Origin: Candidatus Electrothrix aestuarii
GTDB taxonomy: Bacteria > Desulfobacterota > Desulfobulbia > Desulfobulbales > Desulfobulbaceae
DNA: 64,000 bases
Direction of reading: 5' to 3'
Assembly (NCBI GenBank): GCA_032595685.2
Contig: CP159373.1
Location: forward strand, 3,871,907-3,935,906
The position numbers were made by a program, and so were the translations under genes. The notes under the pieces were generated by a model. It did not search any database. It saw nothing but the letters and a program-made list of their open reading frames with translations, and was not told where the DNA came from. Shown here piece by piece: positions 1-64,000 of this stretch (position 1 is its first letter; the number at the start of each line of letters is the position of its first letter).

Positions 1-97
1 CACTCTCTCCATGTCTCACTTCTTCATCAGAGCATCGTTCCTCAACAAAAATTGATTTGCCGTTTTCTAACGAAAATTCTATCAACTGTTTGCTCAT
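1..97 (-). CDS. Trypco1-like (trypsin co-occurring domain) protein, N-terminal fragment
   Basis: Only the first 32 codons are in the window. The gene runs off the left edge. The ATG is at 97, preceded on the minus strand by an AGGAG box about 8 nt upstream. The product starts MSKQLIEFSLENGKSIFVEE, the typical opening of the small Trypco1 (CU044_2847-type) domain, which is commonly found beside trypsin-like proteases or effector genes in conflict systems. The family assignment rests on this short N-terminus. The partner gene would lie outside the window. Confidence 0.5.
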   Translation of the reverse strand, partial: MSKQLIEFSLENGKSIFVEERCSDEEVRHGES

Positions 98-113
98 TCC
101 GTCTTCTCCTTAT

Positions 114-428
114 TATTTTTCTTGTAATCCCTTCTCTGAAACTGAGTGCTTGATTTAAAAAAACACCTGTTCACTTCTCTTTCAGCACTGCCCCATTCTA
201 AAAGTTAAGAGCTACGAGATCAAAAAAGACGACTCTTTTCTCAATAAGGAATCATCAGAGTTGAAAAAGCAGTGCTCCATTTTGAAAAAGAAAGACTCAG
301 TTTTTAAAAAGGAGCGCTTCTTTTTTACCTCGCACTGATCCAGTGTGAAAATAGATCGGCTCTAAAAGAGAATGAACCGCATCATATTGAAAAAGTAATG
401 GTCCATTTTCAAAAAGGACTGCTCCTTT
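114..428. repeat. Degenerate tandem 21-bp repeat array with phased A-tracts
   Basis: From about 114 to 428 the sequence repeats with a period of 21 nt and no indel. Unit starts include 135, 156, 177, 198, 219, 240, 261, 282, 303, 345, 387 and 408; the units at 324 and 366 are poorly conserved. The consensus is roughly TTGAAAAAGnnnTGCTCCATT, with an A4-A6 tract in nearly every unit. Some units are imperfect palindromes (AAAAAGGA near 411, TCCTTTTT near 422). Weaker units can be followed to about 520. In the plus frame starting at 198 the units encode a heptapeptide pattern like L-K-K-D-C-S-I, broken by stops at about 336-338, 363-365 and 396-398. It could be a decayed repeat-protein gene or a curved-DNA element. 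Confidence 0.6.
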
Positions 429-595
429 TTTAGTTCACACAACGTAATCCTCTACTCGCACGTCTCCGTTGTTTAAACGGAGCACTCGATATTAAAAGAG
501 GATAGCTCAATCTTTCCCTCGTGCATGCTGTAATGCAAAATCAGGCGCAGTGAACAAGAAACGTACAGCGTATTTTTGTGCAAAGGGTAGATATA

Positions 596-620
596 AGCAC
601 AGGAGAAGAACTCCTGTGCT
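596..620 (-). terminator. Stem-loop downstream of the decarboxylase gene
   Basis: AGCACAGGAG (596-605) pairs perfectly with CTCCTGTGCT (611-620) around a 5-nt loop. It lies about 155 nt beyond the stop of the minus-strand decarboxylase. The minus-strand side continues TTATATC, so the T-tract is weak and termination activity is uncertain. Confidence 0.35.
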
Positions 621-773
621 CAAAAGAAACGTTGCTGATTTGTTTCATAACCCGTTCTAACAGGCAATAAAACATTAGCAAGGCAAAAAGTGCAACCGGA
701 ATGCTCGGCAAGAGCAGTTAGCGCAGCAGAAAAGCTGTCGCTGGCCGGAGGAGCTACCGGGAAAAAGAAAAAA

Positions 774-1988
774 CTACGGCAACAGAAACTCCTTAAACTG
801 TCCCCGCATACAATGATTCGAGGCCATTGAAGAAGAATACGCTCCGGCATTGATCAGGGCCAGATATTCCTGTCCGTCCATATCGGGCATCCAGGATTGA
901 TCATACCAGACATCAATGGCCTCGTTGATGTTCCCCACCACCCGCATAGGAGAAAACACCTCATCACGCAGATCCAGAGGGACCGGTTGTAAGGGCAGCT
1001 GGTAATAGGCCGGTTCCGGTGCCAGGTTAAAGCCCGCATCAAGCCCAAGAAAGACTATGTCTTTCTTTTGCTCGACCATTGTTTTCTCCAGCAGCAGGAT
1101 GCCTGCATCCTTGAGCAGGTATTCTCCCGGCTCAACCTCCAGATGCAACCCTGTCTTGCTGAAGTGTTTTTTCAGGACAGCGGCCCATTGCGTGAGATCA
1201 AGGGGCTGATCAAAGACATTATGGGGAACACCGAGACCTCCACCCATATTAACCTTTTCCAGCTTGTCACAACGCTTGATAAACCACATGCAGCGTTCTA
1301 TCACCTCGTCCAGCTGATTCAGCTGAGGGGTGAGGTAGCCGCAACCCGTATGAAAATGAATCTTCGTGACGGTCAGGCCGCAGTCAGCAACCGTAGTCAG
1401 GGCCTCGTCAAACTGCTCCTGATAGATGCCGAACTTGGTGACTGTCTTACCAGCATATTGCAGGGCGCTGTTGGCCTCACGGCTCACCCCGGCAGCCGGG
1501 TTGATGCGGATGCCGATCTTTGCCCCTGGTTTATACTGTGCCCAGGTCCTGATAGCGTGCAGGGAATCACAGTCCATGAACAGACCCTCATAACGGGCGA
1601 GCTGCTCATAATCTGCACGGGAGAGATTGCCCGCAGTAAAGGAAATATCACTGGGGGAAAAGTCACAACTCACAGCCAGTTCCACCTCATTGGGAGAACA
1701 GGCGTCAATGCCGCAGCGTCCGGTTTCCTGAAGCCGGGTCAGGAGCGGGACAAAGCGGTTGGCCTTCATGGCATAGAGGACCGTGAAGCCAGCTTGCAGC
1801 TCCGCCTCTGCCAGGGCCTGATGAAGGCGATCCAGGTTTTGTCGTACTCGGGCGAATGAGTAGACAAAGCTCCGTGAACCGAATTGGGCAGCCAATTGTT
1901 TGACTGCCCTGCCAGCAAAATGAAGTTGCCCGCCCTGGTAGCAGAGATCCTCTCTCTGCCACCACGCATAGTACTGCCTGCTGTCCAT
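774..1988 (-). CDS. PLP-dependent fold type III decarboxylase (DAP/carboxynorspermidine decarboxylase family)
   Basis: 404 residues, a full-length alanine-racemase-fold decarboxylase. YAMKAN near residue 72 supplies the PLP lysine. HFHTGCG is near 216 and a phosphate-binding GGG segment follows. EPGEYLLKDAG is near 292, where canonical family members have EPGR. The usual CxSxD motif that donates the second active-site cysteine reads NEAID, so Cys is replaced by Asn while Asp is kept. The C-terminus INAGAYSSSMAS resembles DAP decarboxylases. Because the substrate-recognition Arg and the catalytic Cys are both changed, the substrate is probably not meso-DAP. NspC-type or siderophore-precursor decarboxylation are alternatives. 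Its ATG overlaps the stop of the upstream SET-domain gene (TAATG), so the two are translationally coupled. Confidence 0.75.
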   Translation of the reverse strand: MDSRQYYAWWQREDLCYQGGQLHFAGRAVKQLAAQFGSRSFVYSFARVRQNLDRLHQALAEAELQAGFTVLYAMKANRFVPLLTRLQETGRCGIDACSPNEVELAVSCDFSPSDISFTAGNLSRADYEQLARYEGLFMDCDSLHAIRTWAQYKPGAKIGIRINPAAGVSREANSALQYAGKTVTKFGIYQEQFDEALTTVADCGLTVTKIHFHTGCGYLTPQLNQLDEVIERCMWFIKRCDKLEKVNMGGGLGVPHNVFDQPLDLTQWAAVLKKHFSKTGLHLEVEPGEYLLKDAGILLLEKTMVEQKKDIVFLGLDAGFNLAPEPAYYQLPLQPVPLDLRDEVFSPMRVVGNINEAIDVWYDQSWMPDMDGQEYLALINAGAYSSSMASNHCMRGQFKEFLLP

Positions 1989-2485
1989 TAATACTCGCCT
2001 GTCATCTGAGCGGTAGCCATGAGTCCGGCAGAGCTGGTCAGCGCTGCTACATAAGGCGCGGTTGCTGTTTCCTTACGACCTGTAATCCATAAACGGCAAT
2101 TTGGACTACCGCAGGAGCAGGGGAATTGTTTAAAAAGGACATCTTCCGTTTCAGCGTAATCCATAGAGAGGAAGCTTCCCGCTTCGATGTCGCAAAGGGC
2201 GGTTACTGTCCTTTTGCTCATATCAAGAGAGACATTGGGTGAACAGGAATGGAGGAAGTACCCTGTAAAATAGGGGTCATACATGTGCCGATCCGGTGCA
2301 ATCTGGAGAGTGTGCTGAAGTATCTCCGACATTTCTTCCCCTGCTACCATTGCCAAGAGATCTCCCTGAGCAAAGTATCTTTTTGTAATAACTCCTGAAC
2401 CTGAAAGTGTATCTTTGTAGATAACTTCAAAGTCAGCAGCTTGTGGATACAGAGGGTTAATCCCGAATTTTTTTGGATAAATCAT
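1988..2485 (-). CDS. SET-domain protein
   Basis: 165 residues. GSGVITKRYFAQGD is the SET-N start, YFLHSCSPNVSLD matches the NHSCxPN core motif of SET methyltransferases, and MDYAETED corresponds to the catalytic Tyr region. FPCSCGSPNCRLWITG is a post-SET-like Cys cluster (CxCxxxxC) that usually binds zinc next to the active site. SET enzymes transfer a methyl group from S-adenosylmethionine to lysine. Bacterial members have few known targets. The gene is the first of a two-gene unit with the PLP decarboxylase, overlapping it by TAATG. The pairing suggests a shared pathway, but the substrate is unknown. Confidence 0.75.
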   Translation of the reverse strand: MIYPKKFGINPLYPQAADFEVIYKDTLSGSGVITKRYFAQGDLLAMVAGEEMSEILQHTLQIAPDRHMYDPYFTGYFLHSCSPNVSLDMSKRTVTALCDIEAGSFLSMDYAETEDVLFKQFPCSCGSPNCRLWITGRKETATAPYVAALTSSAGLMATAQMTGEY

Positions 2486-3016
2486 GACCTACAGGCTCCT
2501 TTTAAAGAGAGTTTGGCAATGGCTGCTCGCAAGTCACCCTGTGTGAAATCGAAAGCAGTAGAGTGTGGTCAGCGCATATTTTTTTTCTGCGGGGCAGGAG
2601 AGTTCGTATCTTCTTGTTATTAAGATATTTATGTCGGTCCTGTTGCTCAAGAAAAAAAGGGCGCGCCTAATTACTATTTTTTTGAAAGCATGGCAATGAA
2701 AAAGTGTATTAGGAAAGAAAAAAGTAAGACCCTGACAGAAAGGAGCTCGCAAAAACGAAGGGAGAAAAAGGCGTTTCACAGGTCTTGCTTCGTCTTCTGC
2801 AGGAATAAGAAAAGTTGTGAAAAAAAAATGTGTTAAAGAAAAAAGCATCCTGTTGCCACAAGGTGCTATAGGGAAATTTTTTATTTTATTATGACCGCTT
2901 CTCATCCTGCTGTATTTATTGAATTAATATTTTTAGAAAATACTTTATGTTCGATAGGAAAAGAGTTAAAGAAAAATTTTCACTTTTTTTCTATCATCCT
3001 CGTTTGATTAAAAAAG
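2486..3016. other. AT-rich intergenic region, no gene recognised
   Basis: About 530 nt between the divergent SET gene and the promoter/riboswitch of the secreted protein. It is AT-rich with homopolymer runs. A 123-codon minus-strand reading frame here has unremarkable composition and no recognisable domain, so it is not called. It presumably holds the SET operon promoter. Confidence 0.4.
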
Positions 3017-3045
3017 TTGACAAGAAAGATTAAAATTTTTAAGTT
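3017..3045 (+). promoter_or_regulatory. Candidate sigma70 promoter upstream of the riboswitch
   Basis: A perfect TTGACA at 3017-3022, a 17-nt spacer, then a weak TAAGTT at 3040-3045. A start site near 3052 would place the GEMM-like element at the beginning of the leader. The -10 is poor, so this is tentative. Confidence 0.4.
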
Positions 3046-3072
3046 GTTCTTTAAGTGCCTCTAAGCTCACAC

Positions 3073-3206
3073 AGCGGGTACCTGACTTTCTGGGCGGAGC
3101 AGGAGCTTATCATTCCTGTGCCGGAAAGTTGATAAAGCCACAGCCGTCGCGAGGCGGTGTCGGAAAGCCACGGGTCTCTGATGGGGGAGATAGCCGGGTT
3201 ACCTGC
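3073..3206 (+). promoter_or_regulatory. GEMM-like cyclic-dinucleotide riboswitch
   Basis: The core 3131-3206 matches the GEMM-I pattern: GATAAAGCCAC, a hairpin capped by a GCGA tetraloop (CCGTC-GCGA-GGCGG, 3144-3157), then GGAAAGCCACGGGTCT (3162-3177) and AGATAGCCGGGTTACC (3188-3203). The closing helix P1 can form between GCGGGTACC (3074-3082) and GGTTACCTGC (3197-3206). An extra hairpin (CTTTCTGG with CCGGAAAG) fills the insert at 3087-3128. The element ends 20-30 nt before the ATG, next to an AGGAGG box at 3224-3229, so translational control is plausible. Whether the ligand is c-di-GMP or cGAMP cannot be told by eye. The call depends on consensus matching alone. Confidence 0.6.
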
Positions 3207-3236
3207 TTTTAGTTCCCAATACCAGGAGGTGGTGTA

Positions 3237-3779
3237 ATGAAAGTAAGGCATTCTCTACTTTGCGGACACATGACAGGACTAGCGGTATTTCTTTTTATCG
3301 TTTTTCCACTTGCTGCGCAAGCTGGGAGGCAGTCAGCTGTCATTGTCGATGGCCGGTACGAAGAATGGGATTTGGACAAGGATTGTTCGACGCCCATGCG
3401 TTCCGGCAGCAACTGCACTGGAGAAAGTACACCGAATGTCTACCTACGTTATGACAGTATAACCAATACTGTCTTTGTTCTTGTCTTGCAGAATGGCTTC
3501 ATGCAAGATGGGAGAAGCAAACCAATCGTCAACATCTATACGCTTGGGCAAAACATGCCGATTGACTTGAGCAAAAATGGAAAAATTTCTGATTTCTCCT
3601 GGGTTGTGGATGGTGGTAAACGGGTCGGTTGGGAAGGATCCTTTCAATTAGCCCCAGGGACCTATGATTGCGATACCGGAGCTCGTTCAACAGGAGAGGT
3701 AGATGCGGTCTCAGAGAGAAAAGCTGCCTCAGAGGTCGAAGTTATTGATACAGAGGGTCTCTTTTTTAAATGTAAGTAA
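3237..3779 (+). CDS. Secreted hypothetical protein under riboswitch control
   Basis: 180 residues. The N-terminus has a charged start, a hydrophobic core (GLAVFLFIVFPLAA) and an AQA cleavage site near residue 30, so it is exported. The mature part begins with VIVDGRYEEWDLDKDC, reminiscent of the IDGxxxEWD opening of CBM9-like/DOMON-like beta-sandwich domains. Four cysteines (two early, one in YDCDTG, one in the FFKCK C-terminus) could form two disulfides. The start is supported by AGGAGG 8 nt upstream. GEMM riboswitches in Desulfobacterota often control exported adhesion, pilus or redox proteins, so a surface role is inferred. No specific function is assigned. Confidence 0.7.
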   Translation: MKVRHSLLCGHMTGLAVFLFIVFPLAAQAGRQSAVIVDGRYEEWDLDKDCSTPMRSGSNCTGESTPNVYLRYDSITNTVFVLVLQNGFMQDGRSKPIVNIYTLGQNMPIDLSKNGKISDFSWVVDGGKRVGWEGSFQLAPGTYDCDTGARSTGEVDAVSERKAASEVEVIDTEGLFFKCK

Positions 3780-3875
3780 GAATGACCGCGCTTCGTGCAA
3801 GCGCAGAACTACATTGTCTCTCGGTTCTATAGCGTAAGAATATATTTTTTCTTCGTGCTTCTCTTCTGCTCTCTC

Positions 3876-3914
3876 AAGGGACAGCCTTCTCATAAAGGCC
3901 GTCCCTTTCTTGTT
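3876..3914 (+). terminator. Rho-independent terminator of the secreted-protein gene
   Basis: AAGGGAC-A-GCC (3876-3886) pairs with GGC-C-GTCCCTT (3897-3907) and is followed by TCTTGTT. The left end of IS91 copy 1 lies directly in the tail. Confidence 0.6.
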
Positions 3915-5244
3915 GTATAGGAAATTATAAAATTTTCCTTTCAACATGTTGTAATTGCGAATAGAGTATTAGCTTAATGAAAAATAAGCTGATAAAATTA
4001 ATCTTTCGTGATTTTTGGTATGTAGTCTGCGTTGAATTGGCAAGCAGGTACTCAAGCCTTCACTGGGAGTCAATCGTTGAAAATGTAGAAAAAATGATCA
4101 ACTGTGGAGAGTCTACCAATGGCTATGTCGAGTATATTTGTCCGAATTGTTTTGAAAAAAGAGAGTAGGGTTCACCTGTAAGTGTCGATTCTGTACGTCT
4201 TGCGGTAAGCGATACGTCGATGAATGGGTTGAAAAGACAGTGAAAAGTATATTCGACGTAGTTCATCGACATTTAGTGTTTACCATTCCACAAGAACTCC
4301 GAAAGATAATTTTTAGTGATCGTATGCTGATCAAGATTATGATGGATTGTGCTTCAAAAGCGGCTGTGGAAGTACTTCAAAGTAAAGGAGTTGATGCTGT
4401 TCCGGGAATTCTATTAGTTGTCCATACGTTTGGAAGAGATCTTAAGTTTAATCCGCATGTCCATATGTTAATGACAGAAGGAGGATTAACATCTTCCAAT
4501 CAGTGGGTTGATATTCCATTTTTGCCATATGGTCTGCTTAGAAAAAATGGCAATATTATTTGCTGACTGAAATAAAGGCTAGCTTGCCGCAAACAAAAGA
4601 AAATGTAAGATTCATAGATTACCTGTTTAAAAGCCAACGTAATGGTTTTTATGTAAATGGTAAAAGCAAGATGACATCAGCAAGACATGCAGCTCGATAT
4701 ATTGGTCGCTATATGGCTCGTCCAGCATTGGCAGAGCACAAGATAACGAATTACGATGGTGAGGAAGTAACATTTTGGTATATTGATCATAAAACAGAAG
4801 TTAAAGTTACCGAAGCGATTCCAGCCAAAGAGTTCATACAACGATTAATTGACCATATCCCGCTAAAGGGATTCAAGATGGTCCGCCATTATGGGTTATA
4901 TTCTCGACGTACAAAAACAATCGCGATAGAGATTTTGATGGACTGTAAACGTTTTATCCAGAAGACTTTTGAATTCATGAAAAGTGATTCAAGGTCATTG
5001 AGCTGGAGAGAGCGTCTAGTACAGAGTTTCGGGAAAGATCCGTTAACATGTCCAAACTGTAAAGAAAAAATGTTTTTATGGCGGATTTGGCATCCTGACT
5101 ATGGAGATATCTTTGATCTGAGCAGAGACGGACCTTTTGTGGAAAGCAAGAGTAAACAAGAATGCAACAAGAGAAACTCTTCGGGTCGGCAGGTTAAGTG
5201 GATACCGCAATTGCTTCCGTTTTAATCCGCCCGTAGGGCGTTTT
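3911..5244 (+). mobile_element. IS91-family insertion sequence, copy 1
   Basis: About 1334 nt, one of three near-identical copies (others 31111-32446 and 61610-62943, the latter reversed). The left end is TTGTTGTATAGG and the right end is GGGCGTTTT abutting GTTC at 5245-5248. GTTC/GAAC next to the 3' end is the target tetranucleotide typical of IS91-type rolling-circle transposition. There are no terminal inverted repeats and no target duplication. The right end carries a short GC hairpin (CGCCCGTAGGGCG, 5229-5241), as expected for oriIS. Confidence 0.85.
3977..5225 (+). pseudogene. IS91-family HUH transposase, copy 1, two -1 frameshifts
   Basis: The N-terminal frame (3977-4168) encodes a zinc-binding segment ending CPNCFEKRE. 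The following frame resumes GFTCKCRFCTSCGKRYVDEW, so the zinc domain is split by a -1 shift at an A6 tract (4154-4159). The second part carries HRHLVFTIPQELR and FGRDLKFNPHVHMLMTEGG (HUH motif), then a second A6 tract near 4542-4547, after which frame -1 continues with YIGRYMARP (catalytic Tyr region) and a C-terminal CPNCK. Copy 3 has A7 at the second site and reads through. Either programmed frameshifting or mutation explains this. Translated segments are otherwise the same in all copies. Confidence 0.8.
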
Positions 5245-5365
5245 GTTCTTTGTGCTTCGTTCGTGCTCCAGTCATGAATAATTTGCCTTTCCCTTTCGTT
5301 TGCTGTATATCCTTTCGGCGGAATGAAACCATATTGTTAATGCCAGAACAAAGAAGTCTTTACTC

Positions 5366-5833
5366 ATGCAAGCATCCCCCCTTCATATCGTCTTGGTCGA
5401 ACCGGAAATACCTCCCAATACCGGGTCAATTGCCCGTCTTTGCGGGGCAACAGATTCTGTGTTGGATTTGGTACACCCTTTGGGGTTCAGCACCGATGAC
5501 AAGCATTTGAAGCGGGCAGGGCTTGATTATTGGCCCCATGTCAATATTCACCACTGGCCGAGCTTTGAGGAATTTCTAGAGCAGCATGATGAGCGGAGGC
5601 TCTATTTTTTTACCACCAAGAGCGACAGTCCCTATTATCAGGCTGATTTTCAACCGGGTGATTACCTGGTTTTTGGCCGGGAGACAAAGGGATTACCGGA
5701 AGAAATCCTTGCGCTCTATCCTGACCGTTGTTATACCATTCCCATGACAAATCCGCATATCCGCAGCCTTAATCTGGCCATGAGTGCCGGGATCGTCCTG
5801 TATGAGGCTCTGCGTCAGATACAACCTCGTTAA
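5366..5833 (+). CDS. trmL: tRNA (cytidine(34)-2'-O)-methyltransferase
   Basis: 155 residues, the standard TrmL length. This SPOUT-class enzyme 2'-O-methylates the wobble nucleotide of certain tRNA-Leu isoacceptors using S-adenosylmethionine. Diagnostic segments are IVLVEPEIPPNTGSIARLC at the N-terminus, the LVFGRETKGLPEEIL loop, and the C-terminal knot IPMTNPHIRSLNLAMSAGIVLYEALRQ. It lies 37 nt upstream of serC on the same strand. The IS91 copy ends about 120 nt upstream of its ATG and may have separated it from an earlier promoter. Confidence 0.93.
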   Translation: MQASPLHIVLVEPEIPPNTGSIARLCGATDSVLDLVHPLGFSTDDKHLKRAGLDYWPHVNIHHWPSFEEFLEQHDERRLYFFTTKSDSPYYQADFQPGDYLVFGRETKGLPEEILALYPDRCYTIPMTNPHIRSLNLAMSAGIVLYEALRQIQPR

Positions 5834-5870
5834 CCCATTTATCTCTTTATACAAAGGAGTGTGATATACA

Positions 5871-6953
5871 ATGCCAGCAAGAATTTATAATTTCAGCCCC
5901 GGACCAGCAACCCTTCCTTATGCCGTTCTTGAAGAAGCAGCAAAGGATATTGTTAATTTCAAGGATAAGGGCATTGGTCTCATTGAAATGAGCCATCGCT
6001 CCAAGGAATTCATGGCAGTGGCCGATGAAGCCGAGGCCTTGGTTCGTGAGTTGCTTGAGGTGCCTGAAAATTACAAGGTGCTTTTCCTGCAAGGTGGCGC
6101 GTCATCTCAGTTTTTCATGATACCCATGAACCTGCTCGGCGCAGGTAAAAAGGCCACTTATCTAAACACTGGTACCTGGACCAAGAAGGCCATTAAAGAG
6201 GCCAAGATGTTAGGTGATATTGATATCGCTTATACCAGCGAAGAGAGCAGCTTTAACAGGGTCCCGGAAGCGGGGGAGTACAGTGTTGATGCGGCATCTG
6301 AGTATCTGTATCTCTGCTCTAACAATACCATCTACGGAACCCAGTTTGCTGATTTTCCGGAAAAGGACAAAATGCTGGTCTGCGATATGTCTTCGGATAT
6401 TTTCTCTCGCCCGCTTGATGTCTCTCGCTTTGGTATCATCTTTGCCGGTGCGCAGAAAAATATGGGACCTGCCGGTGTGACCTTGGTCATCATCCGGGAA
6501 GACCTGCTGGACAGCACCCCGGATAATGTTCCCACCATGCTCCGCTATAAGACCCATGCCGATAAAGGCTCCATGTTCAACACTCCGCCGACCTTTGCTA
6601 TCTACTGCGTGGGCCGGGTGCTGAACTGGTTAAAAGAGCAGGGTGGTGTTGCAGCCATGCAAAAGCTCAATGAAGAGAAAGCAGCGCTACTGTACGAGGC
6701 CATTGATAGCAACGATTTCTACCGTGGCCATGCGGAGAAGGCATCCCGTTCTCTAATGAACGTAACCTTTAATCTGCCGACCCCTGAGCTGGAAGCTCAG
6801 TTCATTGCAGAGGCTGCTGCCATTGGCTTAGATGGTTTGAAAGGCCATCGCTCTATCGGCGGTTGCCGGGCGTCCATTTATAATGCCTTTCCTAAGGAAG
6901 GTGTAGAAAAGCTGGTTGCTTTTATGGCGGAGTTTGCGACAAAGAACGCCTGA
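5871..6953 (+). CDS. serC: Phosphoserine aminotransferase
   Basis: 360 residues, the usual length. This PLP enzyme of class V aminotransferases converts 3-phosphohydroxypyruvate to phosphoserine (and acts in pyridoxal phosphate synthesis in some bacteria). Visible motifs are the N-terminal YNFSPGPATLP, the glycine-rich LQGGASSQF, the PLP lysine in FAGAQKNMGPAG near residue 199, and the C-terminal GLKGHRSIGGCRASIYNAFP. An AAGGAG box precedes the ATG. It follows trmL closely and probably shares its transcript. Confidence 0.96.
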   Translation: MPARIYNFSPGPATLPYAVLEEAAKDIVNFKDKGIGLIEMSHRSKEFMAVADEAEALVRELLEVPENYKVLFLQGGASSQFFMIPMNLLGAGKKATYLNTGTWTKKAIKEAKMLGDIDIAYTSEESSFNRVPEAGEYSVDAASEYLYLCSNNTIYGTQFADFPEKDKMLVCDMSSDIFSRPLDVSRFGIIFAGAQKNMGPAGVTLVIIREDLLDSTPDNVPTMLRYKTHADKGSMFNTPPTFAIYCVGRVLNWLKEQGGVAAMQKLNEEKAALLYEAIDSNDFYRGHAEKASRSLMNVTFNLPTPELEAQFIAEAAAIGLDGLKGHRSIGGCRASIYNAFPKEGVEKLVAFMAEFATKNA

Positions 6954-6955
6954 CC

Positions 6956-7203
6956 TTGCCCTTCTTTCTTCTGCTGGCTCTTGGTCGGCTCCTGGATTAT
7001 CTACAAATCTTTCCTCCAGGGGCTGACAAGAGCCTGAGTCTCTATGTTATTTACGTTGCCCTGCCAGCCCTGATTCTCCGTCAGGTACCAGAGCTGCATT
7101 TTTCCGGGAGAGCTGTTCAGGTTGCCTTGCTGGAGACAGCTATGCCGCCTATGGTATTGCTTGTGCCTTTTTCACCTTGCCGGTGATTTATAACTTTCTG
7201 TAG
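6956..7203 (+). pseudogene. AEC-family transporter remnant
   Basis: The reading frame starts 2 nt after serC with LGRLLDYLQIFPPGADKSLSLYVIYVALPALIL, the N-terminal helix of an auxin-efflux-carrier (AEC) type permease. After residue 60 it jumps to ETAMPPMV, a motif that belongs near the C-terminus of intact AEC proteins. A frame change then gives AYGIACAFFTLPVIYNFL and a stop at 7201-7203, which is the normal family C-terminus. The central three quarters of the gene have been deleted and the tail is frameshifted, so it is non-functional. Confidence 0.7.
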
Positions 7204-7234
7204 CTGGAGCTTCGGGTTATAAGTGAAGGTGATG

Positions 7235-7756
7235 TCAGTCTGGCATCTCAAGACTCTTCTCTATTTTCCCCTCATAGGTGTAAAATTCCGTCCCGCCCTT
7301 TTCACGCACAATCCATACTTCTTTCGCCCCTTTGGCCAAGTACAGCTCTATCTTTTCTTCCATCTCTTCCTTTGAATTTGAGGGAGAGACTATCTCAACG
7401 CATATTTCCGGTGCCCGTTTATACGGGGTTTCATAGCCATATTGGGCAAAGAATTCATCGGAGATCCAGGCAACATCGGCGACTTTGACGCCTTGTGATG
7501 TATGGATGGAGCATTCTGTAATTATCTTACCGTGCCCCTGCTTTCCGTCCCGGATTTTCGCCCCAACTTCAAATTGAAGATGGCCGTGGTTGTTGCTTGC
7601 AGGGCTCATCAAAATTTTGCCCCACTTATTGAGTTCGATTTTGAAGGGGAGGTCCTTCAGAAAGGGATTATTGATAACTTGGGACCATTCCATGACATAC
7701 TCCATCATTTTTTGAGCTGTTTCTACCTTGTATGCCGTATATTTCGAACGGCTCAA
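7235..7756 (-). CDS. Uma2-family (DUF820) PD-(D/E)XK nuclease-like protein
   Basis: 173 residues, typical Uma2 length. The fold's core is visible as VKVADVAWIS followed by APEICVEIVSPSNSKEEMEEKIELYLAKGAKEVWIV, which carries the D...ExV/S arrangement and the conserved Y-x-x-x-G-x-x-E-V-W helix. Uma2 proteins are related to restriction endonucleases and are abundant in cyanobacteria and other multicellular or genome-plastic bacteria. Their role is unresolved. It is transcribed on its own, convergent with the serC remnant. Confidence 0.85.
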   Translation of the reverse strand: MSRSKYTAYKVETAQKMMEYVMEWSQVINNPFLKDLPFKIELNKWGKILMSPASNNHGHLQFEVGAKIRDGKQGHGKIITECSIHTSQGVKVADVAWISDEFFAQYGYETPYKRAPEICVEIVSPSNSKEEMEEKIELYLAKGAKEVWIVREKGGTEFYTYEGKIEKSLEMPD

Positions 7757-7812
7757 TAAACCACGACTACACGGTACTCATATAAGTCTGCATGTTTATT
7801 GTAACAGATTCA

Positions 7813-7849
7813 TAAAAAAAGGGGGAACGGATAACTCCGTTCCCCCCTT
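7813..7849 (-). terminator. Rho-independent terminator of dnaK
   Basis: A near-perfect stem of GGGGGAACGGA (7821-7831) with TCCGTTCCCCC (7836-7846). On the minus strand it is followed by CCTTTTTTTATG, a strong T-tract about 30 nt after the dnaK stop. Confidence 0.85.
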
Positions 7850-7876
7850 TGCGTAACAAGCTCAGTTTGAAAAAGC

Positions 7877-9802
7877 TTACTTCACTTCTTCAAAATCAGC
7901 ATCAACAACGTCATCATCGTCGTTTTTCTTTGCAGAGTCGCCCGCTGCACCTGCTCCTGCAGCGCCGCCAGCAGCTCCTGCATCACCCTGACCCTGAGAA
8001 GCCTGGGCATACATCAACTCTGCCAGTTTATGCGAAGCCTGAGTCAAAGCCTCTGTGGCAGATTTGATAGCCTCAAGGTCATCGCCTTCCAGAGCCTTTT
8101 TCAGGTTCTCAATCTCGCGTTCTACATTGGCCTTGGTCTCCGCATCAACCTTATCGCCCAGCTCGTTCAGGCTCTTCTCGGTCATGTGGATCATGGAGTC
8201 GCCATTATTTTTGGCCTCAACCATTTCCTTGCGCTTTTTGTCCTCATCGGCGTGCAGTTCAGCATCCTTTTTCATCTTCTCAATCTCTTCTTCGCTCAGA
8301 CCGGAAGAGGCGGTGATGCGGATGGACTGCTCTTTACCGGTACCCATGTCTTTCGCAGAAACGTGGAGAATACCGTTGGCATCCAGATCAAAGGTTACTT
8401 CAATCTGGGGTACGCCACGCGGTGCAGGCGGGATATCAGCCAGCTCAAAGCGACCAATGGTCTTGTTTGCATCAGCCATCTCACGCTCACCCTGGAGCAC
8501 ATGGATAGAAACAGCGGGCTGATTGTCTGCTGCGGTGGAGAAAACCTGACTCTTCTTGGTTGGAACCGTGGTGTTCTTCTCAATCAGCTTGGTCATAACG
8601 CCACCCAAGGTCTCGATACCGAGAGAAAGCGGGGTAACATCAAGCAGGAGAACGTCTTTTACATCACCGCGCAGAACACCACCCTGGATTGCCGCACCAA
8701 TAGCGACAACTTCATCCGGGTTAACACCCTTATGCGGATCCTTACCAAAGATTTCTTTTACCTTCTCCTGCACTTTGGGCATACGGGTCATACCACCAAC
8801 CAGAATAACCTCGTCAATTTCAGATGCTGACAGGCCAGCATCTTTCAATGCGGTCAGACAGGGACCTGCACAGCGATCAATCAGATCAGCAACCAGAGAC
8901 TCCAGTTTTGCCCGAGACAGCTTCACGTTGAGATGTTTGGGGCCTGTGGCATCTGCTGTGATAAAAGGCAGATTGATATCGGTCTCCATAGAGCTGGATA
9001 GCTCTTTCTTGGCCTTTTCAGCTTCCTCTTTCAGGCGCTGGAGAGCCATTTTGTCGCTACGCAGATCAACGCCCTGATCACGCTTGAACTCATCAGCCAG
9101 CCAGTTAACGATGCGCATATCAAAATCTTCACCACCGAGGAAGGTGTCACCGTTGGTGGATTTTACCTCAAAAACGCCGTCGCCGATCTCCAGGATGGAT
9201 ACGTCAAAGGTACCGCCACCCAAGTCAAAGACCGCGATTTTCTCTTCGCCTTTTTTGTCCAGACCATAGGCAAGGGAGGCAGCAGTGGGCTCGTTGATGA
9301 TACGCTGAACGTTCAGACCAGCAATCTTACCAGCATCCTTGGTTGCCTGACGCTGTGCATCGTTAAAGTAAGCCGGTACAGTAACAACAGCCTCGGTAAC
9401 GGTCTCGCCCAGGTACTCTTCAGCGGTCTTTTTCATCTTGCCCAGGATCATAGCTGAAATCTCAGCTGCTGAGTAAGACTTACCGTCGACTTCGACCATG
9501 GCATCGCCGTTCGGGGCCTCGACGATCTGGAAGGGGCTCAGTTCAATAGACTTTTTGACCTCAGGGTCGCCAAATTTACGACCAATGAGACGCTTGATAG
9601 CAAACAGCGTTTTGGTTGGGTTGGTCACAGCCTGACGCTTTGCAACCTGACCGACAAGACGCTCGCCGTTGTCAGAAAAAGCAACAATTGACGGAGTGGT
9701 TCGTGTTCCTTCGCTGTTTTCAATGACTTTTGGATCACCGCCATCCATGATGGCAATACAAGAGTTGGTGGTTCCCAAGTCAATTCCAATTATTTTACTC
9801 AT
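7877..9802 (-). CDS. dnaK: Chaperone DnaK (Hsp70)
   Basis: 641 residues, full length. The N-terminal ATPase domain starts [12 protein letters not shown], with phosphate-binding [14 protein letters not shown] and [14 protein letters not shown]. The substrate-binding domain follows [14 protein letters not shown]. The C-terminal tail is Gly/Ala-rich and ends [14 protein letters not shown], the acidic EEVK-type end of bacterial DnaK. It folds nascent and stress-damaged proteins in the cytoplasm with GrpE and DnaJ. An AAGGAG box precedes the ATG. The co-chaperone gene grpE lies about 200 nt upstream on the same strand. A long plus-strand frame opposite dnaK is an antisense shadow. Confidence 0.98.
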
Positions 9803-9968
9803 GATTTCTCTCCTTTCTCTCGTTATCCTGAAAACAGCTCCCAGGCTGTTCTTTATCTCTGGATCTTTTTTTATGAATACATCCTTTCTCTTGCTTTGTT
9901 ACAATGCGCATTAAAACGATCTTGTCAAGCAGAGGATGATAACTTCTTGCATTATCTGTTGAGAAAAT

Positions 9969-9998
9969 AGCAAACAGATAATGGGATGGCTGTTTGCT
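9969..9998 (-). terminator. Stem-loop directly after grpE
   Basis: AGCAAACAG (9969-9977) pairs perfectly with CTGTTTGCT (9990-9998). On the minus strand it sits just after the grpE stop and is followed by ATTTTCTC, so it may attenuate read-through from grpE into dnaK. Confidence 0.55.
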
Positions 9999-10000
9999 GT

Positions 10001-10600
10001 TTATTCGGAAGCTGGACCACTGGAAACAACGACTTGCGCATGGCGCAATACCTTGTCTTTAAAGTTGTAGCCCTTGGCGAATTCAGTGACCACATGGTTG
10101 GTCGGTATTTCATCACTGGCTTCCATCGTCAAGGCATCCATTTGGTCTGGATTAAAGGGTTGTCCTACAGATTCCAGGGGAGTGACCTCGAAGCGTTCCA
10201 GCATGGTATGGAGACCTTTGCGGGTTAGTTCAACACCTGCCAGCAGTGCCTCAAGTTTTTGTGCGGGATCACCGCCCTCAACGCCACCCTGTTCGATGGC
10301 CCGATCAAGATTGTCTACTGAGGTCAGCACTTCGCGGAGAATGTTTTCGCCAGCGTACTTGAGCAACTTGGCCTTGTCACGTTCCATCCGTTTTTTGAAA
10401 TTCTCAGCATCTGCCGCAACGCGTAGCATCTTTGAGCGGGTTTCTTCCAGCTCCTGGGTAAGCGTTTCTACAGAGGTCTGTTCTTCCACTATTTCTTCGT
10501 CAGCTACCTCCGCTTCCTCAGCAGAGTCAGTCGTCTCTTCCTGGAGCTCGTCCTTTTCCTCTTCGCTTATCTCTTCTTCAATTTTATGTTCTTCAGTCAC
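10001..10600 (-). CDS. grpE: Nucleotide exchange factor GrpE
   Basis: 199 residues from the preferred GTG at 10600, which has an AAGGAG box 7-8 nt upstream. An in-frame longer start at 10708 would overlap the promoter and add a non-conserved extension. The acidic N-terminus (EEEISEEEKDELQEE) is followed by the long dimerising helix and the conserved KKRMERDKAKLLKYAGENILREVLTSVDNLDRAIE. The C-terminal beta domain includes PFNPDQMDALTM and GYNFKDKVLRHAQVVVS. GrpE exchanges ADP for ATP on DnaK, whose gene follows. Confidence 0.93.
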   Translation of the reverse strand: MTEEHKIEEEISEEEKDELQEETTDSAEEAEVADEEIVEEQTSVETLTQELEETRSKMLRVAADAENFKKRMERDKAKLLKYAGENILREVLTSVDNLDRAIEQGGVEGGDPAQKLEALLAGVELTRKGLHTMLERFEVTPLESVGQPFNPDQMDALTMEASDEIPTNHVVTEFAKGYNFKDKVLRHAQVVVSSGPASE

Positions 10601-10622
10601 GTATCTCTCTCCTTGGATAATC

Positions 10623-10638
10623 ATCCGGGTACCCGGAT
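10623..10638. promoter_or_regulatory. 16-nt perfect palindrome in the grpE leader
   Basis: ATCCGGGTACCCGGAT is its own reverse complement. It lies between the promoter below and the grpE GTG, a position suited to a repressor operator. It does not match the CIRCE element used by HrcA. Function is inferred only from position and symmetry. Confidence 0.4.
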
Positions 10639-10679
10639 AATAGTACAAAAGATTGCTCTCTCGGTTTGAATCAGATGCA

Positions 10680-10708
10680 ACAATAAGTATGGGTATTTTT
10701 CGTGTCAA
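10680..10708 (-). promoter_or_regulatory. Sigma70-type promoter for grpE
   Basis: On the minus strand TTGACA (10703-10708), a 17-nt spacer, then TATTGT (10680-10685). A CCCAT string lies inside the spacer, but its distance from CTTGAC is too short for a classical sigma32 promoter. The start site would fall about 70 nt ahead of the GTG. Confidence 0.55.
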
Positions 10709-10763
10709 GGCGAGAAAAGGATGATCTTGTCTTCTGGAGGAGGAGAGAAGATATTTTTTTGAA

Positions 10764-10797
10764 CGAGAAAAGGCGGGGAGGATATAAGGCCGCCTGC
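10764..10797 (-). terminator. Terminator of the DUF2339 gene
   Basis: On the minus strand GGCGG (10790-10794 complement) and CCGCC (10772-10776 complement) flank a 13-nt loop and are followed by TTTTCTCG. It lies about 35-60 nt beyond the stop codon. Confidence 0.55.
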
Positions 10798-10825
10798 TTT
10801 TTCCGGTGGAGATGCTTTCGTTCTT

Positions 10826-13800
10826 TTATTCCCATTTTGCCAGATCAGCTCGTATCATCCTGATCTGGCGGATGATAGCCTCACGCTGAATACTGAACCA
10901 AATCATCCCGCCTGCAATCAGCCCGCCTGATACCATTAAGAGAATCGCTTTGCTTAAGCGGTCTTGCGGATAAAAATTGATCAGCTGACCAGTGATATTC
11001 AAAATAAAAAAAATGACACCGGTAAACAGGAAAGCGCGTATGTGTAAGGCAATCCCCAGGAGAATGCCAACTAAACTGAGGCCAAGAGCGAGAGCGAATA
11101 TGTAAAATTCTGGACGCAGAAATACATCCAAGGCCGTGCCAGCGTATAAGGCGGCCAGGGCGGTGAGACGTACGGCACTATGTACGCTGGGCTTCAGTTC
11201 CAGCATATGTAATTGAAGCATGAGCAAGACCGTGATAGATATTGGCACGGTATAAATCTGTACTAATCTATAGGTGTTGTAGAGGTCGGGAATCCAGAGG
11301 TAGATCCCTGTATTCAAGGCTAATAAGGCCAAATAGACGGGCAGACTGCTCTTCTCATTACGCTGGATCAGTAAAAAAATAGCAGTCGCAGCAAAAAGGT
11401 TGCTGCCAGCGTAGAGAGAGCCAACCTGCCAAGGCACTGTGCATAAGGCCAACAGAGGAAAAATCAGTGTCATCCGGTAAAGAGCAAGAGAGGCTGGTGC
11501 GATACGTTGCAGAAGCAAGAAGATAAAACCAATACTCATTAAGGCAGTCGTATCCCAGAGGGTAAAGGGAGTCAGGCCTACCCAAAGCAAACGGACATAG
11601 CTCACCAGCAGCATGCTTGCCACCGTCAAACTATAGACCAACCGGTTATGGTTTTTCATCCTGTGCGTCCATAAACCGGTCAGGAGTATTCCGGCGATAA
11701 TTGCGGCTACATTATCCCAATACCCCAGGAGCTGAATTGCTTTTCCACTGCCAGCAGATGTGGGCATGATTGCTGTTAAAAAAAACAGGACATGTCCCAG
11801 CCATTCCAGAGTAGCTACGATAGATAAGACCGGTATTAACCAACGGAATATCGATCTGTTCTCTGGAGAGACTGATGCTGTTGATGCTGACAGTATTCCT
11901 CTTGCTTGTATCCATACAAGTAAACAGCTCAGTACGGCAAACTGCAGGGCATTCCAGGGAAGTACGGTGGTCCATTGTACCTGGGGTAGCCAGATTTTCC
12001 ACTGGATGTGTAAGGCCAGGATCAGCAGAAGCACACCTCCTATCTGCCATTGTTGTGCTGTTTTTTGTGATCCTGATAGTCCTAAGATGCCTAAGGCCAC
12101 GCCTGATCCCCCTAACAGGAGCAAGCTGAGCAGCTGTTCGCCCGGACTAAGATTCGGCATCAGGAACAGAGCGAATAAGGCTAGGCTGAAATTTATAGGC
12201 AAATAGTTGTAGGCCGCCGTATGCAGTTTTTCATGAAGATGTAATGAGGGTGGCAAGACACCCTTTATCAAAAGTAAGAGGAAAAGAACGCTCAGACTGA
12301 AGATAAGCGGAAGGCTGAGAGCGTTAATAAGCAGGAGGATTAATGAGGACTGTCCGGCAACAATCAACAGGTGCGCAGTCCAGAGTCGCGGACGCAGCTT
12401 GAAGGCGTGTCCAAAAGACAGGGCCAGGGCTCCCCCCAGGGCCATGACTCGCCCATCCACCCCGATCGGCACATGAACAAGGCCCGCATAATAGAGAAAG
12501 GCATACCCTATCAGGAGAACAAGAGTAAACAGGCCACAGTTGAAGAGTAAAAACGGCCAGGTAAAAAAAGGTAGAGTTTGTTTCAGACTATTTTTCAGCC
12601 AGACCGGGAGGAGAAGAAGGAGGTTGAGCCAGATCAAGAGTCCTGCCCCATATCCCACTGAAGGATATCCGGGCAGTAGCTGCATAAACTCACTCACAAC
12701 ACTCCTCCTGCCCGCTGTTTGAAAAGGCAGGAGGGGAAAGAGTTTCAATAAGAGCAAGGCACCGGTCAAAGTCAAGGAGAACGAGGACAGCCAAGCTATC
12801 CATTGCCAGCCCGCATTGCCTTGCAGCAGGAAGAGGTGCAGGGTTGTAAGCGTCAGCAGGGGCCATGATAGATGGTGAGTTATCAGGGTATATGTTCCAA
12901 CAGAGCCCAATAATAGGACAAAACTCAATACTAAGGAAAAATCAGATGAAATGGCCCATTGCGGCCACCGCACATTAAAACGGGGAAAGGCAGAGGTCCC
13001 TGCACCCCAGAGGATGAATGCCCAGGCTGTTACGGCCAGGGCAAGAAACTCCGTTCTTTCCGCAGCAAAGGGGAGCAGGTTGCATAAGCTGACAAAGGCA
13101 AGTGTCAAGAGCAACGGTACTGCAACACCTCTGAGTATCCGGGAGGTTTCTGATGAACGACTCAGCAGGGGGATTTGGCCCAGGGCGAGCAGGACGAATA
13201 CTGCTGGCAGCCAGACCGGTACTGTCAGGGGCCACTTAGCCAGCAGCAGGTACAGACTCTCTCCTGCTGCCCAGCAATAGCTCAGGAAGGGCAGCGCCAG
13301 CAGCAGGATCTCTGTCCCTCCAGTGCCCAGCTCAGCTGTTTCCTCTTTCCACCTCTTCTGGAAGAGCAAGGCAATGCTTAGACCGCTCAACAGGACAAGG
13401 GTGAGCAGGCGCGCCTGCGGGGAAAGATCCGTAAATGGCAAAGTTAATAAGGCAGCAGCATATAAAAACGGCAGCCATTTCCAGGTAACTTTTTTAAATA
13501 TTTTTTTGAGAGATAGTGCCTCTTCCTCCTTCGCTCTGGATTGAGACAGCGGAGACAGGAAAAGGATCGTTTGCAGCAGGGCGGCCCATAGCACGAAGAG
13601 GAGCGGCACTTCGAATATATCTACTGCTGTTTTCAAGAGCAGCGCACTGTCTGTCAGGGCGAGCAACAGAAGGTGGGCAAAGAGAAATCTCCATCGCAGA
13701 GAAAAACGAGAAGATATGATAAAGAGATGAAAGAACGAAACGATCTGTACTATTGCTAATGCGATGTATACTGTTGGCTGGCTGTGCAGGGAAACCGTAA

Positions 13801-16800
13801 TAATCACCGGAAACAGGGCAAGAAAAGCGCAAAGGAGCAAAGAAGGCCAGACAAAGAGGGCCTTTTGTAGGCGATGCAGCGTTATAGAAGATGGCTTATC
13901 TTTACCCCTGATCCGCAGGATAAGGGGCATGATTTCTATGGCCAAGTTGAGCCAGACTGCCGCGCTGACCAGAAAAGGCAGATTAGTAAGAGCCAAGACA
14001 TATTGTTCTTTTGGAAAAAAAGTAAGCAGCAGGCTGAGGCCACTCAGGGTGAGAGCCAGTCCGGTCAGCCAGGGCAGCCATGCCCATTCCACAGTTAAGG
14101 ACATCAGGAGCAGATAAACGGTCGTCCCGACCAATATAGGCCAAAAAGGCAGGCTCGAAAGCTCTGGGGAAAGCAATCTTGCAAATAAGGTAGTAAACAG
14201 AGTGCCTAAAACCAGGGCCAGCCCTAAGACGGGCCAAGGGCCTGGGGAGAGGAAACAGGAAGGAAAACGGGTAGTAAATCTCGGTAGCAGCAAGATCCCT
14301 GTGCCCAGCAGGACGAAACTCCACGCTGTGAGGACATAGGGGAAGAGATAGGCATTGCCGGTAAAGAAACTGATCAGGGCCAAGGACAACAAGAGGGCTG
14401 TAGCAATGCTGCCAACATTGCGGAGACGAACTGTATCCGGGAAGGTCGGCAGGATGCAGCTGCCAGAGAAGGCCAGGGCCAGGAAGCACCAGGGCAAGCT
14501 GAGCACGCTGTTTCCGATGTTCAGGTTTTGCCCAAATAACAAGATATCGTAGGCCAAGGCCCAGAAAAAGAGCAGGATAGCGTGATGTTGTGCAGGTCGA
14601 CGATAGAGACTCTCATCAGAATTCTTGAGCAGATAGGCTGTTGGGGCAAGGACAGTTGCTATCAGGGTCAGCATGGGAGCGGCATGGACGACCTGAGGCA
14701 GGGTTGGCAGAGAAAGGCCGGACAACCAGGTGTACAGGGTGCATCCCATTAAAGCGGCGCAGCCGATGAACAGGTAGCTGTGCAGGCGCAGGGTATAATG
14801 TCGTCCGCTCTGCCAGAGAAAAAGCAGGACCAGGATCAGGGTTATGAACAAGGCGATAAAGGGAAGAGGTATATCCCGGAAAGGGATGCCGCCCTGGGCT
14901 GCTGTGATGACAGACCTGCAAGCAAGGCCAGTGCTGAAAAAAGCAAAGAAAAAGGCCGTCCAATGCAGGCTTTGCTCGCTGAGCTTGCTGCCACTGAGGG
15001 TTCCGTATCCGCCCTGCCAACCCAGTATTTTGATAAGTCGAAGAGATAAGGTTGTGCGCAGGAAGAAGCTGCATCGCCAGAGCAGCAGAGCAGCCCCCAT
15101 AATCAGACAGGGTTGCCAGAGGGTGGAAAGCGGGATGAGGACCAGCAGGGCCTTTATGAGCAGGATCACGACCAAGGGCAAGAGGCAGGTCAGGCTGACG
15201 ACCTGGATATCAGGGGATGTTTTTCTTTGGCCAGCGGTCAGCAGGGTGGTCAGCGCGCCCAGTAGGGCGAGAATTGCCCAGGAAAAATCAGGATGAGGGA
15301 GGAAGATACCAGGGCAAATCCTACAAAAGCCTATAAACCATAAGAGATAAAAAAACTGCCGCAAAGGAGGGATAACCATCTGGCTGCGGCTAGGGAAACT
15401 CTTTCTCGGTACCGTGAATAGCCCGAATAACCGAAACGAGGATGTTGCATTGGGACATGTTGTCGTATTTGCAGGCTCAGCTTTATCAGTCTTATCAGTT
15501 TCATTAACTAAAGCAGCTGATGAAGTTGATGAAATTGAAGCTGCGGTACTGAGTTTATTGGTTTCATTGAGTTTATTTGTAATGGCGCTTTTTAGGGCGA
15601 AACGTCGTTGCAGATGCCACTGCAAGACCCAGAGGGCGAGGGCTGCAAGCAGGATTCCTTTCCCGCTGGAAACCGGTATGTATCGTAATTTCAGAAGAGC
15701 AAGCCCGGTCCCACCAATAAGCATTGCCCCATAGAATAAAGTACGGATACGCAGGCTCAGGCTGAGCCAGAGTATGCCCCCACCTGCCGCGATCAACAGG
15801 CAGGAAATCAGAGGAGCAGCAAGGAGGGCCGAAAAGCTAAGATTTGAAGTAATCAGCCAGCTTCCTGTTATGACAAAAAGGCCGAAGGCAAGGCTCAATA
15901 AGGCAGAGTTAATTAATGCCTCGCAAGCACCCAGGATTTTTTGTCGCAGACTGCGGAGCCCCCAGCCTGTCCACAGATAGGCCAGGGCAATGAGTCCACT
16001 ACTGAATTGTTCCGACCAACGTTCCATAAGCAGAGGCGCGTAGGCCAAGGTCAGCCAAAGCAGACCTGTCAGCATATAATACCCCTTGGAAGATGTACTC
16101 TTGTCAGCCTGGAAGAGGTTTGCTGGGGTGAACCCCAGGATGTACAGCACCAGAGCAGCGCCTGCCAGGGGGGTGAGCATGGGGATGACACCCTGGGCAG
16201 GAAAGGGGCTGTGCCATAGGCTCCAGAGAACCAGCATCGGTATCAAGCCCAGCATGGTTCTCTGAGCCACCAAGCCCAATGCCTTTGAATTTCGTCGTTG
16301 TGCCAGACGATGCAGGCCCATTATGGCGGAGAATCCGGGCAGAGAAAGAAGGAAATGCCAGTGAGCGGGAAAAAATTGCAAGACGGCTTGTGCGTATAAG
16401 GCGGAAAAACAGGCCAGGAGGAGATAGAGCGGCGGGAGGGTGAGATATTTCCATACCATCCCCCCGTACAACAGGACGCCCATGACCAGGCTCAGGAAGA
16501 GGGGAAGGGTGAAAAGATGATCCCCCCCTGTTCCGCCGGGCAGGGAAAGCAGCAGGGCCAATACGGACAGGGAATAGATAACAAAGGTAAAACGGCTGAG
16601 CGGGGCATAGCTTTGCACCCAGTTTTTCAAATGAATATCCACGGAAAACAGCAAGGCGCTCAGGATCATAAGAAAGGGTCCGGCATAGCCTTGCGGCAGG
16701 GCCATACCCGAACCTGAGGTCAGGTGGATAAAGGACACTAAGGCGGCATAGACCAGAGTGCCTGCCGCGTAATAGGCTATTTTGCGTTTATCGAGAAAAA

Positions 16801-18259
16801 TGGAGCGAAGCCAGTGGTGGGTGAAGCGCTGTAAGGCATAGCCCAAGCCAGCCAGCAGGATGAGATGCAGGCCTGCCAGCCAAAGCCAATGAACCGAAGG
16901 GTTGAGCAAGGGAACAAAAAATTGCAGGCTAGCCAGTCCCATAAATAAAAGCGGATGTTCCTTGCTCAGGCTTCGGTCGATGAGACCGGAGGCCAGCCGG
17001 ACCGCCAGGCTAAAGCTACTCAGGAGGAGAACAGCAAGTATTGCTGCAAGAGAGAGGAACATTCCATTGGAGCCCGCAGCCGCGAGCAGGCGTACACAGG
17101 CTGTCAGATTTAAGGGGACCAGTAAGACGCCCAAGGCCAGCAGAATCCCGCTTGAGGCGATCAGCTCTGGCCGTTTTCGCCGCAGGAGATATCCTCCCCC
17201 CAGCAGAATGCCCGTGTAGCCGACAAGGGAGATAACCACGGCAAAGGCCTTCCAATAGCCTGTAGTTGCGGCCAGCAGGTAAATGGAACCAGAAATACCG
17301 CAGATTCCAGCAATGAACCAGCCAATATTTTGCAAGAAGAAGGGCACCATGATCTGGTACAAAAAGGCGCGGGTCGGTCGGTGACGGTATATCTGTTTGA
17401 CCCAACCGGACATAAATGCTTCCAGGGCGCTGGGTTTCTCTGGCTTGTACCTGTCTTTCTTTTTGGGAGCCGGTGTTTGCCGGGGCAATGGCGGTTTTGT
17501 CTGTTCGGGTAGCGTGTCCTTTGCCGCTATCGGTTGGGCAACAGGAGGAGAAGGGATTTTTTCCGGCTCAGGTGTCCTTTCTTTTGGTGCTCTTGCGGCG
17601 AAGGGCTCTCTTTCCTGTTTTTTGCCAGGGGAAAGCACAGGAGAGGGACTTGGTTCTGAGATTGGTGGCTTTGCAGGAGGGGGGCTCGGGGCAGTAATGT
17701 CCTTTTGGGCTGTCTTTTTAGCAAGAGAGGGGACGGTCTGTTCCGACATCTGCACCGGAGTTTTTGCGGCAACTGGTGTAACTTCGGATACGGGTATGAA
17801 TTCAGCCGTATCTTGTTGCGCCGCTTTACCCTTATGTATATTTGGTTTTTCCGGGATTTTTTCAGAGGGGGGCTGCTGCCAAGGGGGCGGGCCAAGTGTT
17901 TGGCCCATGTTTTTTTCCAGCAGGGTCCAGGCTGATTCCAGGCGCCTGCGCCGTTCCCCTCGGTTATATCGCTGTCTTTCGCAGAGGTACGTAAAGCGCT
18001 TGATGAGCTGGCGATTCAGACGTTCATATACCGATGGATCAAGTTGTCCATCCTCACGGAGTTGTGCCAGCTTGAGGTGCAGCAGGGTCAAATCAGCTAG
18101 TTCTTCTTCCCCTGCACTTTGGGTGCGCTTTTCTTCGACAGCTTTTGCTTCCCTGATCTTTATTAACAGGAACAGCATGCCGAGAAGAATGATTGTCGTT
18201 ATAAAAGAAAATTGTCCAAGAAAGACAAGTGTAAAAATGGCTATCAGTATCCAGCTCAC
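10826..18259 (-). CDS. Giant DUF2339 polytopic membrane protein
   Basis: 2477 residues, two to four times the usual size of DUF2339 proteins. One N-terminal membrane segment (ILIAIFTLVFLGQFSFITTI) is followed by a charged cytoplasmic stretch and a proline/lysine-rich linker (residues about 120-270). Dozens of hydrophobic segments then run to the C-terminus. A Ser/Thr/Asn-rich non-membrane linker near residue 900-950 divides the membrane part into two blocks. Repeated motifs such as GGTGLALL, WLTLAYAPLL and YAGTALDVFLRPEFYIFALALGLS occur. Family function is unknown. pspA lies 197 nt upstream on the same strand, hinting at an envelope-stress role. The coding frame is intact despite its length. 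Confidence 0.85.
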   Translation of the reverse strand: MSWILIAIFTLVFLGQFSFITTIILLGMLFLLIKIREAKAVEEKRTQSAGEEELADLTLLHLKLAQLREDGQLDPSVYERLNRQLIKRFTYLCERQRYNRGERRRRLESAWTLLEKNMGQTLGPPPWQQPPSEKIPEKPNIHKGKAAQQDTAEFIPVSEVTPVAAKTPVQMSEQTVPSLAKKTAQKDITAPSPPPAKPPISEPSPSPVLSPGKKQEREPFAARAPKERTPEPEKIPSPPVAQPIAAKDTLPEQTKPPLPRQTPAPKKKDRYKPEKPSALEAFMSGWVKQIYRHRPTRAFLYQIMVPFFLQNIGWFIAGICGISGSIYLLAATTGYWKAFAVVISLVGYTGILLGGGYLLRRKRPELIASSGILLALGVLLVPLNLTACVRLLAAAGSNGMFLSLAAILAVLLLSSFSLAVRLASGLIDRSLSKEHPLLFMGLASLQFFVPLLNPSVHWLWLAGLHLILLAGLGYALQRFTHHWLRSIFLDKRKIAYYAAGTLVYAALVSFIHLTSGSGMALPQGYAGPFLMILSALLFSVDIHLKNWVQSYAPLSRFTFVIYSLSVLALLLSLPGGTGGDHLFTLPLFLSLVMGVLLYGGMVWKYLTLPPLYLLLACFSALYAQAVLQFFPAHWHFLLSLPGFSAIMGLHRLAQRRNSKALGLVAQRTMLGLIPMLVLWSLWHSPFPAQGVIPMLTPLAGAALVLYILGFTPANLFQADKSTSSKGYYMLTGLLWLTLAYAPLLMERWSEQFSSGLIALAYLWTGWGLRSLRQKILGACEALINSALLSLAFGLFVITGSWLITSNLSFSALLAAPLISCLLIAAGGGILWLSLSLRIRTLFYGAMLIGGTGLALLKLRYIPVSSGKGILLAALALWVLQWHLQRRFALKSAITNKLNETNKLSTAASISSTSSAALVNETDKTDKAEPANTTTCPNATSSFRLFGLFTVPRKSFPSRSQMVIPPLRQFFYLLWFIGFCRICPGIFLPHPDFSWAILALLGALTTLLTAGQRKTSPDIQVVSLTCLLPLVVILLIKALLVLIPLSTLWQPCLIMGAALLLWRCSFFLRTTLSLRLIKILGWQGGYGTLSGSKLSEQSLHWTAFFFAFFSTGLACRSVITAAQGGIPFRDIPLPFIALFITLILVLLFLWQSGRHYTLRLHSYLFIGCAALMGCTLYTWLSGLSLPTLPQVVHAAPMLTLIATVLAPTAYLLKNSDESLYRRPAQHHAILLFFWALAYDILLFGQNLNIGNSVLSLPWCFLALAFSGSCILPTFPDTVRLRNVGSIATALLLSLALISFFTGNAYLFPYVLTAWSFVLLGTGILLLPRFTTRFPSCFLSPGPWPVLGLALVLGTLFTTLFARLLSPELSSLPFWPILVGTTVYLLLMSLTVEWAWLPWLTGLALTLSGLSLLLTFFPKEQYVLALTNLPFLVSAAVWLNLAIEIMPLILRIRGKDKPSSITLHRLQKALFVWPSLLLCAFLALFPVIITVSLHSQPTVYIALAIVQIVSFFHLFIISSRFSLRWRFLFAHLLLLALTDSALLLKTAVDIFEVPLLFVLWAALLQTILFLSPLSQSRAKEEEALSLKKIFKKVTWKWLPFLYAAALLTLPFTDLSPQARLLTLVLLSGLSIALLFQKRWKEETAELGTGGTEILLLALPFLSYCWAAGESLYLLLAKWPLTVPVWLPAVFVLLALGQIPLLSRSSETSRILRGVAVPLLLTLAFVSLCNLLPFAAERTEFLALAVTAWAFILWGAGTSAFPRFNVRWPQWAISSDFSLVLSFVLLLGSVGTYTLITHHLSWPLLTLTTLHLFLLQGNAGWQWIAWLSSFSLTLTGALLLLKLFPLLPFQTAGRRSVVSEFMQLLPGYPSVGYGAGLLIWLNLLLLLPVWLKNSLKQTLPFFTWPFLLFNCGLFTLVLLIGYAFLYYAGLVHVPIGVDGRVMALGGALALSFGHAFKLRPRLWTAHLLIVAGQSSLILLLINALSLPLIFSLSVLFLLLLIKGVLPPSLHLHEKLHTAAYNYLPINFSLALFALFLMPNLSPGEQLLSLLLLGGSGVALGILGLSGSQKTAQQWQIGGVLLLILALHIQWKIWLPQVQWTTVLPWNALQFAVLSCLLVWIQARGILSASTASVSPENRSIFRWLIPVLSIVATLEWLGHVLFFLTAIMPTSAGSGKAIQLLGYWDNVAAIIAGILLTGLWTHRMKNHNRLVYSLTVASMLLVSYVRLLWVGLTPFTLWDTTALMSIGFIFLLLQRIAPASLALYRMTLIFPLLALCTVPWQVGSLYAGSNLFAATAIFLLIQRNEKSSLPVYLALLALNTGIYLWIPDLYNTYRLVQIYTVPISITVLLMLQLHMLELKPSVHSAVRLTALAALYAGTALDVFLRPEFYIFALALGLSLVGILLGIALHIRAFLFTGVIFFILNITGQLINFYPQDRLSKAILLMVSGGLIAGGMIWFSIQREAIIRQIRMIRADLAKWE

Positions 18260-18397
18260 TGCGCGTCTCCCTCTGGCTCAAGAACGAAGTTTTTTTTCTG
18301 TTCCGATTAAACACCTCCGCCTTTGCGAGCGGAGGTAAAAAAACACCCTTGCACTGCAAGCAACCGGGGATTCCCCCGGAGTTTTTGGTAATAAATA

Positions 18398-18421
18398 ACC
18401 CCGCCGTCCTAGTAGCGGGGT
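18398..18421 (-). terminator. Stem-loop terminator after pspA
   Basis: ACCCCGC (18398-18404) pairs with GCGGGGT (18415-18421). On the minus strand it is followed by TATTTATTACC. Two further GC-rich stems lie just downstream, around 18361-18380 and 18310-18334, so the pspA/DUF2339 gap is densely structured. Confidence 0.5.
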
Positions 18422-18456
18422 GTCAGGCACAAGGCTTTTTGCAATGAACAGGCCTT

Positions 18457-19137
18457 TTAGCCAGCGTTTTTTTGCATCTTCATTTTGAGAGCATTCAGTT
18501 CTGTTTCTACATCATTATCTGTCTCTAATTGCAGAAATTCATTTTCCAAGGCTGACATATCGTTATGCAGCTCGTCCATAGCCTCAGCACGCGCTTCCAT
18601 TTCTTCCACCTTGTCTTCCATGCGGTCAAAGCGGGCTTGAGCATCCAGACCGGCATGAAAGGTGTTCATGGTGCTGTCCATCTGCTGCCGGGCCTCAGTC
18701 GCCCGTTGGCGGGCCAATAAGGTGGTGCGCTTGCGCTTGGTTTCTTCCAGTTTGTTTTCAAGCTGAAGCAGTTGCGCCTTCAGGCGATCGCTGGTCGCTT
18801 TGGCTGATGCCCAGGCAGGTTCCAGGCTGGTGATGATCTGATCTATTTCTTTTTTTCGGGCCAGGGCAGAGCGGGCCAGATCCTCCTTGTCCGCCTGTAA
18901 GGCTGTTTCCGCCTTGCTCAGCCACTCCTGCGAGCTATTACGATGCTTTTCCAGTTCGTGAAATAGCTGTTTTTCACTGGCTATGGCATTAACAACCCCT
19001 TCTTTGGCCTGACGAATATTGTCCTCCATTTCCCGAATGATCTGCTTGATGACTCGTTCAGGATCCTCCAGTCGATCAATCAGGTCGTTCAGATTGGCAT
19101 TGATGATGTCGCTCACCCGCTTAAATATACTGCTCAT
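18457..19137 (-). CDS. pspA: PspA/IM30 family membrane-stress protein
   Basis: 226 residues, typical for PspA/Vipp1. It is almost entirely alpha-helical and predicted coiled coil. The N-terminal amphipathic helix MSSIFKRVSDIINANLNDLIDRLEDPERVIKQIIREMEDNI is the family signature. These proteins form ESCRT-III-like rods that bind and repair the inner membrane under stress. No pspB/C/F homologues are adjacent. Instead a giant DUF2339 membrane protein follows downstream. The family is certain; the exact role here is not. Confidence 0.92.
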   Translation of the reverse strand: MSSIFKRVSDIINANLNDLIDRLEDPERVIKQIIREMEDNIRQAKEGVVNAIASEKQLFHELEKHRNSSQEWLSKAETALQADKEDLARSALARKKEIDQIITSLEPAWASAKATSDRLKAQLLQLENKLEETKRKRTTLLARQRATEARQQMDSTMNTFHAGLDAQARFDRMEDKVEEMEARAEAMDELHNDMSALENEFLQLETDNDVETELNALKMKMQKNAG

Positions 19138-19198
19138 GGTACCCTCCTGTCGTATGGTGTGATTCGTTAACCGACGTTAATTCACTTTTGTACTTTAT

Positions 19199-22100
19199 TT
19201 ATTGCAATTTGCATTCAGTTTTTTTATTGCTAACCTCTCGAAATACTTCTCCAAGCTGAAGTGCCGCACTGCGCCGATCACCCATGTCGACGAGTATATC
19301 AAGAATTTGCAGAAATTTCTGAGACAGAGGTAGTTTCATTGGCGTGTCACGATGTGCGAAGTGCTGCACGAGTTCCGCGATACGTGCCGGAATAAATGTG
19401 TCATGCCACCCTTTTAAGTTATCAGCTCCCTCACCTATGATTGCAAGTACTTGGTCTGCAAAGGTTTCAGCAGGGTAGTCCGCCTTAGCTCTCTCGCAAA
19501 GCGTTAAAAAATGGTTCATTACGGAAGCAGCCCATCCTCCTGCACGAACGAAACGATCAATCAGGGGAAGGATGCGGTCTATTTCAGACCAATCACCGTT
19601 GACGTAGCGAGCGGCCAAGTTTGCACGTTCGACTGAAACAAACATCAACGTGCGGACAAGCTCTGGTAGATAGGCTCCAAATAGTTCCCCACTTCGATAG
19701 GTGTTATGTTTAAAGGTAGAGTCTTGAAGAAGCCGTTCAAGACAGAGAGCGAGCAGCGCGACTGCATCTGATGGAATTGTCGGAGCATCGTACACATAGT
19801 TGCAGATATAAGATCTAGTAAATGGAGTGAGGAATGCCCAACAATTATCGCCTTCAAGACCAAGAATCGGCTCAAGAAAATGGTCTTGAAAGTAGCTAAA
19901 AGGGAGAAGACCGGCCACGTAGCCTAGCTGGAAGGCGAGTGTGCGCGTCCATTGAAAGAGCTTGGCTTTTGACAGACCACGGCGTCCGGGCTTCACCCAC
20001 GGGGGCGCATTTTTCTGAATGGTCCAGTCGAGAACACCGGTAAGGAAATTAAGCAATGCACTCTTTGCGCTACTGTTCAGTAGGTTATCAAGTGGGATGC
20101 GTTCAAGGATTTCAGCAGCCTGTTCTGAATACCAGAAGACATCCGGTTCTCCCCATACTTCTGCCGGATTGATTGTCTCAGCTGGACTGTACGGATCAAA
20201 ACTTAGAGGGCCGATCTGGAATTTCCCGGATTCAACCTTCCTCCAAGCTGGAGGTGGTAACGGAAGGGAAGCCCAGCCGTTGCCGTTCTCATAGAAGTCA
20301 AGTGCTACGCTTATTGCCTGTTGATCTTGATTATACTGAAGCACTTCATCACGGCGCGACCACGGTTGAGTGTGGCAGAAAGAAAATGCTAAAATCAGCC
20401 CGGCCCACGTCAGCTTTGGGTCATTGGGCCAAAGCCTACAGATTTCCTCAATAGCGGCTAAAGAAACAACTTCAAGTGGATGTGCAATCAATCTGAGAAG
20501 GTCGAGAGCTGTATTATCCGTCGCTGTACCTTCACGGATTTCCGCTGCAAGACCTCGTGCAACGTAGATTGCATGGTGCCACGGGATAACGGAAACGGAG
20601 GACCATACCATAGCAGAATTTTCTGGCTGGCGGATCGCACGCCCTATAACATCACGCGCCCATTCAATATTCTCTTGACTGCGTCCTTTTCGGCAGTTGA
20701 GTACAATGGCTGCTGTACCGGCTACCGCTCCTTGAAGCATTCCCAGTTGATCTACATCATTCTCCTCAGTTGACTGCTTAAACAGATCGCTATTGTCAGC
20801 TTTCTTGGCTATTGTAATGGCATCCTCAACCGTGTATGTGCTTTGGGTTCGCCCTTCTTCAAAAGATTTGGAAGCCCAAGTCCAAAGGCTGTTCACTCTC
20901 AGATAGTTAGACGCTTTTTCAGCCTTAGCGACGTTTTCAGGTTCAGCAGCAGAAGGACTGATGTGAACAATTGCCATTTGGTCAGAATCCTCTTCTGTAC
21001 GGTAGGCATAATAATTTGTCGGGTCAGGGTCAGCAAGCTCGGCGTATTTAATGGCCTGTTCTGTGAGATCTTTCCGTATCTCTGTAATATCAAGGTGTTC
21101 CTCGTACTGAAACGGTAGGTTGTTTTTAAGATTGAGGATTGCATCACGGGCCTGCTTGGCAATAGGCTCAGTTGCAAGAACGAACCTTGGTACCATCCAA
21201 CTGAGCTGTGTCTTACGGACCGGTCGAGCATTTGCCGCTTGGACTGCCTCAAAATGAGGCTTATCGGTTTGATCGGCGAAGGCGGCTAGGTTCGCTTCTG
21301 ACAACGACAAGTTTTGCATTAATCGATTTTGGTCAGCGGCCAATAGGCGTTGTGAGGTAAAAAGCGGCAATGTTACTTCGGATACAGTCTCGGTGTGGAG
21401 AGCGAGCAGAGACGCAAGGCCAAGAATGGCGATGCACTCGTTTCCCTCAATGATTTGCCGGATCAGCTCGTCAACAGGCTTGTCACGTTCAAGCTCTGCA
21501 AAACACCACTCTTCAAGTGCCATGAATCCGCAGCCGATAACCTTGGGTGCCCATGTCGAACGATACCAGAGGTACTCCCGGTCGGTGCCCCAGAATTTTT
21601 GAGTTCCCCAAGGAAAGGTCAGTTCGAGTGGGATCGGAGTGCTATAACGGTCACGGAAGTAACGGTGCAATTGTCGCCAAGCGGTCATTGCGTGATTGCA
21701 TATCTCTCGAAGGAGCCGTAATGCCTCGTCAGGTGCAGATTGAAAAAGTGAGTGAAAAGGCTCTCGAAGCGGCGAGGGAGGGTAGAAGCTCGGTAAATCA
21801 TCGTGGAGCGATAAAAGCTTCCAATCATAAGAATGGAAATCAGTAGCAGTATGCAAAGAAGGCGGGCATGCAAGCATCATTTCCTCCTGCTGCGTACGTT
21901 CGGCTTCCGGTTTCGCTTGGATGGCCTCACGCCATTCGGATTCTGCACGAATCTCTTGTTTTCGCCGGGCAACTTGATCCTCAGGAAGTTCCTCTTTCAA
22001 GAACGCCAAGGAAAGATCAACGACTAATTCAGGCAACGATTCGGCGAGCTTGGGTGAAAAAGCTATGATATCACCAAACGTTTTTTCACCGATACGCTCT

Positions 22101-24619
22101 GAATTGATGACCCGCTGCAAATAATCAGCCGCAAAGGTCGGTTCTGCTCTCGACGATTTTAAGAGGAGTTGAACCAATGACCTGCTGAAATCCTTGAAAT
22201 CGGGAACTTCTCTCCAGTATACAGAGTTCTCGTCAGGCTCATCTTTGGGCCTCGCGTTTATTGCTGCAAGCCAAGAAGCGCATTGTTGCAGAAGAGCGTG
22301 AGATGTCGGGTTGGGAAGATCGGACAGGGCGTTTTGCCAGACCTCGAAGATTGAGACAACTTCGGGGTAAAGCCTTTGAGGAATTTCTGCAATGTGTTTG
22401 AGAACAAAGTTGATGAGGCGGTGCCAAGCAGGAAAATCAGAAGGCCAACCAAGAAAATACGCAAATCGTTGGCGTTGATCTGGCGGGAGTTCGCCAGAGA
22501 GAATATTCGTATTCGGGGAGGTTTTCTCGGCCTGAAACCAAACGAGCACTTTTCTGAACAGGCGAAAGTCGTCGGCAAAAACGGCTGTTGCAAATTGTTT
22601 CTCATCAACTTCAAATTTCGACGTTCCGAAAGGAGCTACCAGCCACGCTCGCAGCCATTGCGATCTCAAAGTTGAGTCCTCAGCCTGTTTCAAGTATGCA
22701 GACCAATTTTCTCCGTCCGCGTATTCCCATTGGGAAAGAAGTTCAACAACACGGGCGACTGCTGGCGGTTCGCCGCATTCCCTGATTTCATCCATCCATT
22801 GGGAATCATGATCAACTAAGACATAGAAGAACGCCCATTCAAAAAAAATGTCATGAGCAAAGCTGACAGAAATCCCTTCACGGGCGTTTTGCAGAATGCC
22901 GTCCAATCTGAGATCATCAATATGCGTACGCGAAGTGAGCTGGCTCAGGCGAATCGGCTGGCTCAGGTTATGAGCATGAACAGAAGCTAAAGCGAGCAGT
23001 TCTTGCTGGCGGTCAACTGTATGTTGACCAGTTGCATTGTAGCCGCCCCGTTGCCACCAATTTTCAATGAGATCGACTTCGGATTGGGGGGCGAATGTCG
23101 GAGTACTGGGATCGGCCACATAACTTTGGTTTAGCACCTTGGCAAAAAAAGGCCGTCTGACAATTTCTTTTACTTGCTCTGCTCCAAAGAGAAGCGGTCT
23201 CAGATGTTCTTTGGATTTTGCGAGTTTTTGAGCCTCTTCGTCATTCAGTTGACCAACTTCGACCGTCTTGACACCAAGTACATCGAGAAAATCGCCTAAC
23301 CAATTGCGAAGCACTTCAATACCGGTGTCACGAAGGGAAACAATGATGCGCCAGTTATCAAGCAATGGAGAATTTATAATGGTGCGGATCACGTCGAGAA
23401 TGATGGGCTGGTGCTCTTTCTCAATGCGATCAATGGCATCAATGAAGAATATGGGCGTTCCGGCGGCCCCGATCTCCACAAGAAGTTTTTCCAAGGGAGC
23501 ACCTGAGAGACCCTGCGAGGTCGCGTAGCTGGTCCAACTGGTGCCTTCGAGCTGTTCAGCCTTCAGAAATAAGACTGGGCCGTTTTCTAAGGCACGTTGT
23601 ACTGCCCGCCTTACTACGACTGATTTACCGCTTCCCGGCAAACCACGTATTTGGACGAGTCGTGCTGTGGAAAGCTTGGTATCTAGCTTCTTGATGAGTG
23701 GGGTTCTGTTGAGCCGTACTCCACCGATATCATCTGGAATGAGGTTGACGTAGCTTTCTGCAAGTTGTGTCAACGTGTCAAGATCGTGGCGCAAGGAAGT
23801 TGCGCCGCGAAGTCTTGCAAGAGGGGAGATCAGACGGACAAGCCGCACTCGGTCAAATTGCCCCGCTTTCCCGGCTGATGCGCGGGATAGTTGAACAATC
23901 TTTGCCCAGAACAAGGGAGCCTTATCTGCATCCTCCGGTGCGAGGCAATCTCGAATGCGATTAATAGCATCAGGGGGGCAAGTGGCACCTTCACGAAGGA
24001 AGTCGAATTGGATCAAAACGAAGTGCGCAAGGAATTGATGCACGTCTTCAGCCGTGCTTGGCGCTCCCTCTGCTTCCTCCTTCAGTAATGCAACTATATC
24101 GTTCTTGACCGCGTTGATGTCGTTAGTTTTGCTATAGCGTTCTGCAAAGCGAGTATCAAAATGGTCAGCTGTCAGGCTTTCGCGGGCCCAATCGCAAAGG
24201 GTCTTGAGTGCCCGTTCTTTGGCAGGGGTGATTGTGCCAACTGCGGCCCCGTAGCGGTCAGTGTTGATACGGAAGTCCGGCTTTTTAAGGGTTTTCCAAC
24301 TGTCGCGGACGATCTTGCGAAAATCAGAGTTCGTTCTCGCAGCGCTGATCGTAAGCGAACGCTTCACTTGGAGGCTAAGGCGAACTGGGTTCTTTTCGAT
24401 ATCCTCAAAATCGACGATCACGTCATCAAGCTGTTCGCCGAAGTCACGCTGCTGAGTCGATACTCGAACAACAATTCGATCATCAATACCGGGCGCATTG
24501 GCTTCAGCGAGCAATGCGGTGAGATAGAACGCAGCTGCATCTCCTTCAAAGGTGAATCCTTCGCCGCCAGCAAGTTCTGGTGATTGTGACATTTCTATGC
24601 TACGCAAGAATTGAGTCAA
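19199..24619 (-). CDS. STAND ATPase with N-terminal nuclease-like domain (Avs-like defence protein)
   Basis: 1806 residues. Residues about 14-90 read GGEGFTFEGDAAAFYL...DDVIVDFED...RLSLQVKRS, the layout of a Cap4/DUF4297-type PD-(D/E)XK nuclease domain (acidic residue, then QVK). Walker A RGLPGSGKS is near residue 328 and Walker B PIFFIDAID near 395. SFAHDIFFEWAFFYVL near 596 is typical of the end of STAND/NACHT modules. About 1200 helical, Trp-rich residues follow, as in sensor repeats. Antiviral STAND proteins (Avs) share this order: effector, ATPase, sensor. The start listed is a TTG 13 nt after the Rpn gene; an ATG at 24592 is an alternative. Type within Avs is not assignable by eye. Confidence 0.75.
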   Translation of the reverse strand: MTQFLRSIEMSQSPELAGGEGFTFEGDAAAFYLTALLAEANAPGIDDRIVVRVSTQQRDFGEQLDDVIVDFEDIEKNPVRLSLQVKRSLTISAARTNSDFRKIVRDSWKTLKKPDFRINTDRYGAAVGTITPAKERALKTLCDWARESLTADHFDTRFAERYSKTNDINAVKNDIVALLKEEAEGAPSTAEDVHQFLAHFVLIQFDFLREGATCPPDAINRIRDCLAPEDADKAPLFWAKIVQLSRASAGKAGQFDRVRLVRLISPLARLRGATSLRHDLDTLTQLAESYVNLIPDDIGGVRLNRTPLIKKLDTKLSTARLVQIRGLPGSGKSVVVRRAVQRALENGPVLFLKAEQLEGTSWTSYATSQGLSGAPLEKLLVEIGAAGTPIFFIDAIDRIEKEHQPIILDVIRTIINSPLLDNWRIIVSLRDTGIEVLRNWLGDFLDVLGVKTVEVGQLNDEEAQKLAKSKEHLRPLLFGAEQVKEIVRRPFFAKVLNQSYVADPSTPTFAPQSEVDLIENWWQRGGYNATGQHTVDRQQELLALASVHAHNLSQPIRLSQLTSRTHIDDLRLDGILQNAREGISVSFAHDIFFEWAFFYVLVDHDSQWMDEIRECGEPPAVARVVELLSQWEYADGENWSAYLKQAEDSTLRSQWLRAWLVAPFGTSKFEVDEKQFATAVFADDFRLFRKVLVWFQAEKTSPNTNILSGELPPDQRQRFAYFLGWPSDFPAWHRLINFVLKHIAEIPQRLYPEVVSIFEVWQNALSDLPNPTSHALLQQCASWLAAINARPKDEPDENSVYWREVPDFKDFSRSLVQLLLKSSRAEPTFAADYLQRVINSERIGEKTFGDIIAFSPKLAESLPELVVDLSLAFLKEELPEDQVARRKQEIRAESEWREAIQAKPEAERTQQEEMMLACPPSLHTATDFHSYDWKLLSLHDDLPSFYPPSPLREPFHSLFQSAPDEALRLLREICNHAMTAWRQLHRYFRDRYSTPIPLELTFPWGTQKFWGTDREYLWYRSTWAPKVIGCGFMALEEWCFAELERDKPVDELIRQIIEGNECIAILGLASLLALHTETVSEVTLPLFTSQRLLAADQNRLMQNLSLSEANLAAFADQTDKPHFEAVQAANARPVRKTQLSWMVPRFVLATEPIAKQARDAILNLKNNLPFQYEEHLDITEIRKDLTEQAIKYAELADPDPTNYYAYRTEEDSDQMAIVHISPSAAEPENVAKAEKASNYLRVNSLWTWASKSFEEGRTQSTYTVEDAITIAKKADNSDLFKQSTEENDVDQLGMLQGAVAGTAAIVLNCRKGRSQENIEWARDVIGRAIRQPENSAMVWSSVSVIPWHHAIYVARGLAAEIREGTATDNTALDLLRLIAHPLEVVSLAAIEEICRLWPNDPKLTWAGLILAFSFCHTQPWSRRDEVLQYNQDQQAISVALDFYENGNGWASLPLPPPAWRKVESGKFQIGPLSFDPYSPAETINPAEVWGEPDVFWYSEQAAEILERIPLDNLLNSSAKSALLNFLTGVLDWTIQKNAPPWVKPGRRGLSKAKLFQWTRTLAFQLGYVAGLLPFSYFQDHFLEPILGLEGDNCWAFLTPFTRSYICNYVYDAPTIPSDAVALLALCLERLLQDSTFKHNTYRSGELFGAYLPELVRTLMFVSVERANLAARYVNGDWSEIDRILPLIDRFVRAGGWAASVMNHFLTLCERAKADYPAETFADQVLAIIGEGADNLKGWHDTFIPARIAELVQHFAHRDTPMKLPLSQKFLQILDILVDMGDRRSAALQLGEVFREVSNKKTECKLQ

Positions 24620-24631
24620 GTATCACTCTGC

Positions 24632-25507
24632 TTACTCATCTTCAGAAAGTTTCCTGACTGTCTCCTCGGACAGCCCAGTGGCCTGCGCAATCTGTTCAAT
24701 AGTCAGCAGACCCATACGAAGCATGTTAACAGCCACGTCAGCTTTGCCTTTCTCGATTCCTTCATCATAGGCGGATTCGATCATGTCTTTTTCGCTGGCC
24801 CTGTTGCTCAGATATTTTTCATAGGCTCGACGTTCTGTAGCAGACATTTTCAGCAGATCAAGCTTCTCAGCAGCTGCCTGAATGTTCTTGGAGCGAAAAT
24901 CGGACCTGACTTCGGAATTTTTGAAAAAATAGACCCACTCGTCGATGCCGTTCTTGATAATATTGTGGAACCGCTCCACTTCAATCAGGTAGTATTCTGG
25001 GAAAACATTTTTGCCTGCATCAATCTCCCGTCCCACTACTGCCCTGCGTTTTCTTGGTTCTAAACGCAGCTTTTCCTGGGTGTTCAGGCCATAAAATTCA
25101 TTGGTTCCTTTATAGATATAATCGTTTTCTCCTTCTCCAAGGAGAAAGTAGAGAATGCTGACGGAGATGATTTTTTTCACCTGAGCAAATGAATTGCCCA
25201 GCCGCATGCGATCCACAATGAGCTTGGAACTACCATACAGGAGCCGCTGGAGATAATAGCGTTCCCAGCCCGCCTGTACCTCAATGATGTAGATTTCTCC
25301 GTTCTCGTCCTCTACCGAGAGATCTACCCGGTTGAATTTGTCGGTTGCATCTTCCTGATTGCTTTCGCTTTCCAGGATGGTCAAAATTTTGATGTCTTTT
25401 TTGAGTAAGGTACTGAGAAAGCCTTCCAGTACATCGTAGTTGGCTTTGTCACGCAGGATATTTTTGATCGCCCAGTCGAAACTGACCAGTGTTCGTGTCT
25501 CGCTCAT
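24632..25507 (-). CDS. Rpn-family recombination-promoting nuclease / putative transposase
   Basis: 291 residues from the ATG at 25507, which has an AGGAG box; an upstream in-frame ATG at 25573 lacks one. SFDWAIKNIL is the family opening. The PD-(D/E)XK core is visible as RVDLSVEDENGEIYIIEVQAGWE (D...ExQ). The C-terminus contains EKDMIESAYDEGIEKGKADVAVNMLRMG and a small helix-turn-helix-like end (TIEQIAQATGLSEETVRKL). Rpn proteins cleave DNA and raise RecA-independent recombination. The gene directly precedes the STAND ATPase on the same strand. Confidence 0.88.
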   Translation of the reverse strand: MSETRTLVSFDWAIKNILRDKANYDVLEGFLSTLLKKDIKILTILESESNQEDATDKFNRVDLSVEDENGEIYIIEVQAGWERYYLQRLLYGSSKLIVDRMRLGNSFAQVKKIISVSILYFLLGEGENDYIYKGTNEFYGLNTQEKLRLEPRKRRAVVGREIDAGKNVFPEYYLIEVERFHNIIKNGIDEWVYFFKNSEVRSDFRSKNIQAAAEKLDLLKMSATERRAYEKYLSNRASEKDMIESAYDEGIEKGKADVAVNMLRMGLLTIEQIAQATGLSEETVRKLSEDE

Positions 25508-25628
25508 AACGCTTTCTCCTGATAGAAAAAACTGACTGTGAAAGGAAGGACTTTTCTTCATACCCGCCTGCAATAACCGAGGGGTAGGTATTGTTTAATA
25601 TACTGGAATTGAATAAAAAAAGAAAGGC

Positions 25629-25910
25629 TTACAGGTGGAAGTCCCTGAGGAGTGCTGGGCGAATGGTGAGTTTTGTAAGCCGCTCCAGTTCCTCTTTTAT
25701 TACCTCAAGGTGTGCCTGATCATACCATCTTGGGGCAAGGCAGTCAGTACGCCAGCAGCAAAGGTCCTGATCGCAATACTCCCTTGCGGTGTCAAAGCAG
25801 GGAAAATTCCCTTCGGTAATTTGAATAGCATGGATCAAGCTTCGCTTGGTTGGAACATCACAGTTGAGCCCAAGGGCCTTTGCTTTTTCTTTGATCTGTT
25901 GAGCATTCAT
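25629..25910 (-). CDS. Small SAP-like domain protein
   Basis: 93 residues. The N-terminal IKEKAKALGLNCDVPTKRSLIHAIQ is the two-helix SAP fold found in DNA-binding proteins, followed by EGNFPCFDTAREYCDQDLCCWRTDCL, a Cys-rich stretch (CF...YC...CC...DC) that may bind metal. Proteins with this layout are widespread as small orphans in Desulfobacterota and related groups. It lies upstream of the Rpn gene on the same strand, 120 nt away. Role unknown; nucleic-acid binding is inferred. Confidence 0.7.
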   Translation of the reverse strand: MNAQQIKEKAKALGLNCDVPTKRSLIHAIQITEGNFPCFDTAREYCDQDLCCWRTDCLAPRWYDQAHLEVIKEELERLTKLTIRPALLRDFHL

Positions 25911-25937
25911 TGCGGCGTAACAGCAGAACCTTTTTAA

Positions 25938-26409
25938 GTAATCCCAAAGGAGGAGGTTTTTATTTGCCTTTGTATGAAACCTGTCTGGCTCAATTTTTAT
26001 GTTTGCTTACCTCGGACCAGAGGGCCAAGATGGAAGTCAGCAAGCTAAAATGGATATATTGCCCGGTTTTGTTCCGTATGCGTAGCGTGGTAGTTGCAGG
26101 TTGTACGATTTTGTACTTTATGGTACCCTCTTTTGCCAAAAATCCTTGGGACAGGAGAGTATCGGGGACCAAGAATACTCCAAATTTTTCAATGCGCAAG
26201 TAATAGATAGTCTGTAAAGAACTTCTTCTCTGCCCACCGCATGCAGGAACCCGAGCTCGATTCTGTCAGGCAGAACTTGATGCATCTAACAGAACTTAAT
26301 GACAAATGAGCTCTTTTCCTCTATACTGCCCCGTATTTTACGCTTCAGAAGACAAGGGCGGGTGCAGGAGTTCAGGAATCACGAACCTCGGAGGAAGGAG
26401 TGAGAAAGA
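25938..26409. other. Intergenic region upstream of the cobalamin genes
   Basis: About 470 nt. A short plus-strand frame from ATG 26030 to 26203 has a signal-peptide-like stretch (VVVAGCTILYFMVPSFA) but no ribosome-binding site or recognisable domain, so it is only a weak candidate small secreted protein. No cobalamin riboswitch box was found. The cbiET gene has a good AAGGAG box just before its ATG. Confidence 0.35.
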
Positions 26410-27654
26410 ATGTCTGAAGTTTTCATATTTGGTGTCAGTGGTGAAGAGTTACCCAAGGAGCAGCTACGCAAGATAGCGTCATGCAGTGCTGTGGTGGTGT
26501 CCTCACGCCATCAGGCTCTGCTCAAGGGCATGGAGATCCACCGGATCCCTGTTGCGCCGGTGGAAGAGATGGTCTTTGAACTGGCAGTGGCCCTGAACGA
26601 GGGCGATGTCGCGGTGCTGGCCTCTGGTGATCCGCTCTTTTTCGGTATAGGGCGTACGCTGCTAGAACGTTTCGGTCCTGAGCTGGTACATATCACTCCG
26701 GCCCTGTCTGCTGTGCAGCTGGCCTGTACCCGTTTCAAGCTGCCTTGGGATGATCTGCCCCTGATCAGTTTGCATGGTCGCTCGGCGAAGGATATTGCTG
26801 GCAAGATTTTAGGTAAGCCTAAGGTGATGCTCTTTACAGATCATCGCAATAGTCCTGACCGAATAGCCCAGGAATTGCTGACGGTCCTGGAAGAGCATAA
26901 GGATAATGTCCGGAAAAAGAGAATTCGGGTTCGGGTTGCCGAGAACCTGGGGTTGAAAGACGAACGTATATGCAGCGGTACCTTGGCTGATATTGCTGGA
27001 CAGAAGTTTTCACCGCTCAATATGTTGCTGATTGAACAACAGCAGGCACCTGAGGCAGAGGGGGCGGAGACCGCTGATGATTTTATCCTCGGCCTTCAGG
27101 AAGATGAGATTGCCCATTCCCGAGGGCTGATCACCAAGGATGAGATCCGGGCTGTGATTCTCCATCGCTTACGTTTACCACGAAGCGGGGTTCTTTGGGA
27201 TGTGGGCGGTGGTTCCGGTTCTGTCTCAGTGGAGGCGGCCCGGCTTTGCCCGGATCTGACCATCTATATTATTGAGCAGAAAGAAGAGGGCTGGGAGAAT
27301 ATCCGCGCCAATATTGTTCGCTATGGTCTTTATAATATTAAGCTGATCTGCGGTCAGGCCCCGGATGTCTTCCCTCAATTACCTGATCCTGATCGGGTCT
27401 TTATTGGTGGCAGCAAGGGCTTGCTGGTGGAGATTATTCCTCGCTGTGCCAAAAGACTGACGCCAAAGGGCCGGATGGTGGCCAGTGCTGTCTTGAAAAA
27501 GACAGCGGAACAGGCCCCCTTGCTGATGTCATCCAATGGGCTGGACGTGGACGCGCGCACTGTGGCGGTCACCCGTGAAGAAATACGCTATACCAATTAT
27601 GGGGAGCCGGGGCTCCTGCTCAATCCCATTACCATAATAACTGGAAAAAAATAG
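26410..27654 (+). CDS. cbiET: Precorrin-6Y/cobalt-precorrin C5,15-methyltransferase (CbiE-CbiT fusion)
   Basis: 414 residues. Residues 1-210 form the CbiE tetrapyrrole methylase domain with LASGDPLFFGIGRTLLERFG. After a short acidic linker, residues about 235-414 form the CbiT Rossmann methyltransferase with VLWDVGGGSGSVSVEAARL and RVFIGGSKG. It methylates C5 and C15 of the corrin ring and decarboxylates the C12 acetate side chain. It is the first of three cobalamin genes on this strand. The start is set by AAGGAG 8-10 nt upstream. The fusion is the common arrangement (also called CobL). Confidence 0.93.
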   Translation: MSEVFIFGVSGEELPKEQLRKIASCSAVVVSSRHQALLKGMEIHRIPVAPVEEMVFELAVALNEGDVAVLASGDPLFFGIGRTLLERFGPELVHITPALSAVQLACTRFKLPWDDLPLISLHGRSAKDIAGKILGKPKVMLFTDHRNSPDRIAQELLTVLEEHKDNVRKKRIRVRVAENLGLKDERICSGTLADIAGQKFSPLNMLLIEQQQAPEAEGAETADDFILGLQEDEIAHSRGLITKDEIRAVILHRLRLPRSGVLWDVGGGSGSVSVEAARLCPDLTIYIIEQKEEGWENIRANIVRYGLYNIKLICGQAPDVFPQLPDPDRVFIGGSKGLLVEIIPRCAKRLTPKGRMVASAVLKKTAEQAPLLMSSNGLDVDARTVAVTREEIRYTNYGEPGLLLNPITIITGKK

Positions 27655-27705
27655 ATATCTCGCCCAGAGGAGGGATATCTGTGACGATATAAAGAAACTG
27701 TTTTG

Positions 27706-27734
27706 CTGATACGCCGCAGGCTGCGGCGTATCAG
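27706..27734. terminator. Perfect 14-bp inverted repeat between cbiET and cbiL
   Basis: CTGATACGCCGCAG (27706-27719) is followed by one G and its exact complement CTGCGGCGTATCAG (27721-27734). As RNA it is a very stable hairpin with almost no loop. There is no T-tract, so it is more likely an RNA processing or attenuation site, or a cruciform or protein site, than a simple terminator. It starts about 50 nt after the cbiET stop and ends 15 nt before the cbiL ATG. Confidence 0.5.
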
Positions 27735-27748
27735 ACCCGGAGCGTTGC

Positions 27749-28510
27749 ATGAAACAAGGAAAATCGCAGGGACGGCTTTATCTGGTCGGTGTCGGACCTG
27801 GTGACCCGGAACTTATGACCTATAAGGCCGTGCGGGTCCTTGAGCAGACCAAGGTCTGGGTGGCACCCAAGGCAAAGGCTGATGGCGCCAGTGCTGCCTT
27901 GCAGATTGCCTCAGCTATGGTGGGGCTCGCAGACAAGGAGGTTCTGGAGGTCCGCTTTCCCATGAAGAAGATCCGCCTGGAGCAGGAGCATGACCCTGAG
28001 GTGCAGCAGGGCTGGCAGGAGGCTGCCCGGATTGTGCTGGAGCGCCTTGATCAAGGCGAGGATGTTGCCTTTCCCACCCTGGGAGATCCGGGCCTTTATT
28101 CCACCTCCTTTTACCTGCTCAACACCCTGCAGGAGCTTCGCCAGGAGCTGCCGGTGACGATTATCCCAGGCATCACCGCCATGTCCGCCTGCTCTGCCCA
28201 GGTTAATGCGCCTTTAGGACTGGGAGATGATGTGCTTTCTGTTGTACCAGCTGCCTTTGATGATGCCCGCCTGCGTGATATTCTCCAGAACTCTGATGCT
28301 GTGGTGCTGATGAAGGTTTTTCGCCGTTTACCTGCGGTGATTGAGGTGCTGGACGAGTTGGGCCTGACGGACAAAGCGGTGCTGCTGGAGCGTTGCGGCA
28401 TGGAAGGACAACACATCTATACTGATATACGCGAAGCAGCAGAGAAAGAGCTCCATTATTTCTCCACCCTGCTGGTTCGGAAAAAACAGATAAGTAAGGT
28501 CGCAGCATGA
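27749..28510 (+). CDS. cbiL: Precorrin-2/cobalt-factor II C20-methyltransferase
   Basis: 253 residues of the tetrapyrrole methylase family. N-terminal LYLVGVGPGDPELMTYKAVRVL is the GxGPGDP motif. FPTLGDPGLYSTSFYLL and VTIIPGITAMSACSAQVNAPLGLGDDVLSVVPA identify the C20 enzyme. It adds the C20 methyl group early in corrin synthesis, using S-adenosylmethionine. Its stop overlaps the start of cbiF by ATGA, so the two are co-translated. Confidence 0.92.
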   Translation: MKQGKSQGRLYLVGVGPGDPELMTYKAVRVLEQTKVWVAPKAKADGASAALQIASAMVGLADKEVLEVRFPMKKIRLEQEHDPEVQQGWQEAARIVLERLDQGEDVAFPTLGDPGLYSTSFYLLNTLQELRQELPVTIIPGITAMSACSAQVNAPLGLGDDVLSVVPAAFDDARLRDILQNSDAVVLMKVFRRLPAVIEVLDELGLTDKAVLLERCGMEGQHIYTDIREAAEKELHYFSTLLVRKKQISKVAA

Positions 28511-29289
28511 ACACAGCGAGTAACACAACGAACATCCCTGTTGTCTTTCTCGGGGCCGGACCTGGCGATCCTGAGCTCATCACTGTTAAGGGACGGCGTC
28601 TGCTGGATGAAGCCGATGTTATCGTTTATGCTGGTAGCTTAGTGAATCCGGCCCTGCTGGATGGCGTGCAGGCAGAGATCCATAATTCTGCCTCCATGAC
28701 CCTGGATGAAGTGCTGGCTGTGCTCACCGATGCTTGGCGTACAGGCAGGAAGGCAATCCGCCTCCACACCGGTGATCCTGCTATTTACGGAGCAATCCGG
28801 GAGCAGATGCAGCGGCTGGATGCACAGGATATTCCCTATGAGGTGGTACCTGGAGTGAGCTCAGCACTCGCTGCCTCTGCGGCTCTACAGGTAGAACTCA
28901 CTGTGCCCGAGGTCACCCAGACCGTGATCTTTACCCGGCAGGCTGGTCGGACCTCAGTCCCTGAGCAGGAGTCCCTGCGCAATCTGGCTGCAATCCAGGC
29001 CTCCATGTGTATCTTTCTCTCTGTCTCTATGATAGATAAGGTGGTGGCGGAGCTTATGGCAGGAGGGTATCCTGAAGACACCCCTATCGCGGTGGTGGAA
29101 AAGGCCTCCTGGCCGGATCAGCAGATTGTTCGGGGCACCTTGGCTGATATTGCCGAGAAGATCAAGGCCTCTGCCATCCGCAAGACCGCCATGATCGTGG
29201 TGGGCCGGGCCCTATCCGATGATCCGACGGCTGCTTCCAAGCTCTATGATGCGGGTTTTAGTCATGAGTATCGGAGGAGCAGTACGTAG
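28507..29289 (+). CDS. cbiF: Precorrin-4/cobalt-precorrin-4 C11-methyltransferase
   Basis: 260 residues. VVFLGAGPGDPELITVKGRRLLDEADVIVYAGSLVNPALL and the HTGDPAIYGAIREQM loop are diagnostic of CbiF/CobM. TRQAGRTSVPEQESLRNLAAIQASMCIFLSV is also conserved. It methylates C11 of cobalt-precorrin-4. The ATG overlaps the cbiL stop. Other corrin genes are not in the window, so the pathway is split across loci. Confidence 0.94.
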   Translation: MNTASNTTNIPVVFLGAGPGDPELITVKGRRLLDEADVIVYAGSLVNPALLDGVQAEIHNSASMTLDEVLAVLTDAWRTGRKAIRLHTGDPAIYGAIREQMQRLDAQDIPYEVVPGVSSALAASAALQVELTVPEVTQTVIFTRQAGRTSVPEQESLRNLAAIQASMCIFLSVSMIDKVVAELMAGGYPEDTPIAVVEKASWPDQQIVRGTLADIAEKIKASAIRKTAMIVVGRALSDDPTAASKLYDAGFSHEYRRSST

Positions 29290-29354
29290 TGTTTTTTTTT
29301 GATCGCTGATTCACTTTTTCAAACAGAGAGTCTGTTTCTTCGATGTATTTTCGA

Positions 29355-29879
29355 TCAGGCAATGTCGTTCCAGGGTAACTCCCGAATATCAGCAATCTTT
29401 CTCCCTGGTGTTGGTGCTTTCATATACTCTGGAATACCTGCTATATCTTCGTCTTCCACATCTTCATCATTCCAGTACGCCCAGTGCCATTTGGGATCGT
29501 ATTGTATTTTTGCGCTTGGAAAACTCATAGATTTTATACGCTGTTCTATGGAAAGATGCAGTGATATCTTCCGTCGTTCCCAGTCATCGTATGCATCTGC
29601 TATTTTTTTCCCAGCTGAGTCTACGGGTTGGTTTAACCAGTAAATTGATAGAGCTGTGCCCGCATCACACAAGGGGCTTTCTAATATCCAATCAATTGTT
29701 TTCTCTGCGAGTTCATCGTCCCAGTTTATTAACCACGGCAAATAATAAAGTTCTTCTGGAGATGTCATTTTTTCCAATAGGGAAAAGAGCTGTTCTTCAG
29801 ATAAATCCATATTTACTAAATCATCTGTGAATGTATTTAATCGCCGCAATTGCTCTTGAGTTAATTCACTGACCGACAT
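29355..29879 (-). CDS. DUF4274-like protein
   Basis: 174 residues, soluble, acidic, rich in Trp. ELYYLPWLINWDDELAEKTIDWILESPLCDAGTALSIYWLNQP matches the core of DUF4274-type proteins (a W-N-W-D-D segment, then P-x-C-D-x-G-T-A-L). Function is unknown; family members are often found with polymorphic toxin immunity genes. It is transcribed alone, converging on cbiF. An RBS-like GGAG lies upstream of the ATG. Confidence 0.55.
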   Translation of the reverse strand: MSVSELTQEQLRRLNTFTDDLVNMDLSEEQLFSLLEKMTSPEELYYLPWLINWDDELAEKTIDWILESPLCDAGTALSIYWLNQPVDSAGKKIADAYDDWERRKISLHLSIEQRIKSMSFPSAKIQYDPKWHWAYWNDEDVEDEDIAGIPEYMKAPTPGRKIADIRELPWNDIA

Positions 29880-30032
29880 GATTGTTATTCTCCTTCAGTT
29901 TTTAATTATGTAGAACTGCCTGTTTTTTTTAGATAAAGCACTGGAATGGTAAAAGGTTGAGCAGGCTAGTAAAGAGTGTGACCCGTCCTGAATATAGTTG
30001 ACACATTAATGACCATTCAGGAGGGGAATAAT

Positions 30033-30431
30033 ATGAAAAAAGAACCTGTCAAACGTTACAGCCAGGCACTTAAACAACAGGTTGTCAGAGAGTACGAAGA
30101 GGGCGTCAGCATCTACAGCTTGCGTCAGAAATATGGCATTGGCGCTCACGGCACCGTAGAGCGATGGATTAAGAAGTTTGGCCGTTCCGGTTACCGCGCC
30201 GAGGTTGTGCATATCCAAACGGTTGAAGATCAGCTTGAATTTAAAGCAATGAAAAGCCGGATCAAGGAGCTGGAATCGGCATTGGCACAAAGCGTCCTTG
30301 AAAACCGGATGCTGGAAACCACGATAGAAGTAGCCGATCAATCATTGGGCACTGATATTAAAAAAATTTCGGGAGGAAATTATAACCAGGGCAGCAGCTG
30401 TAAGGCAGATCAGCAGGCAGGCGGCCTGTAA
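30033..30431 (+). CDS. IS3-family transposase OrfA
   Basis: 132 residues from the ATG at 30033, which has AGGAGG 8 nt upstream. The N-terminal helix-turn-helix reads KRYSQALKQQVVREYEEGVSIYSLRQKYGIGAHGTVERWIKKFG, followed by a leucine-zipper-like helix. It binds the IS ends. An A7 tract at 30360-30366 near its 3' end is the likely frameshift site for making an OrfAB fusion. OrfB overlaps its end in another frame. Confidence 0.85.
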   Translation: MKKEPVKRYSQALKQQVVREYEEGVSIYSLRQKYGIGAHGTVERWIKKFGRSGYRAEVVHIQTVEDQLEFKAMKSRIKELESALAQSVLENRMLETTIEVADQSLGTDIKKISGGNYNQGSSCKADQQAGGL

Positions 30432-31110
30432 CTGGTACGGTATCAGTCGGCAGGCATATTACCAGGCATTGCAGCGACAGATGCTCCAGGCAGCCGAAAA
30501 CCAACTCATCGTGGAACTGGTCAGGGCCATCCGCCAGCGTCACCCACGTATGGGCGGACGAAAACTGCATTACGAACTACAGGATTCGATGGCCGCCTTG
30601 GGAATTTCCAGGGGCAGAGACGCATTTTTCAAGCTGTTATCAGCACATAACCTGCTGGTCCCAACCAGACTCAGCCATCGCAAAACCACACATGCTGGCC
30701 TGTGGCGATGCCCCAATCTGTTGATTGATTTAACCATTACCCACGTCCATCAGGCCTGGGTTGGTGACATCACCTATATCACGACCGAGACGGGATTTGT
30801 TTATCTGGCTTTACTGACCGATGTTTTTTCTCGCTTTATTGTCGGCTTCGATCTCTCGTCGTCGCTTGCGGTCGAAGGGTGTGACCGGGCGCTGAAACAG
30901 GCGATAGCACAGGCTGACGGTGCTGATTTGCGTGGCCTGATCCATCATTCGGATCATGGGGTGCAATACACCGCCTGGCTGTACCGGGAGCGATTGCAAA
31001 AGATGGAGATACGTTCCAGCATGGGAGAAGTGGGCAACTGTTACGAAAACGCCTTAGCTGAACGAGTGAATGGAATCTTAAAAGGCGAATATGGCCTTGA
31101 CGACCTTTTC
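30379..31110 (+). pseudogene. IS3-family transposase OrfB, 5' part (interrupted)
   Basis: 244 codons of the integrase-like subunit. HPRMGGRKLHYEL precedes the DDE catalytic core: WVGDITYI (first Asp), IHHSDHGVQYTA (second Asp) and NCYENALAERVNGILKGEY (Glu). The frame is cut after LDDLF at 31110 by IS91 copy 2 and resumes at 32447. The start is uncertain: an ATT with a GGGAGG box at 30379, or fusion from OrfA. Confidence 0.85.
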
Positions 31111-32446
31111 ATTGTTGTATAGGAAATTATAAAATTTTCCTTTCAACATGTTGTAATTGCGAATAGAGTATTAGCTTAATGAAAAATAAGCTGATAAAAT
31201 TAATCTTTCGTGATTTTTGGTATGTAGTCTGCGTTGAATTGGCAAGCAGGTACTCAAGCCTTCACTGGGAGTCAATCGTTGAAAATGTAGAAAAAATGAT
31301 CAACTGTGGAGAGTCTACCAATGGCTATGTCGAGTATATTTGTCCGAATTGTTTTGAAAAAAGAGAGTAGGGTTCACCTGTAAGTGTCGATTCTGTACGT
31401 CTTGCGGTAAGCGATACGTCGATGAATGGGTTGAAAAGACAGTGAAAAGTATATTCGACGTAGTTCATCGACATTTAGTGTTTACCATTCCACAAGAACT
31501 CCGAAAGATAATTTTTAGTGATCGTATGCTGATCAAGATTATGATGGATTGTGCTTCAAAAGCGGCTGTGGAAGTACTTCAAAGTAAAGGAGTTGATGCT
31601 GTTCCGGGAATTCTATTAGTTGTCCATACGTTTGGAAGAGATCTTAAGTTTAATCCGCATGTCCATATGTTAATGACAGAAGGAGGATTAACATCTTCCA
31701 ATCAGTGGGTTGATATTCCATTTTTGCCATATGGTCTGCTTAGAAAAAATGGCAATATTATTTGCTGACTGAAATAAAGGCTAGCTTGCCGCAAACAAAA
31801 GAAAATGTAAGATTCATAGATTACCTGTTTAAAAGCCAACGTAATGGTTTTTATGTAAATGGTAAAAGCAAGATGACATCAGCAAGACATGCAGCTCGAT
31901 ATATTGGTCGCTATATGGCTCGTCCAGCATTGGCAGAGCACAAGATAACGAATTACGATGGTGAGGAAGTAACATTTTGGTATATTGATCATAAAACAGA
32001 AGTTAAAGTTACCGAAGCGATTCCAGCCAAAGAGTTCATACAACGATTAATTGACCATATCCCGCTAAAGGGATTCAAGATGGTCCGCCATTATGGGTTA
32101 TATTCTCGACGTACAAAAACAATCGCGATAGAGATTTTGATGGACTGTAAACGTTTTATCCAGAAGACTTTTGAATTCATGAAAAGTGATTCAAGGTCAT
32201 TGAGCTGGAGAGAGCGTCTAGTACAGAGTTTCGGGAAAGATCCGTTAACATGTCCAAACTGTAAAGAAAAAATGTTTTTATGGCGGATTTGGCATCCTGA
32301 CTATGGAGATATCTTTGATCTGAGCAGAGACGGACCTTTTGTGGAAAGCAAGAGTAAACAAGAATGCAACAAGAGAAACTCTTCGGGTCGGCAGGTTAAG
32401 TGGATACCGCAATTGCTTCCGTTTTAATCCGCCCGTAGGGCGTTTT
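31111..32446 (+). mobile_element. IS91-family insertion sequence, copy 2, nested in the IS3 orfB
   Basis: Same element as at 3911-5244. The insertion site can be reconstructed exactly: removing 31111-32446 joins GACCTTTTC to GTTCATAAG and restores the orfB reading frame (D-L-F-V-H-K). No bases were lost or duplicated, and GTTC (32447-32450) abuts the right end. This fixes the element at 1336 nt with left end ATTGTTGTATAGG and right end GGGCGTTTT. Confidence 0.9.
31179..32427 (+). pseudogene. IS91-family HUH transposase, copy 2, two -1 frameshifts
   Basis: Translated segments are the same as in copy 1: zinc-binding N-terminus to 31370, then HUH motif HVHMLMTEGG, then a break at the A6 tract near 31744-31749, then the YIGRY segment to 32427. 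Both A6 sites are as in copy 1, so copies 1 and 2 are probably closer to each other than to copy 3. Confidence 0.8.
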
Positions 32447-32575
32447 GTTCATAAGGAACATGCTCAGAAAGCTGTCCGGGAAGCTGTATGGCTATACAAT
32501 TATGAACGGCCTCACCTGGCACTCAACTATGGAAAGCCTGCAGAGATTTATTTTGAGAAAATTGATGTGAAGTAG
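32447..32575 (+). pseudogene. IS3-family transposase OrfB, 3' part
   Basis: 43 codons continuing the interrupted orfB in frame: VHKEHAQKAVREAVWLYNYERPHLALNYG, the conserved C-terminal end of IS3 transposases (YNYERPH). The stop is 12 nt before the right inverted repeat. Confidence 0.85.
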
Positions 32576-32640
32576 TTACTATTTTGGTGTCAACATATTT
32601 CAGGACTTGACAGTGGTTAGCATAACCACTACCTACTTCT

Positions 32641-32708
32641 CCCCCTGCAACAAGCTGTTCCGCAATGGAACCCTTCACCACTAGGCGATAAACCGTGACC
32701 GGGCGCTC
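32641..32708 (-). pseudogene. Fragment of a SNF2-family helicase 3' end
   Basis: 58 nt (32651-32708) match 39207-39264 of the intact SNF2 gene at 52 positions. Just before it CCCCTGCAACAAGC matches the very end of that gene (around 39103-39117). About 93 nt between these two parts are deleted in the fragment. Read on the minus strand it gives RPVTVYRLVVKGSIAEQLV. It is a decayed duplicate in the same orientation as the full gene 6.5 kb to the right. Confidence 0.75.
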
Positions 32709-32749
32709 TTTTTGGAGCCATCAACCCTAAAAAATAGCATGACTGAATA

Positions 32750-32860
32750 CTAGTACACTGCGGCGTAAGTTTCACGCTGCTTTTTAAAGCGAAATTCTTT
32801 GCAAAGAGCGGAAAGGCGGCTCTTAAAAAGAATAGGATAATTTACGCCGGAGTGTACTAG
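32750..32860. repeat. MITE-like element 1
   Basis: 111 nt bounded by inverted repeats CTAGTACACTGCGGCGTAA (left) and TTACGCCGGAGTGTACTAG (right), with one mismatch. The interior is non-coding and partly self-complementary. Size and ends fit a miniature inverted-repeat transposable element; the CTAG termini could include a TA duplication as for IS630/Tc1 types. Confidence 0.65.
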
Positions 32861-32928
32861 GAAGATCCTATGAATTTTGATTTGCACAACATAACTACAA
32901 GGTGTAACGATTAGTATAAAGATACAAT

Positions 32929-33058
32929 TACCAACTTAAGGTGGAACAGCCTGCAAAATTAAGCAATTGCAAAGACCGTCGCGAGGCTATTCCTCACGGG
33001 GCTTTTGCCGAGTTTGGAAACTTCAGAGCCCGAACTTTTGTCCCAGCTTAAGTTGGTA
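32929..33058. repeat. MITE-like element 2
   Basis: 130 nt bounded by perfect 12-bp inverted repeats TACCAACTTAAG and CTTAAGTTGGTA. The match extends inwards to about 20 nt (TACCAACTTAAGsTGGrACA) with two mismatches. It is non-coding. It lies 68 nt from MITE-like element 1 and ends just before egtD. Confidence 0.6.
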
Positions 33059-33115
33059 GCGCAAAAGTTTATATCTGTAGTTTCTATGAGAAAGCAGCGG
33101 CAGCTGCTATTCTGA

Positions 33116-34117
33116 TCAGGCAGGGCTGAAGAGGTTGAGGCTAAACCATTTTCTGGTATCAAACCAGCGGGATTTTAGACGCAGACCGGATCGATCCGCT
33201 ATTGTTGCAATTTTTTCCTCTGAATATTTACAGGATACTTCTACATGGATGCGTTCGTTTTCTTTGAAGGAAACCTCCATATCCAGATCCCGAATAGATA
33301 CCTGCTGATCCTTACAGCTGGTAATATACGATTCCATCCGGGATTCAGCTTTATTGCAGACCGGTTCGTGCCGAAATTGGGCAAGGTTGAAATCTGCGTC
33401 CAAAGAGTTGTTTATCCTCCTAAGAAGGTTCATATTGAATGCCGCCGTAATACCTTGAGCGTCATTATATGCGGCATCTATGATTTTCCAGTCCTTGATC
33501 ATATCCATACCAATAAGCAGACTGTCTTTCGGCTGCATCATCCTGCTGATCTTTGAAAGAAAATCGATTGCGTTGTTATCAGTCAGGTTGCCAATGCTCG
33601 ATCCTAGCCACAGGATGCACTTCGGAACATCTGTTTTTTGCAGAAAGTGTATGCCATCCTCATACCTACCTCCGATTGCCGTAATCTGAAGGTTTGGATA
33701 CTGTTCAATCAGCCTGCGCATACTTTGAGCCATATATTGTATGGAAATATCTATGGGCGTGTATTGCACCCTGTTCTGCCGTTGAAAAAGTGCCTCGAAA
33801 AAAAGTTTGATTTTGACAGGATTTCCGTTGCCTAATTCCGTGATAATGGCTTCTTCTGGAATCTCGGCGATAATATTTCCCATGTTGTCTTCAAGAACTG
33901 CAAGCTCTGTCCTTGTGAGGTAATATTCAGGCAACTCACAAATCTTATCAAACAGCAGGGAACCTTCATAATTATAGAAACAGCCGCTACACAACGACTT
34001 ATGAAGAGATGAGAATCCTTTCTTTACCTGTTTTTTTAGATCGTCATGGGGTGCGAATTCTTCCAAGCTGAAAAAATTAAGTTGGTCCTCTTTGAGATAT
34101 TCCTTCATATTCTTCAT
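33116..34117 (-). CDS. egtD: L-histidine N-alpha-methyltransferase
   Basis: 333 residues, the EgtD (Methyltransf_33) length. Features are YNYEGSLLFDKICELPEYYLTRTE, the SAM-binding ELGNGNPVKIKLFFEAL, YTPIDIS, and LWLGSSIGNLT. EgtD trimethylates the alpha-amino group of histidine to hercynine, the first step of ergothioneine synthesis. The neighbouring divergent gene encodes the predicted sulfur-inserting enzyme. No EgtB-like iron oxygenase is present, which agrees with an anaerobic route. The ATG and its leader lie 118 nt from the divergent gene, so a shared regulatory region is likely. Confidence 0.9.
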   Translation of the reverse strand: MKNMKEYLKEDQLNFFSLEEFAPHDDLKKQVKKGFSSLHKSLCSGCFYNYEGSLLFDKICELPEYYLTRTELAVLEDNMGNIIAEIPEEAIITELGNGNPVKIKLFFEALFQRQNRVQYTPIDISIQYMAQSMRRLIEQYPNLQITAIGGRYEDGIHFLQKTDVPKCILWLGSSIGNLTDNNAIDFLSKISRMMQPKDSLLIGMDMIKDWKIIDAAYNDAQGITAAFNMNLLRRINNSLDADFNLAQFRHEPVCNKAESRMESYITSCKDQQVSIRDLDMEVSFKENERIHVEVSCKYSEEKIATIADRSGLRLKSRWFDTRKWFSLNLFSPA

Positions 34118-34235
34118 AGTTGTCGCGACCTCCTTGATACGTTATAGTTGTTTTTTTATAGAAAATATACGAAACAAGCACGAAGAGCTTTGTTTGTCAA
34201 GTGATTGATAAAAATAAGGTGAAAGGGAGCATTTC

Positions 34236-37200
34236 TTGGAAGAGCAACAGGTTGAGTATCGAAAAGGCATCTGCGGCATCTGTCCTGCGGGATGCTGGGT
34301 GAAAGTCGGACGGCAGAACGGCAAAATCGTCAGCATGCAGGCGGATGAATCCCATCCTCTGGGCATGATCTGCAAAAAAGGAGAGCATGCTGCCGAGATT
34401 GTCTACTCGGAACATCGGCTGAAATACCCTCTACGCCGGACCGGACCTAAGGGTACATATAACTTTGAGCGTATCTCCTGGGATGAAGCCTATTCTCATA
34501 TTGTTGAGCAGCTCCAGCGGATCAAGGAAGAATCAGGGCCGGAAGCTGTCTCAATCTATACCGGACGCGGTGCCTTTGAACTGTCGCTTTGCGACATGTA
34601 CCAGCCCAGGGATATAGCAGTTTCCTCGGCATCAAATATCCTCTTCCCCTTTGGCTCACCCAATACCATGGGCGTGGGCGCGCTCTGTTATGTGTCCTTT
34701 GCCATGATCGCGCCGCATGTCACCATGGGCCGCATGCTCATCAACATGTTTACCGATCTGGAGCATGCCGAGATGATTGTTGTCTGGGGGGCAAACCCGG
34801 CAACTGATTCGCCGCCCCTGGATATGTTCCGGCTTGAAGCGGCAGCAAAGCGCGGAGCCGATATTGTGGTGATTGATCCGCGTCGGACAGAAACTGTTCT
34901 GCGCACAGGTGCCCGCTGGATACCCATTCGTCCGGGAACTGACGGGGCACTGGCTCTGGGGATTATTGAGGTGCTGATTGAGGAGGAGCTGCTGAACGAA
35001 GATTTTGTGCAGCACTGGTGTCACGGTTTTGATGAACTCAGAACCTATGTTCAGCATTTTCCGCCGGAGAGGGTTGCGGAGATCACCGGGGTGCCTGCCG
35101 ATACAGTCCGGGAACTTGCCCGCAACATTGTCCAGGCCGCAGGATGTGCTCCGGTGATGTACACCGGACTTGAATACTCGAACAGCGGCATCCAGGCGAT
35201 CCGCGCCGTGCTGACTGCCTGGGCCCTAGCAGGGCAGCTGGATGTTCCCGGCGGCATAGGGCTGGCTATGCTCAACAGCCACTTCCCGATCAACCGTTCC
35301 TGTAACCAAGCGAATCCGAACCTTGACCGTGCGGTTGCGAGGGATACCTTCCCCCTGTACAGCAGGTACCGAGGAGAATCCCATGCTATCGGACTGGTGG
35401 ACTCTGTGCTCAAAGGAGACCCCTATCGCATTCGCGGGCTGCTCATTGACGGCGGGTCCATCCTTACCTCCTGGCCGCAGACACCGCTTTGGCGAGAAAC
35501 CCTATCCAAACTGGACTTCCTGGTCTGTATTGACCGGCAGCTTACCGCAGATGCGGCCTATGCGGATATCGTTCTGCCGGCAACCACTATGTTCGAGATA
35601 GACTCCTACATGGTTTACGGCCCGATCTTCCGCCTGCGGGAAAAACTGATTGAGCCGGTCGGAGAAGCAAGAAACGACTACCTGATTATGGCTGAGCTTG
35701 CGGAACGGCTGGGATACGGGGAACTTTTCCCGCAGTCCGAAGAGGCCATGATCCGTTTCGCCCTGCAGGGATCGGGTTTTACCCTGGAGGAGATCCGGGC
35801 AGCCGGAGGAATTGCGCAGTTACCTGCACCGGCCATGGAGTACCGAAAATGGGAAAAAGGCAGCCTGCGGTCGGACGGCAGGCCGGGTTTTGATACGCCC
35901 ACCTGCAAATTCGAGATACACTCCTCATTGCTGTCCGAATACGGCTATGAGCCGCTCCCGAAATATACCGAACCCAGGGAAGGGCCTCTGGCTGCGCCGG
36001 ACCTTGCCCGTTCCTTTCCCCTGGTTTTCAACTCCGGCGCAAGAACCCATACAGACTTCCGTTCGCAGCATCACGGTATTCCCGGACTCCTGAAGGACAA
36101 TCCCGAACCCTGTGTGGAACTCAACAGGGCTGATGCGGAGGACCGGGAAATCCGAACCGGCGACCTTGTTGAAGTGAGCACCCTTCGCGGCAGTGTGCAG
36201 TTTCGTGCTGTAGTGAGCGAGGATATTGTGCAGGGAGCTGTTGAGGCCAATATGGGAGGCGGTACTCCGGTCGGTCCTGCGGCCTGGCAGCAGGCAAATG
36301 TCAATGAGCTGACAGATCTTTCCAACTATGACGAAATCTCCGGTTTTCCCGTGTACAAGGCCCTGCTCTGCGAAGTTGTCAGAATTGAGCAGGGAACATC
36401 GGCAAGTCGGAAGAGTGCGGAGAAAAAACTACATACGGGCAGTTCCGCCCCTCAGCAGGAACGGTCTGAATCCAGGCGGATTTATCTTGACAACAACGCA
36501 ACCACAGACCTTGCCCCTTCAGTGCATGAGGCCATGCAGCCCTTTCTGGAACGCAGTCACGGCAATCCGTCCAGTATTTACCGGGCTGGCCGTACTGCTC
36601 GAGATGCTATGGAAAAGGCCCGACGACAGCTGGCAGGACTGCTCCATACCAAACCCAAACGTATTATCTTTACAGGCGGCGGGTCCGAGGCTGATAATCT
36701 GGCCCTGAAAGGAGCGGCATTTGCCTGTCAGGACCAGGGCAGACATATCATCACCTCGGCTGTGGAGCACCCGGCAGTGCTGGAGACGTGCAGATTTTTA
36801 GAACGTTGCGGCTTCCGCGTCACGTTTCTTCCTGTAGATGCTTTCGGCATGCTTGACCCTGAACAACTGAGAAGGGCTATCACAGATGAGACTTTCCTTG
36901 TCTCTGTCATGATGGCGAATAACGAGGTGGGAACGATTCTGCCGATCAGGGAGCTGGCTGTAATTGCCCATCAGCGCAATGTTCTTTTCCATACAGATGC
37001 GGTTCAGGCAATCGGCAAAATACCCGTGAACGCGGAAGAGCTTGATGTTGATCTGCTCAGTCTGTCAGGGCATAAATTTCACGGTCCCAAGGGAGTGGGT
37101 GCGCTGTATGTGAAAAAGGGGGTTCGGCTGGAACCGCTGATTCACGGAGGAAAACAGGAAAGCGGGCTTCGAGCAGGAACAGAAAATGTTGCCGCCCTTG

Positions 37201-37631
37201 TCGGTCTCGGAAAGGCAGCGGAACTGGCTGCATACGGGCTGCAGGATTCTGAAAAAATGTGCGCGCTCAGAGACCGTCTCGAAGCGGGCATCAAAAAAAT
37301 TGTCCCGGATGCGCAGCTGAACGGGCATCCAGAGCTCAGGCTTCCCAATACCTTAAACATGACCTTTCCCGGAATTCGGGGGGAATCACTTGTTATTGCT
37401 CTGGACCAGCACGGGATCTCCATTTCGTCAGGATCGGCCTGCAAGACTGGTTCGCCAGAACCCACGCATGTACTGACCGCTATGGGAAAAAGCGCGGAAG
37501 AAGCACATTGCTCGCTCCGCTTTTCGCTGTCGCAACAGACCGGTGAGGAGGAAATTGATGCCGTTCTTGAGGAACTTTCTCAGGTTCTTGAAGAAATGAA
37601 AAATACGATCCGCTTTCTTTCCTGTAAATAA
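34236..37631 (+). CDS. Metallopterin-dependent ergothioneine synthase (molybdopterin oxidoreductase-cysteine desulfurase fusion)
   Basis: 1131 residues. Residues 1-720 are a DMSO-reductase-family subunit: a 4Fe-4S binding GICGICPAGC...MICKKGEH at the start, VVWGANPATDSPP and VIDPRRTET pterin motifs, and a C-terminal dinucleotide domain (VFNSGARTHTDFRSQHHGIPG, VEANMGGG). After a Ser/Lys-rich linker, residues about 748-1131 are a complete NifS-type cysteine desulfurase: IYLDNNATT, PLP lysine in SLSGHKFHGPKG, catalytic Cys in SSGSACKTG. The same fusion was described as metallopterin-dependent ergothioneine synthase (MES) of Caldithrix abyssi, which sulfurises hercynine without oxygen. Adjacent egtD supports this. 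The start is a TTG with GGGAG upstream. Confidence 0.85.
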   Translation: MEEQQVEYRKGICGICPAGCWVKVGRQNGKIVSMQADESHPLGMICKKGEHAAEIVYSEHRLKYPLRRTGPKGTYNFERISWDEAYSHIVEQLQRIKEESGPEAVSIYTGRGAFELSLCDMYQPRDIAVSSASNILFPFGSPNTMGVGALCYVSFAMIAPHVTMGRMLINMFTDLEHAEMIVVWGANPATDSPPLDMFRLEAAAKRGADIVVIDPRRTETVLRTGARWIPIRPGTDGALALGIIEVLIEEELLNEDFVQHWCHGFDELRTYVQHFPPERVAEITGVPADTVRELARNIVQAAGCAPVMYTGLEYSNSGIQAIRAVLTAWALAGQLDVPGGIGLAMLNSHFPINRSCNQANPNLDRAVARDTFPLYSRYRGESHAIGLVDSVLKGDPYRIRGLLIDGGSILTSWPQTPLWRETLSKLDFLVCIDRQLTADAAYADIVLPATTMFEIDSYMVYGPIFRLREKLIEPVGEARNDYLIMAELAERLGYGELFPQSEEAMIRFALQGSGFTLEEIRAAGGIAQLPAPAMEYRKWEKGSLRSDGRPGFDTPTCKFEIHSSLLSEYGYEPLPKYTEPREGPLAAPDLARSFPLVFNSGARTHTDFRSQHHGIPGLLKDNPEPCVELNRADAEDREIRTGDLVEVSTLRGSVQFRAVVSEDIVQGAVEANMGGGTPVGPAAWQQANVNELTDLSNYDEISGFPVYKALLCEVVRIEQGTSASRKSAEKKLHTGSSAPQQERSESRRIYLDNNATTDLAPSVHEAMQPFLERSHGNPSSIYRAGRTARDAMEKARRQLAGLLHTKPKRIIFTGGGSEADNLALKGAAFACQDQGRHIITSAVEHPAVLETCRFLERCGFRVTFLPVDAFGMLDPEQLRRAITDETFLVSVMMANNEVGTILPIRELAVIAHQRNVLFHTDAVQAIGKIPVNAEELDVDLLSLSGHKFHGPKGVGALYVKKGVRLEPLIHGGKQESGLRAGTENVAALVGLGKAAELAAYGLQDSEKMCALRDRLEAGIKKIVPDAQLNGHPELRLPNTLNMTFPGIRGESLVIALDQHGISISSGSACKTGSPEPTHVLTAMGKSAEEAHCSLRFSLSQQTGEEEIDAVLEELSQVLEEMKNTIRFLSCK

Positions 37632-37644
37632 AAAGAGTGACGCT

Positions 37645-39078
37645 ATGCCTAGTCTTGTAAACAATACAGATACCCTTGGAACAGGAACGCTCAGGCTCCT
37701 TGATTGCACACGATCCAGGCGACAGCTTACCTTTCGCTTCGGACTGGATGATCTGCATTTTTCCACCTCTCTCTGGTACGGTGACGTTGATTTTTACGCC
37801 CTTGAAACCCGTTTCGGCAGAGAGTTCATGCGAAAGCTCTATTTTCATATTATGGCCTTTGAGGCCAACAAGCTGATCAGCCTGCAACCGAGGTACTTTG
37901 ATACGGGGTCTTTCAGCGACCTCCAGACTGAGGCCTTTGTCCGACTCTGGAAGACGATCTATCAGCATGTCTGGGCCCAGTGGCGCTATGAAAATGCCCT
38001 GCCCGATTATGCAGGGCCTGTTCCTGTCCAGCCTATTGCTGAACATTCACCGGCAGCTGTAGAGGGCAGTCCCGGATCAATTTCGCTACTCGCCTTCTGC
38101 GGGGGCGGCAAAGACAGTCTGGTTTCTCTACGTCTGCTTGAACGGGCTGAGATTCCGTATGCCAGCTATGCTTATTCGCATTCCATTTACGGTACAGCAC
38201 CTCGGCAACATGCACTGATTGATCAGCTTCTGAACCATCTGCACCCTGAACAACGGCACAGGCACTGGGTCTACGACGACTTTATGGATGCACCCGTCCT
38301 TGACCTGCACCCTGAACTGGGGGTCAGTACCCTTACCGCTGCGGAGACCCCGAGTTCTGTTTTCGGGGTGTTGCCGCTTATCCTACAGCATGGATATCAA
38401 TATATCGGGCTTGCTCATGAACGCAGTGCGGATACAGGGAATCTGATCTGGGAACAGACCGGTGAGGAGGTCAATCATCAGTGGGGCAAGTCCTATGAAG
38501 CGGAACAGCTGATCAATGCATATATCCGATCCGAGCTGATCAAGAACGTCAGTTACTTCAGCCTGCTCAAGCCGATACACGATGTTCTGATATTTACTTT
38601 ATTGCAGGACGATGTGGAGGTGGTCGCTGCAACGCATTCCTGTAATGTCGAAAAACCTTGGTGTAAACGTTGTCCAAAATGTGCGTATGTCTGGCTGAAT
38701 TATATGGCTTATCTTCCCACGCAGAAAGTTGAGCGTATTTTTCAGTGCAATCTTTTTGATCTGCCGGAAAACCAACTGGCTTTCCGGCAGATGCTGGGAT
38801 TGGAGGCGCATACTCCCTTTGAATGTATAGGCCAGACGGATGAGGCCAAGCTGGCCTTTGAGCTGTGCCGTCGTAAAGGGCTTGAGGGAGCGGCCATGCA
38901 GACCTTTATAAACGAATGCGAGCCTCTTGACTGGAAAAAGGTGCTGGATAAATACCTTGCGGTATATGATGAGGAGTCGGCGATTCCGGCGGTGCTGTCA
39001 GTAAAATTATTGACTGTCCTGCATGCAAAAAGCCGAGAGGCAAAGCGGGAACTTGCCATTGTACTAGAGCCGAAATAG
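37645..39078 (+). CDS. PP-loop ATPase-like protein in the ergothioneine cluster
   Basis: 477 residues, soluble. FCGGGKDSLVSLRLLERAEIPYASYAYS around residue 152 is a PP-loop (SGGxDS-type) ATP-binding motif followed by a Rossmann strand. GLAHERSADTGNLIWEQTGEEVNHQWGKSYEAE and a Cys cluster C-N-V-E-K-P-W-C-K-R-C-P-K-C follow. PP-loop enzymes adenylate substrates (amide formation, sulfur transfer, tRNA editing). The closest known layout is the MurL-type epimerase family, which has a similar GGGKDS motif, so that is an alternative. It starts 13 nt after the MES stop and is probably co-transcribed. A role in processing or conjugating ergothioneine is a guess. Confidence 0.6.
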   Translation: MPSLVNNTDTLGTGTLRLLDCTRSRRQLTFRFGLDDLHFSTSLWYGDVDFYALETRFGREFMRKLYFHIMAFEANKLISLQPRYFDTGSFSDLQTEAFVRLWKTIYQHVWAQWRYENALPDYAGPVPVQPIAEHSPAAVEGSPGSISLLAFCGGGKDSLVSLRLLERAEIPYASYAYSHSIYGTAPRQHALIDQLLNHLHPEQRHRHWVYDDFMDAPVLDLHPELGVSTLTAAETPSSVFGVLPLILQHGYQYIGLAHERSADTGNLIWEQTGEEVNHQWGKSYEAEQLINAYIRSELIKNVSYFSLLKPIHDVLIFTLLQDDVEVVAATHSCNVEKPWCKRCPKCAYVWLNYMAYLPTQKVERIFQCNLFDLPENQLAFRQMLGLEAHTPFECIGQTDEAKLAFELCRRKGLEGAAMQTFINECEPLDWKKVLDKYLAVYDEESAIPAVLSVKLLTVLHAKSREAKRELAIVLEPK

Positions 39079-39093
39079 CTGGGGGCAGAGCCG

Positions 39094-42000
39094 TCACTGA
39101 TGCCCCTGCAACAAGCCCAACAACTCCTTGGCAGAAATCTTGCCAGCGGAATCTGTGCCCTCCAGCAGGCTGTCTGCCAGATCCCGTTTCTCCTTATGCA
39201 GGGCCACAATCTGCTCCTCAATGGAATCCTTCACCACCAGCCGATAAACCGTGACCGGGCGCTCCTGCCCAATCCGGTGCGCACGGTCTGAGGCCTGATC
39301 TTCCACTGCCGGGTTCCACCAGGGATCCATATGGATGACATAATCTGCTGCTGTCAGGTTGAGGCCAGCCCCGCCAGCCTTGAGGCTGATCAGAAAGACA
39401 TCCCCTTCACCATTCTGAAAACTGGCGATCCTCTCCTTTCTCTTTTTCACCGGGGTGGAGCCATCAAGGTACTGGTAGGTGATTCCCTTTGTCTCAAGGA
39501 ACTCCCTAATGATCTGGAGATGATCGACAAACTGGCTAAAGATCAGTGCCTTGTGGTTATTAGAGAGTAGCTCTTCCAGGGTGTCGGCAAAGACCTTCAG
39601 CTTAGAGCTACTGATTCCGCAGTCCGGCAGGACTAAGGAGGGATTACAGCAGAGGCGGCGCAGCTTCATGATCTCGGCCAGGATACGGAGATGCTGCTGG
39701 CCTGCACCCTCATCATCAGCATGATTGCTGATGTTTTCCAGGGCCTTGATGCGCTGGGCCTCGTAGAGCACCAACTCATCCTTACTCATTTCCACCTCAA
39801 GATTGATCTCAGTCTTGGGCGGTAACTCCTGGAGAACATCGCTTTTCAGGCGGCGGAGAATAAAGGGGCGGATGAGCTTACGGAGTCGACTGCGGGCAGC
39901 ACCATCCTGGTCCCGTTCGATGGGGCCTGCAAATCTTTCTTGAAAACGCTTAAAGGGGCCGAGCAGCCCAGGATTGAGGAAATGGAACAGAGTCCAGAGT
40001 TCGCCGAGATGGTTCTCTACGGGCGTACCCGTGGTGATCAGGCGAAATTGTGCCTTGAGCTGCATAGCTGCCTTAGAGCGCTTGGTCTGCATGTTCTTAA
40101 TGGCCTGGGCCTCGTCCAGAACTACGGTCTGCCAGTCCGGCTCAGTCAGGAGCTCTGCCTCCAGGGGGAGCAAACCATAGCTGACAATCACCAGGTCAAA
40201 GGGCTGGAGATTATCAATCATCTCTTGGCGGTTACCAGATCCAAACAGAAGCACGTTCAGGGTCGGAGCAAAGCGCCGGGCCTCTTCCACCCAGTTGGAG
40301 GTCACCGATAAGGGCGCAACCACCAGGGTTGGTCCCTGGGCTGCCCGAAGCAGGATTGCTGCCAGTGCCTGCACGGTCTTTCCCAGGCCCATGTCATCGG
40401 CCAGACAGCCACCTACCTCCCAATGGGAGAGCTGCGCCAGCCAGTGAAAGCCCTGTTTCTGGTAGTCACGCAATCCGGCCTGCAAGGTGCCCGGAACCTC
40501 GGGTTGGACTACTTCCTTGAGCTGTTTGCAATGCTGTTTCCATGCCTTGTCAGATTTAACCTGACCCGCTTCCTCGGTGAGATCATCCAGGGCCAGGGCT
40601 GCAAGGGGAGAAAAACGCACCCCTTTCCCGTGTTTTTCGGAAAAGGCGGCCAGGTCCTCCAGGCGTTTACGCAGGGCCTTGGTGATGCTGAGAAAGGTGC
40701 CATCATCCAGTTGGATAAAGCGGCCTGTCCCCTGGTCAAGCATACTGAGGAGCTTTTGCAGATCCAGGGAAAGTTCGTCGTTAATCTCCAGAGAGCCGGT
40801 GGCCTTGAACCAGTCCCGTTCTTTTTTAATCTGGAGGGAAAAGGCCGTGGAAGGTGTCTCTTTGCGGACAGAGAATTTCTCGCCCTGGGGCCATTCCAGG
40901 ATCAGGGCCTCGTCGCAGTTCTTCAACTCCAGAAGGAGTTCCAGAGCATATTCGGGATCTTCAACCTGCCATTGATTATCCACAGGTTTGATACGGTTTA
41001 AGGTAGGGCAGGCAGAGATTATATCTTTAAGCTGCTTTTTTTCTTCTGCAAAATCACGGACTGTCTGGATCTTTTTCCCGTCAATCTCGGTCAGGACATT
41101 TTTGCTGCCTCGGCCAGCCCTGAAGCTAGATCCTTCATCACCACAGGGTTTGACCAGAAATTCAACCTGCACCCCATCATGACAGGGGAGGATATGGGCA
41201 TGGGGCCGGGAATCAGCCTCGCGGGTTTCAGCTTCGGTGGCGCCATCAAGGTCGGAGAGAACCGTGACCATAGAGGAGAGTGATTCAACAACCTGCTGGG
41301 CCTTTTTAGCCCCGGACTTGGGGATGCTCATGCCCTTGCCAAGGTATTTCCCAATTTCTCGGTGTTGCTCAGTAAAGCGGTAGAGTTTGAAACGTGTCGG
41401 CGTATCTTTAATCAGCTTTGTCGTCTCATCCTGTGCAGAAGGGGGAGGAGGGGAAAGGGCGAGGCGCAACTTTCCCTTTTCTTCATTGATCTCTAGTTTT
41501 GGTTCAGACAGAACCAGTTCCACCTGGATATCGGGCTTGTCTTCAAGGAAAAGCAGGGGATGTCCGACTAAAGCTGGCAGGGCCTGATCATAATTAAATT
41601 CATATTCACTGGAATAGCCATACCAGCCAGAAGAGTAGTATTCCTGATGGATTGCCTGGCATATTCGATGGTCCTGATCTGTCAGTCCATCCAACGTGAG
41701 ATGATTATTATGCAGATTTTTGAGCCCTACTTGGCGTCCTTTGGTCCAGGTCCCCTTTTTAGTTATTTTTTGTAGCTTAGGGGTCAGGGAGCAACTGTGT
41801 GAATGCGGGCGATATTTAAATAACCAAATTAAGCGTTGTTCTGCCGAAACAGGCTGAGATATACTTGGATCGCTTAGAGAGAGTAATCCATTGAGTTTTT
41901 TCTCCCACTGGGGGACCTTCCTGACGAGTCCGGTACAGGTTGTTGTGCCGCAGGAACTATGCAGTTCCTTGGCCTGGTTCGTATTGCTGTTCTTGTTGAT

Positions 42001-43272
42001 ATTCAATTCTGCCAGGAGAGAAGATAATTCAGCAGCCAGCCAGAGATAGCCATTTTTCTTCGCCTTGTCCCTGATGTCAGCAAGATATGCGTTTTCGCCT
42101 TTCACCTTGGCCTTGTCAGTCCAGGATAGAATGAGCATGAAAATGAGGAATTGAAGAGGGTTGTCATCAAAGATATTCAGGGCACCTCGGTATGTGGCAG
42201 TATCATCCAGCCCGAGTTGCTGTTGAAATACCGACTTCATTGTCTCTGCTAAGGGGGCATAGCGGTAATGGTTTTTTATGACGATATCAATATATTCAAT
42301 GCCCTGGTGGAGCAGGGTGCTGTCATTCCCCTCTAAGAGGCTGAGCAGATGAATCACGCCCACTTCATTTTGAAAAAAGACCTTTTTCTTTCGACTCATT
42401 TTCTTGAACAGCTGGAGGTTTTCCTCAAAATACGTCCGAGCCTCTTCGTATTGTCCGTTGAGAAAACTGAGCCAGCCTGTGCGGCTGAGTCGTTCCAGCT
42501 CCCCTTCTTGTGGTAATTTTTCAATCAATGCGCGAGCATTATCCGTCTTGCCGCAGAGGAGAAAATAATCAATAAGGCTGATTGATTCTGGCTTATTGTA
42601 GAGCGAATCACCAAAGGAACTCTGTATATAGTCAATGAGTTCTTCTGCTGGTTCCAGACGAATTTTAGTGGCATGGAGCAGAAGGCCCAGCACCGAAAGG
42701 CGCATTTCAGGCTTGATTGCTTCAATGACCTGGGGAGAAAAAGGTCGGGCCAGCAGGTGGAGAAAGATACTCTCTTCAGGAGGGGTATCAGGAAGATACC
42801 TGTCAACCTTATCAAGCACAGAATAGACTTCCTCTATAGAATTCCCATGAAATAGGGCCATCTGCATGCTGCGGGCGTACTGTTTATAGTGAGTTAAATA
42901 AGTCTGGTAAGGAGCGCGGCCATCCATCATATGGGTCTGAACCGCCTCAGCAATGCGAGAGAACTCGTTATGAGCTAAGCAATCCCGCACCACCGTCTGA
43001 CGGATGGAGTCAGGGCATGCAAGCCCCTTATTTGATTTGTCTAACAGGCCCTTGCTGACCAACTCTTTCAAGAGAGGTTGAACATCCTGTGCCCGATATG
43101 GTGCATTGGTTGCATGGCAGGTGAAGCCAAGATCCTTTAAACAGTTGAGCACTCGTTTTGTTGCACAAGGTTCAACATTAATTGCAAGGATACGCACCAT
43201 AGCCTTTTGAGGAGGATCTAAGGCCAGATACTTTGCTTCCAGGTCTGAGGATATTTTTTGTGTGGTGCTCAT
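39094..43272 (-). CDS. SNF2-family DEAD/DEAH-box helicase
   Basis: 1392 residues. The N-terminal half (1-900) is a helical-repeat and adaptor region without clear family motifs. Residues about 930-1390 are the Swi2/Snf2 ATPase: Walker A LADDMGLGKTVQALAAIL near 960, VLDEAQAIKN near 1054, helicase-C YLDGSTPVKKRKERI near 1274, and DRAHRIGQERPVTVYRLVVKDSIEEQI near 1334. Such proteins remodel DNA-protein complexes or assist transcription and recombination; some are defence components. It converges with the PP-loop gene, 15 nt away. A decayed duplicate of its 3' end lies at 32641-32708. Confidence 0.9.
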   Translation of the reverse strand: MSTTQKISSDLEAKYLALDPPQKAMVRILAINVEPCATKRVLNCLKDLGFTCHATNAPYRAQDVQPLLKELVSKGLLDKSNKGLACPDSIRQTVVRDCLAHNEFSRIAEAVQTHMMDGRAPYQTYLTHYKQYARSMQMALFHGNSIEEVYSVLDKVDRYLPDTPPEESIFLHLLARPFSPQVIEAIKPEMRLSVLGLLLHATKIRLEPAEELIDYIQSSFGDSLYNKPESISLIDYFLLCGKTDNARALIEKLPQEGELERLSRTGWLSFLNGQYEEARTYFEENLQLFKKMSRKKKVFFQNEVGVIHLLSLLEGNDSTLLHQGIEYIDIVIKNHYRYAPLAETMKSVFQQQLGLDDTATYRGALNIFDDNPLQFLIFMLILSWTDKAKVKGENAYLADIRDKAKKNGYLWLAAELSSLLAELNINKNSNTNQAKELHSSCGTTTCTGLVRKVPQWEKKLNGLLSLSDPSISQPVSAEQRLIWLFKYRPHSHSCSLTPKLQKITKKGTWTKGRQVGLKNLHNNHLTLDGLTDQDHRICQAIHQEYYSSGWYGYSSEYEFNYDQALPALVGHPLLFLEDKPDIQVELVLSEPKLEINEEKGKLRLALSPPPPSAQDETTKLIKDTPTRFKLYRFTEQHREIGKYLGKGMSIPKSGAKKAQQVVESLSSMVTVLSDLDGATEAETREADSRPHAHILPCHDGVQVEFLVKPCGDEGSSFRAGRGSKNVLTEIDGKKIQTVRDFAEEKKQLKDIISACPTLNRIKPVDNQWQVEDPEYALELLLELKNCDEALILEWPQGEKFSVRKETPSTAFSLQIKKERDWFKATGSLEINDELSLDLQKLLSMLDQGTGRFIQLDDGTFLSITKALRKRLEDLAAFSEKHGKGVRFSPLAALALDDLTEEAGQVKSDKAWKQHCKQLKEVVQPEVPGTLQAGLRDYQKQGFHWLAQLSHWEVGGCLADDMGLGKTVQALAAILLRAAQGPTLVVAPLSVTSNWVEEARRFAPTLNVLLFGSGNRQEMIDNLQPFDLVIVSYGLLPLEAELLTEPDWQTVVLDEAQAIKNMQTKRSKAAMQLKAQFRLITTGTPVENHLGELWTLFHFLNPGLLGPFKRFQERFAGPIERDQDGAARSRLRKLIRPFILRRLKSDVLQELPPKTEINLEVEMSKDELVLYEAQRIKALENISNHADDEGAGQQHLRILAEIMKLRRLCCNPSLVLPDCGISSSKLKVFADTLEELLSNNHKALIFSQFVDHLQIIREFLETKGITYQYLDGSTPVKKRKERIASFQNGEGDVFLISLKAGGAGLNLTAADYVIHMDPWWNPAVEDQASDRAHRIGQERPVTVYRLVVKDSIEEQIVALHKEKRDLADSLLEGTDSAGKISAKELLGLLQGHQ

Positions 43273-43400
43273 GAATAACGATACGAATCAAGGAGAAAAG
43301 GGAAGGGCATAATTTTCTATTTCGTCTGTTTCTATAGTATTTTTCTGTGAGAGGCAAGAGTTTTTGTAAAGATGACTGCAAGAAGATTAGTGGATGAAAA

Positions 43401-43433
43401 CAAAAAAGCCCGATGCAGGAGCACCGGGCTTTA
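43401..43433 (-). terminator. Terminator of the OmpA/coiled-coil gene
   Basis: AAAGCCCG (43405-43412) pairs with CGGGCTTT (43425-43432). On the minus strand it is followed by TTTTTTGTTTTC, a classical Rho-independent terminator about 55 nt past the stop. Confidence 0.8.
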
Positions 43434-43485
43434 TGAAAGAAGATGTAATTTTTCCCGTAACGAAAAGGGACGAGTGAAGACGAGC

Positions 43486-46400
43486 TTACTCAGCGGTTAT
43501 TTGATGGAGCTCAACTCTTCGATTCATGGCCCGGCCTTCCGCAGTGTTGTTGTCTGCAATGGGGTTTTCCTGGCCGTACCCTTTACTGACAAGGAGTGCT
43601 CCGTCTATACCTTGCTCGACCAGAAATTTGCGTACAGATTGTGCCCGTTGCTCAGATATCTGCTGATTCCTTTTCGGGCTGCCCACGCTGTCAGTATACC
43701 CGGCTACTTCAAAGCGTTTTCCAGCAGCATGCGTTTTCAGTAGCTTTGCTGTTTTTTTTAGACTGCTTACGGCCTCATCCGTCAGCTTGGCAGTACCTGT
43801 TGTAAAATTCACACCGGAAAGAATGATGGTGGCGTCCACGTTGCCATCATTATCGCTATCCAGGCTTGCAGAGTCTTCGGCTTCTTGTTGGGCAGGAGAT
43901 TCGACAGTTTCTTCTTCTGTATCTTCTGCATTAATTGCCTCTGCTTGTTCTTCCTGTTCAACAGGAGCTACCTGCTCTTGTTCTGCAGGATTCTCTGTTG
44001 CTGCATCTGCTTCTTCGGCAGGAGCTTCCTCTTCCTGTACTTCCTCTTCTTGTTCGTTCTGTTGCTGTACAGTTTCCTGCTCTGCTTCAGCAGGAGCAGC
44101 AACCTGCGCTGCCATAGTTTCCTGCGCAACCTCTTGCGCAGGCTCTGCATTGCTCTGCTGGCTCAGCTGTTCCTTGAGGCGGATTATTTCTTCTTCCAGC
44201 TCTTTTACCCGTGCCTGCAAGGCGCTGAGTTCCTCTTTTGCATTTGCCAGCTCGGCCTGAGATTCTTCTGCGCTTTTCTTGATTGCATCAGTCTGGTCAG
44301 CTGTTGCAGCCTGTGCAGCCAAAGTTGTCTGCGCTTGGGCCAGAGCCTCAGTTTGGGCGGTCAGTGCCTGATCTTTTTCTTCCAGGCTCGCTTTCAGGGT
44401 GTTCAGCTCTTCCTCAAGAGCTGTTGCCTTGCTGCCAGCTTCTTCCTGGGTTTTGGCCAGCTCGGTCAGTTTTGCCTGAGCATCAGCAAGCTCTGTTGCC
44501 AGCTTTTCTTTTTCCTCCCCAGCCGCACTGAGTTCAGTAATCTGGGCCTTGGCTTGATCCAGCTCAGCTGTCAAGGCTGCTATTTTTTCTTCGGTTTCTG
44601 TAGACTGCTGTTCAACTGCCTGGAGCTCGGTCAGCTTTGCTTCCAGAGCAGCTGTTTTCTTCTGCTCTGTTGCCAGTTGTTCTGCCAGAGTGCCTGCTTC
44701 AGCTAACTGCTTCTCCAGCTCAGCAATCTTTTCCTGGGCCTCAGTAATTTTGGCAGTTTCTTGCTGGAGTTCTGTAACCTGTGCCTCCAGAGTCGCGGCT
44801 TTCTCCTGAGCAGCAACAAGTTCAGCAGCCTGTGTTTCTGTCTGAGTAAGTTGAGCCTCCAGGCTTGCGACTTTTTCCTGCACTGCGTTGAATTCTTCAA
44901 CCGTAGTGGGTAACTCGGAGAGCTGTGTTTCCAAAGAGGTTATTTTTTCCTGATTCGTAGCCAGCTGTGCCTGCAAGCCTTCCATATTGGCCAACTCGGC
45001 CTCCAGAGTTGCAACCTGCTCCTGCGCAGACTGGAGCTGCTCCTGTAAGGGCAGGAGGTCAGCAACCTGTGCTTCCAAAGCGCTGATTTTTTCTTGAGCA
45101 GCCGTCTGACTTGCTTCCTTATCAGCCAGCTGTGTTTCCAGATTTGTAACCTTTTCCTGGGCAGAGGCAACAGAGTTTTTTGCCTCCTCTACAGCGGTTG
45201 TTGCAGCACTCAGCTCTTCAGTCTTTACTTCTACTTGCTGGCTAAGCTCAGTTTCTTTTGCTTTTGCTGCTTCAAGTTCAGCAGTGAGGCGCTCCCGCTC
45301 TTGGGTTAACTCCTGCGTCCTGGACTTTTGGTCCTCAAGCTCAGTGGTTAAACGCTCAATTTCTGCCCGGACAACAGTCAGCTCTTCATCCTTACCAGCA
45401 AGACTTTGCTGTAAGGCCTGTTCTTTTTCCTGGGAGGTTGCGTAATTTGTCTCAGCAGTCTCCAGAGCTGCCTTGGTTTCAGTAAGTTCGCCTGTCAGTT
45501 GCTCAATAGAGGCCTTTGCCTCAGCAAGTTCCTGGTTTAACTTTTCTGTTTCCTTATTACGAACAAGGGTGGATTCTGTCAGGCTGGCAACCTGATTGAC
45601 TAATTCCTTGCCACTGGCCGTGCGTTCTGCCAGTTCTTTTTGTGCAGTTGCAAGCTCTTGCTGTTTTTCTTCCAGCTGTTTTTGCAACGCTGTAATCTCT
45701 TCCTGGGAAGGGGCGAGGAGGCGTTCTTTTTCTTTGCCGTACTTGAGCAAGGCCTCGATTTTGAGTTTGGATCTTTTCTCTGTTGCATGGAGGGCTGTTA
45801 TTTGGGAGGCTGCTTCGAGCAGAAGCTCTTTTTGCTGCGCCAATTCCTTTTCTTTGGCAGTGAGCTGCTCTGTCAGCTGTCCGATATTGCTATGCAGAGC
45901 CAGTTTCTCTTTTTCCAGTTCAGCCTGATGCAGGGTCTTTTGTGCTTTCAGCAGTTCAGAGAGTTCGTCTACTTTGCCGGTAAGGCTTTCCTTTTCTGCG
46001 GCCAGTTTTTCCAGCTGAGCCTGCGCTTCAGTGAATAGGGCCTGCTGGGCCTCTTTTTCTTGAACAAGCTGAGAAAACTCTTCTACTTTGCCAGCAAGGC
46101 TTTCCTTTTCTGCGGCCAGTTTTTCCAGCTGAGCCTGCGCTTCAGTGAGTCGAGCTTGCTGTGCTTCTTTTTCCTGAACAACCAGGGAAAGTTCATCCAG
46201 TTTTTCAGTAAGTGTTTTCTTCTCAGCGCTCAACGTTTCCAGCTGTGTTCGTGCTTCAGCCAAGGCAGCCTCTTGATCATCATAGGCGATCTGCTTTTCT
46301 CGCTGTTCACGACCAGCCTTTTGCAATTGTTCTTTCAGGGTTGCAAGTTCCTGCTGCTGAGCAGTTCCGGTCGCGCTTAAGGTGGTGACCTGCTCGGCAA

Positions 46401-47268
46401 GTTGCTGGTTATTCTTCTTGGCAGTTTCCAGCTCTTTTTTCGCTGTCTCAAGGGTGGCTGTCAGCTGTTCAATCTGCGTTTGCTGATCAATAAGCTGTTT
46501 TTCCAGGGTAGCTGCTTTTTGCTCAGAAGGAGCCAGCATACGGTCTTTTTCTTTTCCGTACTGGAGCATGGCCTCAGCTTTAAGCTGGGCCTTTTGTGCG
46601 GCGTTGCTCGCAAGAGAAAGTCTGGTGGTGGCCTCCGTCAGCTGGGCCTTAGACTGCTCCAGGCGGCCAGAGAGCTCTGCAACGAGTTGCTCTGTTTCTT
46701 TGATGTGATCAGCTTTCTCCTGCTGCGCTTCTTCAAGTTGGGAAATTTGTTGTAGGTCGGCCCGGCGTCGTTCCTGTATCTGAACGAGCAATGTTTTTTG
46801 GTTTTGCAGTTCCTGCTCAGTCTCTTTGAGTTTTTGCAGGAGTTGTTTGCTGGCGCTGTTTTCTTTTCCAACTTTCTCGCTTAATTTTTTATTGGCATTT
46901 TCCAGCTGTTCTTGCAGCTGCTGAATGCGGGCTTCAGCTTTTTGTAATTGTTCAGCAGAAACTCTGCTCTTCTCTCCAGAGGGAGCTGCTTTTGGTGCGA
47001 CCTCGGCAACGGCTTTTTTCTCTTGTTTTATTTTATTTAATTTAGAAAGGAGTCGCTTCTCTTCGGCCTTGGCATCAACGAGGTCTTGCTTGTATTCAGT
47101 AACCTGGCTTTGTAGCGTGTGAATTTTTTCCTGAGTCTGGGCCGTAGCCGCCTGCTCTTCATGTTTTTTTTTGCTCTGAGCATGATACCCTGCAAGAGCA
47201 ATATAGAGCAGGATACCGAGCGAGATATAAAGCGCTAAGCGCGGTGTTACTTTTTGCATGAGTTTCAT
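43486..47268 (-). CDS. Inner-membrane-anchored coiled-coil protein with C-terminal OmpA domain
   Basis: 1260 residues. One membrane helix at the N-terminus (LALYISLGILLYIALAGYHA) anchors it. Residues about 35-1040 are nearly uninterrupted Glu/Gln/Ala/Leu coiled coil with internal duplications, for example two copies of AQLEKLAAEKESL and of LxYGKEKxRxLAPS. An acidic Gln/Glu/Ala linker follows, then SLDSDNDGNVDATI and an OmpA-like peptidoglycan-binding domain (FEVAGYTDSVGSPKRNQQISEQRAQSVRKFL, GYGQENPIADNNT, NRRVEL) at the end. A helix this long could span the periplasm to bind peptidoglycan. A structural or envelope-tethering role is inferred. glgB lies just upstream on the same strand. Confidence 0.85.
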   Translation of the reverse strand: MKLMQKVTPRLALYISLGILLYIALAGYHAQSKKKHEEQAATAQTQEKIHTLQSQVTEYKQDLVDAKAEEKRLLSKLNKIKQEKKAVAEVAPKAAPSGEKSRVSAEQLQKAEARIQQLQEQLENANKKLSEKVGKENSASKQLLQKLKETEQELQNQKTLLVQIQERRRADLQQISQLEEAQQEKADHIKETEQLVAELSGRLEQSKAQLTEATTRLSLASNAAQKAQLKAEAMLQYGKEKDRMLAPSEQKAATLEKQLIDQQTQIEQLTATLETAKKELETAKKNNQQLAEQVTTLSATGTAQQQELATLKEQLQKAGREQREKQIAYDDQEAALAEARTQLETLSAEKKTLTEKLDELSLVVQEKEAQQARLTEAQAQLEKLAAEKESLAGKVEEFSQLVQEKEAQQALFTEAQAQLEKLAAEKESLTGKVDELSELLKAQKTLHQAELEKEKLALHSNIGQLTEQLTAKEKELAQQKELLLEAASQITALHATEKRSKLKIEALLKYGKEKERLLAPSQEEITALQKQLEEKQQELATAQKELAERTASGKELVNQVASLTESTLVRNKETEKLNQELAEAKASIEQLTGELTETKAALETAETNYATSQEKEQALQQSLAGKDEELTVVRAEIERLTTELEDQKSRTQELTQERERLTAELEAAKAKETELSQQVEVKTEELSAATTAVEEAKNSVASAQEKVTNLETQLADKEASQTAAQEKISALEAQVADLLPLQEQLQSAQEQVATLEAELANMEGLQAQLATNQEKITSLETQLSELPTTVEEFNAVQEKVASLEAQLTQTETQAAELVAAQEKAATLEAQVTELQQETAKITEAQEKIAELEKQLAEAGTLAEQLATEQKKTAALEAKLTELQAVEQQSTETEEKIAALTAELDQAKAQITELSAAGEEKEKLATELADAQAKLTELAKTQEEAGSKATALEEELNTLKASLEEKDQALTAQTEALAQAQTTLAAQAATADQTDAIKKSAEESQAELANAKEELSALQARVKELEEEIIRLKEQLSQQSNAEPAQEVAQETMAAQVAAPAEAEQETVQQQNEQEEEVQEEEAPAEEADAATENPAEQEQVAPVEQEEQAEAINAEDTEEETVESPAQQEAEDSASLDSDNDGNVDATIILSGVNFTTGTAKLTDEAVSSLKKTAKLLKTHAAGKRFEVAGYTDSVGSPKRNQQISEQRAQSVRKFLVEQGIDGALLVSKGYGQENPIADNNTAEGRAMNRRVELHQITAE

Positions 47269-47332
47269 AGCAGAGCCTATCTATTCGTTATCGTTCGTTA
47301 TGAGGTTTGAAGGTGAGAAGATACCTGATGCC

Positions 47333-49258
47333 TTATTCTGGTTTTAAAATCAGGGTTGCCAGAGGCGGCAAGGTAAGCATAAGAGAGTGATCCATACCAT
47401 AGGATTGCTCGGAGATCGTGCGTAGTTCATTATTGCACACACCGCTACCCTGATATACTGCCAGGTCGCTGTTGATGATTTCTCGGTATTGTCCTCCTTT
47501 TGGGACGCCGATGCGATATTCTTCACGAATTACCGGTGTAAAATTACAGATTACAACAAGAAAGTCATCAGTTTTTTTTGCTTTACGTATAAATGAAAAA
47601 ACTGAATTGTCTGAGTCATTGGCATTAATCCAGGAAAAACCGGACCATTCATAATCATTTTCATAGAGAGCAGGCTCACTTCTGTACACCTTATTCAGGT
47701 CAGCAACATAGCGCTGTACCCCCTGATGGGTATTTGCTGTCAGGGCATTCCATTCCAGACCTTTTTCGTTATTCCACTCCTGCCATTGCCCGAATTCGCA
47801 GCCCATGAAAAGGAGTTTTTTTCCGGAATAACTCCACATAAAGCCAAGGTAGGTGCGGAGGCTAGCAAATTTTTGCCATTCATCACCGGACATCTTATTG
47901 ATCAGAGAACCTTTCCCATGAACTACCTCATCATGAGAAATGGGCAAAGTGAAGTTTTCCTGAAAGGCGTAGAGCATACCAAAGGTCATCTCGTTATGAT
48001 GAAAACGGCGGTGAATAGAATCATGGGCCATGTAACTCAGGGTGTCGTGCATCCAGCCCATGTTCCATTTCAAGCTGAAGCCTAAGCCCCCCAGCCAGGT
48101 TGGTCGGGAGACCATTGGCCAGGAGGTGGATTCCTCAGCAACGGTGAGTACTCCAGGATATATACCATGCACAACCTCGTTGGTTTTCTGGAGAAAGCTG
48201 ATGGCGGCCAGGTTTTCCCTCCCACCGTGTTCATTGGGGATCCACTGACCCTCTTCGCGGGAGTAATCCAGATAGAGCATGGAGGCTACTGCGTCAACCC
48301 GCAGTCCATCAATATGGTATTTATCAATCCAGAACAGGGCATTTGAAATCAGAAAGGAGCGAACTTCATTGCGACCATAATTAAAGATCATGGTGCCCCA
48401 GTCCTGGTGTTCGCCCTGGCGGGGGTCTTCATGGGCGTAGAGATGGGTGCCGTCAAAGTAGTTGAGCCCGGCCCCATCTTTTGGGAAATGGGCAGGTACC
48501 CAATCCAGGATCACCCCGATATTATGCTGATGACATTGATCTATAAAATACATGAAATCCTGCGGCGTACCGAAGCGGCTGGTCGGAGCAAAAAAGCCGA
48601 TGACCTGGTAGCCCCAGGAGCCATCAAAGGGATGCTCGGCAATGGGCAACAGCTCGATATGGGTATAGCCCATTTCCAGCACATAGGGGATCAGTTGGTC
48701 TGCCAGCTCACGATAGGTGAGATAGCGCTGGCCCCATTCTTTATCCGGTTCCATCCGCCAAGAGCCTGCATGAACTTCGTAGATAGAGATAGGACCATCC
48801 AGCGGTTGCCGTTTGGCGCGGTTGTCTACCCAATCTCCATCCTGCCATTGATAGTTGTCCAGGTTGGTCACTATGGAACCAGTAGCAGGACGAAACTCCA
48901 TTGCAAAGCCGTAGGGGTCAGACTTGTCAAACTGCTCATTATGTTTGGTGGTGATTCTGTACTTATAGACGGTATGCTCTGTTACCCCTGGAATAAAAAT
49001 CGTCCAGATTCCAGAATTACTGGCTTGCATAGGGTTGGCATCGCCGTCCCATTCATTAAAATCACCTATTACAGATACCTTTTGGGCATTGGGCGCCCAA
49101 ACTGAAAAGACGGTGCCTTCCTGGTTATCAAAGGTGACAAGATGAGCTCCGAGTTTTTCATAGGCCCGTTCATGGGTGCCTTCACCGAACAGATATTTGT
49201 CCAGATCTCCGAGCCAGCTTGCTGGAGCGGCGATTCCTTGCGAGTGATTTGGTTTCAT
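47333..49258 (-). CDS. glgB: 1,4-alpha-glucan branching enzyme
   Basis: 641 residues, GH13 family. N-terminal CBM48 domain ([27 protein letters not shown]), then the catalytic barrel: nucleophile in [11 protein letters not shown] near residue 320, acid/base Glu in [11 protein letters not shown] near 374, and transition-state Asp in [15 protein letters not shown] near 442. It makes alpha-1,6 branches in glycogen, so the cell stores glycogen. No other glycogen genes are adjacent. The ATG starts MKPNHSQG. Confidence 0.96.
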
Positions 49259-49659
49259 AGTGTTCTGTTGTGGTAGCGAAAAATCAGTGAGTTGTCTTTA
49301 TAGGGGATTGTTGTGCCTCTGAGTAAAGATTACACTATATGTTTCTTTTCTTTTTTTTCAAAGAGTTTTTTCGTAGAATGAGTGTCTGATTGTCGTTTGA
49401 GGAGTTCTTCAGTGGGACCATAATGGAGTATGATGCGTGGGAAAAGAAAACCTTGTGGAGCAAGAGAGGGCAGGTTAGTATCGAGAAATTTTTTAGATTA
49501 GTTGGTAACTATTTGTTTTCTTAGAGGTGTGTTGGTTTTTTCGTGAGAAGTCTGCAGTGCAGGTTGCTGGAAATATGTCAGTTATATTAAGCGGCATGCA
49601 GGATGTGTTGTATATGGCTTGCTGTATGTATTTGCTATGCTTGAAAAATAATTGGCTGA
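49259..49659. other. Intergenic region between glgB and the glycan cluster
   Basis: About 400 nt, AT-rich, between divergent genes. It must carry promoters in both directions, but no strong -35/-10 pair stands out and no gene or repeat is recognised. Confidence 0.4.
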
Positions 49660-50271
49660 GTGATTGGAATTTATATGATACTACGCGATTCTGAATTAGT
49701 TAATAATATAGTTATTCTATGGAGGTACTTAGGGAAAGAACGACGAACTCATTTTATGGTGCTTTTTTTGTTGATGCTTGTCTCTGTTTTTGCTGAGGTT
49801 ATAACCATAGGCGCTGTTATCCCTTTTCTTGGCGTACTGACCGCGCCTGAGCAAATTTTCACTCTTTCATGGCTCCAGCCAGTTATACAATTCCTGAAAA
49901 TTGGAACAGCACAAGAACTTCTTTTTCCTCTCACTCTGATTTTTATTCTTGTCGCTCTTTTTTCTTCAGGAGTACGCATTGCTCAGCTCTGGTATAACAG
50001 TAAATTAACTGCGCTGATGGGGACCCAGTTACGCCATGATATTTATGCAATGGCCTTGCATAAGCCCTATGAATTTCACCTGTACCATAACAGTAGCGAC
50101 CTTATCAGCTTGACAACCGAGAAAGTCACAGCAGCAGTTTATGTTGGTATTTTACAGGTGCTTTACTTACTGACTTCGGCAGTGATGTGTCTTACCATTG
50201 CAGCTACACTTATATATATTAATCCCCTTATAGCCCTGCTTGCCTTTGCAAGCTGGGGGGGTATGTCTTGA
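49660..50271 (+). pseudogene. ABC-type glycolipid flippase, N-terminal part (frameshifted)
   Basis: 203 codons encoding the first transmembrane helices of an MsbA/PglK-like exporter (FMVLFLLMLVSVFAEVITIGAVIPFLGVL, a cytoplasmic loop, then VLYLLTSAVMCLTIAATLIYINPLIALLAFASWGG). The frame ends just after a run of seven G residues (50255-50261). Shifting by -1 there continues directly into the next reading frame as WGGYVLTARLVRGR. It is one gene with a single-base loss, or a slippage-dependent gene. The start is a GTG; an ATG at 49675 is an alternative. Confidence 0.75.
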
Positions 50272-51437
50272 CTGCTCGTCTTGTTCGGGGAAGGGTAAGA
50301 GAAAATGGTAATATTATTCAAAAAAATCATCCGCAGGCAGTTAAGTGTATGCAGGAAGGTCTTGGCGGAATTCGAGATGTCATTCTTGATAACAGTCAGG
50401 ATGTTTTCACACGGGAGTATACCGGGACAGTTCATAATATCCAGTACGCTCTTGTCCAGAATATTTTTTTAGGTACGTTACCCAAGAGTTTATTGGAGGT
50501 GCTGGGCATTACCTTGATCGCTTTGCTGGCTTACGTAATGCAAGTTCATTCCTCATCGGGACAGAATGCCCTTCCTTTGCTGGGTGCTTTTGCTCTGGGA
50601 GCTCAACGATTATTACCGGGGTTACAGCAAATTTATTTTTCCTGGTCTCATATTAACGGACACCATGCTATACTGGCTGATGTTACGGCTTGGCTGGGGA
50701 AATCTTTTGATCAAGAGGGGCAACTGCAAAATCTACCAGCCTTAGCGTTCAACAACAGCATCGAACTCTGCGATATCAGCTTTCACTATAGCGGTTCCGC
50801 AAGTAATGTATTATCTGATATTCGCTTAACGATTTCAAAAGGTTCCAGGATAGGATTTATAGGAACAACAGGTAGCGGAAAAAGTACCTTGCTGGATATT
50901 ATTATGGGGCTGCTGGTCCCTACAACGGGTGAGTTGCGAGTAGACGGTAAAAAAATTAATTCTGCCAATGTGAAGGCATGGCAACGGAATATCGCCCATG
51001 TCTCGCAGAATATTTTTTTGTCCGATGGATCAATCTTGAAAAATATAGGTTTTGGAGTGTCGGAAGAAAAGATAGATATCGAACAGGCAGAAAGAGCGGC
51101 GAGATTGGCTCAGATTCATGACTTTATAGAAACATTACCAGACGGCTATCAAACGCTTATAGGCGAACGGGGAGTGAGACTTTCCGGGGGGCAACGGCAA
51201 CGCATTGGTATTGCTCGTGCCCTGTATAAAAAGGCGAATATTCTTGTGCTGGATGAGGCGACCAGCGCTCTAGATAATGCAACAGAACAGGCTGTGATGG
51301 AATCAATTGATAGTTTAGATAACAGGCTGACTATCTTGATGATTGCGCATCGGATTTCCACATTAGAACGATGCGATAAGATTATTGAGATTAATCGAGA
51401 TGGGTGCGATGCTTCTGATATAAAACTGGAGCATTGA
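50268..51437 (+). pseudogene. ABC-type glycolipid flippase, C-terminal part (ATPase)
   Basis: 389 codons with the last membrane helices and a complete nucleotide-binding domain: Walker A FIGTTGSGKSTLLDII, Q-loop VSQNIFLSDGSI, signature RLSGGQRQRIGIARAL, Walker B NILVLDEATSALD, and the switch His in LMIAHRIS. It overlaps the N-terminal frame by TTGA at 50268-50271. In PglK-like flippases both parts are one polypeptide that moves lipid-linked glycan across the inner membrane, fitting its place at the head of this cluster. Confidence 0.8.
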
Positions 51438-51482
51438 TAATTGACTGATTTTAAATGGTATTTTATGTTTAGTTTGCTTTGA

Positions 51483-51740
51483 CAGTGGGTCTGGTTGACG
51501 ATTGACAGAGATACCCGCGAAATCACCTTTGTTTACGTTGGTGACAGAAACTCTGTGGAACAGCCTGTCGCCCGTTTATCGACAGTGCGCCGTTTAGGAT
51601 CCCCGCTACGGGGGGATGTCACTGACATGATAAAGAAAATTCAGCATGAATCCTTTGGCGCTACAGCCTATGCAATGGTCGTAATGCCAAACAATGAGGT
51701 TGGTTTCGTCCATCTAGGGTTTTTCCTCAATAGTGTCTAG
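51483..51740 (+). pseudogene. IS1-family transposase fragment
   Basis: The frame opens with QWVWLTIDRDTREITFVYVGDR, the first catalytic-Asp region of IS1 InsB. Downstream sequence loses similarity and the rest of the transposase is missing. Confidence 0.6.
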
Positions 51741-51947
51741 TATCGTCGAAGATCAGCACTCCGTCTTCGGTCTCAATCTTATGATCGGTCGGTTTGACTT
51801 TTTTCCATAACGCCTTAGGACCCCATTCGCCGTCGGCGAGAAAACGAGTGAACTTATCATGGATTATACTGCCATCAAACAGTTGGACAGACCTGTGGTG
51901 TGACTGTGGCGTATACCCAAACTCACGGCCAGATAATCAGTAAGAGA
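51740..51947 (-). pseudogene. IS4-like transposase fragment
   Basis: On the minus strand the frame contains DGSIIHDKFTRFLADGEWGPKALWKKVKP and TEDGVLIFDDT, the N-terminal part of an IS4/IS701-type DDE transposase up to its first Asp motif. Nothing follows, so it is a relic abutting the IS1 fragment. Confidence 0.6.
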
Positions 51948-52009
51948 TCAATATATTTTGTATTTATGCTTCAAAGAGTACCACAATTAACAAGCATGGT
52001 AAAATAGTT

Positions 52010-52846
52010 ATGAAAAAAGTCCTCATAACCGGTGCGGCAGGACAGGTCGGACGAAAACTCACCGAATATCTTGGCGAAACGGGTTGTCAGATCATACCTG
52101 TGGCTCATGTGCCGCGTGATGGGGTAATTTCCGCAGACTTGCGAAACGAAGCTACTGTATTTCGTCTGGTCAAAAAGTACGCGCCAGATATAATAATACA
52201 TTTAGCAGCTATCACGAATCTACACTTCTGTGAGCAAAATAAAGAAACTGCTCATGCAACGAACTATGGCATCACAGAAGTTATAACCAGAGCATGTTCA
52301 GAATTTAGAATTCGCATGATATTCTTTTCCTCGGACTATGTTTTTGGGGAATATGATCACTTTTGGCAAGAAGAGGATTTGCCTTGCCCAACGACCCAAT
52401 ATGGTATAGATAAAGCCGCTTCGGAATGGCTTGTCCGAGAACGACTTTCTAATTACGCAATCATAAGGACGGCTCAACTTTATGGCTTAGCTAAAGATTT
52501 CGTAAGGTTGGTCTGTGGGGCACTGCTCTCTCGTCAGGAGTTCATCGCCTACGCAAACCTCGTCAATTGCCCAACGTGGATTGGCGACCTGTTTCCAATG
52601 GTCAATAAAATTATCAATTACGCTAGTCAAGGTATCTTTCATTGCGTAGGGCCACAAGCCATGTCTCGATATCAATATGCGTCTGAAATAGCCGAAGTAT
52701 TTGCTTTGAAAAAATCTTATATTAAAGCTGTGAATCTGGATTTTTCAGCAGATATTCGTCCTCCTGTGGTTCGGCTTAATGGCACATCTACCTACGAGGC
52801 TCTTCATGTTTATCCAGGGACGTTAAAAAAAAATCTAGCGTTATGA
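52010..52846 (+). CDS. dTDP-4-dehydrorhamnose reductase-like NAD(P)-dependent sugar reductase
   Basis: 278 residues of the extended SDR (RfbD/RmlD-like) family. VLITGAAGQVGRKL binds the dinucleotide, IFFSSDYVFGEYD supplies the conserved Ser/Thr region, and YGIDKAASEWLV is the YxxxK catalytic motif. WIGDLFPMVNKII and FHCVGPQAMSRYQYASEIAEVF are typical of RmlD-like C-termini. It likely reduces a 4-keto sugar nucleotide used by the downstream glycosyltransferases. The exact sugar is not evident; rmlA/B/C are not in the window. Confidence 0.8.
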   Translation: MKKVLITGAAGQVGRKLTEYLGETGCQIIPVAHVPRDGVISADLRNEATVFRLVKKYAPDIIIHLAAITNLHFCEQNKETAHATNYGITEVITRACSEFRIRMIFFSSDYVFGEYDHFWQEEDLPCPTTQYGIDKAASEWLVRERLSNYAIIRTAQLYGLAKDFVRLVCGALLSRQEFIAYANLVNCPTWIGDLFPMVNKIINYASQGIFHCVGPQAMSRYQYASEIAEVFALKKSYIKAVNLDFSADIRPPVVRLNGTSTYEALHVYPGTLKKNLAL

Positions 52847-52875
52847 AATTGTTATATAGTTAAAATTACCGAACT

Positions 52876-54477
52876 ATGAAAAATACACAGTCATTTTCTT
52901 GCTCCAATAACTCCGTAGAGCACGCGAAGTATCTTTATCTGGCGTTATTGGCAGTAATTTTTTTAGTAGAATTTGTTCTGTCATTTGGCTGGAGAGTCAG
53001 AGGGGATTCAATTTTTATACACTATCTTGCCTGTTTAATCAATGAGCATGGTTTTGTGCCGTATCGTGACCTCTTTGAGATTAATATGCCAGGTACGTAC
53101 CTATTCCATATCGCTATAGGAAAACTGTTTGGTTACTCCGACTATGCACTTCGCATGGTGAATGTTGCTTGGCTTGCAGCAACATTACTGGTTACTTGGT
53201 TTATTATGAAGCCCTTTGGAAGGGTGACTGCGCTTGCTGCCTGCTTATTATTTAGTATCATATACTTGGGATTTGGACCTGATATGAGCCTGCAGAGAGA
53301 TTTCATTACTATATTGCCAATAGCTACCGCTATCTTACTTACCATCCGGCCCAAACGCAATCATCCAGATAATTTCATTCATTTACTACTTGGCGTACTC
53401 TTTGCGTTTGTTGCACTCATCAAACCATATCATGCTATATGGCTTCCTGTTCTGATTGTTTACAACTGTATACAGAACAGCAATGGTTCAGTAAAAACTC
53501 TGCTCAAACTCTGCATTGTAGGGAATATATTTGCGCTTTTTGGTGTTCTATTAACCCTAATTATTCCTTTTTTATGGCTTTGGAAAATTGGATCTTTACA
53601 AGCTTTTTGGGATATTTTTTCATCTTATACGCCGCTATATGCGCAGATATCTGGAGATTTGAAGGTTAGGGGGAGTGGAGCTCGTATTGTCAATATTTTA
53701 TACGAATACAGCAATTTTAAAAGACTTGGTATGTTGGCAACAGCTTCATTCTTTGGTGTGTATCTTGTTTTAACCCAATCTATCTTTGTTGCCATAAAAA
53801 GACCGTTAATATTATTTTTTTTATTATTAATTTGTTATGAATTGTCTGCCGGTATAGGTGGAAAATTATGGTCTTACCATTATATACCTGCTATCTACTT
53901 TGCGTGTTTAGGCGCTGCGTTTGTCCTTTCTCCTTTCTTTGCAAATGTATCTCGTCCGAACTTTTTACCTCTCTTAGTTTTCATCGTTGCTTCAGTGCCA
54001 ATAGTTCAAATGGCTGTTTCTCAGCAAATTTTTATGAAATGGAAAACACCCTTCGAGCTATCGAAGAATATAAGAGAAGACGAAATAACAGCTTACTTAA
54101 ATACACATCTTTCGCCAAATGATAAAGTTCAACCATTAAGTTGGACCGGTGGGACTCTAGAGGCCCTGCTTGCGTCAAAAGCAATTCCTGCAACCCCCTA
54201 TATTGTTGATCTTCAATTTTATCATCATGTATCAACTCCGTATATCCAAAGTTTGAGAAAAGATTTTATTGCAAGATTAAAAAGAGAACCGCCAAAATTT
54301 ATTATTGATGTATATGCAAACAGGGGCATATCAGGATTAGATACAAGCTATGAATTTCATGAACTAAAAATGTTTATTAAAGTATATTATTATAAGGATT
54401 ATAGTGGGAATGGCTTCGATATGTTTCGTCGAAATAATGATCAGCCCCCCAAAAAAACAGGAACAGGTCCGACATGA
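52876..54477 (+). CDS. GT-C type polytopic membrane glycosyltransferase
   Basis: 533 residues with about ten to twelve membrane helices and a C-terminal soluble domain. The first periplasmic loop contains VRGDSIFIHYLACLINEHGFVPYRDLFEINMPGTYLFH, with the early acidic residues and the P-Y-x-D-x-F-E motif typical of GT-C enzymes that use polyprenyl-phosphate sugars. The C-terminal part (NDKVQPLSWTGGTLEALLA) resembles the soluble domain of ArnT/PMT-like proteins. Its stop overlaps the next gene by ATGA. A periplasmic sugar transfer onto the glycan or lipid is inferred. Confidence 0.7.
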   Translation: MKNTQSFSCSNNSVEHAKYLYLALLAVIFLVEFVLSFGWRVRGDSIFIHYLACLINEHGFVPYRDLFEINMPGTYLFHIAIGKLFGYSDYALRMVNVAWLAATLLVTWFIMKPFGRVTALAACLLFSIIYLGFGPDMSLQRDFITILPIATAILLTIRPKRNHPDNFIHLLLGVLFAFVALIKPYHAIWLPVLIVYNCIQNSNGSVKTLLKLCIVGNIFALFGVLLTLIIPFLWLWKIGSLQAFWDIFSSYTPLYAQISGDLKVRGSGARIVNILYEYSNFKRLGMLATASFFGVYLVLTQSIFVAIKRPLILFFLLLICYELSAGIGGKLWSYHYIPAIYFACLGAAFVLSPFFANVSRPNFLPLLVFIVASVPIVQMAVSQQIFMKWKTPFELSKNIREDEITAYLNTHLSPNDKVQPLSWTGGTLEALLASKAIPATPYIVDLQFYHHVSTPYIQSLRKDFIARLKREPPKFIIDVYANRGISGLDTSYEFHELKMFIKVYYYKDYSGNGFDMFRRNNDQPPKKTGTGPT

Positions 54478-55718
54478 AAAATACTCATTGTATGAACTGC
54501 CACAGCCCACATCTGGCACAATTTATTGATCTAGGTGAACAGCCAAACGGGAATGTTTTCCCCAGATTGAATGAATTGGATGGTGAACATAAGTTTCCTT
54601 GTATAATGTTGGTTTGCACTCAGTGTTGGCAAGTACAATTGCAAGAGTTCCCACCGGTTGATACTATGTTTACTAATCACCCCTATATTACAGGAGTGAA
54701 TCAACCAGTGGTTACCCACTTTGAGCAACTTGTTGATGATATTGTGCAGAAATTTGCCATTCCACCTAATAGTCTTGTGCTTGACATTGGTGCCAATGAT
54801 GGAACTTTGCTCTCAAAGTTTCGTGAGCGCGGAATGCGAGTGTTGGGCATTGACCCTTGTAACCGGACCAATAAATTGGCCCAATATGCGGGAATGACTG
54901 TCTTCAAAGCTTTTTGGAATCGGCAAAACGCTGAAGCGATGAAACAGCTCGGGCTTTATCCTGATCTGATTACAGCGACGGCAGTTTTCTATCACCTTGA
55001 AGATCTTCATAGTTTTGTTAGTGGGTTAAAAGCTGTCATGAAGAAGGGTACTATTTTTTGTGCCCAATGTGTATACCTGAAAGACATGATCGACAAGGCT
55101 CAATTTGATCATTTCTATCACGAACACACGATGATTCATGCAATTGGGCCTTTAAAACATCTTTTCTTCCAATATGACTTGCGATTGTTAGATGTGGACT
55201 TCTATCCGATTCATGGTGGGTCCTTTGTATTGTATGTTTGCCGAGAAGACTCACATTTCCCAACAAGCAAAAAAATTGATGATGCGATTGCTGAAGAGAA
55301 ACGTGTGGGGCTTGAACAATTACAGACATATATGGACTTTTCTAAACGTGTTGAAGCAAATAAACAGGCACTGTTGTCCTTGTTAAAGCAAATCAAAAAT
55401 GCAGGAAAGCGTGTGGCTGGAATGGGTGCTCCTTTAAAAGGCAACACCCTGCTTAATTACTATGGTATCGGCCCCGAAGCTGTCGAATTTCTCGTTGAAA
55501 TTAATCCGTACAAAATCGGTCGTTATACACCAGGAACTCATATTCCAATTCTATCAGAGAAATCAATTGATAAACATCCTGATTATTATCTTCTTTTGTC
55601 TTGGAATTTTTTAGATTTTTTTATTGAAAAATACGCAGACTATCTGAATGCTGGAGGTAAATTTATTATTCCACATCCGACTGTCAAAATTATCGGAAAA
55701 GATGAGCAGTCACAATAA
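54474..55718 (+). CDS. Class I SAM-dependent methyltransferase, sugar C-methyltransferase family
   Basis: 414 residues with three parts typical of NDP-sugar C-methyltransferases. An N-terminal zinc-binding segment reads NCHSPHLAQFIDLGEQPNGN with further Cys (CTQCW). A central SAM-binding fold has LVLDIGANDGTLLSKF and FYHLEDLHSFVSGL. A C-terminal domain reads RVAGMGAPLKGNTLLNYYGIG and PGTHIPILSE. Known relatives methylate C3 of keto-sugars. It starts inside the stop of the GT-C gene (ATGA), and the GT2 gene starts within its last codons, so these three are tightly coupled. Confidence 0.82.
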   Translation: MKNTHCMNCHSPHLAQFIDLGEQPNGNVFPRLNELDGEHKFPCIMLVCTQCWQVQLQEFPPVDTMFTNHPYITGVNQPVVTHFEQLVDDIVQKFAIPPNSLVLDIGANDGTLLSKFRERGMRVLGIDPCNRTNKLAQYAGMTVFKAFWNRQNAEAMKQLGLYPDLITATAVFYHLEDLHSFVSGLKAVMKKGTIFCAQCVYLKDMIDKAQFDHFYHEHTMIHAIGPLKHLFFQYDLRLLDVDFYPIHGGSFVLYVCREDSHFPTSKKIDDAIAEEKRVGLEQLQTYMDFSKRVEANKQALLSLLKQIKNAGKRVAGMGAPLKGNTLLNYYGIGPEAVEFLVEINPYKIGRYTPGTHIPILSEKSIDKHPDYYLLLSWNFLDFFIEKYADYLNAGGKFIIPHPTVKIIGKDEQSQ

Positions 55719-56427
55719 CGAAGTTGCAGTTATGAAAACATCGATTATTATTCCATTTAAAAATGAAGTAGAATATGCCGAAACGACCATGAGTACGGCG
55801 TATGCCTATTTAGCTGAACGTGTTAGTGACTTTGAAATGGTTGCCGTTGACGATAGTACTGACGGAACCTGGGAGATTCTTCAATCCTTTGCCCGTTTAC
55901 ATCAAAATGTTATAGTAGTCAGAGGAGGGGAACCGCCGGGGTATGGAAAGGCGTTACAAAAAGGGTTTAGTATCGCCACAGGGGAGATTTTTATTCCTTT
56001 TAATGGTGACCTCAGCGATTCACTCGACGACGTAATATCGTATATTAGTTTGATAGAAGATGGATATGACATGGTCTTCGGGTCACGATTCATGACTGGT
56101 GCAAAAGTGACTGATTCTACAGCGGTAAAAGGGGGGGTGTCACTGCTGGGTAATGTATTTCTCCAAATACTTTTTTTGATCAAATGTAGTGATATCACAA
56201 ATTCATTCAAAGCTTATAGAAGAAAAGTGCTGGAAGATATTAAACCAACCGCAAACGACTACTCTATTGGAATGGAGATCGCTTTAAAAAGTATTCTTAA
56301 AAAGTATAAATATACGACTATTCCTATATCTTGGTCAGGTCGAAAGTATGGGCGTTCAAAGATGTCAATGATAAAATCAATTCCGATATATTTGTTTACG
56401 GCACTCAAAATAAGAGTGTTGGGCTAA
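55702..56427 (+). CDS. Family 2 glycosyltransferase
   Basis: 241 residues from the ATG at 55702; an in-frame ATG at 55732 is an alternative. Both lie at or after the end of the upstream methyltransferase gene. SIIIPFKNEVEYAETTMSTAYAYL is the nucleotide-binding start, VAVDDSTDGTWEIL carries the first Asp pair, and FNGDLSDSLDDVISY the DxD-type metal site. The C-terminal SWSGRKYGRSKMSMIKSIPIYLFTALKIRV resembles dolichyl-phosphate mannosyltransferase-like enzymes lacking membrane helices. It transfers a sugar from a nucleotide donor on the cytoplasmic face. Confidence 0.82.
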   Translation: MSSHNNEVAVMKTSIIIPFKNEVEYAETTMSTAYAYLAERVSDFEMVAVDDSTDGTWEILQSFARLHQNVIVVRGGEPPGYGKALQKGFSIATGEIFIPFNGDLSDSLDDVISYISLIEDGYDMVFGSRFMTGAKVTDSTAVKGGVSLLGNVFLQILFLIKCSDITNSFKAYRRKVLEDIKPTANDYSIGMEIALKSILKKYKYTTIPISWSGRKYGRSKMSMIKSIPIYLFTALKIRVLG

Positions 56428-56429
56428 TC

Positions 56430-56890
56430 AATGGTGTCTTCTGTAGACTATGTAGGAACCCGTCCAAAAGCGTGGCCCCGAATCAAGCTGATAAGGAGAC
56501 GATTGCTAAGTCGCTTACAAGCGATTATCGCCGGAAACATCTATGCATCGGCTCTTCGGCACTGATTTAACTGAGATCGACGGGATTAACGATTTGAAGA
56601 CTCATGTGTTTTTTACCGAGGTTGGACCTGATTTGTCAAAATTTAAAACTGTCGGCTATTTTTGTTCCTGGCTCGGGCTTTGTCCAAACAACAGAATAAG
56701 CGGCGGAAAAATCCATCGTCTCATACCCGACCTGAGTTGAATCGTCTGGCTCATGCACTTCGACTCTCTGGCAATTTTTTGTGGGGCACCAAAGGCAATT
56801 ACAGCCACCGCTAAACTGGCGCGAATTATATATCATCTCGTTAAAGACCAAAAAGCCTTTGACGAAACGACTGGCAAAACAGGCTAACTC
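56430..56890 (+). pseudogene. IS110-family transposase remnant
   Basis: Pieces of an IS110/IS116/IS902 transposase in different frames: LTSDYRRKHL, then DLTEIDGINDLKTHVFFTEVG, FCSWLGLCPNNRISGGKI (the conserved Ser-containing C-terminal domain), and after a frameshift GAPKAITATAKLARIIYHL. The start and the Asp catalytic domain are missing. Confidence 0.75.
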
Positions 56891-57000
56891 ACTTGGTTTA
56901 CAGCTTGCTCCGGCATAAGACGTGTTTTTGTTACTTAGAAGAAGAGATTTGTATTTTTAAGTGCTTGTTTTTTATACAAGCTAACCTGGATTTATAGCAC

Positions 57001-57489
57001 ATGTTGTTTCATATCCTCCACAGATTAAGGTTTATAATAAAAATATTCTCTCGTATAAAACACTTTTTGTTACAGGTAAAAGGTTTTCTTGTTTTTGGCC
57101 GAACAGTAGGGATTATCGGAAATTTTACAGTAGTAAATCCAAAGAATGTCAGCATTGGTAAGAATTGTGGCATAAACCATGGGGTTTTCATCTTAGGACA
57201 TCATTCTATCGAAATTGGAGATGGTGTTGTATTATCGGCGAATGTTATGCTTATTGATTCTGGGTTAAATCTCAAAAATTTTGTCCTGCTAGAAAATCCT
57301 CCCCATTTTTTAAGTTTTGTGAAAATCAAAGATGGGGCGTGGATTGGTGCCGGTGCCATTGTTCTTCCAGGGGTGACAGTAGGACGAAAAAGTGTGGTAG
57401 GTGCGGGGAGTGTTGTTACTCGGGATGTTCCTGATTTTACCATTGTAGCCGGAAATCCAGCACAGGAAATAGGGAGAACTGATTTGTAG
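57001..57489 (+). CDS. Hexapeptide-repeat acyltransferase
   Basis: 162 residues. A short basic/hydrophobic N-terminus is followed by left-handed beta-helix repeats (NPKNVSIGKNCGINHGVFILGHHSIEIGDGVVLSANVMLIDSG) and the catalytic-type loop GAWIGAGAIVLPGVTVGRKSVVGAGSVVTRDVPDFTIVAGNPAQEIG. WbbJ/NeuD/CysE-like proteins of this size O- or N-acetylate sugars using acetyl-CoA. In this cluster it probably acetylates a glycan residue. Confidence 0.85.
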   Translation: MLFHILHRLRFIIKIFSRIKHFLLQVKGFLVFGRTVGIIGNFTVVNPKNVSIGKNCGINHGVFILGHHSIEIGDGVVLSANVMLIDSGLNLKNFVLLENPPHFLSFVKIKDGAWIGAGAIVLPGVTVGRKSVVGAGSVVTRDVPDFTIVAGNPAQEIGRTDL

Positions 57490-57523
57490 CATTCGGCTAG
57501 CAAATTTTCCTTCACGAAAAAAT

Positions 57524-57544
57524 GGTCCTGTTTGTACAGGAACC
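57524..57544 (+). terminator. Stem-loop after the acyltransferase gene
   Basis: GGTCCTGT and ACAGGAACC form a stem with a TTGT loop 35 nt after the stop. The following sequence (TCAATATATT) is T-poor, so it may be an attenuator rather than a full terminator. Confidence 0.35.
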
Positions 57545-57606
57545 TCAATATATTAAAATGAAAAATATATTAATATCAAGTTAATCGATTTTAATAACCA
57601 ATCTGA

Positions 57607-58605
57607 ATGTCAGAAATTATATCAGTCATTATTACCTGTCACAACCTTGAACGTTATATTGGCGAAGCTATTGAGTCCGTTCTTGCACAAGATTATGACG
57701 GGCCGATTGAGTTGCTCGTTGTTGACGACGCTTCGATCGATACCAGTGCGGAAATTATCCATTCCTATCAAAAGAATATACTCTATTTGCCGACTTTGAA
57801 AAATGTCGGTGTCTTGATGGCTACCGTGCATGGGCTGCGTCATTCTTCAGGAGACGTTGTTTTTTTTCTCGATGGTGATGATACATGGCGTACAGATAAA
57901 TTACGATTAAGCATGCAGCCTTTCAATGTTGATCCGAAGTTGGGTTTTCTTACACATGATATCAACTATATGGATAGTTGCGGAGCCATAATGAAAAAAA
58001 AATCCAGATCAAGTGAAGTGTTTGGGAAAAAAAATATTGATGGAGAGTTGGTACGTAAAGGTATTCTTCACCACACCGATTATATATGGCTTGGTAGTGC
58101 ATATGCTGTGCGACAATCAGTTGCTGATATCAAGGGGTTCTGTAGATGGACGGAGCATCTTCCAAATCCATTTAATACCTATCAGGATTGGCCTCTTGCA
58201 TATTGGGCCGCAAGTCATTCTGATATTACTATGCGGTATCTACCAGAAAAAATGATGAATTACCGATTGCACGAAGAAAATTACAGCGGTGATGCTCGGA
58301 GTTTACAAAAGGCCCTGCGTAATTTCGGACGAACGTATAACACTGTATCGGTACTTCTTGATATTGCTGTGCTTCATGGGGTAACAGGAGTCCCTTTTGA
58401 TATATCTGTTCGTAAAAAGAAATTTTATCAATACATGCTTGATCTGTATTCAGGAAAAAGGTTAAGTGCTTTGCTGAAGTTTTTCTTTGTACAGCGATAT
58501 ATTTTCACTAGTACTCCTAATATATTTAAAGAATGGATACGTTTTGTCGGAATATTCTTTTTGGGTCCTCGTTATTTTCTCAAGATCACAAAGCCTCGCA
58601 CCTGA
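57607..58605 (+). CDS. Family 2 glycosyltransferase
   Basis: 332 residues. ISVIITCHNLERYIGEAIESVLAQDYDGPIELLVVDDASIDTSAEII is the GT-A nucleotide-binding start; DVVFFLDGDDTWRTDKL carries the metal-binding DxD-like DGDD. HTDYIWLGSAYAVRQS and YQDWPLAYWAAS correspond to the acceptor-side catalytic region of this family. It probably adds a sugar to the growing surface glycan. It lies 118 nt after the acyltransferase. No membrane helices are evident. Confidence 0.87.
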   Translation: MSEIISVIITCHNLERYIGEAIESVLAQDYDGPIELLVVDDASIDTSAEIIHSYQKNILYLPTLKNVGVLMATVHGLRHSSGDVVFFLDGDDTWRTDKLRLSMQPFNVDPKLGFLTHDINYMDSCGAIMKKKSRSSEVFGKKNIDGELVRKGILHHTDYIWLGSAYAVRQSVADIKGFCRWTEHLPNPFNTYQDWPLAYWAASHSDITMRYLPEKMMNYRLHEENYSGDARSLQKALRNFGRTYNTVSVLLDIAVLHGVTGVPFDISVRKKKFYQYMLDLYSGKRLSALLKFFFVQRYIFTSTPNIFKEWIRFVGIFFLGPRYFLKITKPRT

Positions 58606-58654
58606 ATGATTTTATGATTTATTCTCCGGTTGGTGGCTTAAACCCACCCGAAAG

Positions 58655-58770
58655 GTGCTCGGTCTGTAGTAAAAACTCCCTGTTTTCAGCTGCATTCTCT
58701 TTCAGTCGGCGGTTCAGTCCGCCGATTTTGATGCCACCAGCTTTAAGCTGGTGGTCGTTTGCTTTTCATT
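58655..58770. repeat. Hairpin cluster resembling an IS200/IS605 end
   Basis: Successive small stems: GGCGG with CCGCC around 58710-58723, then CCACCAGC (58733-58740) with GCTGGTGG (58746-58753) around TTTAA. Subterminal imperfect hairpins of this kind mark IS200/IS605 ends. No transposase remains nearby. Confidence 0.4.
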
Positions 58771-58794
58771 ATATAGTGGATATAAGCTAGGCTG

Positions 58795-60753
58795 ATGTGT
58801 GGAATCACAGGTTTTTTAACGAGTATTCCTGACACCTCACTTAATATGGAGAGGATCGCAACTCGTATGACTTCAACCCTGCAACATCGCGGTCCAGATA
58901 ATGCAGGAACATGGGTAGATGAGAGTACCGGGATTGCACTAGCTCATAGGCGCCTGTCAATTCTTGACCTTTCCGAGGCAGGTCATCAGCCGATGCATTC
59001 ACATTGTGGGCGTTATGCTATTGTCTTCAATGGGGAGATTTATAATCACCTTGAGTTGCGTAAGAAACTCGAATGTTTTTCCATAGCTAGCTCTCCAGCA
59101 GTTCATGAATGGCACGGACACTCTGACACCGAGACCCTACTGGCTGGAATCACGCAGTGGGGTGTGGAAAAAACGTTATATTCTGCTATTGGGATGTTTG
59201 CATTCGCCCTGTGGGACCGTCGTGAACGGTTGCTGACGCTTGCCCGGGACAGAATGGGTGAAAAACCAATTTATTATGGCTGGCAAGACAACACGTTTCT
59301 ATTTGGCTCTGAACTAAAAGCATTAAAGGCCCATCCAAAATTTCAGGCAAGAATTGACCGAGGCGCTTTGGCGTTATTCCTACGCTATAACTATGTCCCA
59401 ACACCATATTCGATTTACAAAGGCATCTGTAAGCTTCCTTCAGGAACTTTTTTGGAAATAAAAGCAGGAAAACAAAAAGATAAACCAACTCCTTACTGGT
59501 CGTTAATTGAGGTTGCAGAAAAAGGTATTGCTGAACCATTTTCGGGATCAGATGAAGATGCAATTGATGTGCTAGAGCGGCATCTGAGGACTGCTGTTCG
59601 CCGTCAGATACTATCTGATGTCCCTCTAGGTGCATTGCTTTCAGGGGGATTTGATTCGACAGCCATTACCGCTTTAATGCAGGCCGACCATTCGAATGCT
59701 GTCCGTACCTTTACAATCGGCTTCAATGAAAACGAATACAGCGAGGTACGTTATGCACAGGCTGTGGCAAGGCATTTAGGTACCGATCATACAGCGGTAC
59801 ATTTAACTGCGGGTGATGCGTTAGCTCTGATACCGCAGCTACCTGCGATGTACGATGAACCTTTCGCCGATTCTTCGCAGTTACCCACACATCTCGTTAT
59901 GAGTCTTGCGCGTCGTCATGTTACCGTGGCACTCTCCGGCGATGGAGGAGATGAATTATTTGCGGGTTACAATCGTTACTTCCTTGTGCCAAAAACTTGG
60001 TCCTACCTCAGTAGGATGCCTATGATTCTTCGGTTTTTTCTCGGTAAAGGACTGACTGCTTTACCGATAGAAGGGATTAATTTTTTGATCGGACCGTTAG
60101 CGAAGCAGGCAGGGATTGCCTTTCCCGGTGACAAGGTGAATAAGCTGGGATTGCGCATGCAACAGGTCAACTCCATAGATGATTTGTACGTATCACTGGT
60201 CTCTGAGTGGGCTCATCCCTCTGAGATGACTGGCTGTAAGGCAATGCCCTCCAACTTGCATGATGAACGAAATCATTGGCCTCGGCTGGATGATCCGGTT
60301 GCACGAATGATGGTTTTGGATGGCCTGACCTATTTGCCTGATGATATTTTAGTCAAGGTGGATCGTGCCGCTATGGCAGTATCCTTGGAAACACGATCTC
60401 CATTCTTAGACCCGGACCTTATTGAATTTGCCTGGTCGTTACCTATGAATATGAAAATTCGTGATGGCAAAGGAAAGTGGCTACTTCGTCAATTAGTGTA
60501 TAAATATGTTCCGCCTGACCTAGTGGAACGTCCTAAGATGGGATTTGGTATTCCACTGGACAGCTGGCTACGCGGCCCGCTACGGGAGTGGGCAGATGAT
60601 TTACTAGCTGAAGAACGGTTACAAAGGGAAGGGTATCTTAATCCCGTTGATATTCGTACGGCATGGCAAAAGCATTCGACAGGCCAAGCATCGTATGGTT
60701 ATCGTCTTTGGTCAGTCCTGATGTTTCAGGCATGGCTTGCGAGTGAGTCATGA
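58795..60753 (+). CDS. asnB: Asparagine synthetase (glutamine-hydrolysing)
   Basis: 652 residues. The N-terminal class II glutaminase starts MCGITGFL with the catalytic Cys2 and includes IVFNGEIYNHLELR and DTETLLAG. The synthetase domain has the PP-loop VPLGALLSGGFDSTAITALM near residue 282 and VALSGDGGDELFAGYNRY. DDILVKVDRAAMAVSLETRSPFLD and MGFGIPLDSWLRG are typical of AsnB. Such enzymes in glycan clusters often amidate a uronic acid or peptide rather than making free asparagine, so the acceptor is uncertain. Confidence 0.93.
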   Translation: MCGITGFLTSIPDTSLNMERIATRMTSTLQHRGPDNAGTWVDESTGIALAHRRLSILDLSEAGHQPMHSHCGRYAIVFNGEIYNHLELRKKLECFSIASSPAVHEWHGHSDTETLLAGITQWGVEKTLYSAIGMFAFALWDRRERLLTLARDRMGEKPIYYGWQDNTFLFGSELKALKAHPKFQARIDRGALALFLRYNYVPTPYSIYKGICKLPSGTFLEIKAGKQKDKPTPYWSLIEVAEKGIAEPFSGSDEDAIDVLERHLRTAVRRQILSDVPLGALLSGGFDSTAITALMQADHSNAVRTFTIGFNENEYSEVRYAQAVARHLGTDHTAVHLTAGDALALIPQLPAMYDEPFADSSQLPTHLVMSLARRHVTVALSGDGGDELFAGYNRYFLVPKTWSYLSRMPMILRFFLGKGLTALPIEGINFLIGPLAKQAGIAFPGDKVNKLGLRMQQVNSIDDLYVSLVSEWAHPSEMTGCKAMPSNLHDERNHWPRLDDPVARMMVLDGLTYLPDDILVKVDRAAMAVSLETRSPFLDPDLIEFAWSLPMNMKIRDGKGKWLLRQLVYKYVPPDLVERPKMGFGIPLDSWLRGPLREWADDLLAEERLQREGYLNPVDIRTAWQKHSTGQASYGYRLWSVLMFQAWLASES

Positions 60754-60977
60754 GGTAACCTGATATCTCAACTTTTTGAGTTGATCAATCTGTTGTTTGA
60801 TCGGTCAAAATTGACAGGGTGGCCATCTGTAGTAGAAAAATTCCTCTATAAAATCATTGCATCTTTTCGTCAAATAATTGCAAATTAGCATAGTGTAATC
60901 AATAATCGAAACAGCTGTCGACTCTATATAGCTTCGTAAATTCGAAGCGATACATCGAGTCAGGAAGTTGCGCTGGT
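60754..60977. other. Region after asnB with small hairpins
   Basis: No gene. TCAACTTTTTGAGTTGA just after the asnB stop is a short stem that could end transcription. GCTTCG/CGAAGC around 60930-60947 forms another small stem. The rest is AT-rich. Confidence 0.35.
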
Positions 60978-61152
60978 ATGGTAAAGTATAATGATAAAGG
61001 CTGGCCGTTACTATACGTTAGCTACGACGGTATCCTTGAGCCCCTGGGGCAGTCGCAGGTGCTTTCCTACCTGGAGCCGGTTGGCAGCACGACATAAGAT
61101 AATCCTCAGCAGCTTTGAAAAATTACCAGACTGTATCCGACGGCAAACGTGA
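60978..61152 (+). pseudogene. Glycosyltransferase family 4 N-terminal remnant
   Basis: The frame WPLLYVSYDGILEPLGQSQVLSYLE is the N-terminus of a GT4 enzyme (LYVSYDGxxEPLGQSQVLxYL). After LE a single-base shift is needed to continue as RLAARHKIILSSFEKLPDC. The sequence then ends in a stop and no further GT is recognised. Confidence 0.65.
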
Positions 61153-61284
61153 CGCTGTTTACCGTCGGGTACAGTTTAGCAGAAGCAATGTTACTCGCAT
61201 TGAGAGAAGCATCACATACTGAGCAGCAAGAAGCGTATATTGATCTATTTATTTTTTATTCTCCAATTTTAATTACATTCTGAT

Positions 61285-61337
61285 GTTACGCAGCCCAAAC
61301 GCAAAAGCGGCAATTTTACGTTTGGCTGTCTCGTAAC
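61285..61337. repeat. Imperfect inverted repeat with a nested stem
   Basis: GTTACG (61285) pairs with CGTAAC (61332), and inside it CCAAACG pairs with CGTTTGG and AAAA with TTTT. It could be a terminator or a small mobile-element end; it precedes the truncated GT-C fragment. Confidence 0.35.
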
Positions 61338-61388
61338 TCCCTGATTTTTTTTATTTGCATACATAATGTTAGTTACATTAAAAAACAG

Positions 61389-61609
61389 GTGTTGAGATCG
61401 ACTCTTATGAAAGAAAAATTTTTTATAGTTATTATAATACTTCTTTCTATACTTCCGGCCATTTTTTTATACCCTACATCTTCTCGTATTCTAACATTTG
61501 ATGAGATTGATTATATCAAGGCTGCACGTCGGGGATTTTTTGAGAATTATTTTGAAAGAAATACACTGGATTTAATTTCTTTCTATACCTTAGGTAAGGT
61601 AAAATGAAC
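61389..61609 (+). pseudogene. GT-C glycosyltransferase N-terminus, truncated at IS91 copy 3
   Basis: 72 codons. FFIVIIILLSILPAIFLYPTSSRILTFDEIDYIKAARRGFFENYFERNTLDLISFYTLGK has one membrane helix then an early Asp-Glu loop typical of ArnT/GT39-like enzymes. The frame runs into the IS91 end at 61610. No continuation is found at the other side of the IS, so the rest of the gene has been lost or moved. Confidence 0.65.
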
Positions 61610-62943
61610 AAAACGCCCTACGGGCGGATTAAAACGGAAGCAATTGCGGTATCCACTTAACCTGCCGACCCGAAGAGTTTCTCTTGTTGCATTCTTGTTT
61701 ACTCTTGCTTTCCACAAAAGGTCCGTCTCTGCTCAGATCAAAGATATCTCCATAGTCAGGATGCCAAATCCGCCATAAAAACATTTTTTCTTTACAGTTT
61801 GGACATGTTAACGGATCTTTCCCGAAACTCTGTACTAGACGCTCTCTCCAGCTCAATGACCTTGAATCACTTTTCATGAATTCAAAAGTCTTCTGGATAA
61901 AACGTTTACAGTCCATCAAAATCTCTATCGCGATTGTTTTTGTACGTCGAGAATATAACCCATAATGGCGGACCATCTTGAATCCCTTTAGCGGGATATG
62001 GTCAATTAATCGTTGTATGAACTCTTTGGCTGGAATCGCTTCGGTAACTTTAACTTCTGTTTTATGATCAATATACCAAAATGTTACTTCCTCACCATCG
62101 TAATTCGTTATCTTGTGCTCTGCCAATGCTGGACGAGCCATATAGCGACCAATATATCGAGCTGCATGTCTTGCTGATGTCATCTTGCTTTTACCATTTA
62201 CATAAAAACCATTACGTTGGCTTTTAAACAGGTAATCTATGAATCTTACATTTTCTTTTGTTTGCGGCAAGCTAGCCTTTATTTCAGTCAGCAAATAATA
62301 TTGCCATTTTTTTCTAAGCAGACCATATGGCAAAAATGGAATATCAACCCACTGATTGGAAGATGTTAATCCTCCTTCTGTCATTAACATATGGACATGC
62401 GGATTAAACTTAAGATCTCTTCCAAACGTATGGACAACTAATAGAATTCCCGGAACAGCATCAACTCCTTTACTTTGAAGTACTTCCACAGCCGCTTTTG
62501 AAGCACAATCCATCATAATCTTGATCAGCATACGATCACTAAAAATTATCTTTCGGAGTTCTTGTGGAATGGTAAACACTAAATGTCGATGAACTACGTC
62601 GAATATACTTTTCACTGTCTTTTCAACCCATTCATCGACGTATCGCTTACCGCAAGACGTACAGAATCGACACTTACAGGTGAACCCTACTCTCTTTTTT
62701 CAAAACAATTCGGACAAATATACTCGACATAGCCATTGGTAGACTCTCCACAGTTGATCATTTTTTCTACATTTTCAACGATTGACTCCCAGTGAAGGCT
62801 TGAGTACCTGCTTGCCAATTCAACGCAGACTACATACCAAAAATCACGAAAGATTAATTTTATCAGCTTATTTTTCATTAAGCTAATACTCTATTCGCAA
62901 TTACAACATGTTGAAAGGAAAATTTTATAATTTCCTATACAAT
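61610..62943 (-). mobile_element. IS91-family insertion sequence, copy 3 (reverse)
   Basis: Same element as copies 1 and 2, in reverse. GAAC at 61606-61609 abuts the transposase-distal end (AAAACGCCC), the same target sequence as at the other copies. The left end reads TTTCCTATACAAT, shorter by the GTT seen in copies 1 and 2. It separates a truncated GT-C gene from a truncated IS1380 transposase. Confidence 0.88.
61629..62878 (-). CDS. IS91-family HUH transposase, copy 3 (main frame intact)
   Basis: In this copy the main frame (61629-62615) is continuous for 328 residues: FTIPQELRK, FGRDLKFNPHVHMLMTEGG (HUH), LLRKKWQYYLLTEI across the A7 tract (62310-62316) where copies 1 and 2 have A6, YIGRYMARP, and the CPNCKEKMFLWR C-terminus. 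The zinc-binding N-terminus (62687-62878) is still in a different frame, separated by the same A6 tract and UAG stop as in the other copies. This copy is the best candidate for a functional source, particularly if the first shift is programmed. Confidence 0.8.
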
Positions 62944-62972
62944 AAAAAAAGAAAGGATTCCAGCCGTTACAG

Positions 62973-63836
62973 ATGAACTGGGGAAGATTTTTTGTAGATG
63001 CGGTTTTTCGCGGTGGTGATAAGCACTCGAATCACGGTGACACTGTCCAAAAAATGATATTGCATATTGTGAATCGCATCAGAAAGGAATATCGACATGA
63101 TGTCCCGATTGTTATTCGAATGGACAGTGGTTTTTTCGACCAGAAGATTTTTGAATTTTGTGAGCAACTTGGTGTTGGTTATATCTGTGGTGGGAAGATG
63201 TATAAAGATATAAAAGAATTTGCAAGTGAGACAACCCGTTGGAGGCGTTTTGCCGCACCCGGTAAGAAAGATATTTGGGAGTATGCGGAATTCGGCACTA
63301 AAAGGGGTAATTGGAAGCAATTTCGACGAGCTATATACTGTCGCCTGTGCAACCACGGGTCTCAGCTTCGGCTTCCAGGAACTGGTCCGGACACCGTGAT
63401 CATTACAAATCTTGGGCGTGGCGGAACTATTGACGAACTTCTTGAAAAGGCGGGTGTTATGTCAGAATATGTAAGTGCCAACGCTATTGTTGCAGGGTAT
63501 CATGTACGCGGTAGCGACGAGTTGGTTAACCGAGGTTTCAAGGATTTTGGCCATGAACAACTGCCGTTCACTCGATTCACTCCAAACGCTGCGTGGTATT
63601 ACATGTTACTGGTCGGCTTTTTTCTTTTTGAATCATTCAAAGAGGATGCAGCTTCTCCCGTAGTTTCAATAACAGCCTATGCATCAACAGTACGCCGTCA
63701 ACTGATAGATGTAGCGGGTAAAATTGTCAGGCACAGCGGTCAGGTTGTATTAAAAGTGGCCCGGTGTGCTTTTGAAGGGCTTCAATTAGCCGAAATGTTA
63801 AAAAGGTGTATTGAGCCCCCTGTGTTACAACACTAG
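62973..63836 (+). pseudogene. IS1380-family transposase, 5'-truncated
   Basis: 287 codons of the C-terminal two thirds of an IS1380 DDE transposase: FVDAVFRGGDKHSNHGDTVQKMILHIVNRI, VIRMDSGFFDQKIFEFCEQLGVGYICGGKMYKDI, and YHVRGSDELVNRGFKDFGHEQLPFTRFTPNAAWYYMLLVGFFLFESFKED. The N-terminal part with the first catalytic Asp is absent, and the frame opens 30 nt after the IS91 left end. It appears cut by the IS91 event. The right end of this IS may extend into 63837-64000. Confidence 0.85.
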
Positions 63837-64000
63837 GTGAGCATCTCCGGCAATTCTCAATTTGAATTCAGACAGGATAAGTGCGCCCAATTTTCATGAA
63901 AACTGCGGAAATTGGCCCCAAAACGTAACGGATCTGAAGAAAAGCTATATTCAGAGGTGTTTTTGTTTTCCCCTGAGAACCAATTTTTAAAAAATTGAGC

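Follow-up and report, generated by a model that had tools for sequence, protein, structure and literature searches.

A predicted oxygen-independent ergothioneine locus in Candidatus Electrothrix aestuarii, a probable cable bacterium

Gene content of the locus

The locus lies in a 64,000-nucleotide stretch of Candidatus Electrothrix aestuarii contig CP159373.1 (hereafter the window), in which the following features were assigned:

27655..39093, no strand: segment lying between cbiET and an SNF2-type gene, absent from congeners G498 and G495, holding cobI, cobM, a DUF4274 gene, IS genes, egtD, MES and a murL-like gene
30009..32427, plus strand: IS3-type orfA/orfB, together with a Y2 transposase that is divided between two ORFs (Pfam HTH_Tnp_1, rve, Y2_Tnp)
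33116..34117, minus strand: egtD, histidine N-alpha-trimethyltransferase, 333 aa (TIGR03438, PF10017)
34118..34235, no strand: divergent intergenic region, 118 bp, with two Shine-Dalgarno-like motifs
34236..37631, plus strand: predicted metallopterin-dependent ergothioneine synthase (MES), 1131 aa
34236..36392, plus strand: MES N-terminal module, residues 1-719, with 4Fe-4S cysteines C13, C16, C20 and C46 and metal-ligand C151
36468..37628, plus strand: MES C-terminal NifS/IscS-type cysteine desulfurase, with K947 (PLP), C1069 (persulfide), C1092 and penultimate C1130
37645..39078, plus strand: PP-loop protein of 477 aa resembling MurL, its gene 13 bp past MES

A sequence-only reading had described egtD beside an 1131-aa fusion, and both ORFs were recovered, at 33116-34117 (-) and 34236-37631 (+). 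In the window sequence MES starts at a TTG with AGGGAG ahead of it and egtD at an ATG with AGGAGG ahead of it, and the same divergent order is found in the genome G499 and in Ca. Electronema KV. The MurL-like gene is probably co-transcribed with MES; the span given in the earlier reading ended at 39078, the stop codon of this third gene (37645-39078), which was left undiscussed there. The cbi and cob gene names were read by eye. The host, taken in the earlier reading for a probable member of the Desulfobacterota, can be narrowed to the Desulfobulbaceae and probably to Ca. Electrothrix, a cable bacterium. Cable bacteria are centimetre-long, electricity-conducting filaments.

Domains and conserved residues of the fusion protein

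Pfam domains (Molybdop_Fe4S4 at 9-58, Molybdopterin at 61-491, Molydop_binding at 602-709 and Aminotran_5 at 749-1110), together with K947 and C1069, bear out the proposed fusion of a molybdopterin/4Fe-4S module to a NifS-type desulfurase. The desulfurase part scored 522.3 bits to TIGR03402, just below the cut-off of 530.75, while the top NCBIfam names for the N-terminal module were Fdh-alpha and PhsA, both far below their cut-offs, and its best solved structure other than desulfurases was acetylene hydratase (2e7z, E 1.1e-68). The structure model had a pLDDT of 82 and a pTM of 0.70, with low confidence in the last five residues.

The proposed likeness to the MES of Caldithrix abyssi (CaMES; PMC9516567) held in detail, as the two share their domain order, an EgtD partner, the lack of an EgtB above cut-off and, at matching positions, every one of the nine residues singled out for the Caldithrix enzyme: four FeS cysteines, the metal-ligand cysteine, the PLP lysine and three desulfurase-side cysteines. 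By alignment via L136, a 1136-aa protein from a C. abyssi-labelled MAG that has CaMES-identical numbering and stands in for authentic CaMES, window residues C13, C16, C20, C46 and C151 correspond to CaMES C14, C17, C21, C48 and C153, and K947, C1069, C1092 and C1130 to K952, C1074, C1097 and C1135.

Among 86 aligned rows longer than 1000 aa, each of the nine residues is conserved in 80 to 86. The penultimate cysteine (C1130; CaMES C1135) is Cys in 82 rows and a gap in four, with no substitution, and the C1074 position has one substitution, gaps aside; the C1097 position is the most frequently substituted of the nine (Ser, Arg or Gly in four rows). Mutation of CaMES C1097 only halved activity, whereas C1074 and C1135 were essential (PMC9516567), so the conservation pattern mirrors the mutants, which counts in favor of MES identity.

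EgtD and its linkage to the fusion

The 333-aa protein was identified as EgtD, as had been proposed, with 320.9 bits to the TIGR03438 equivalog (cut-off 290.9), and is the sole PF10017 match in its genome. Nine of 11 compared active-site residues are identical (Y48, F56, Y65, D123, N177, Y217, T224, E293 and S295), and the remaining two are serines, S174 for Thr163 and S263 for Met252. Across 68 EgtD rows the latter position is Met in 57 and Ser in seven.

Four of 73 genomes of the window's family have a MES at E 1e-150 or better, and precisely these four have an EgtD above cut-off, an exact co-occurrence that provides independent support for the pairing and led us to reject a chance egtD neighborhood. 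By tblastn, EgtD adjoins the fusion at 13 of 13 loci in the phylum set, and at none of 12 loci of unfused relatives within the stretches read. The two genes are co-directional at all 13 other phylum loci, unlike the divergent pair in the window (the Caldithrix gene order was not part of this comparison).

More widely, EgtD fell within the retrieved stretch at 32 of 80 named MES loci, raising the idea that MES without EgtD forms a separate pathway. This was rejected when whole-genome searches recovered an EgtD above cut-off elsewhere in 40 of the other 48 genomes (in two pieces in G419, as a fragment in G434), indicating that most such genes are unlinked or cut off from the MES stretch; eight of the 48, including G416 and G418, which are titled chromosome, had none above cut-off. 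EgtU-like transporter genes share gene runs with MES at anammox and Phycisphaerae loci, and in Ca. Electronema a hisG ORF starts 9 bp past MES. ORF clustering over 106 loci gave no further general partner, none beyond EgtD appearing in more than eight loci, with an ORF picker that missed the MES ORF itself at four of 107 loci (L069, L096, L106 and L113) and so can miss genes.

Distribution and phylogeny

The fusion was found in 14 of 395 sampled phylum genomes, the window's included, and the other 13 are 56-62% identical to the window MES, one of them with an internal stop. A desulfurase part follows the N-terminal module at all 80 named loci kept, some cut by contig ends, which together with the phylum relatives puts the fusion far from chance. 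The window MES groups with fused enzymes, L136 among them. A separate FastTree run placed two long-branch unfused proteins among the fused ones; in the N-module tree the fused proteins stay together (support 90, unstarred). By these sequence comparisons the protein appears to be a further member of the known MES kind, in a surprising host.

Within the cable bacteria, MES was found in two of eight Ca. Electrothrix genomes and in Ca. Electronema KV. The G499 copy is intact and 98% identical to that in the window; between the two genera identity is 83%, with key residues kept. In G498 and G495, cbiET lies close to the SNF2-type gene and the intervening island is missing. The IS3-type and Y2 transposase genes had no match in the G499 stretch (L184; tblastn at 1e-10). 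A link to the cable-bacterium nickel-dithiolene cofactor was also considered and set aside, since MES was not found in six of the eight genus genomes (some incomplete) and so is no general cable trait; a literature search found no paper joining MES to terms for that cofactor.

The MurL-like gene

The third protein scored 129.9 bits to the MurL model NF041275, far from the cut-off of 700, and it carries a GGGKDS loop and a CxxCxKC motif, both common to it and two proteins with better MurL-model scores. It is 23% identical to the other MurL-like protein of the genome. The gene is rare: two of 73 family genomes have it, in the phylum set of 395 it occurs in the window's genome alone, and three of the 80 genomes with MES carry it, one being remote; a match at 1e-15 was missing from the other 77, including Ca. 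Electronema KV. All the close homologues found adjoin MES or EgtD, among them one beside EgtD in a Thiotrichaceae locus, and a plasmid search gave only four records, with 27-29% identical proteins. No PDB chain matched by sequence. The structure model was poor (pLDDT 56) and Foldseek returned no match at E 0.001 or better; match probabilities of 0.94-1.00 to the PP-loop enzymes Cap9, NcsA, TtuA and QatC are weak evidence. MurL itself is described as an ATP-using enzyme that yields AMP, its presumed reaction being the adenylation of a carboxylate.

Oxygen and the distribution of EgtB

The sequence-only reading saw no EgtB-type oxygenase near the locus, and this extends to the whole 5.11-Mb single-contig genome (estimated 96.6% complete), where no TIGR03440 score exceeded 67.9 bits (cut-off 360). 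Its framing of the pathway as anaerobic synthesis in the Desulfobacterota was right about the phylum, but "anaerobic" needs amending: the genome holds a gene for a CtaD-like oxidase subunit (634.3 bits, slightly below the cut-off of 670.75), and, in a further difference from Caldithrix, the host probably respires oxygen along the filament. A full-length or nearly full-length CtaD-like subunit is encoded in 38 of the 80 MES genomes, this one included, and EgtB is present in 11. MES has been described as exclusive to anaerobes; from these gene counts it looks not to be so confined, and they suggest paired oxygen-dependent and oxygen-independent ergothioneine routes, in several cases with one EgtD feeding both.

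Predicted pathway and alternatives

We think it very probable, judging from the genes, that this locus makes ergothioneine without oxygen, and EgtD and MES are thought to be enough. EgtD would methylate histidine three times, yielding hercynine (TMH). Within MES, the desulfurase half would take up the sulfur of cysteine in the form of a C1069 persulfide, and C1130 on the C-terminal tail would hand it to a bis-MGD metal center held by C151, whose metal-sulfido group would sulfurize the imidazole C2 of TMH. Architecture, residues, gene linkage, genome-wide EgtD co-occurrence and grouping with fused relatives are established here; we infer the cofactor, sulfur path and product from the Caldithrix enzyme, and further molybdopterin-enzyme matches in the genome make a bis-MGD cofactor plausible. 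EgtB and OvoA sulfoxide synthases perform the same step, placing sulfur on the histidine imidazole, but are oxygen- and iron-dependent and unrelated to MES, whereas EanB of Chlorobium shares oxygen-independent TMH sulfuration and is rhodanese-like, with polysulfide as donor (PMC9516567).

The serine of EgtD at Met252, the eight genomes without an EgtD above cut-off and the two unfused proteins that FastTree set among the fused ones count against this reading. The serine also fits an alternative in which a MES relative sulfurizes another substrate, such as histidine, another betaine or a modified hercynine that the MurL-like protein makes or uses up, the product then being an ergothioneine derivative; so do the rare MurL-like gene 13 bp past MES, a difference from the Caldithrix system, its recurrence next to EgtD in the Thiotrichaceae, and the carboxylate adenylation supposed for MurL. 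We regard this as unlikely, as EgtD retains equivalents of Glu282, Asn166, Tyr56, Tyr206 and Ser284 and 77 of the 80 MES genomes, Ca. Electronema KV included, lack a MurL-like match at 1e-15.

That the island is a recent acquisition, decaying or silent and without function, would agree with its presence in two of eight genus genomes, the adjoining transposase genes and its absence from two congeners, but it is very improbable given the nine intact key residues, the intact G499 copy at a locus without IS genes, and the residues conserved between two cable genera. Barely credible is a self-sulfurating molybdenum oxidoreductase of the formate or thiosulfate type, with the desulfurase maturing its cofactor and EgtD a chance neighbor: desulfurases commonly sulfurate Moco (PMC9516567) and Fdh-alpha and PhsA top the N-module names, but the invariable EgtD at phylum fusion loci, the exact co-occurrence in the family and a penultimate Cys in 82 of 82 rows holding that position contradict it. 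Synthesis of ergothioneine remains the preferred reading.

An unfused sister branch and wider implications

Six other phylum genomes hold an unfused sister branch of MES in a two-gene unit with a methyltransferase. The best NCBIfam family of all six methyltransferases was TIGR04345 (OvoA C-terminal/OvoM), at 88.7-113.2 bits against a cut-off of 170, and for the one searched the nearest solved structures were OvsM, OvoA and OvoM, which are 5-thio/selenohistidine N-methyltransferases. This pairing suggests oxygen-independent ovothiol synthesis, a route for which we saw no report. Tentatively, then, and from sequence comparison, MES may be one branch of a larger family of oxygen-independent thio-imidazole synthases, in which the unfused branch might make ovothiol or 5-thiohistidine without oxygen, and the MurL-like gene may point to an undescribed ergothioneine derivative in cable bacteria. 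Both are concrete new candidate enzymes, and the MES survey bears on the published anaerobe-only statement.

The locus also bears on the question of what ergothioneine does in organisms living away from oxygen. In a probable cable bacterium an oxygen-independent route could serve the anoxic part of the filament, whose sulfidic cells might gain a thione antioxidant for when the filament meets oxygen. Cable filaments span sulfide and oxygen, and so would offer a natural test of synthesis in anoxic cells versus use in cathodic cells.

A probable fused MES beside EgtD

The sequence-only reading had placed an oxygen-independent ergothioneine locus at 33116-39078, with egtD beside a molybdopterin oxidoreductase fused to a NifS-type desulfurase, and both ORFs were borne out at their coordinates in the window sequence. 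The end of that span is also a true ORF end, but the stop belongs to a third gene and not to egtD or MES.

33116-34117, minus strand: EgtD, the histidine N-alpha-trimethyltransferase that makes hercynine, 333 aa
34236-37631, plus strand: metallopterin-dependent ergothioneine synthase (MES), whose predicted substrate is hercynine, 1131 aa
37645-39078: MurL-like gene, 477 aa, starting 13 bp after MES

The fusion itself was confirmed, as Molybdop_Fe4S4, Molybdopterin, Molydop_binding and Aminotran_5 domains follow one another in that order along the 1131 residues, and the C-terminal part scored 522.3 bits on the NifS model TIGR03402 (cut-off 530.75). By sequence, the best solved-structure matches are cysteine desulfurases (3.5e-108) and, for its N-terminal 4Fe-4S/molybdopterin part (the N-module), acetylene hydratase 2e7z (1.1e-68); both kinds of protein are mentioned in PMC9516567. 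Beyond MES, the genome holds a separate NifS-like match (50% identity) and six further sites matching the N-module at 27-31% identity.

PMC9516567 lists domains of the Caldithrix abyssi enzyme (CaMES) as far as residue 1136 and names Cys14/17/21/48, Cys153, Lys952, Cys1074, Cys1097 and Cys1135; mutation of Lys952, Cys1074, Cys1135 or Cys153 abolished production (2000-fold less or almost none), and that of Cys1097 caused the loss of only half. In L136, a 1136-aa homologue whose record carries the label Caldithrix abyssi HyVt-577, the numbers of these residues are identical, and the proposed likeness to CaMES was supported on alignment to it, with C13, C16, C20, C46, C151, K947, C1069, C1092 and C1130 of the window protein matching. 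A wider residue alignment drew rows from 103 of 107 loci (L069, L096, L106 and L113 were lost by the ORF picker); with the window this gave 104 rows, from which 18 of at most 1000 aa were removed (12 unfused proteins, consisting of the N-module only, and six cut or split ones), leaving 86. The C153 position is Cys in 86/86 rows, K952 is Lys in 85 and X in one, C1074 is Cys in 84 (Ala in one, gap in one), C1135 is Cys in 82 (gap in four), and C1097 is Cys in 80 (Ser in two, Arg in one, Gly in one, gap in two). With the essential positions near-invariant and C1097 more variable, conservation tracks the published mutagenesis.

The divergent EgtD scored over the EgtD equivalog cut-off and is the sole PF10017 match in the whole genome. 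Its active-site residues were mapped by alignment, with the chain numbering moved by one to fit, and we took Met252 to be one of them. The others come from PMC8593015. Identity was retained at 9 of the 11 positions (Tyr39, Phe47, Tyr56, Asp113, Asn166, Tyr206, Thr213, Glu282 and Ser284), with Ser at both the Thr163 and Met252 positions. Across 68 EgtD rows Asn166, Tyr206 and Glu282 are invariant, and position 252 is Ser in seven.

No report of MES in cable bacteria was found in the open-licence papers searched, including parts of PMC12093952, PMC13047784 and PMC11247825; Table S1 of PMC9516567 may list Desulfobacterota, even cable bacteria.

Co-occurrence of MES and EgtD

Among 73 genomes of the window's family, MES was matched (1e-150) in four, and PF10017 exceeded its cut-off in the very same four, with matches below cut-off in two more. 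In the sample of 395 genomes from the phylum, 26 matched at 1e-200, a count that leaves out weaker relatives; 14 were full fusions, the window's included, and 12 were N-module only. EgtD adjoins the fusion in 13/13 phylum loci besides the window (tblastn, 1e-8, in the stretches examined) and was found beside 0/12 unfused proteins by the same search, some of the stretches examined being short because their contigs end.

For named genomes the best 80 of 371 relatives were taken, and counts on these lean to close relatives. Desulfurase sequence follows the N-module in all of these best 80 loci, some cut by contig ends, and EgtD lies within the examined stretch in 32. Forty of the remaining 48 genomes encode an EgtD over cut-off elsewhere; in this best-80-of-371 set none was found over cut-off in eight (G398, G400, G402, G416, G418, G422, G432 and G439), G422 having a sub-cut-off match. 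The records of G416 (locus L091) and G418 (L093) are titled chromosome, and in the L091 MES the persulfide Cys is replaced by Ala while the PLP Lys position reads X.

Genes linked to EgtD and MES

In three anammox loci (L131, L137 and L138, the first and last from one MAG) and one from Phycisphaerae (L094), EgtD's gene run also encodes an ABC ATPase as well as a binding-protein/permease fusion of 505-506 aa, and MES lies within or next to this run. Among solved structures, the L137 and L094 fusions match the ergothioneine transporter EgtUC best (3.6e-37 and 1e-33), with ProX relatives close behind; NCBIfam gave the transporter fusions betaine/choline names only, all sub-cut-off. Their domain order is unlike that of EgtU in PMC9732360, and "EgtU-like" is a label for these putative transporters, not proof.

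The 477-aa protein downstream of the window MES matches the MurL model weakly (129.9 bits, cut-off 700) and keeps the GGGKDS and CxxCxKC motifs. Its gene occurs in 2/73 family genomes, adjoining MES in both, and in 1/395 phylum genomes, that of the window. A match at 1e-15 was obtained in three of 80 MES genomes (the best-80-of-371 set and the window): the window's, one of Thiotrichaceae and one remote (32%). The Thiotrichaceae gene is 56% identical and adjoins EgtD, and the match has one in-frame stop near its start. Four remote MurL-like proteins were found on plasmids, and the window genome encodes a second one elsewhere (L183, 766-2187), which at 197.1 bits fits the MurL model better than the MES-linked protein does. 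MurL itself converts ATP to AMP, and adenylation of a carboxylate is its proposed reaction (PMC5808125 and PMC8788868). From gene linkage only, in two lineages, we would guess that the MES-linked protein modifies hercynine or ergothioneine.

History of the locus

MES is present in two of the eight genomes of the window's genus, window genome counted. The gene pair lies on an island between cbiET and an SNF2 gene (cbi/cob names were assigned by eye):

Window, cbiET-to-SNF2 interval: 11.4 kb with cobI, cobM, DUF4274, IS genes, egtD, MES and the MurL-like gene
Window 30009-32427: genes of IS3 type and, divided between two ORFs, a Y2 transposase; congener G499, whose locus is nearly identical apart from this, has no match to them
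Congener G495: cbiET near the SNF2 gene, one 443-aa ORF between
Congener G498: cbiET near the SNF2 gene, ORF ends <100 bp apart

Since G499 has the same island minus the IS genes, those of the window are probably later arrivals. The pattern of presence and absence in the genus fits gain or loss of the island alike. We also observed at window 43486-47268 a protein of 1260 aa in which a very long stretch of repeats resembles a coiled coil and the C-terminus looks, by eye, to be of OmpA type; it is 96% identical to that of G499 over the 328 residues compared.

The best named match to the window MES (among the best 80 of 371), from Ca. Electronema sp. KV, is 85% identical; in G493, a genome of the window's family, MES is 83% identical. 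In Ca. Electronema egtD and MES are divergent as in the window and have different neighbours; in sp. KV a hisG ORF (L063, 6778-7662) follows MES by 9 bp, counted from its first possible start. The window MES clusters with those of G499 and Ca. Electronema (support 100), and together they adjoin Bdellovibrionales proteins (94 and 92, unstarred). In a quick tree, the window EgtD likewise clusters with Ca. Electronema (100), and beside these stand the EgtD proteins from anammox planctomycetes and from a single Fermentibacteria MAG (86); those of the other phylum loci are placed apart and are 31-37% identical. The differing tree neighbours, together with a GC3 of 0.473 for EgtD and 0.581 for MES, suggest that the two genes may have had separate histories, a reading qualified by the length and weak resolution of the EgtD branches.

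An unfused sister branch

Six of the 12 unfused N-module proteins (from G389, G036, G033, G132, G252 and G208) form one clade (support 100), which is sister to fused MES in the N-module tree (84, unstarred). They lie in the phylum loci L048 (8686-11861), L049, L050, L051, L052 and L055, and all six ORFs start 9-26 bp after a methyltransferase ORF of 313-318 aa. The best NCBIfam model for the six methyltransferases is the OvoA C-terminal domain, at 88.7-113.2 bits and under the cut-off of 170, and no other methyltransferase model exceeds 36 bits; the solved structures nearest to one of them are OvsM (1.1e-20), OvoA (3.9e-18) and OvoM (9.6e-16). A profile of the six found no extra member in 1298 ORFs of 106 loci, thus none beside fused MES. 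Nor did it find one around the remaining six unfused proteins, for one of which the stretch spans only 4.4 kb. All 12 unfused proteins retain Cys at the four FeS positions and at the metal-ligand position. The pairing of enzyme and methyltransferase, and the kinship of the latter to OvoA-C, OvoM and OvsM, suggests O2-independent thiohistidine synthesis elsewhere in the phylum, and judged by sequence the gene pair is a candidate O2-independent ovothiol pathway. No report of such ovothiol synthesis was found in the open-licence papers searched, including parts of PMC12631010 and PMC10903977.

Oxygen and MES

According to the abstract of PMC9516567, only anaerobic species encode homologues. PMC10926707 reports aa3-type oxidase genes for Ca. 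E. communis, laxa and scaldis, and in the window genome a CtaD-like protein is encoded at full length, scoring 634.3 bits (cut-off 670.75). In 80 MES genomes (the window and 79 others from the best-80-of-371 loci, L138 and L131 sharing one genome), CtaD exceeded the strict cut-off in 22, and a match of at least 544 bits over the whole or nearly whole model was found in 38. The lower-scoring matches could be other heme-copper oxidases, and an oxidase gene is no proof of aerobic life.

EgtB was over cut-off in 11 of the same 80 genomes. EgtD lies <1 kb from EgtB in seven of these (G397, G417, G420, G426, G438, G440 and G442); the two are on separate contigs in G421 and visible as fragments only in G434, EgtD adjoins a second, sub-cut-off EgtB-like gene in G425, and in G517 (L095) it adjoins MES. 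MAG contamination could account for single cases, hardly for all, and the proximity of EgtD to EgtB in MES genomes suggests that one EgtD may feed two sulfur routes. The CtaD-like genes in 38 of the 80 MES genomes (best-80-of-371 set and window) run counter to the claim in print that MES occurs in anaerobes alone.
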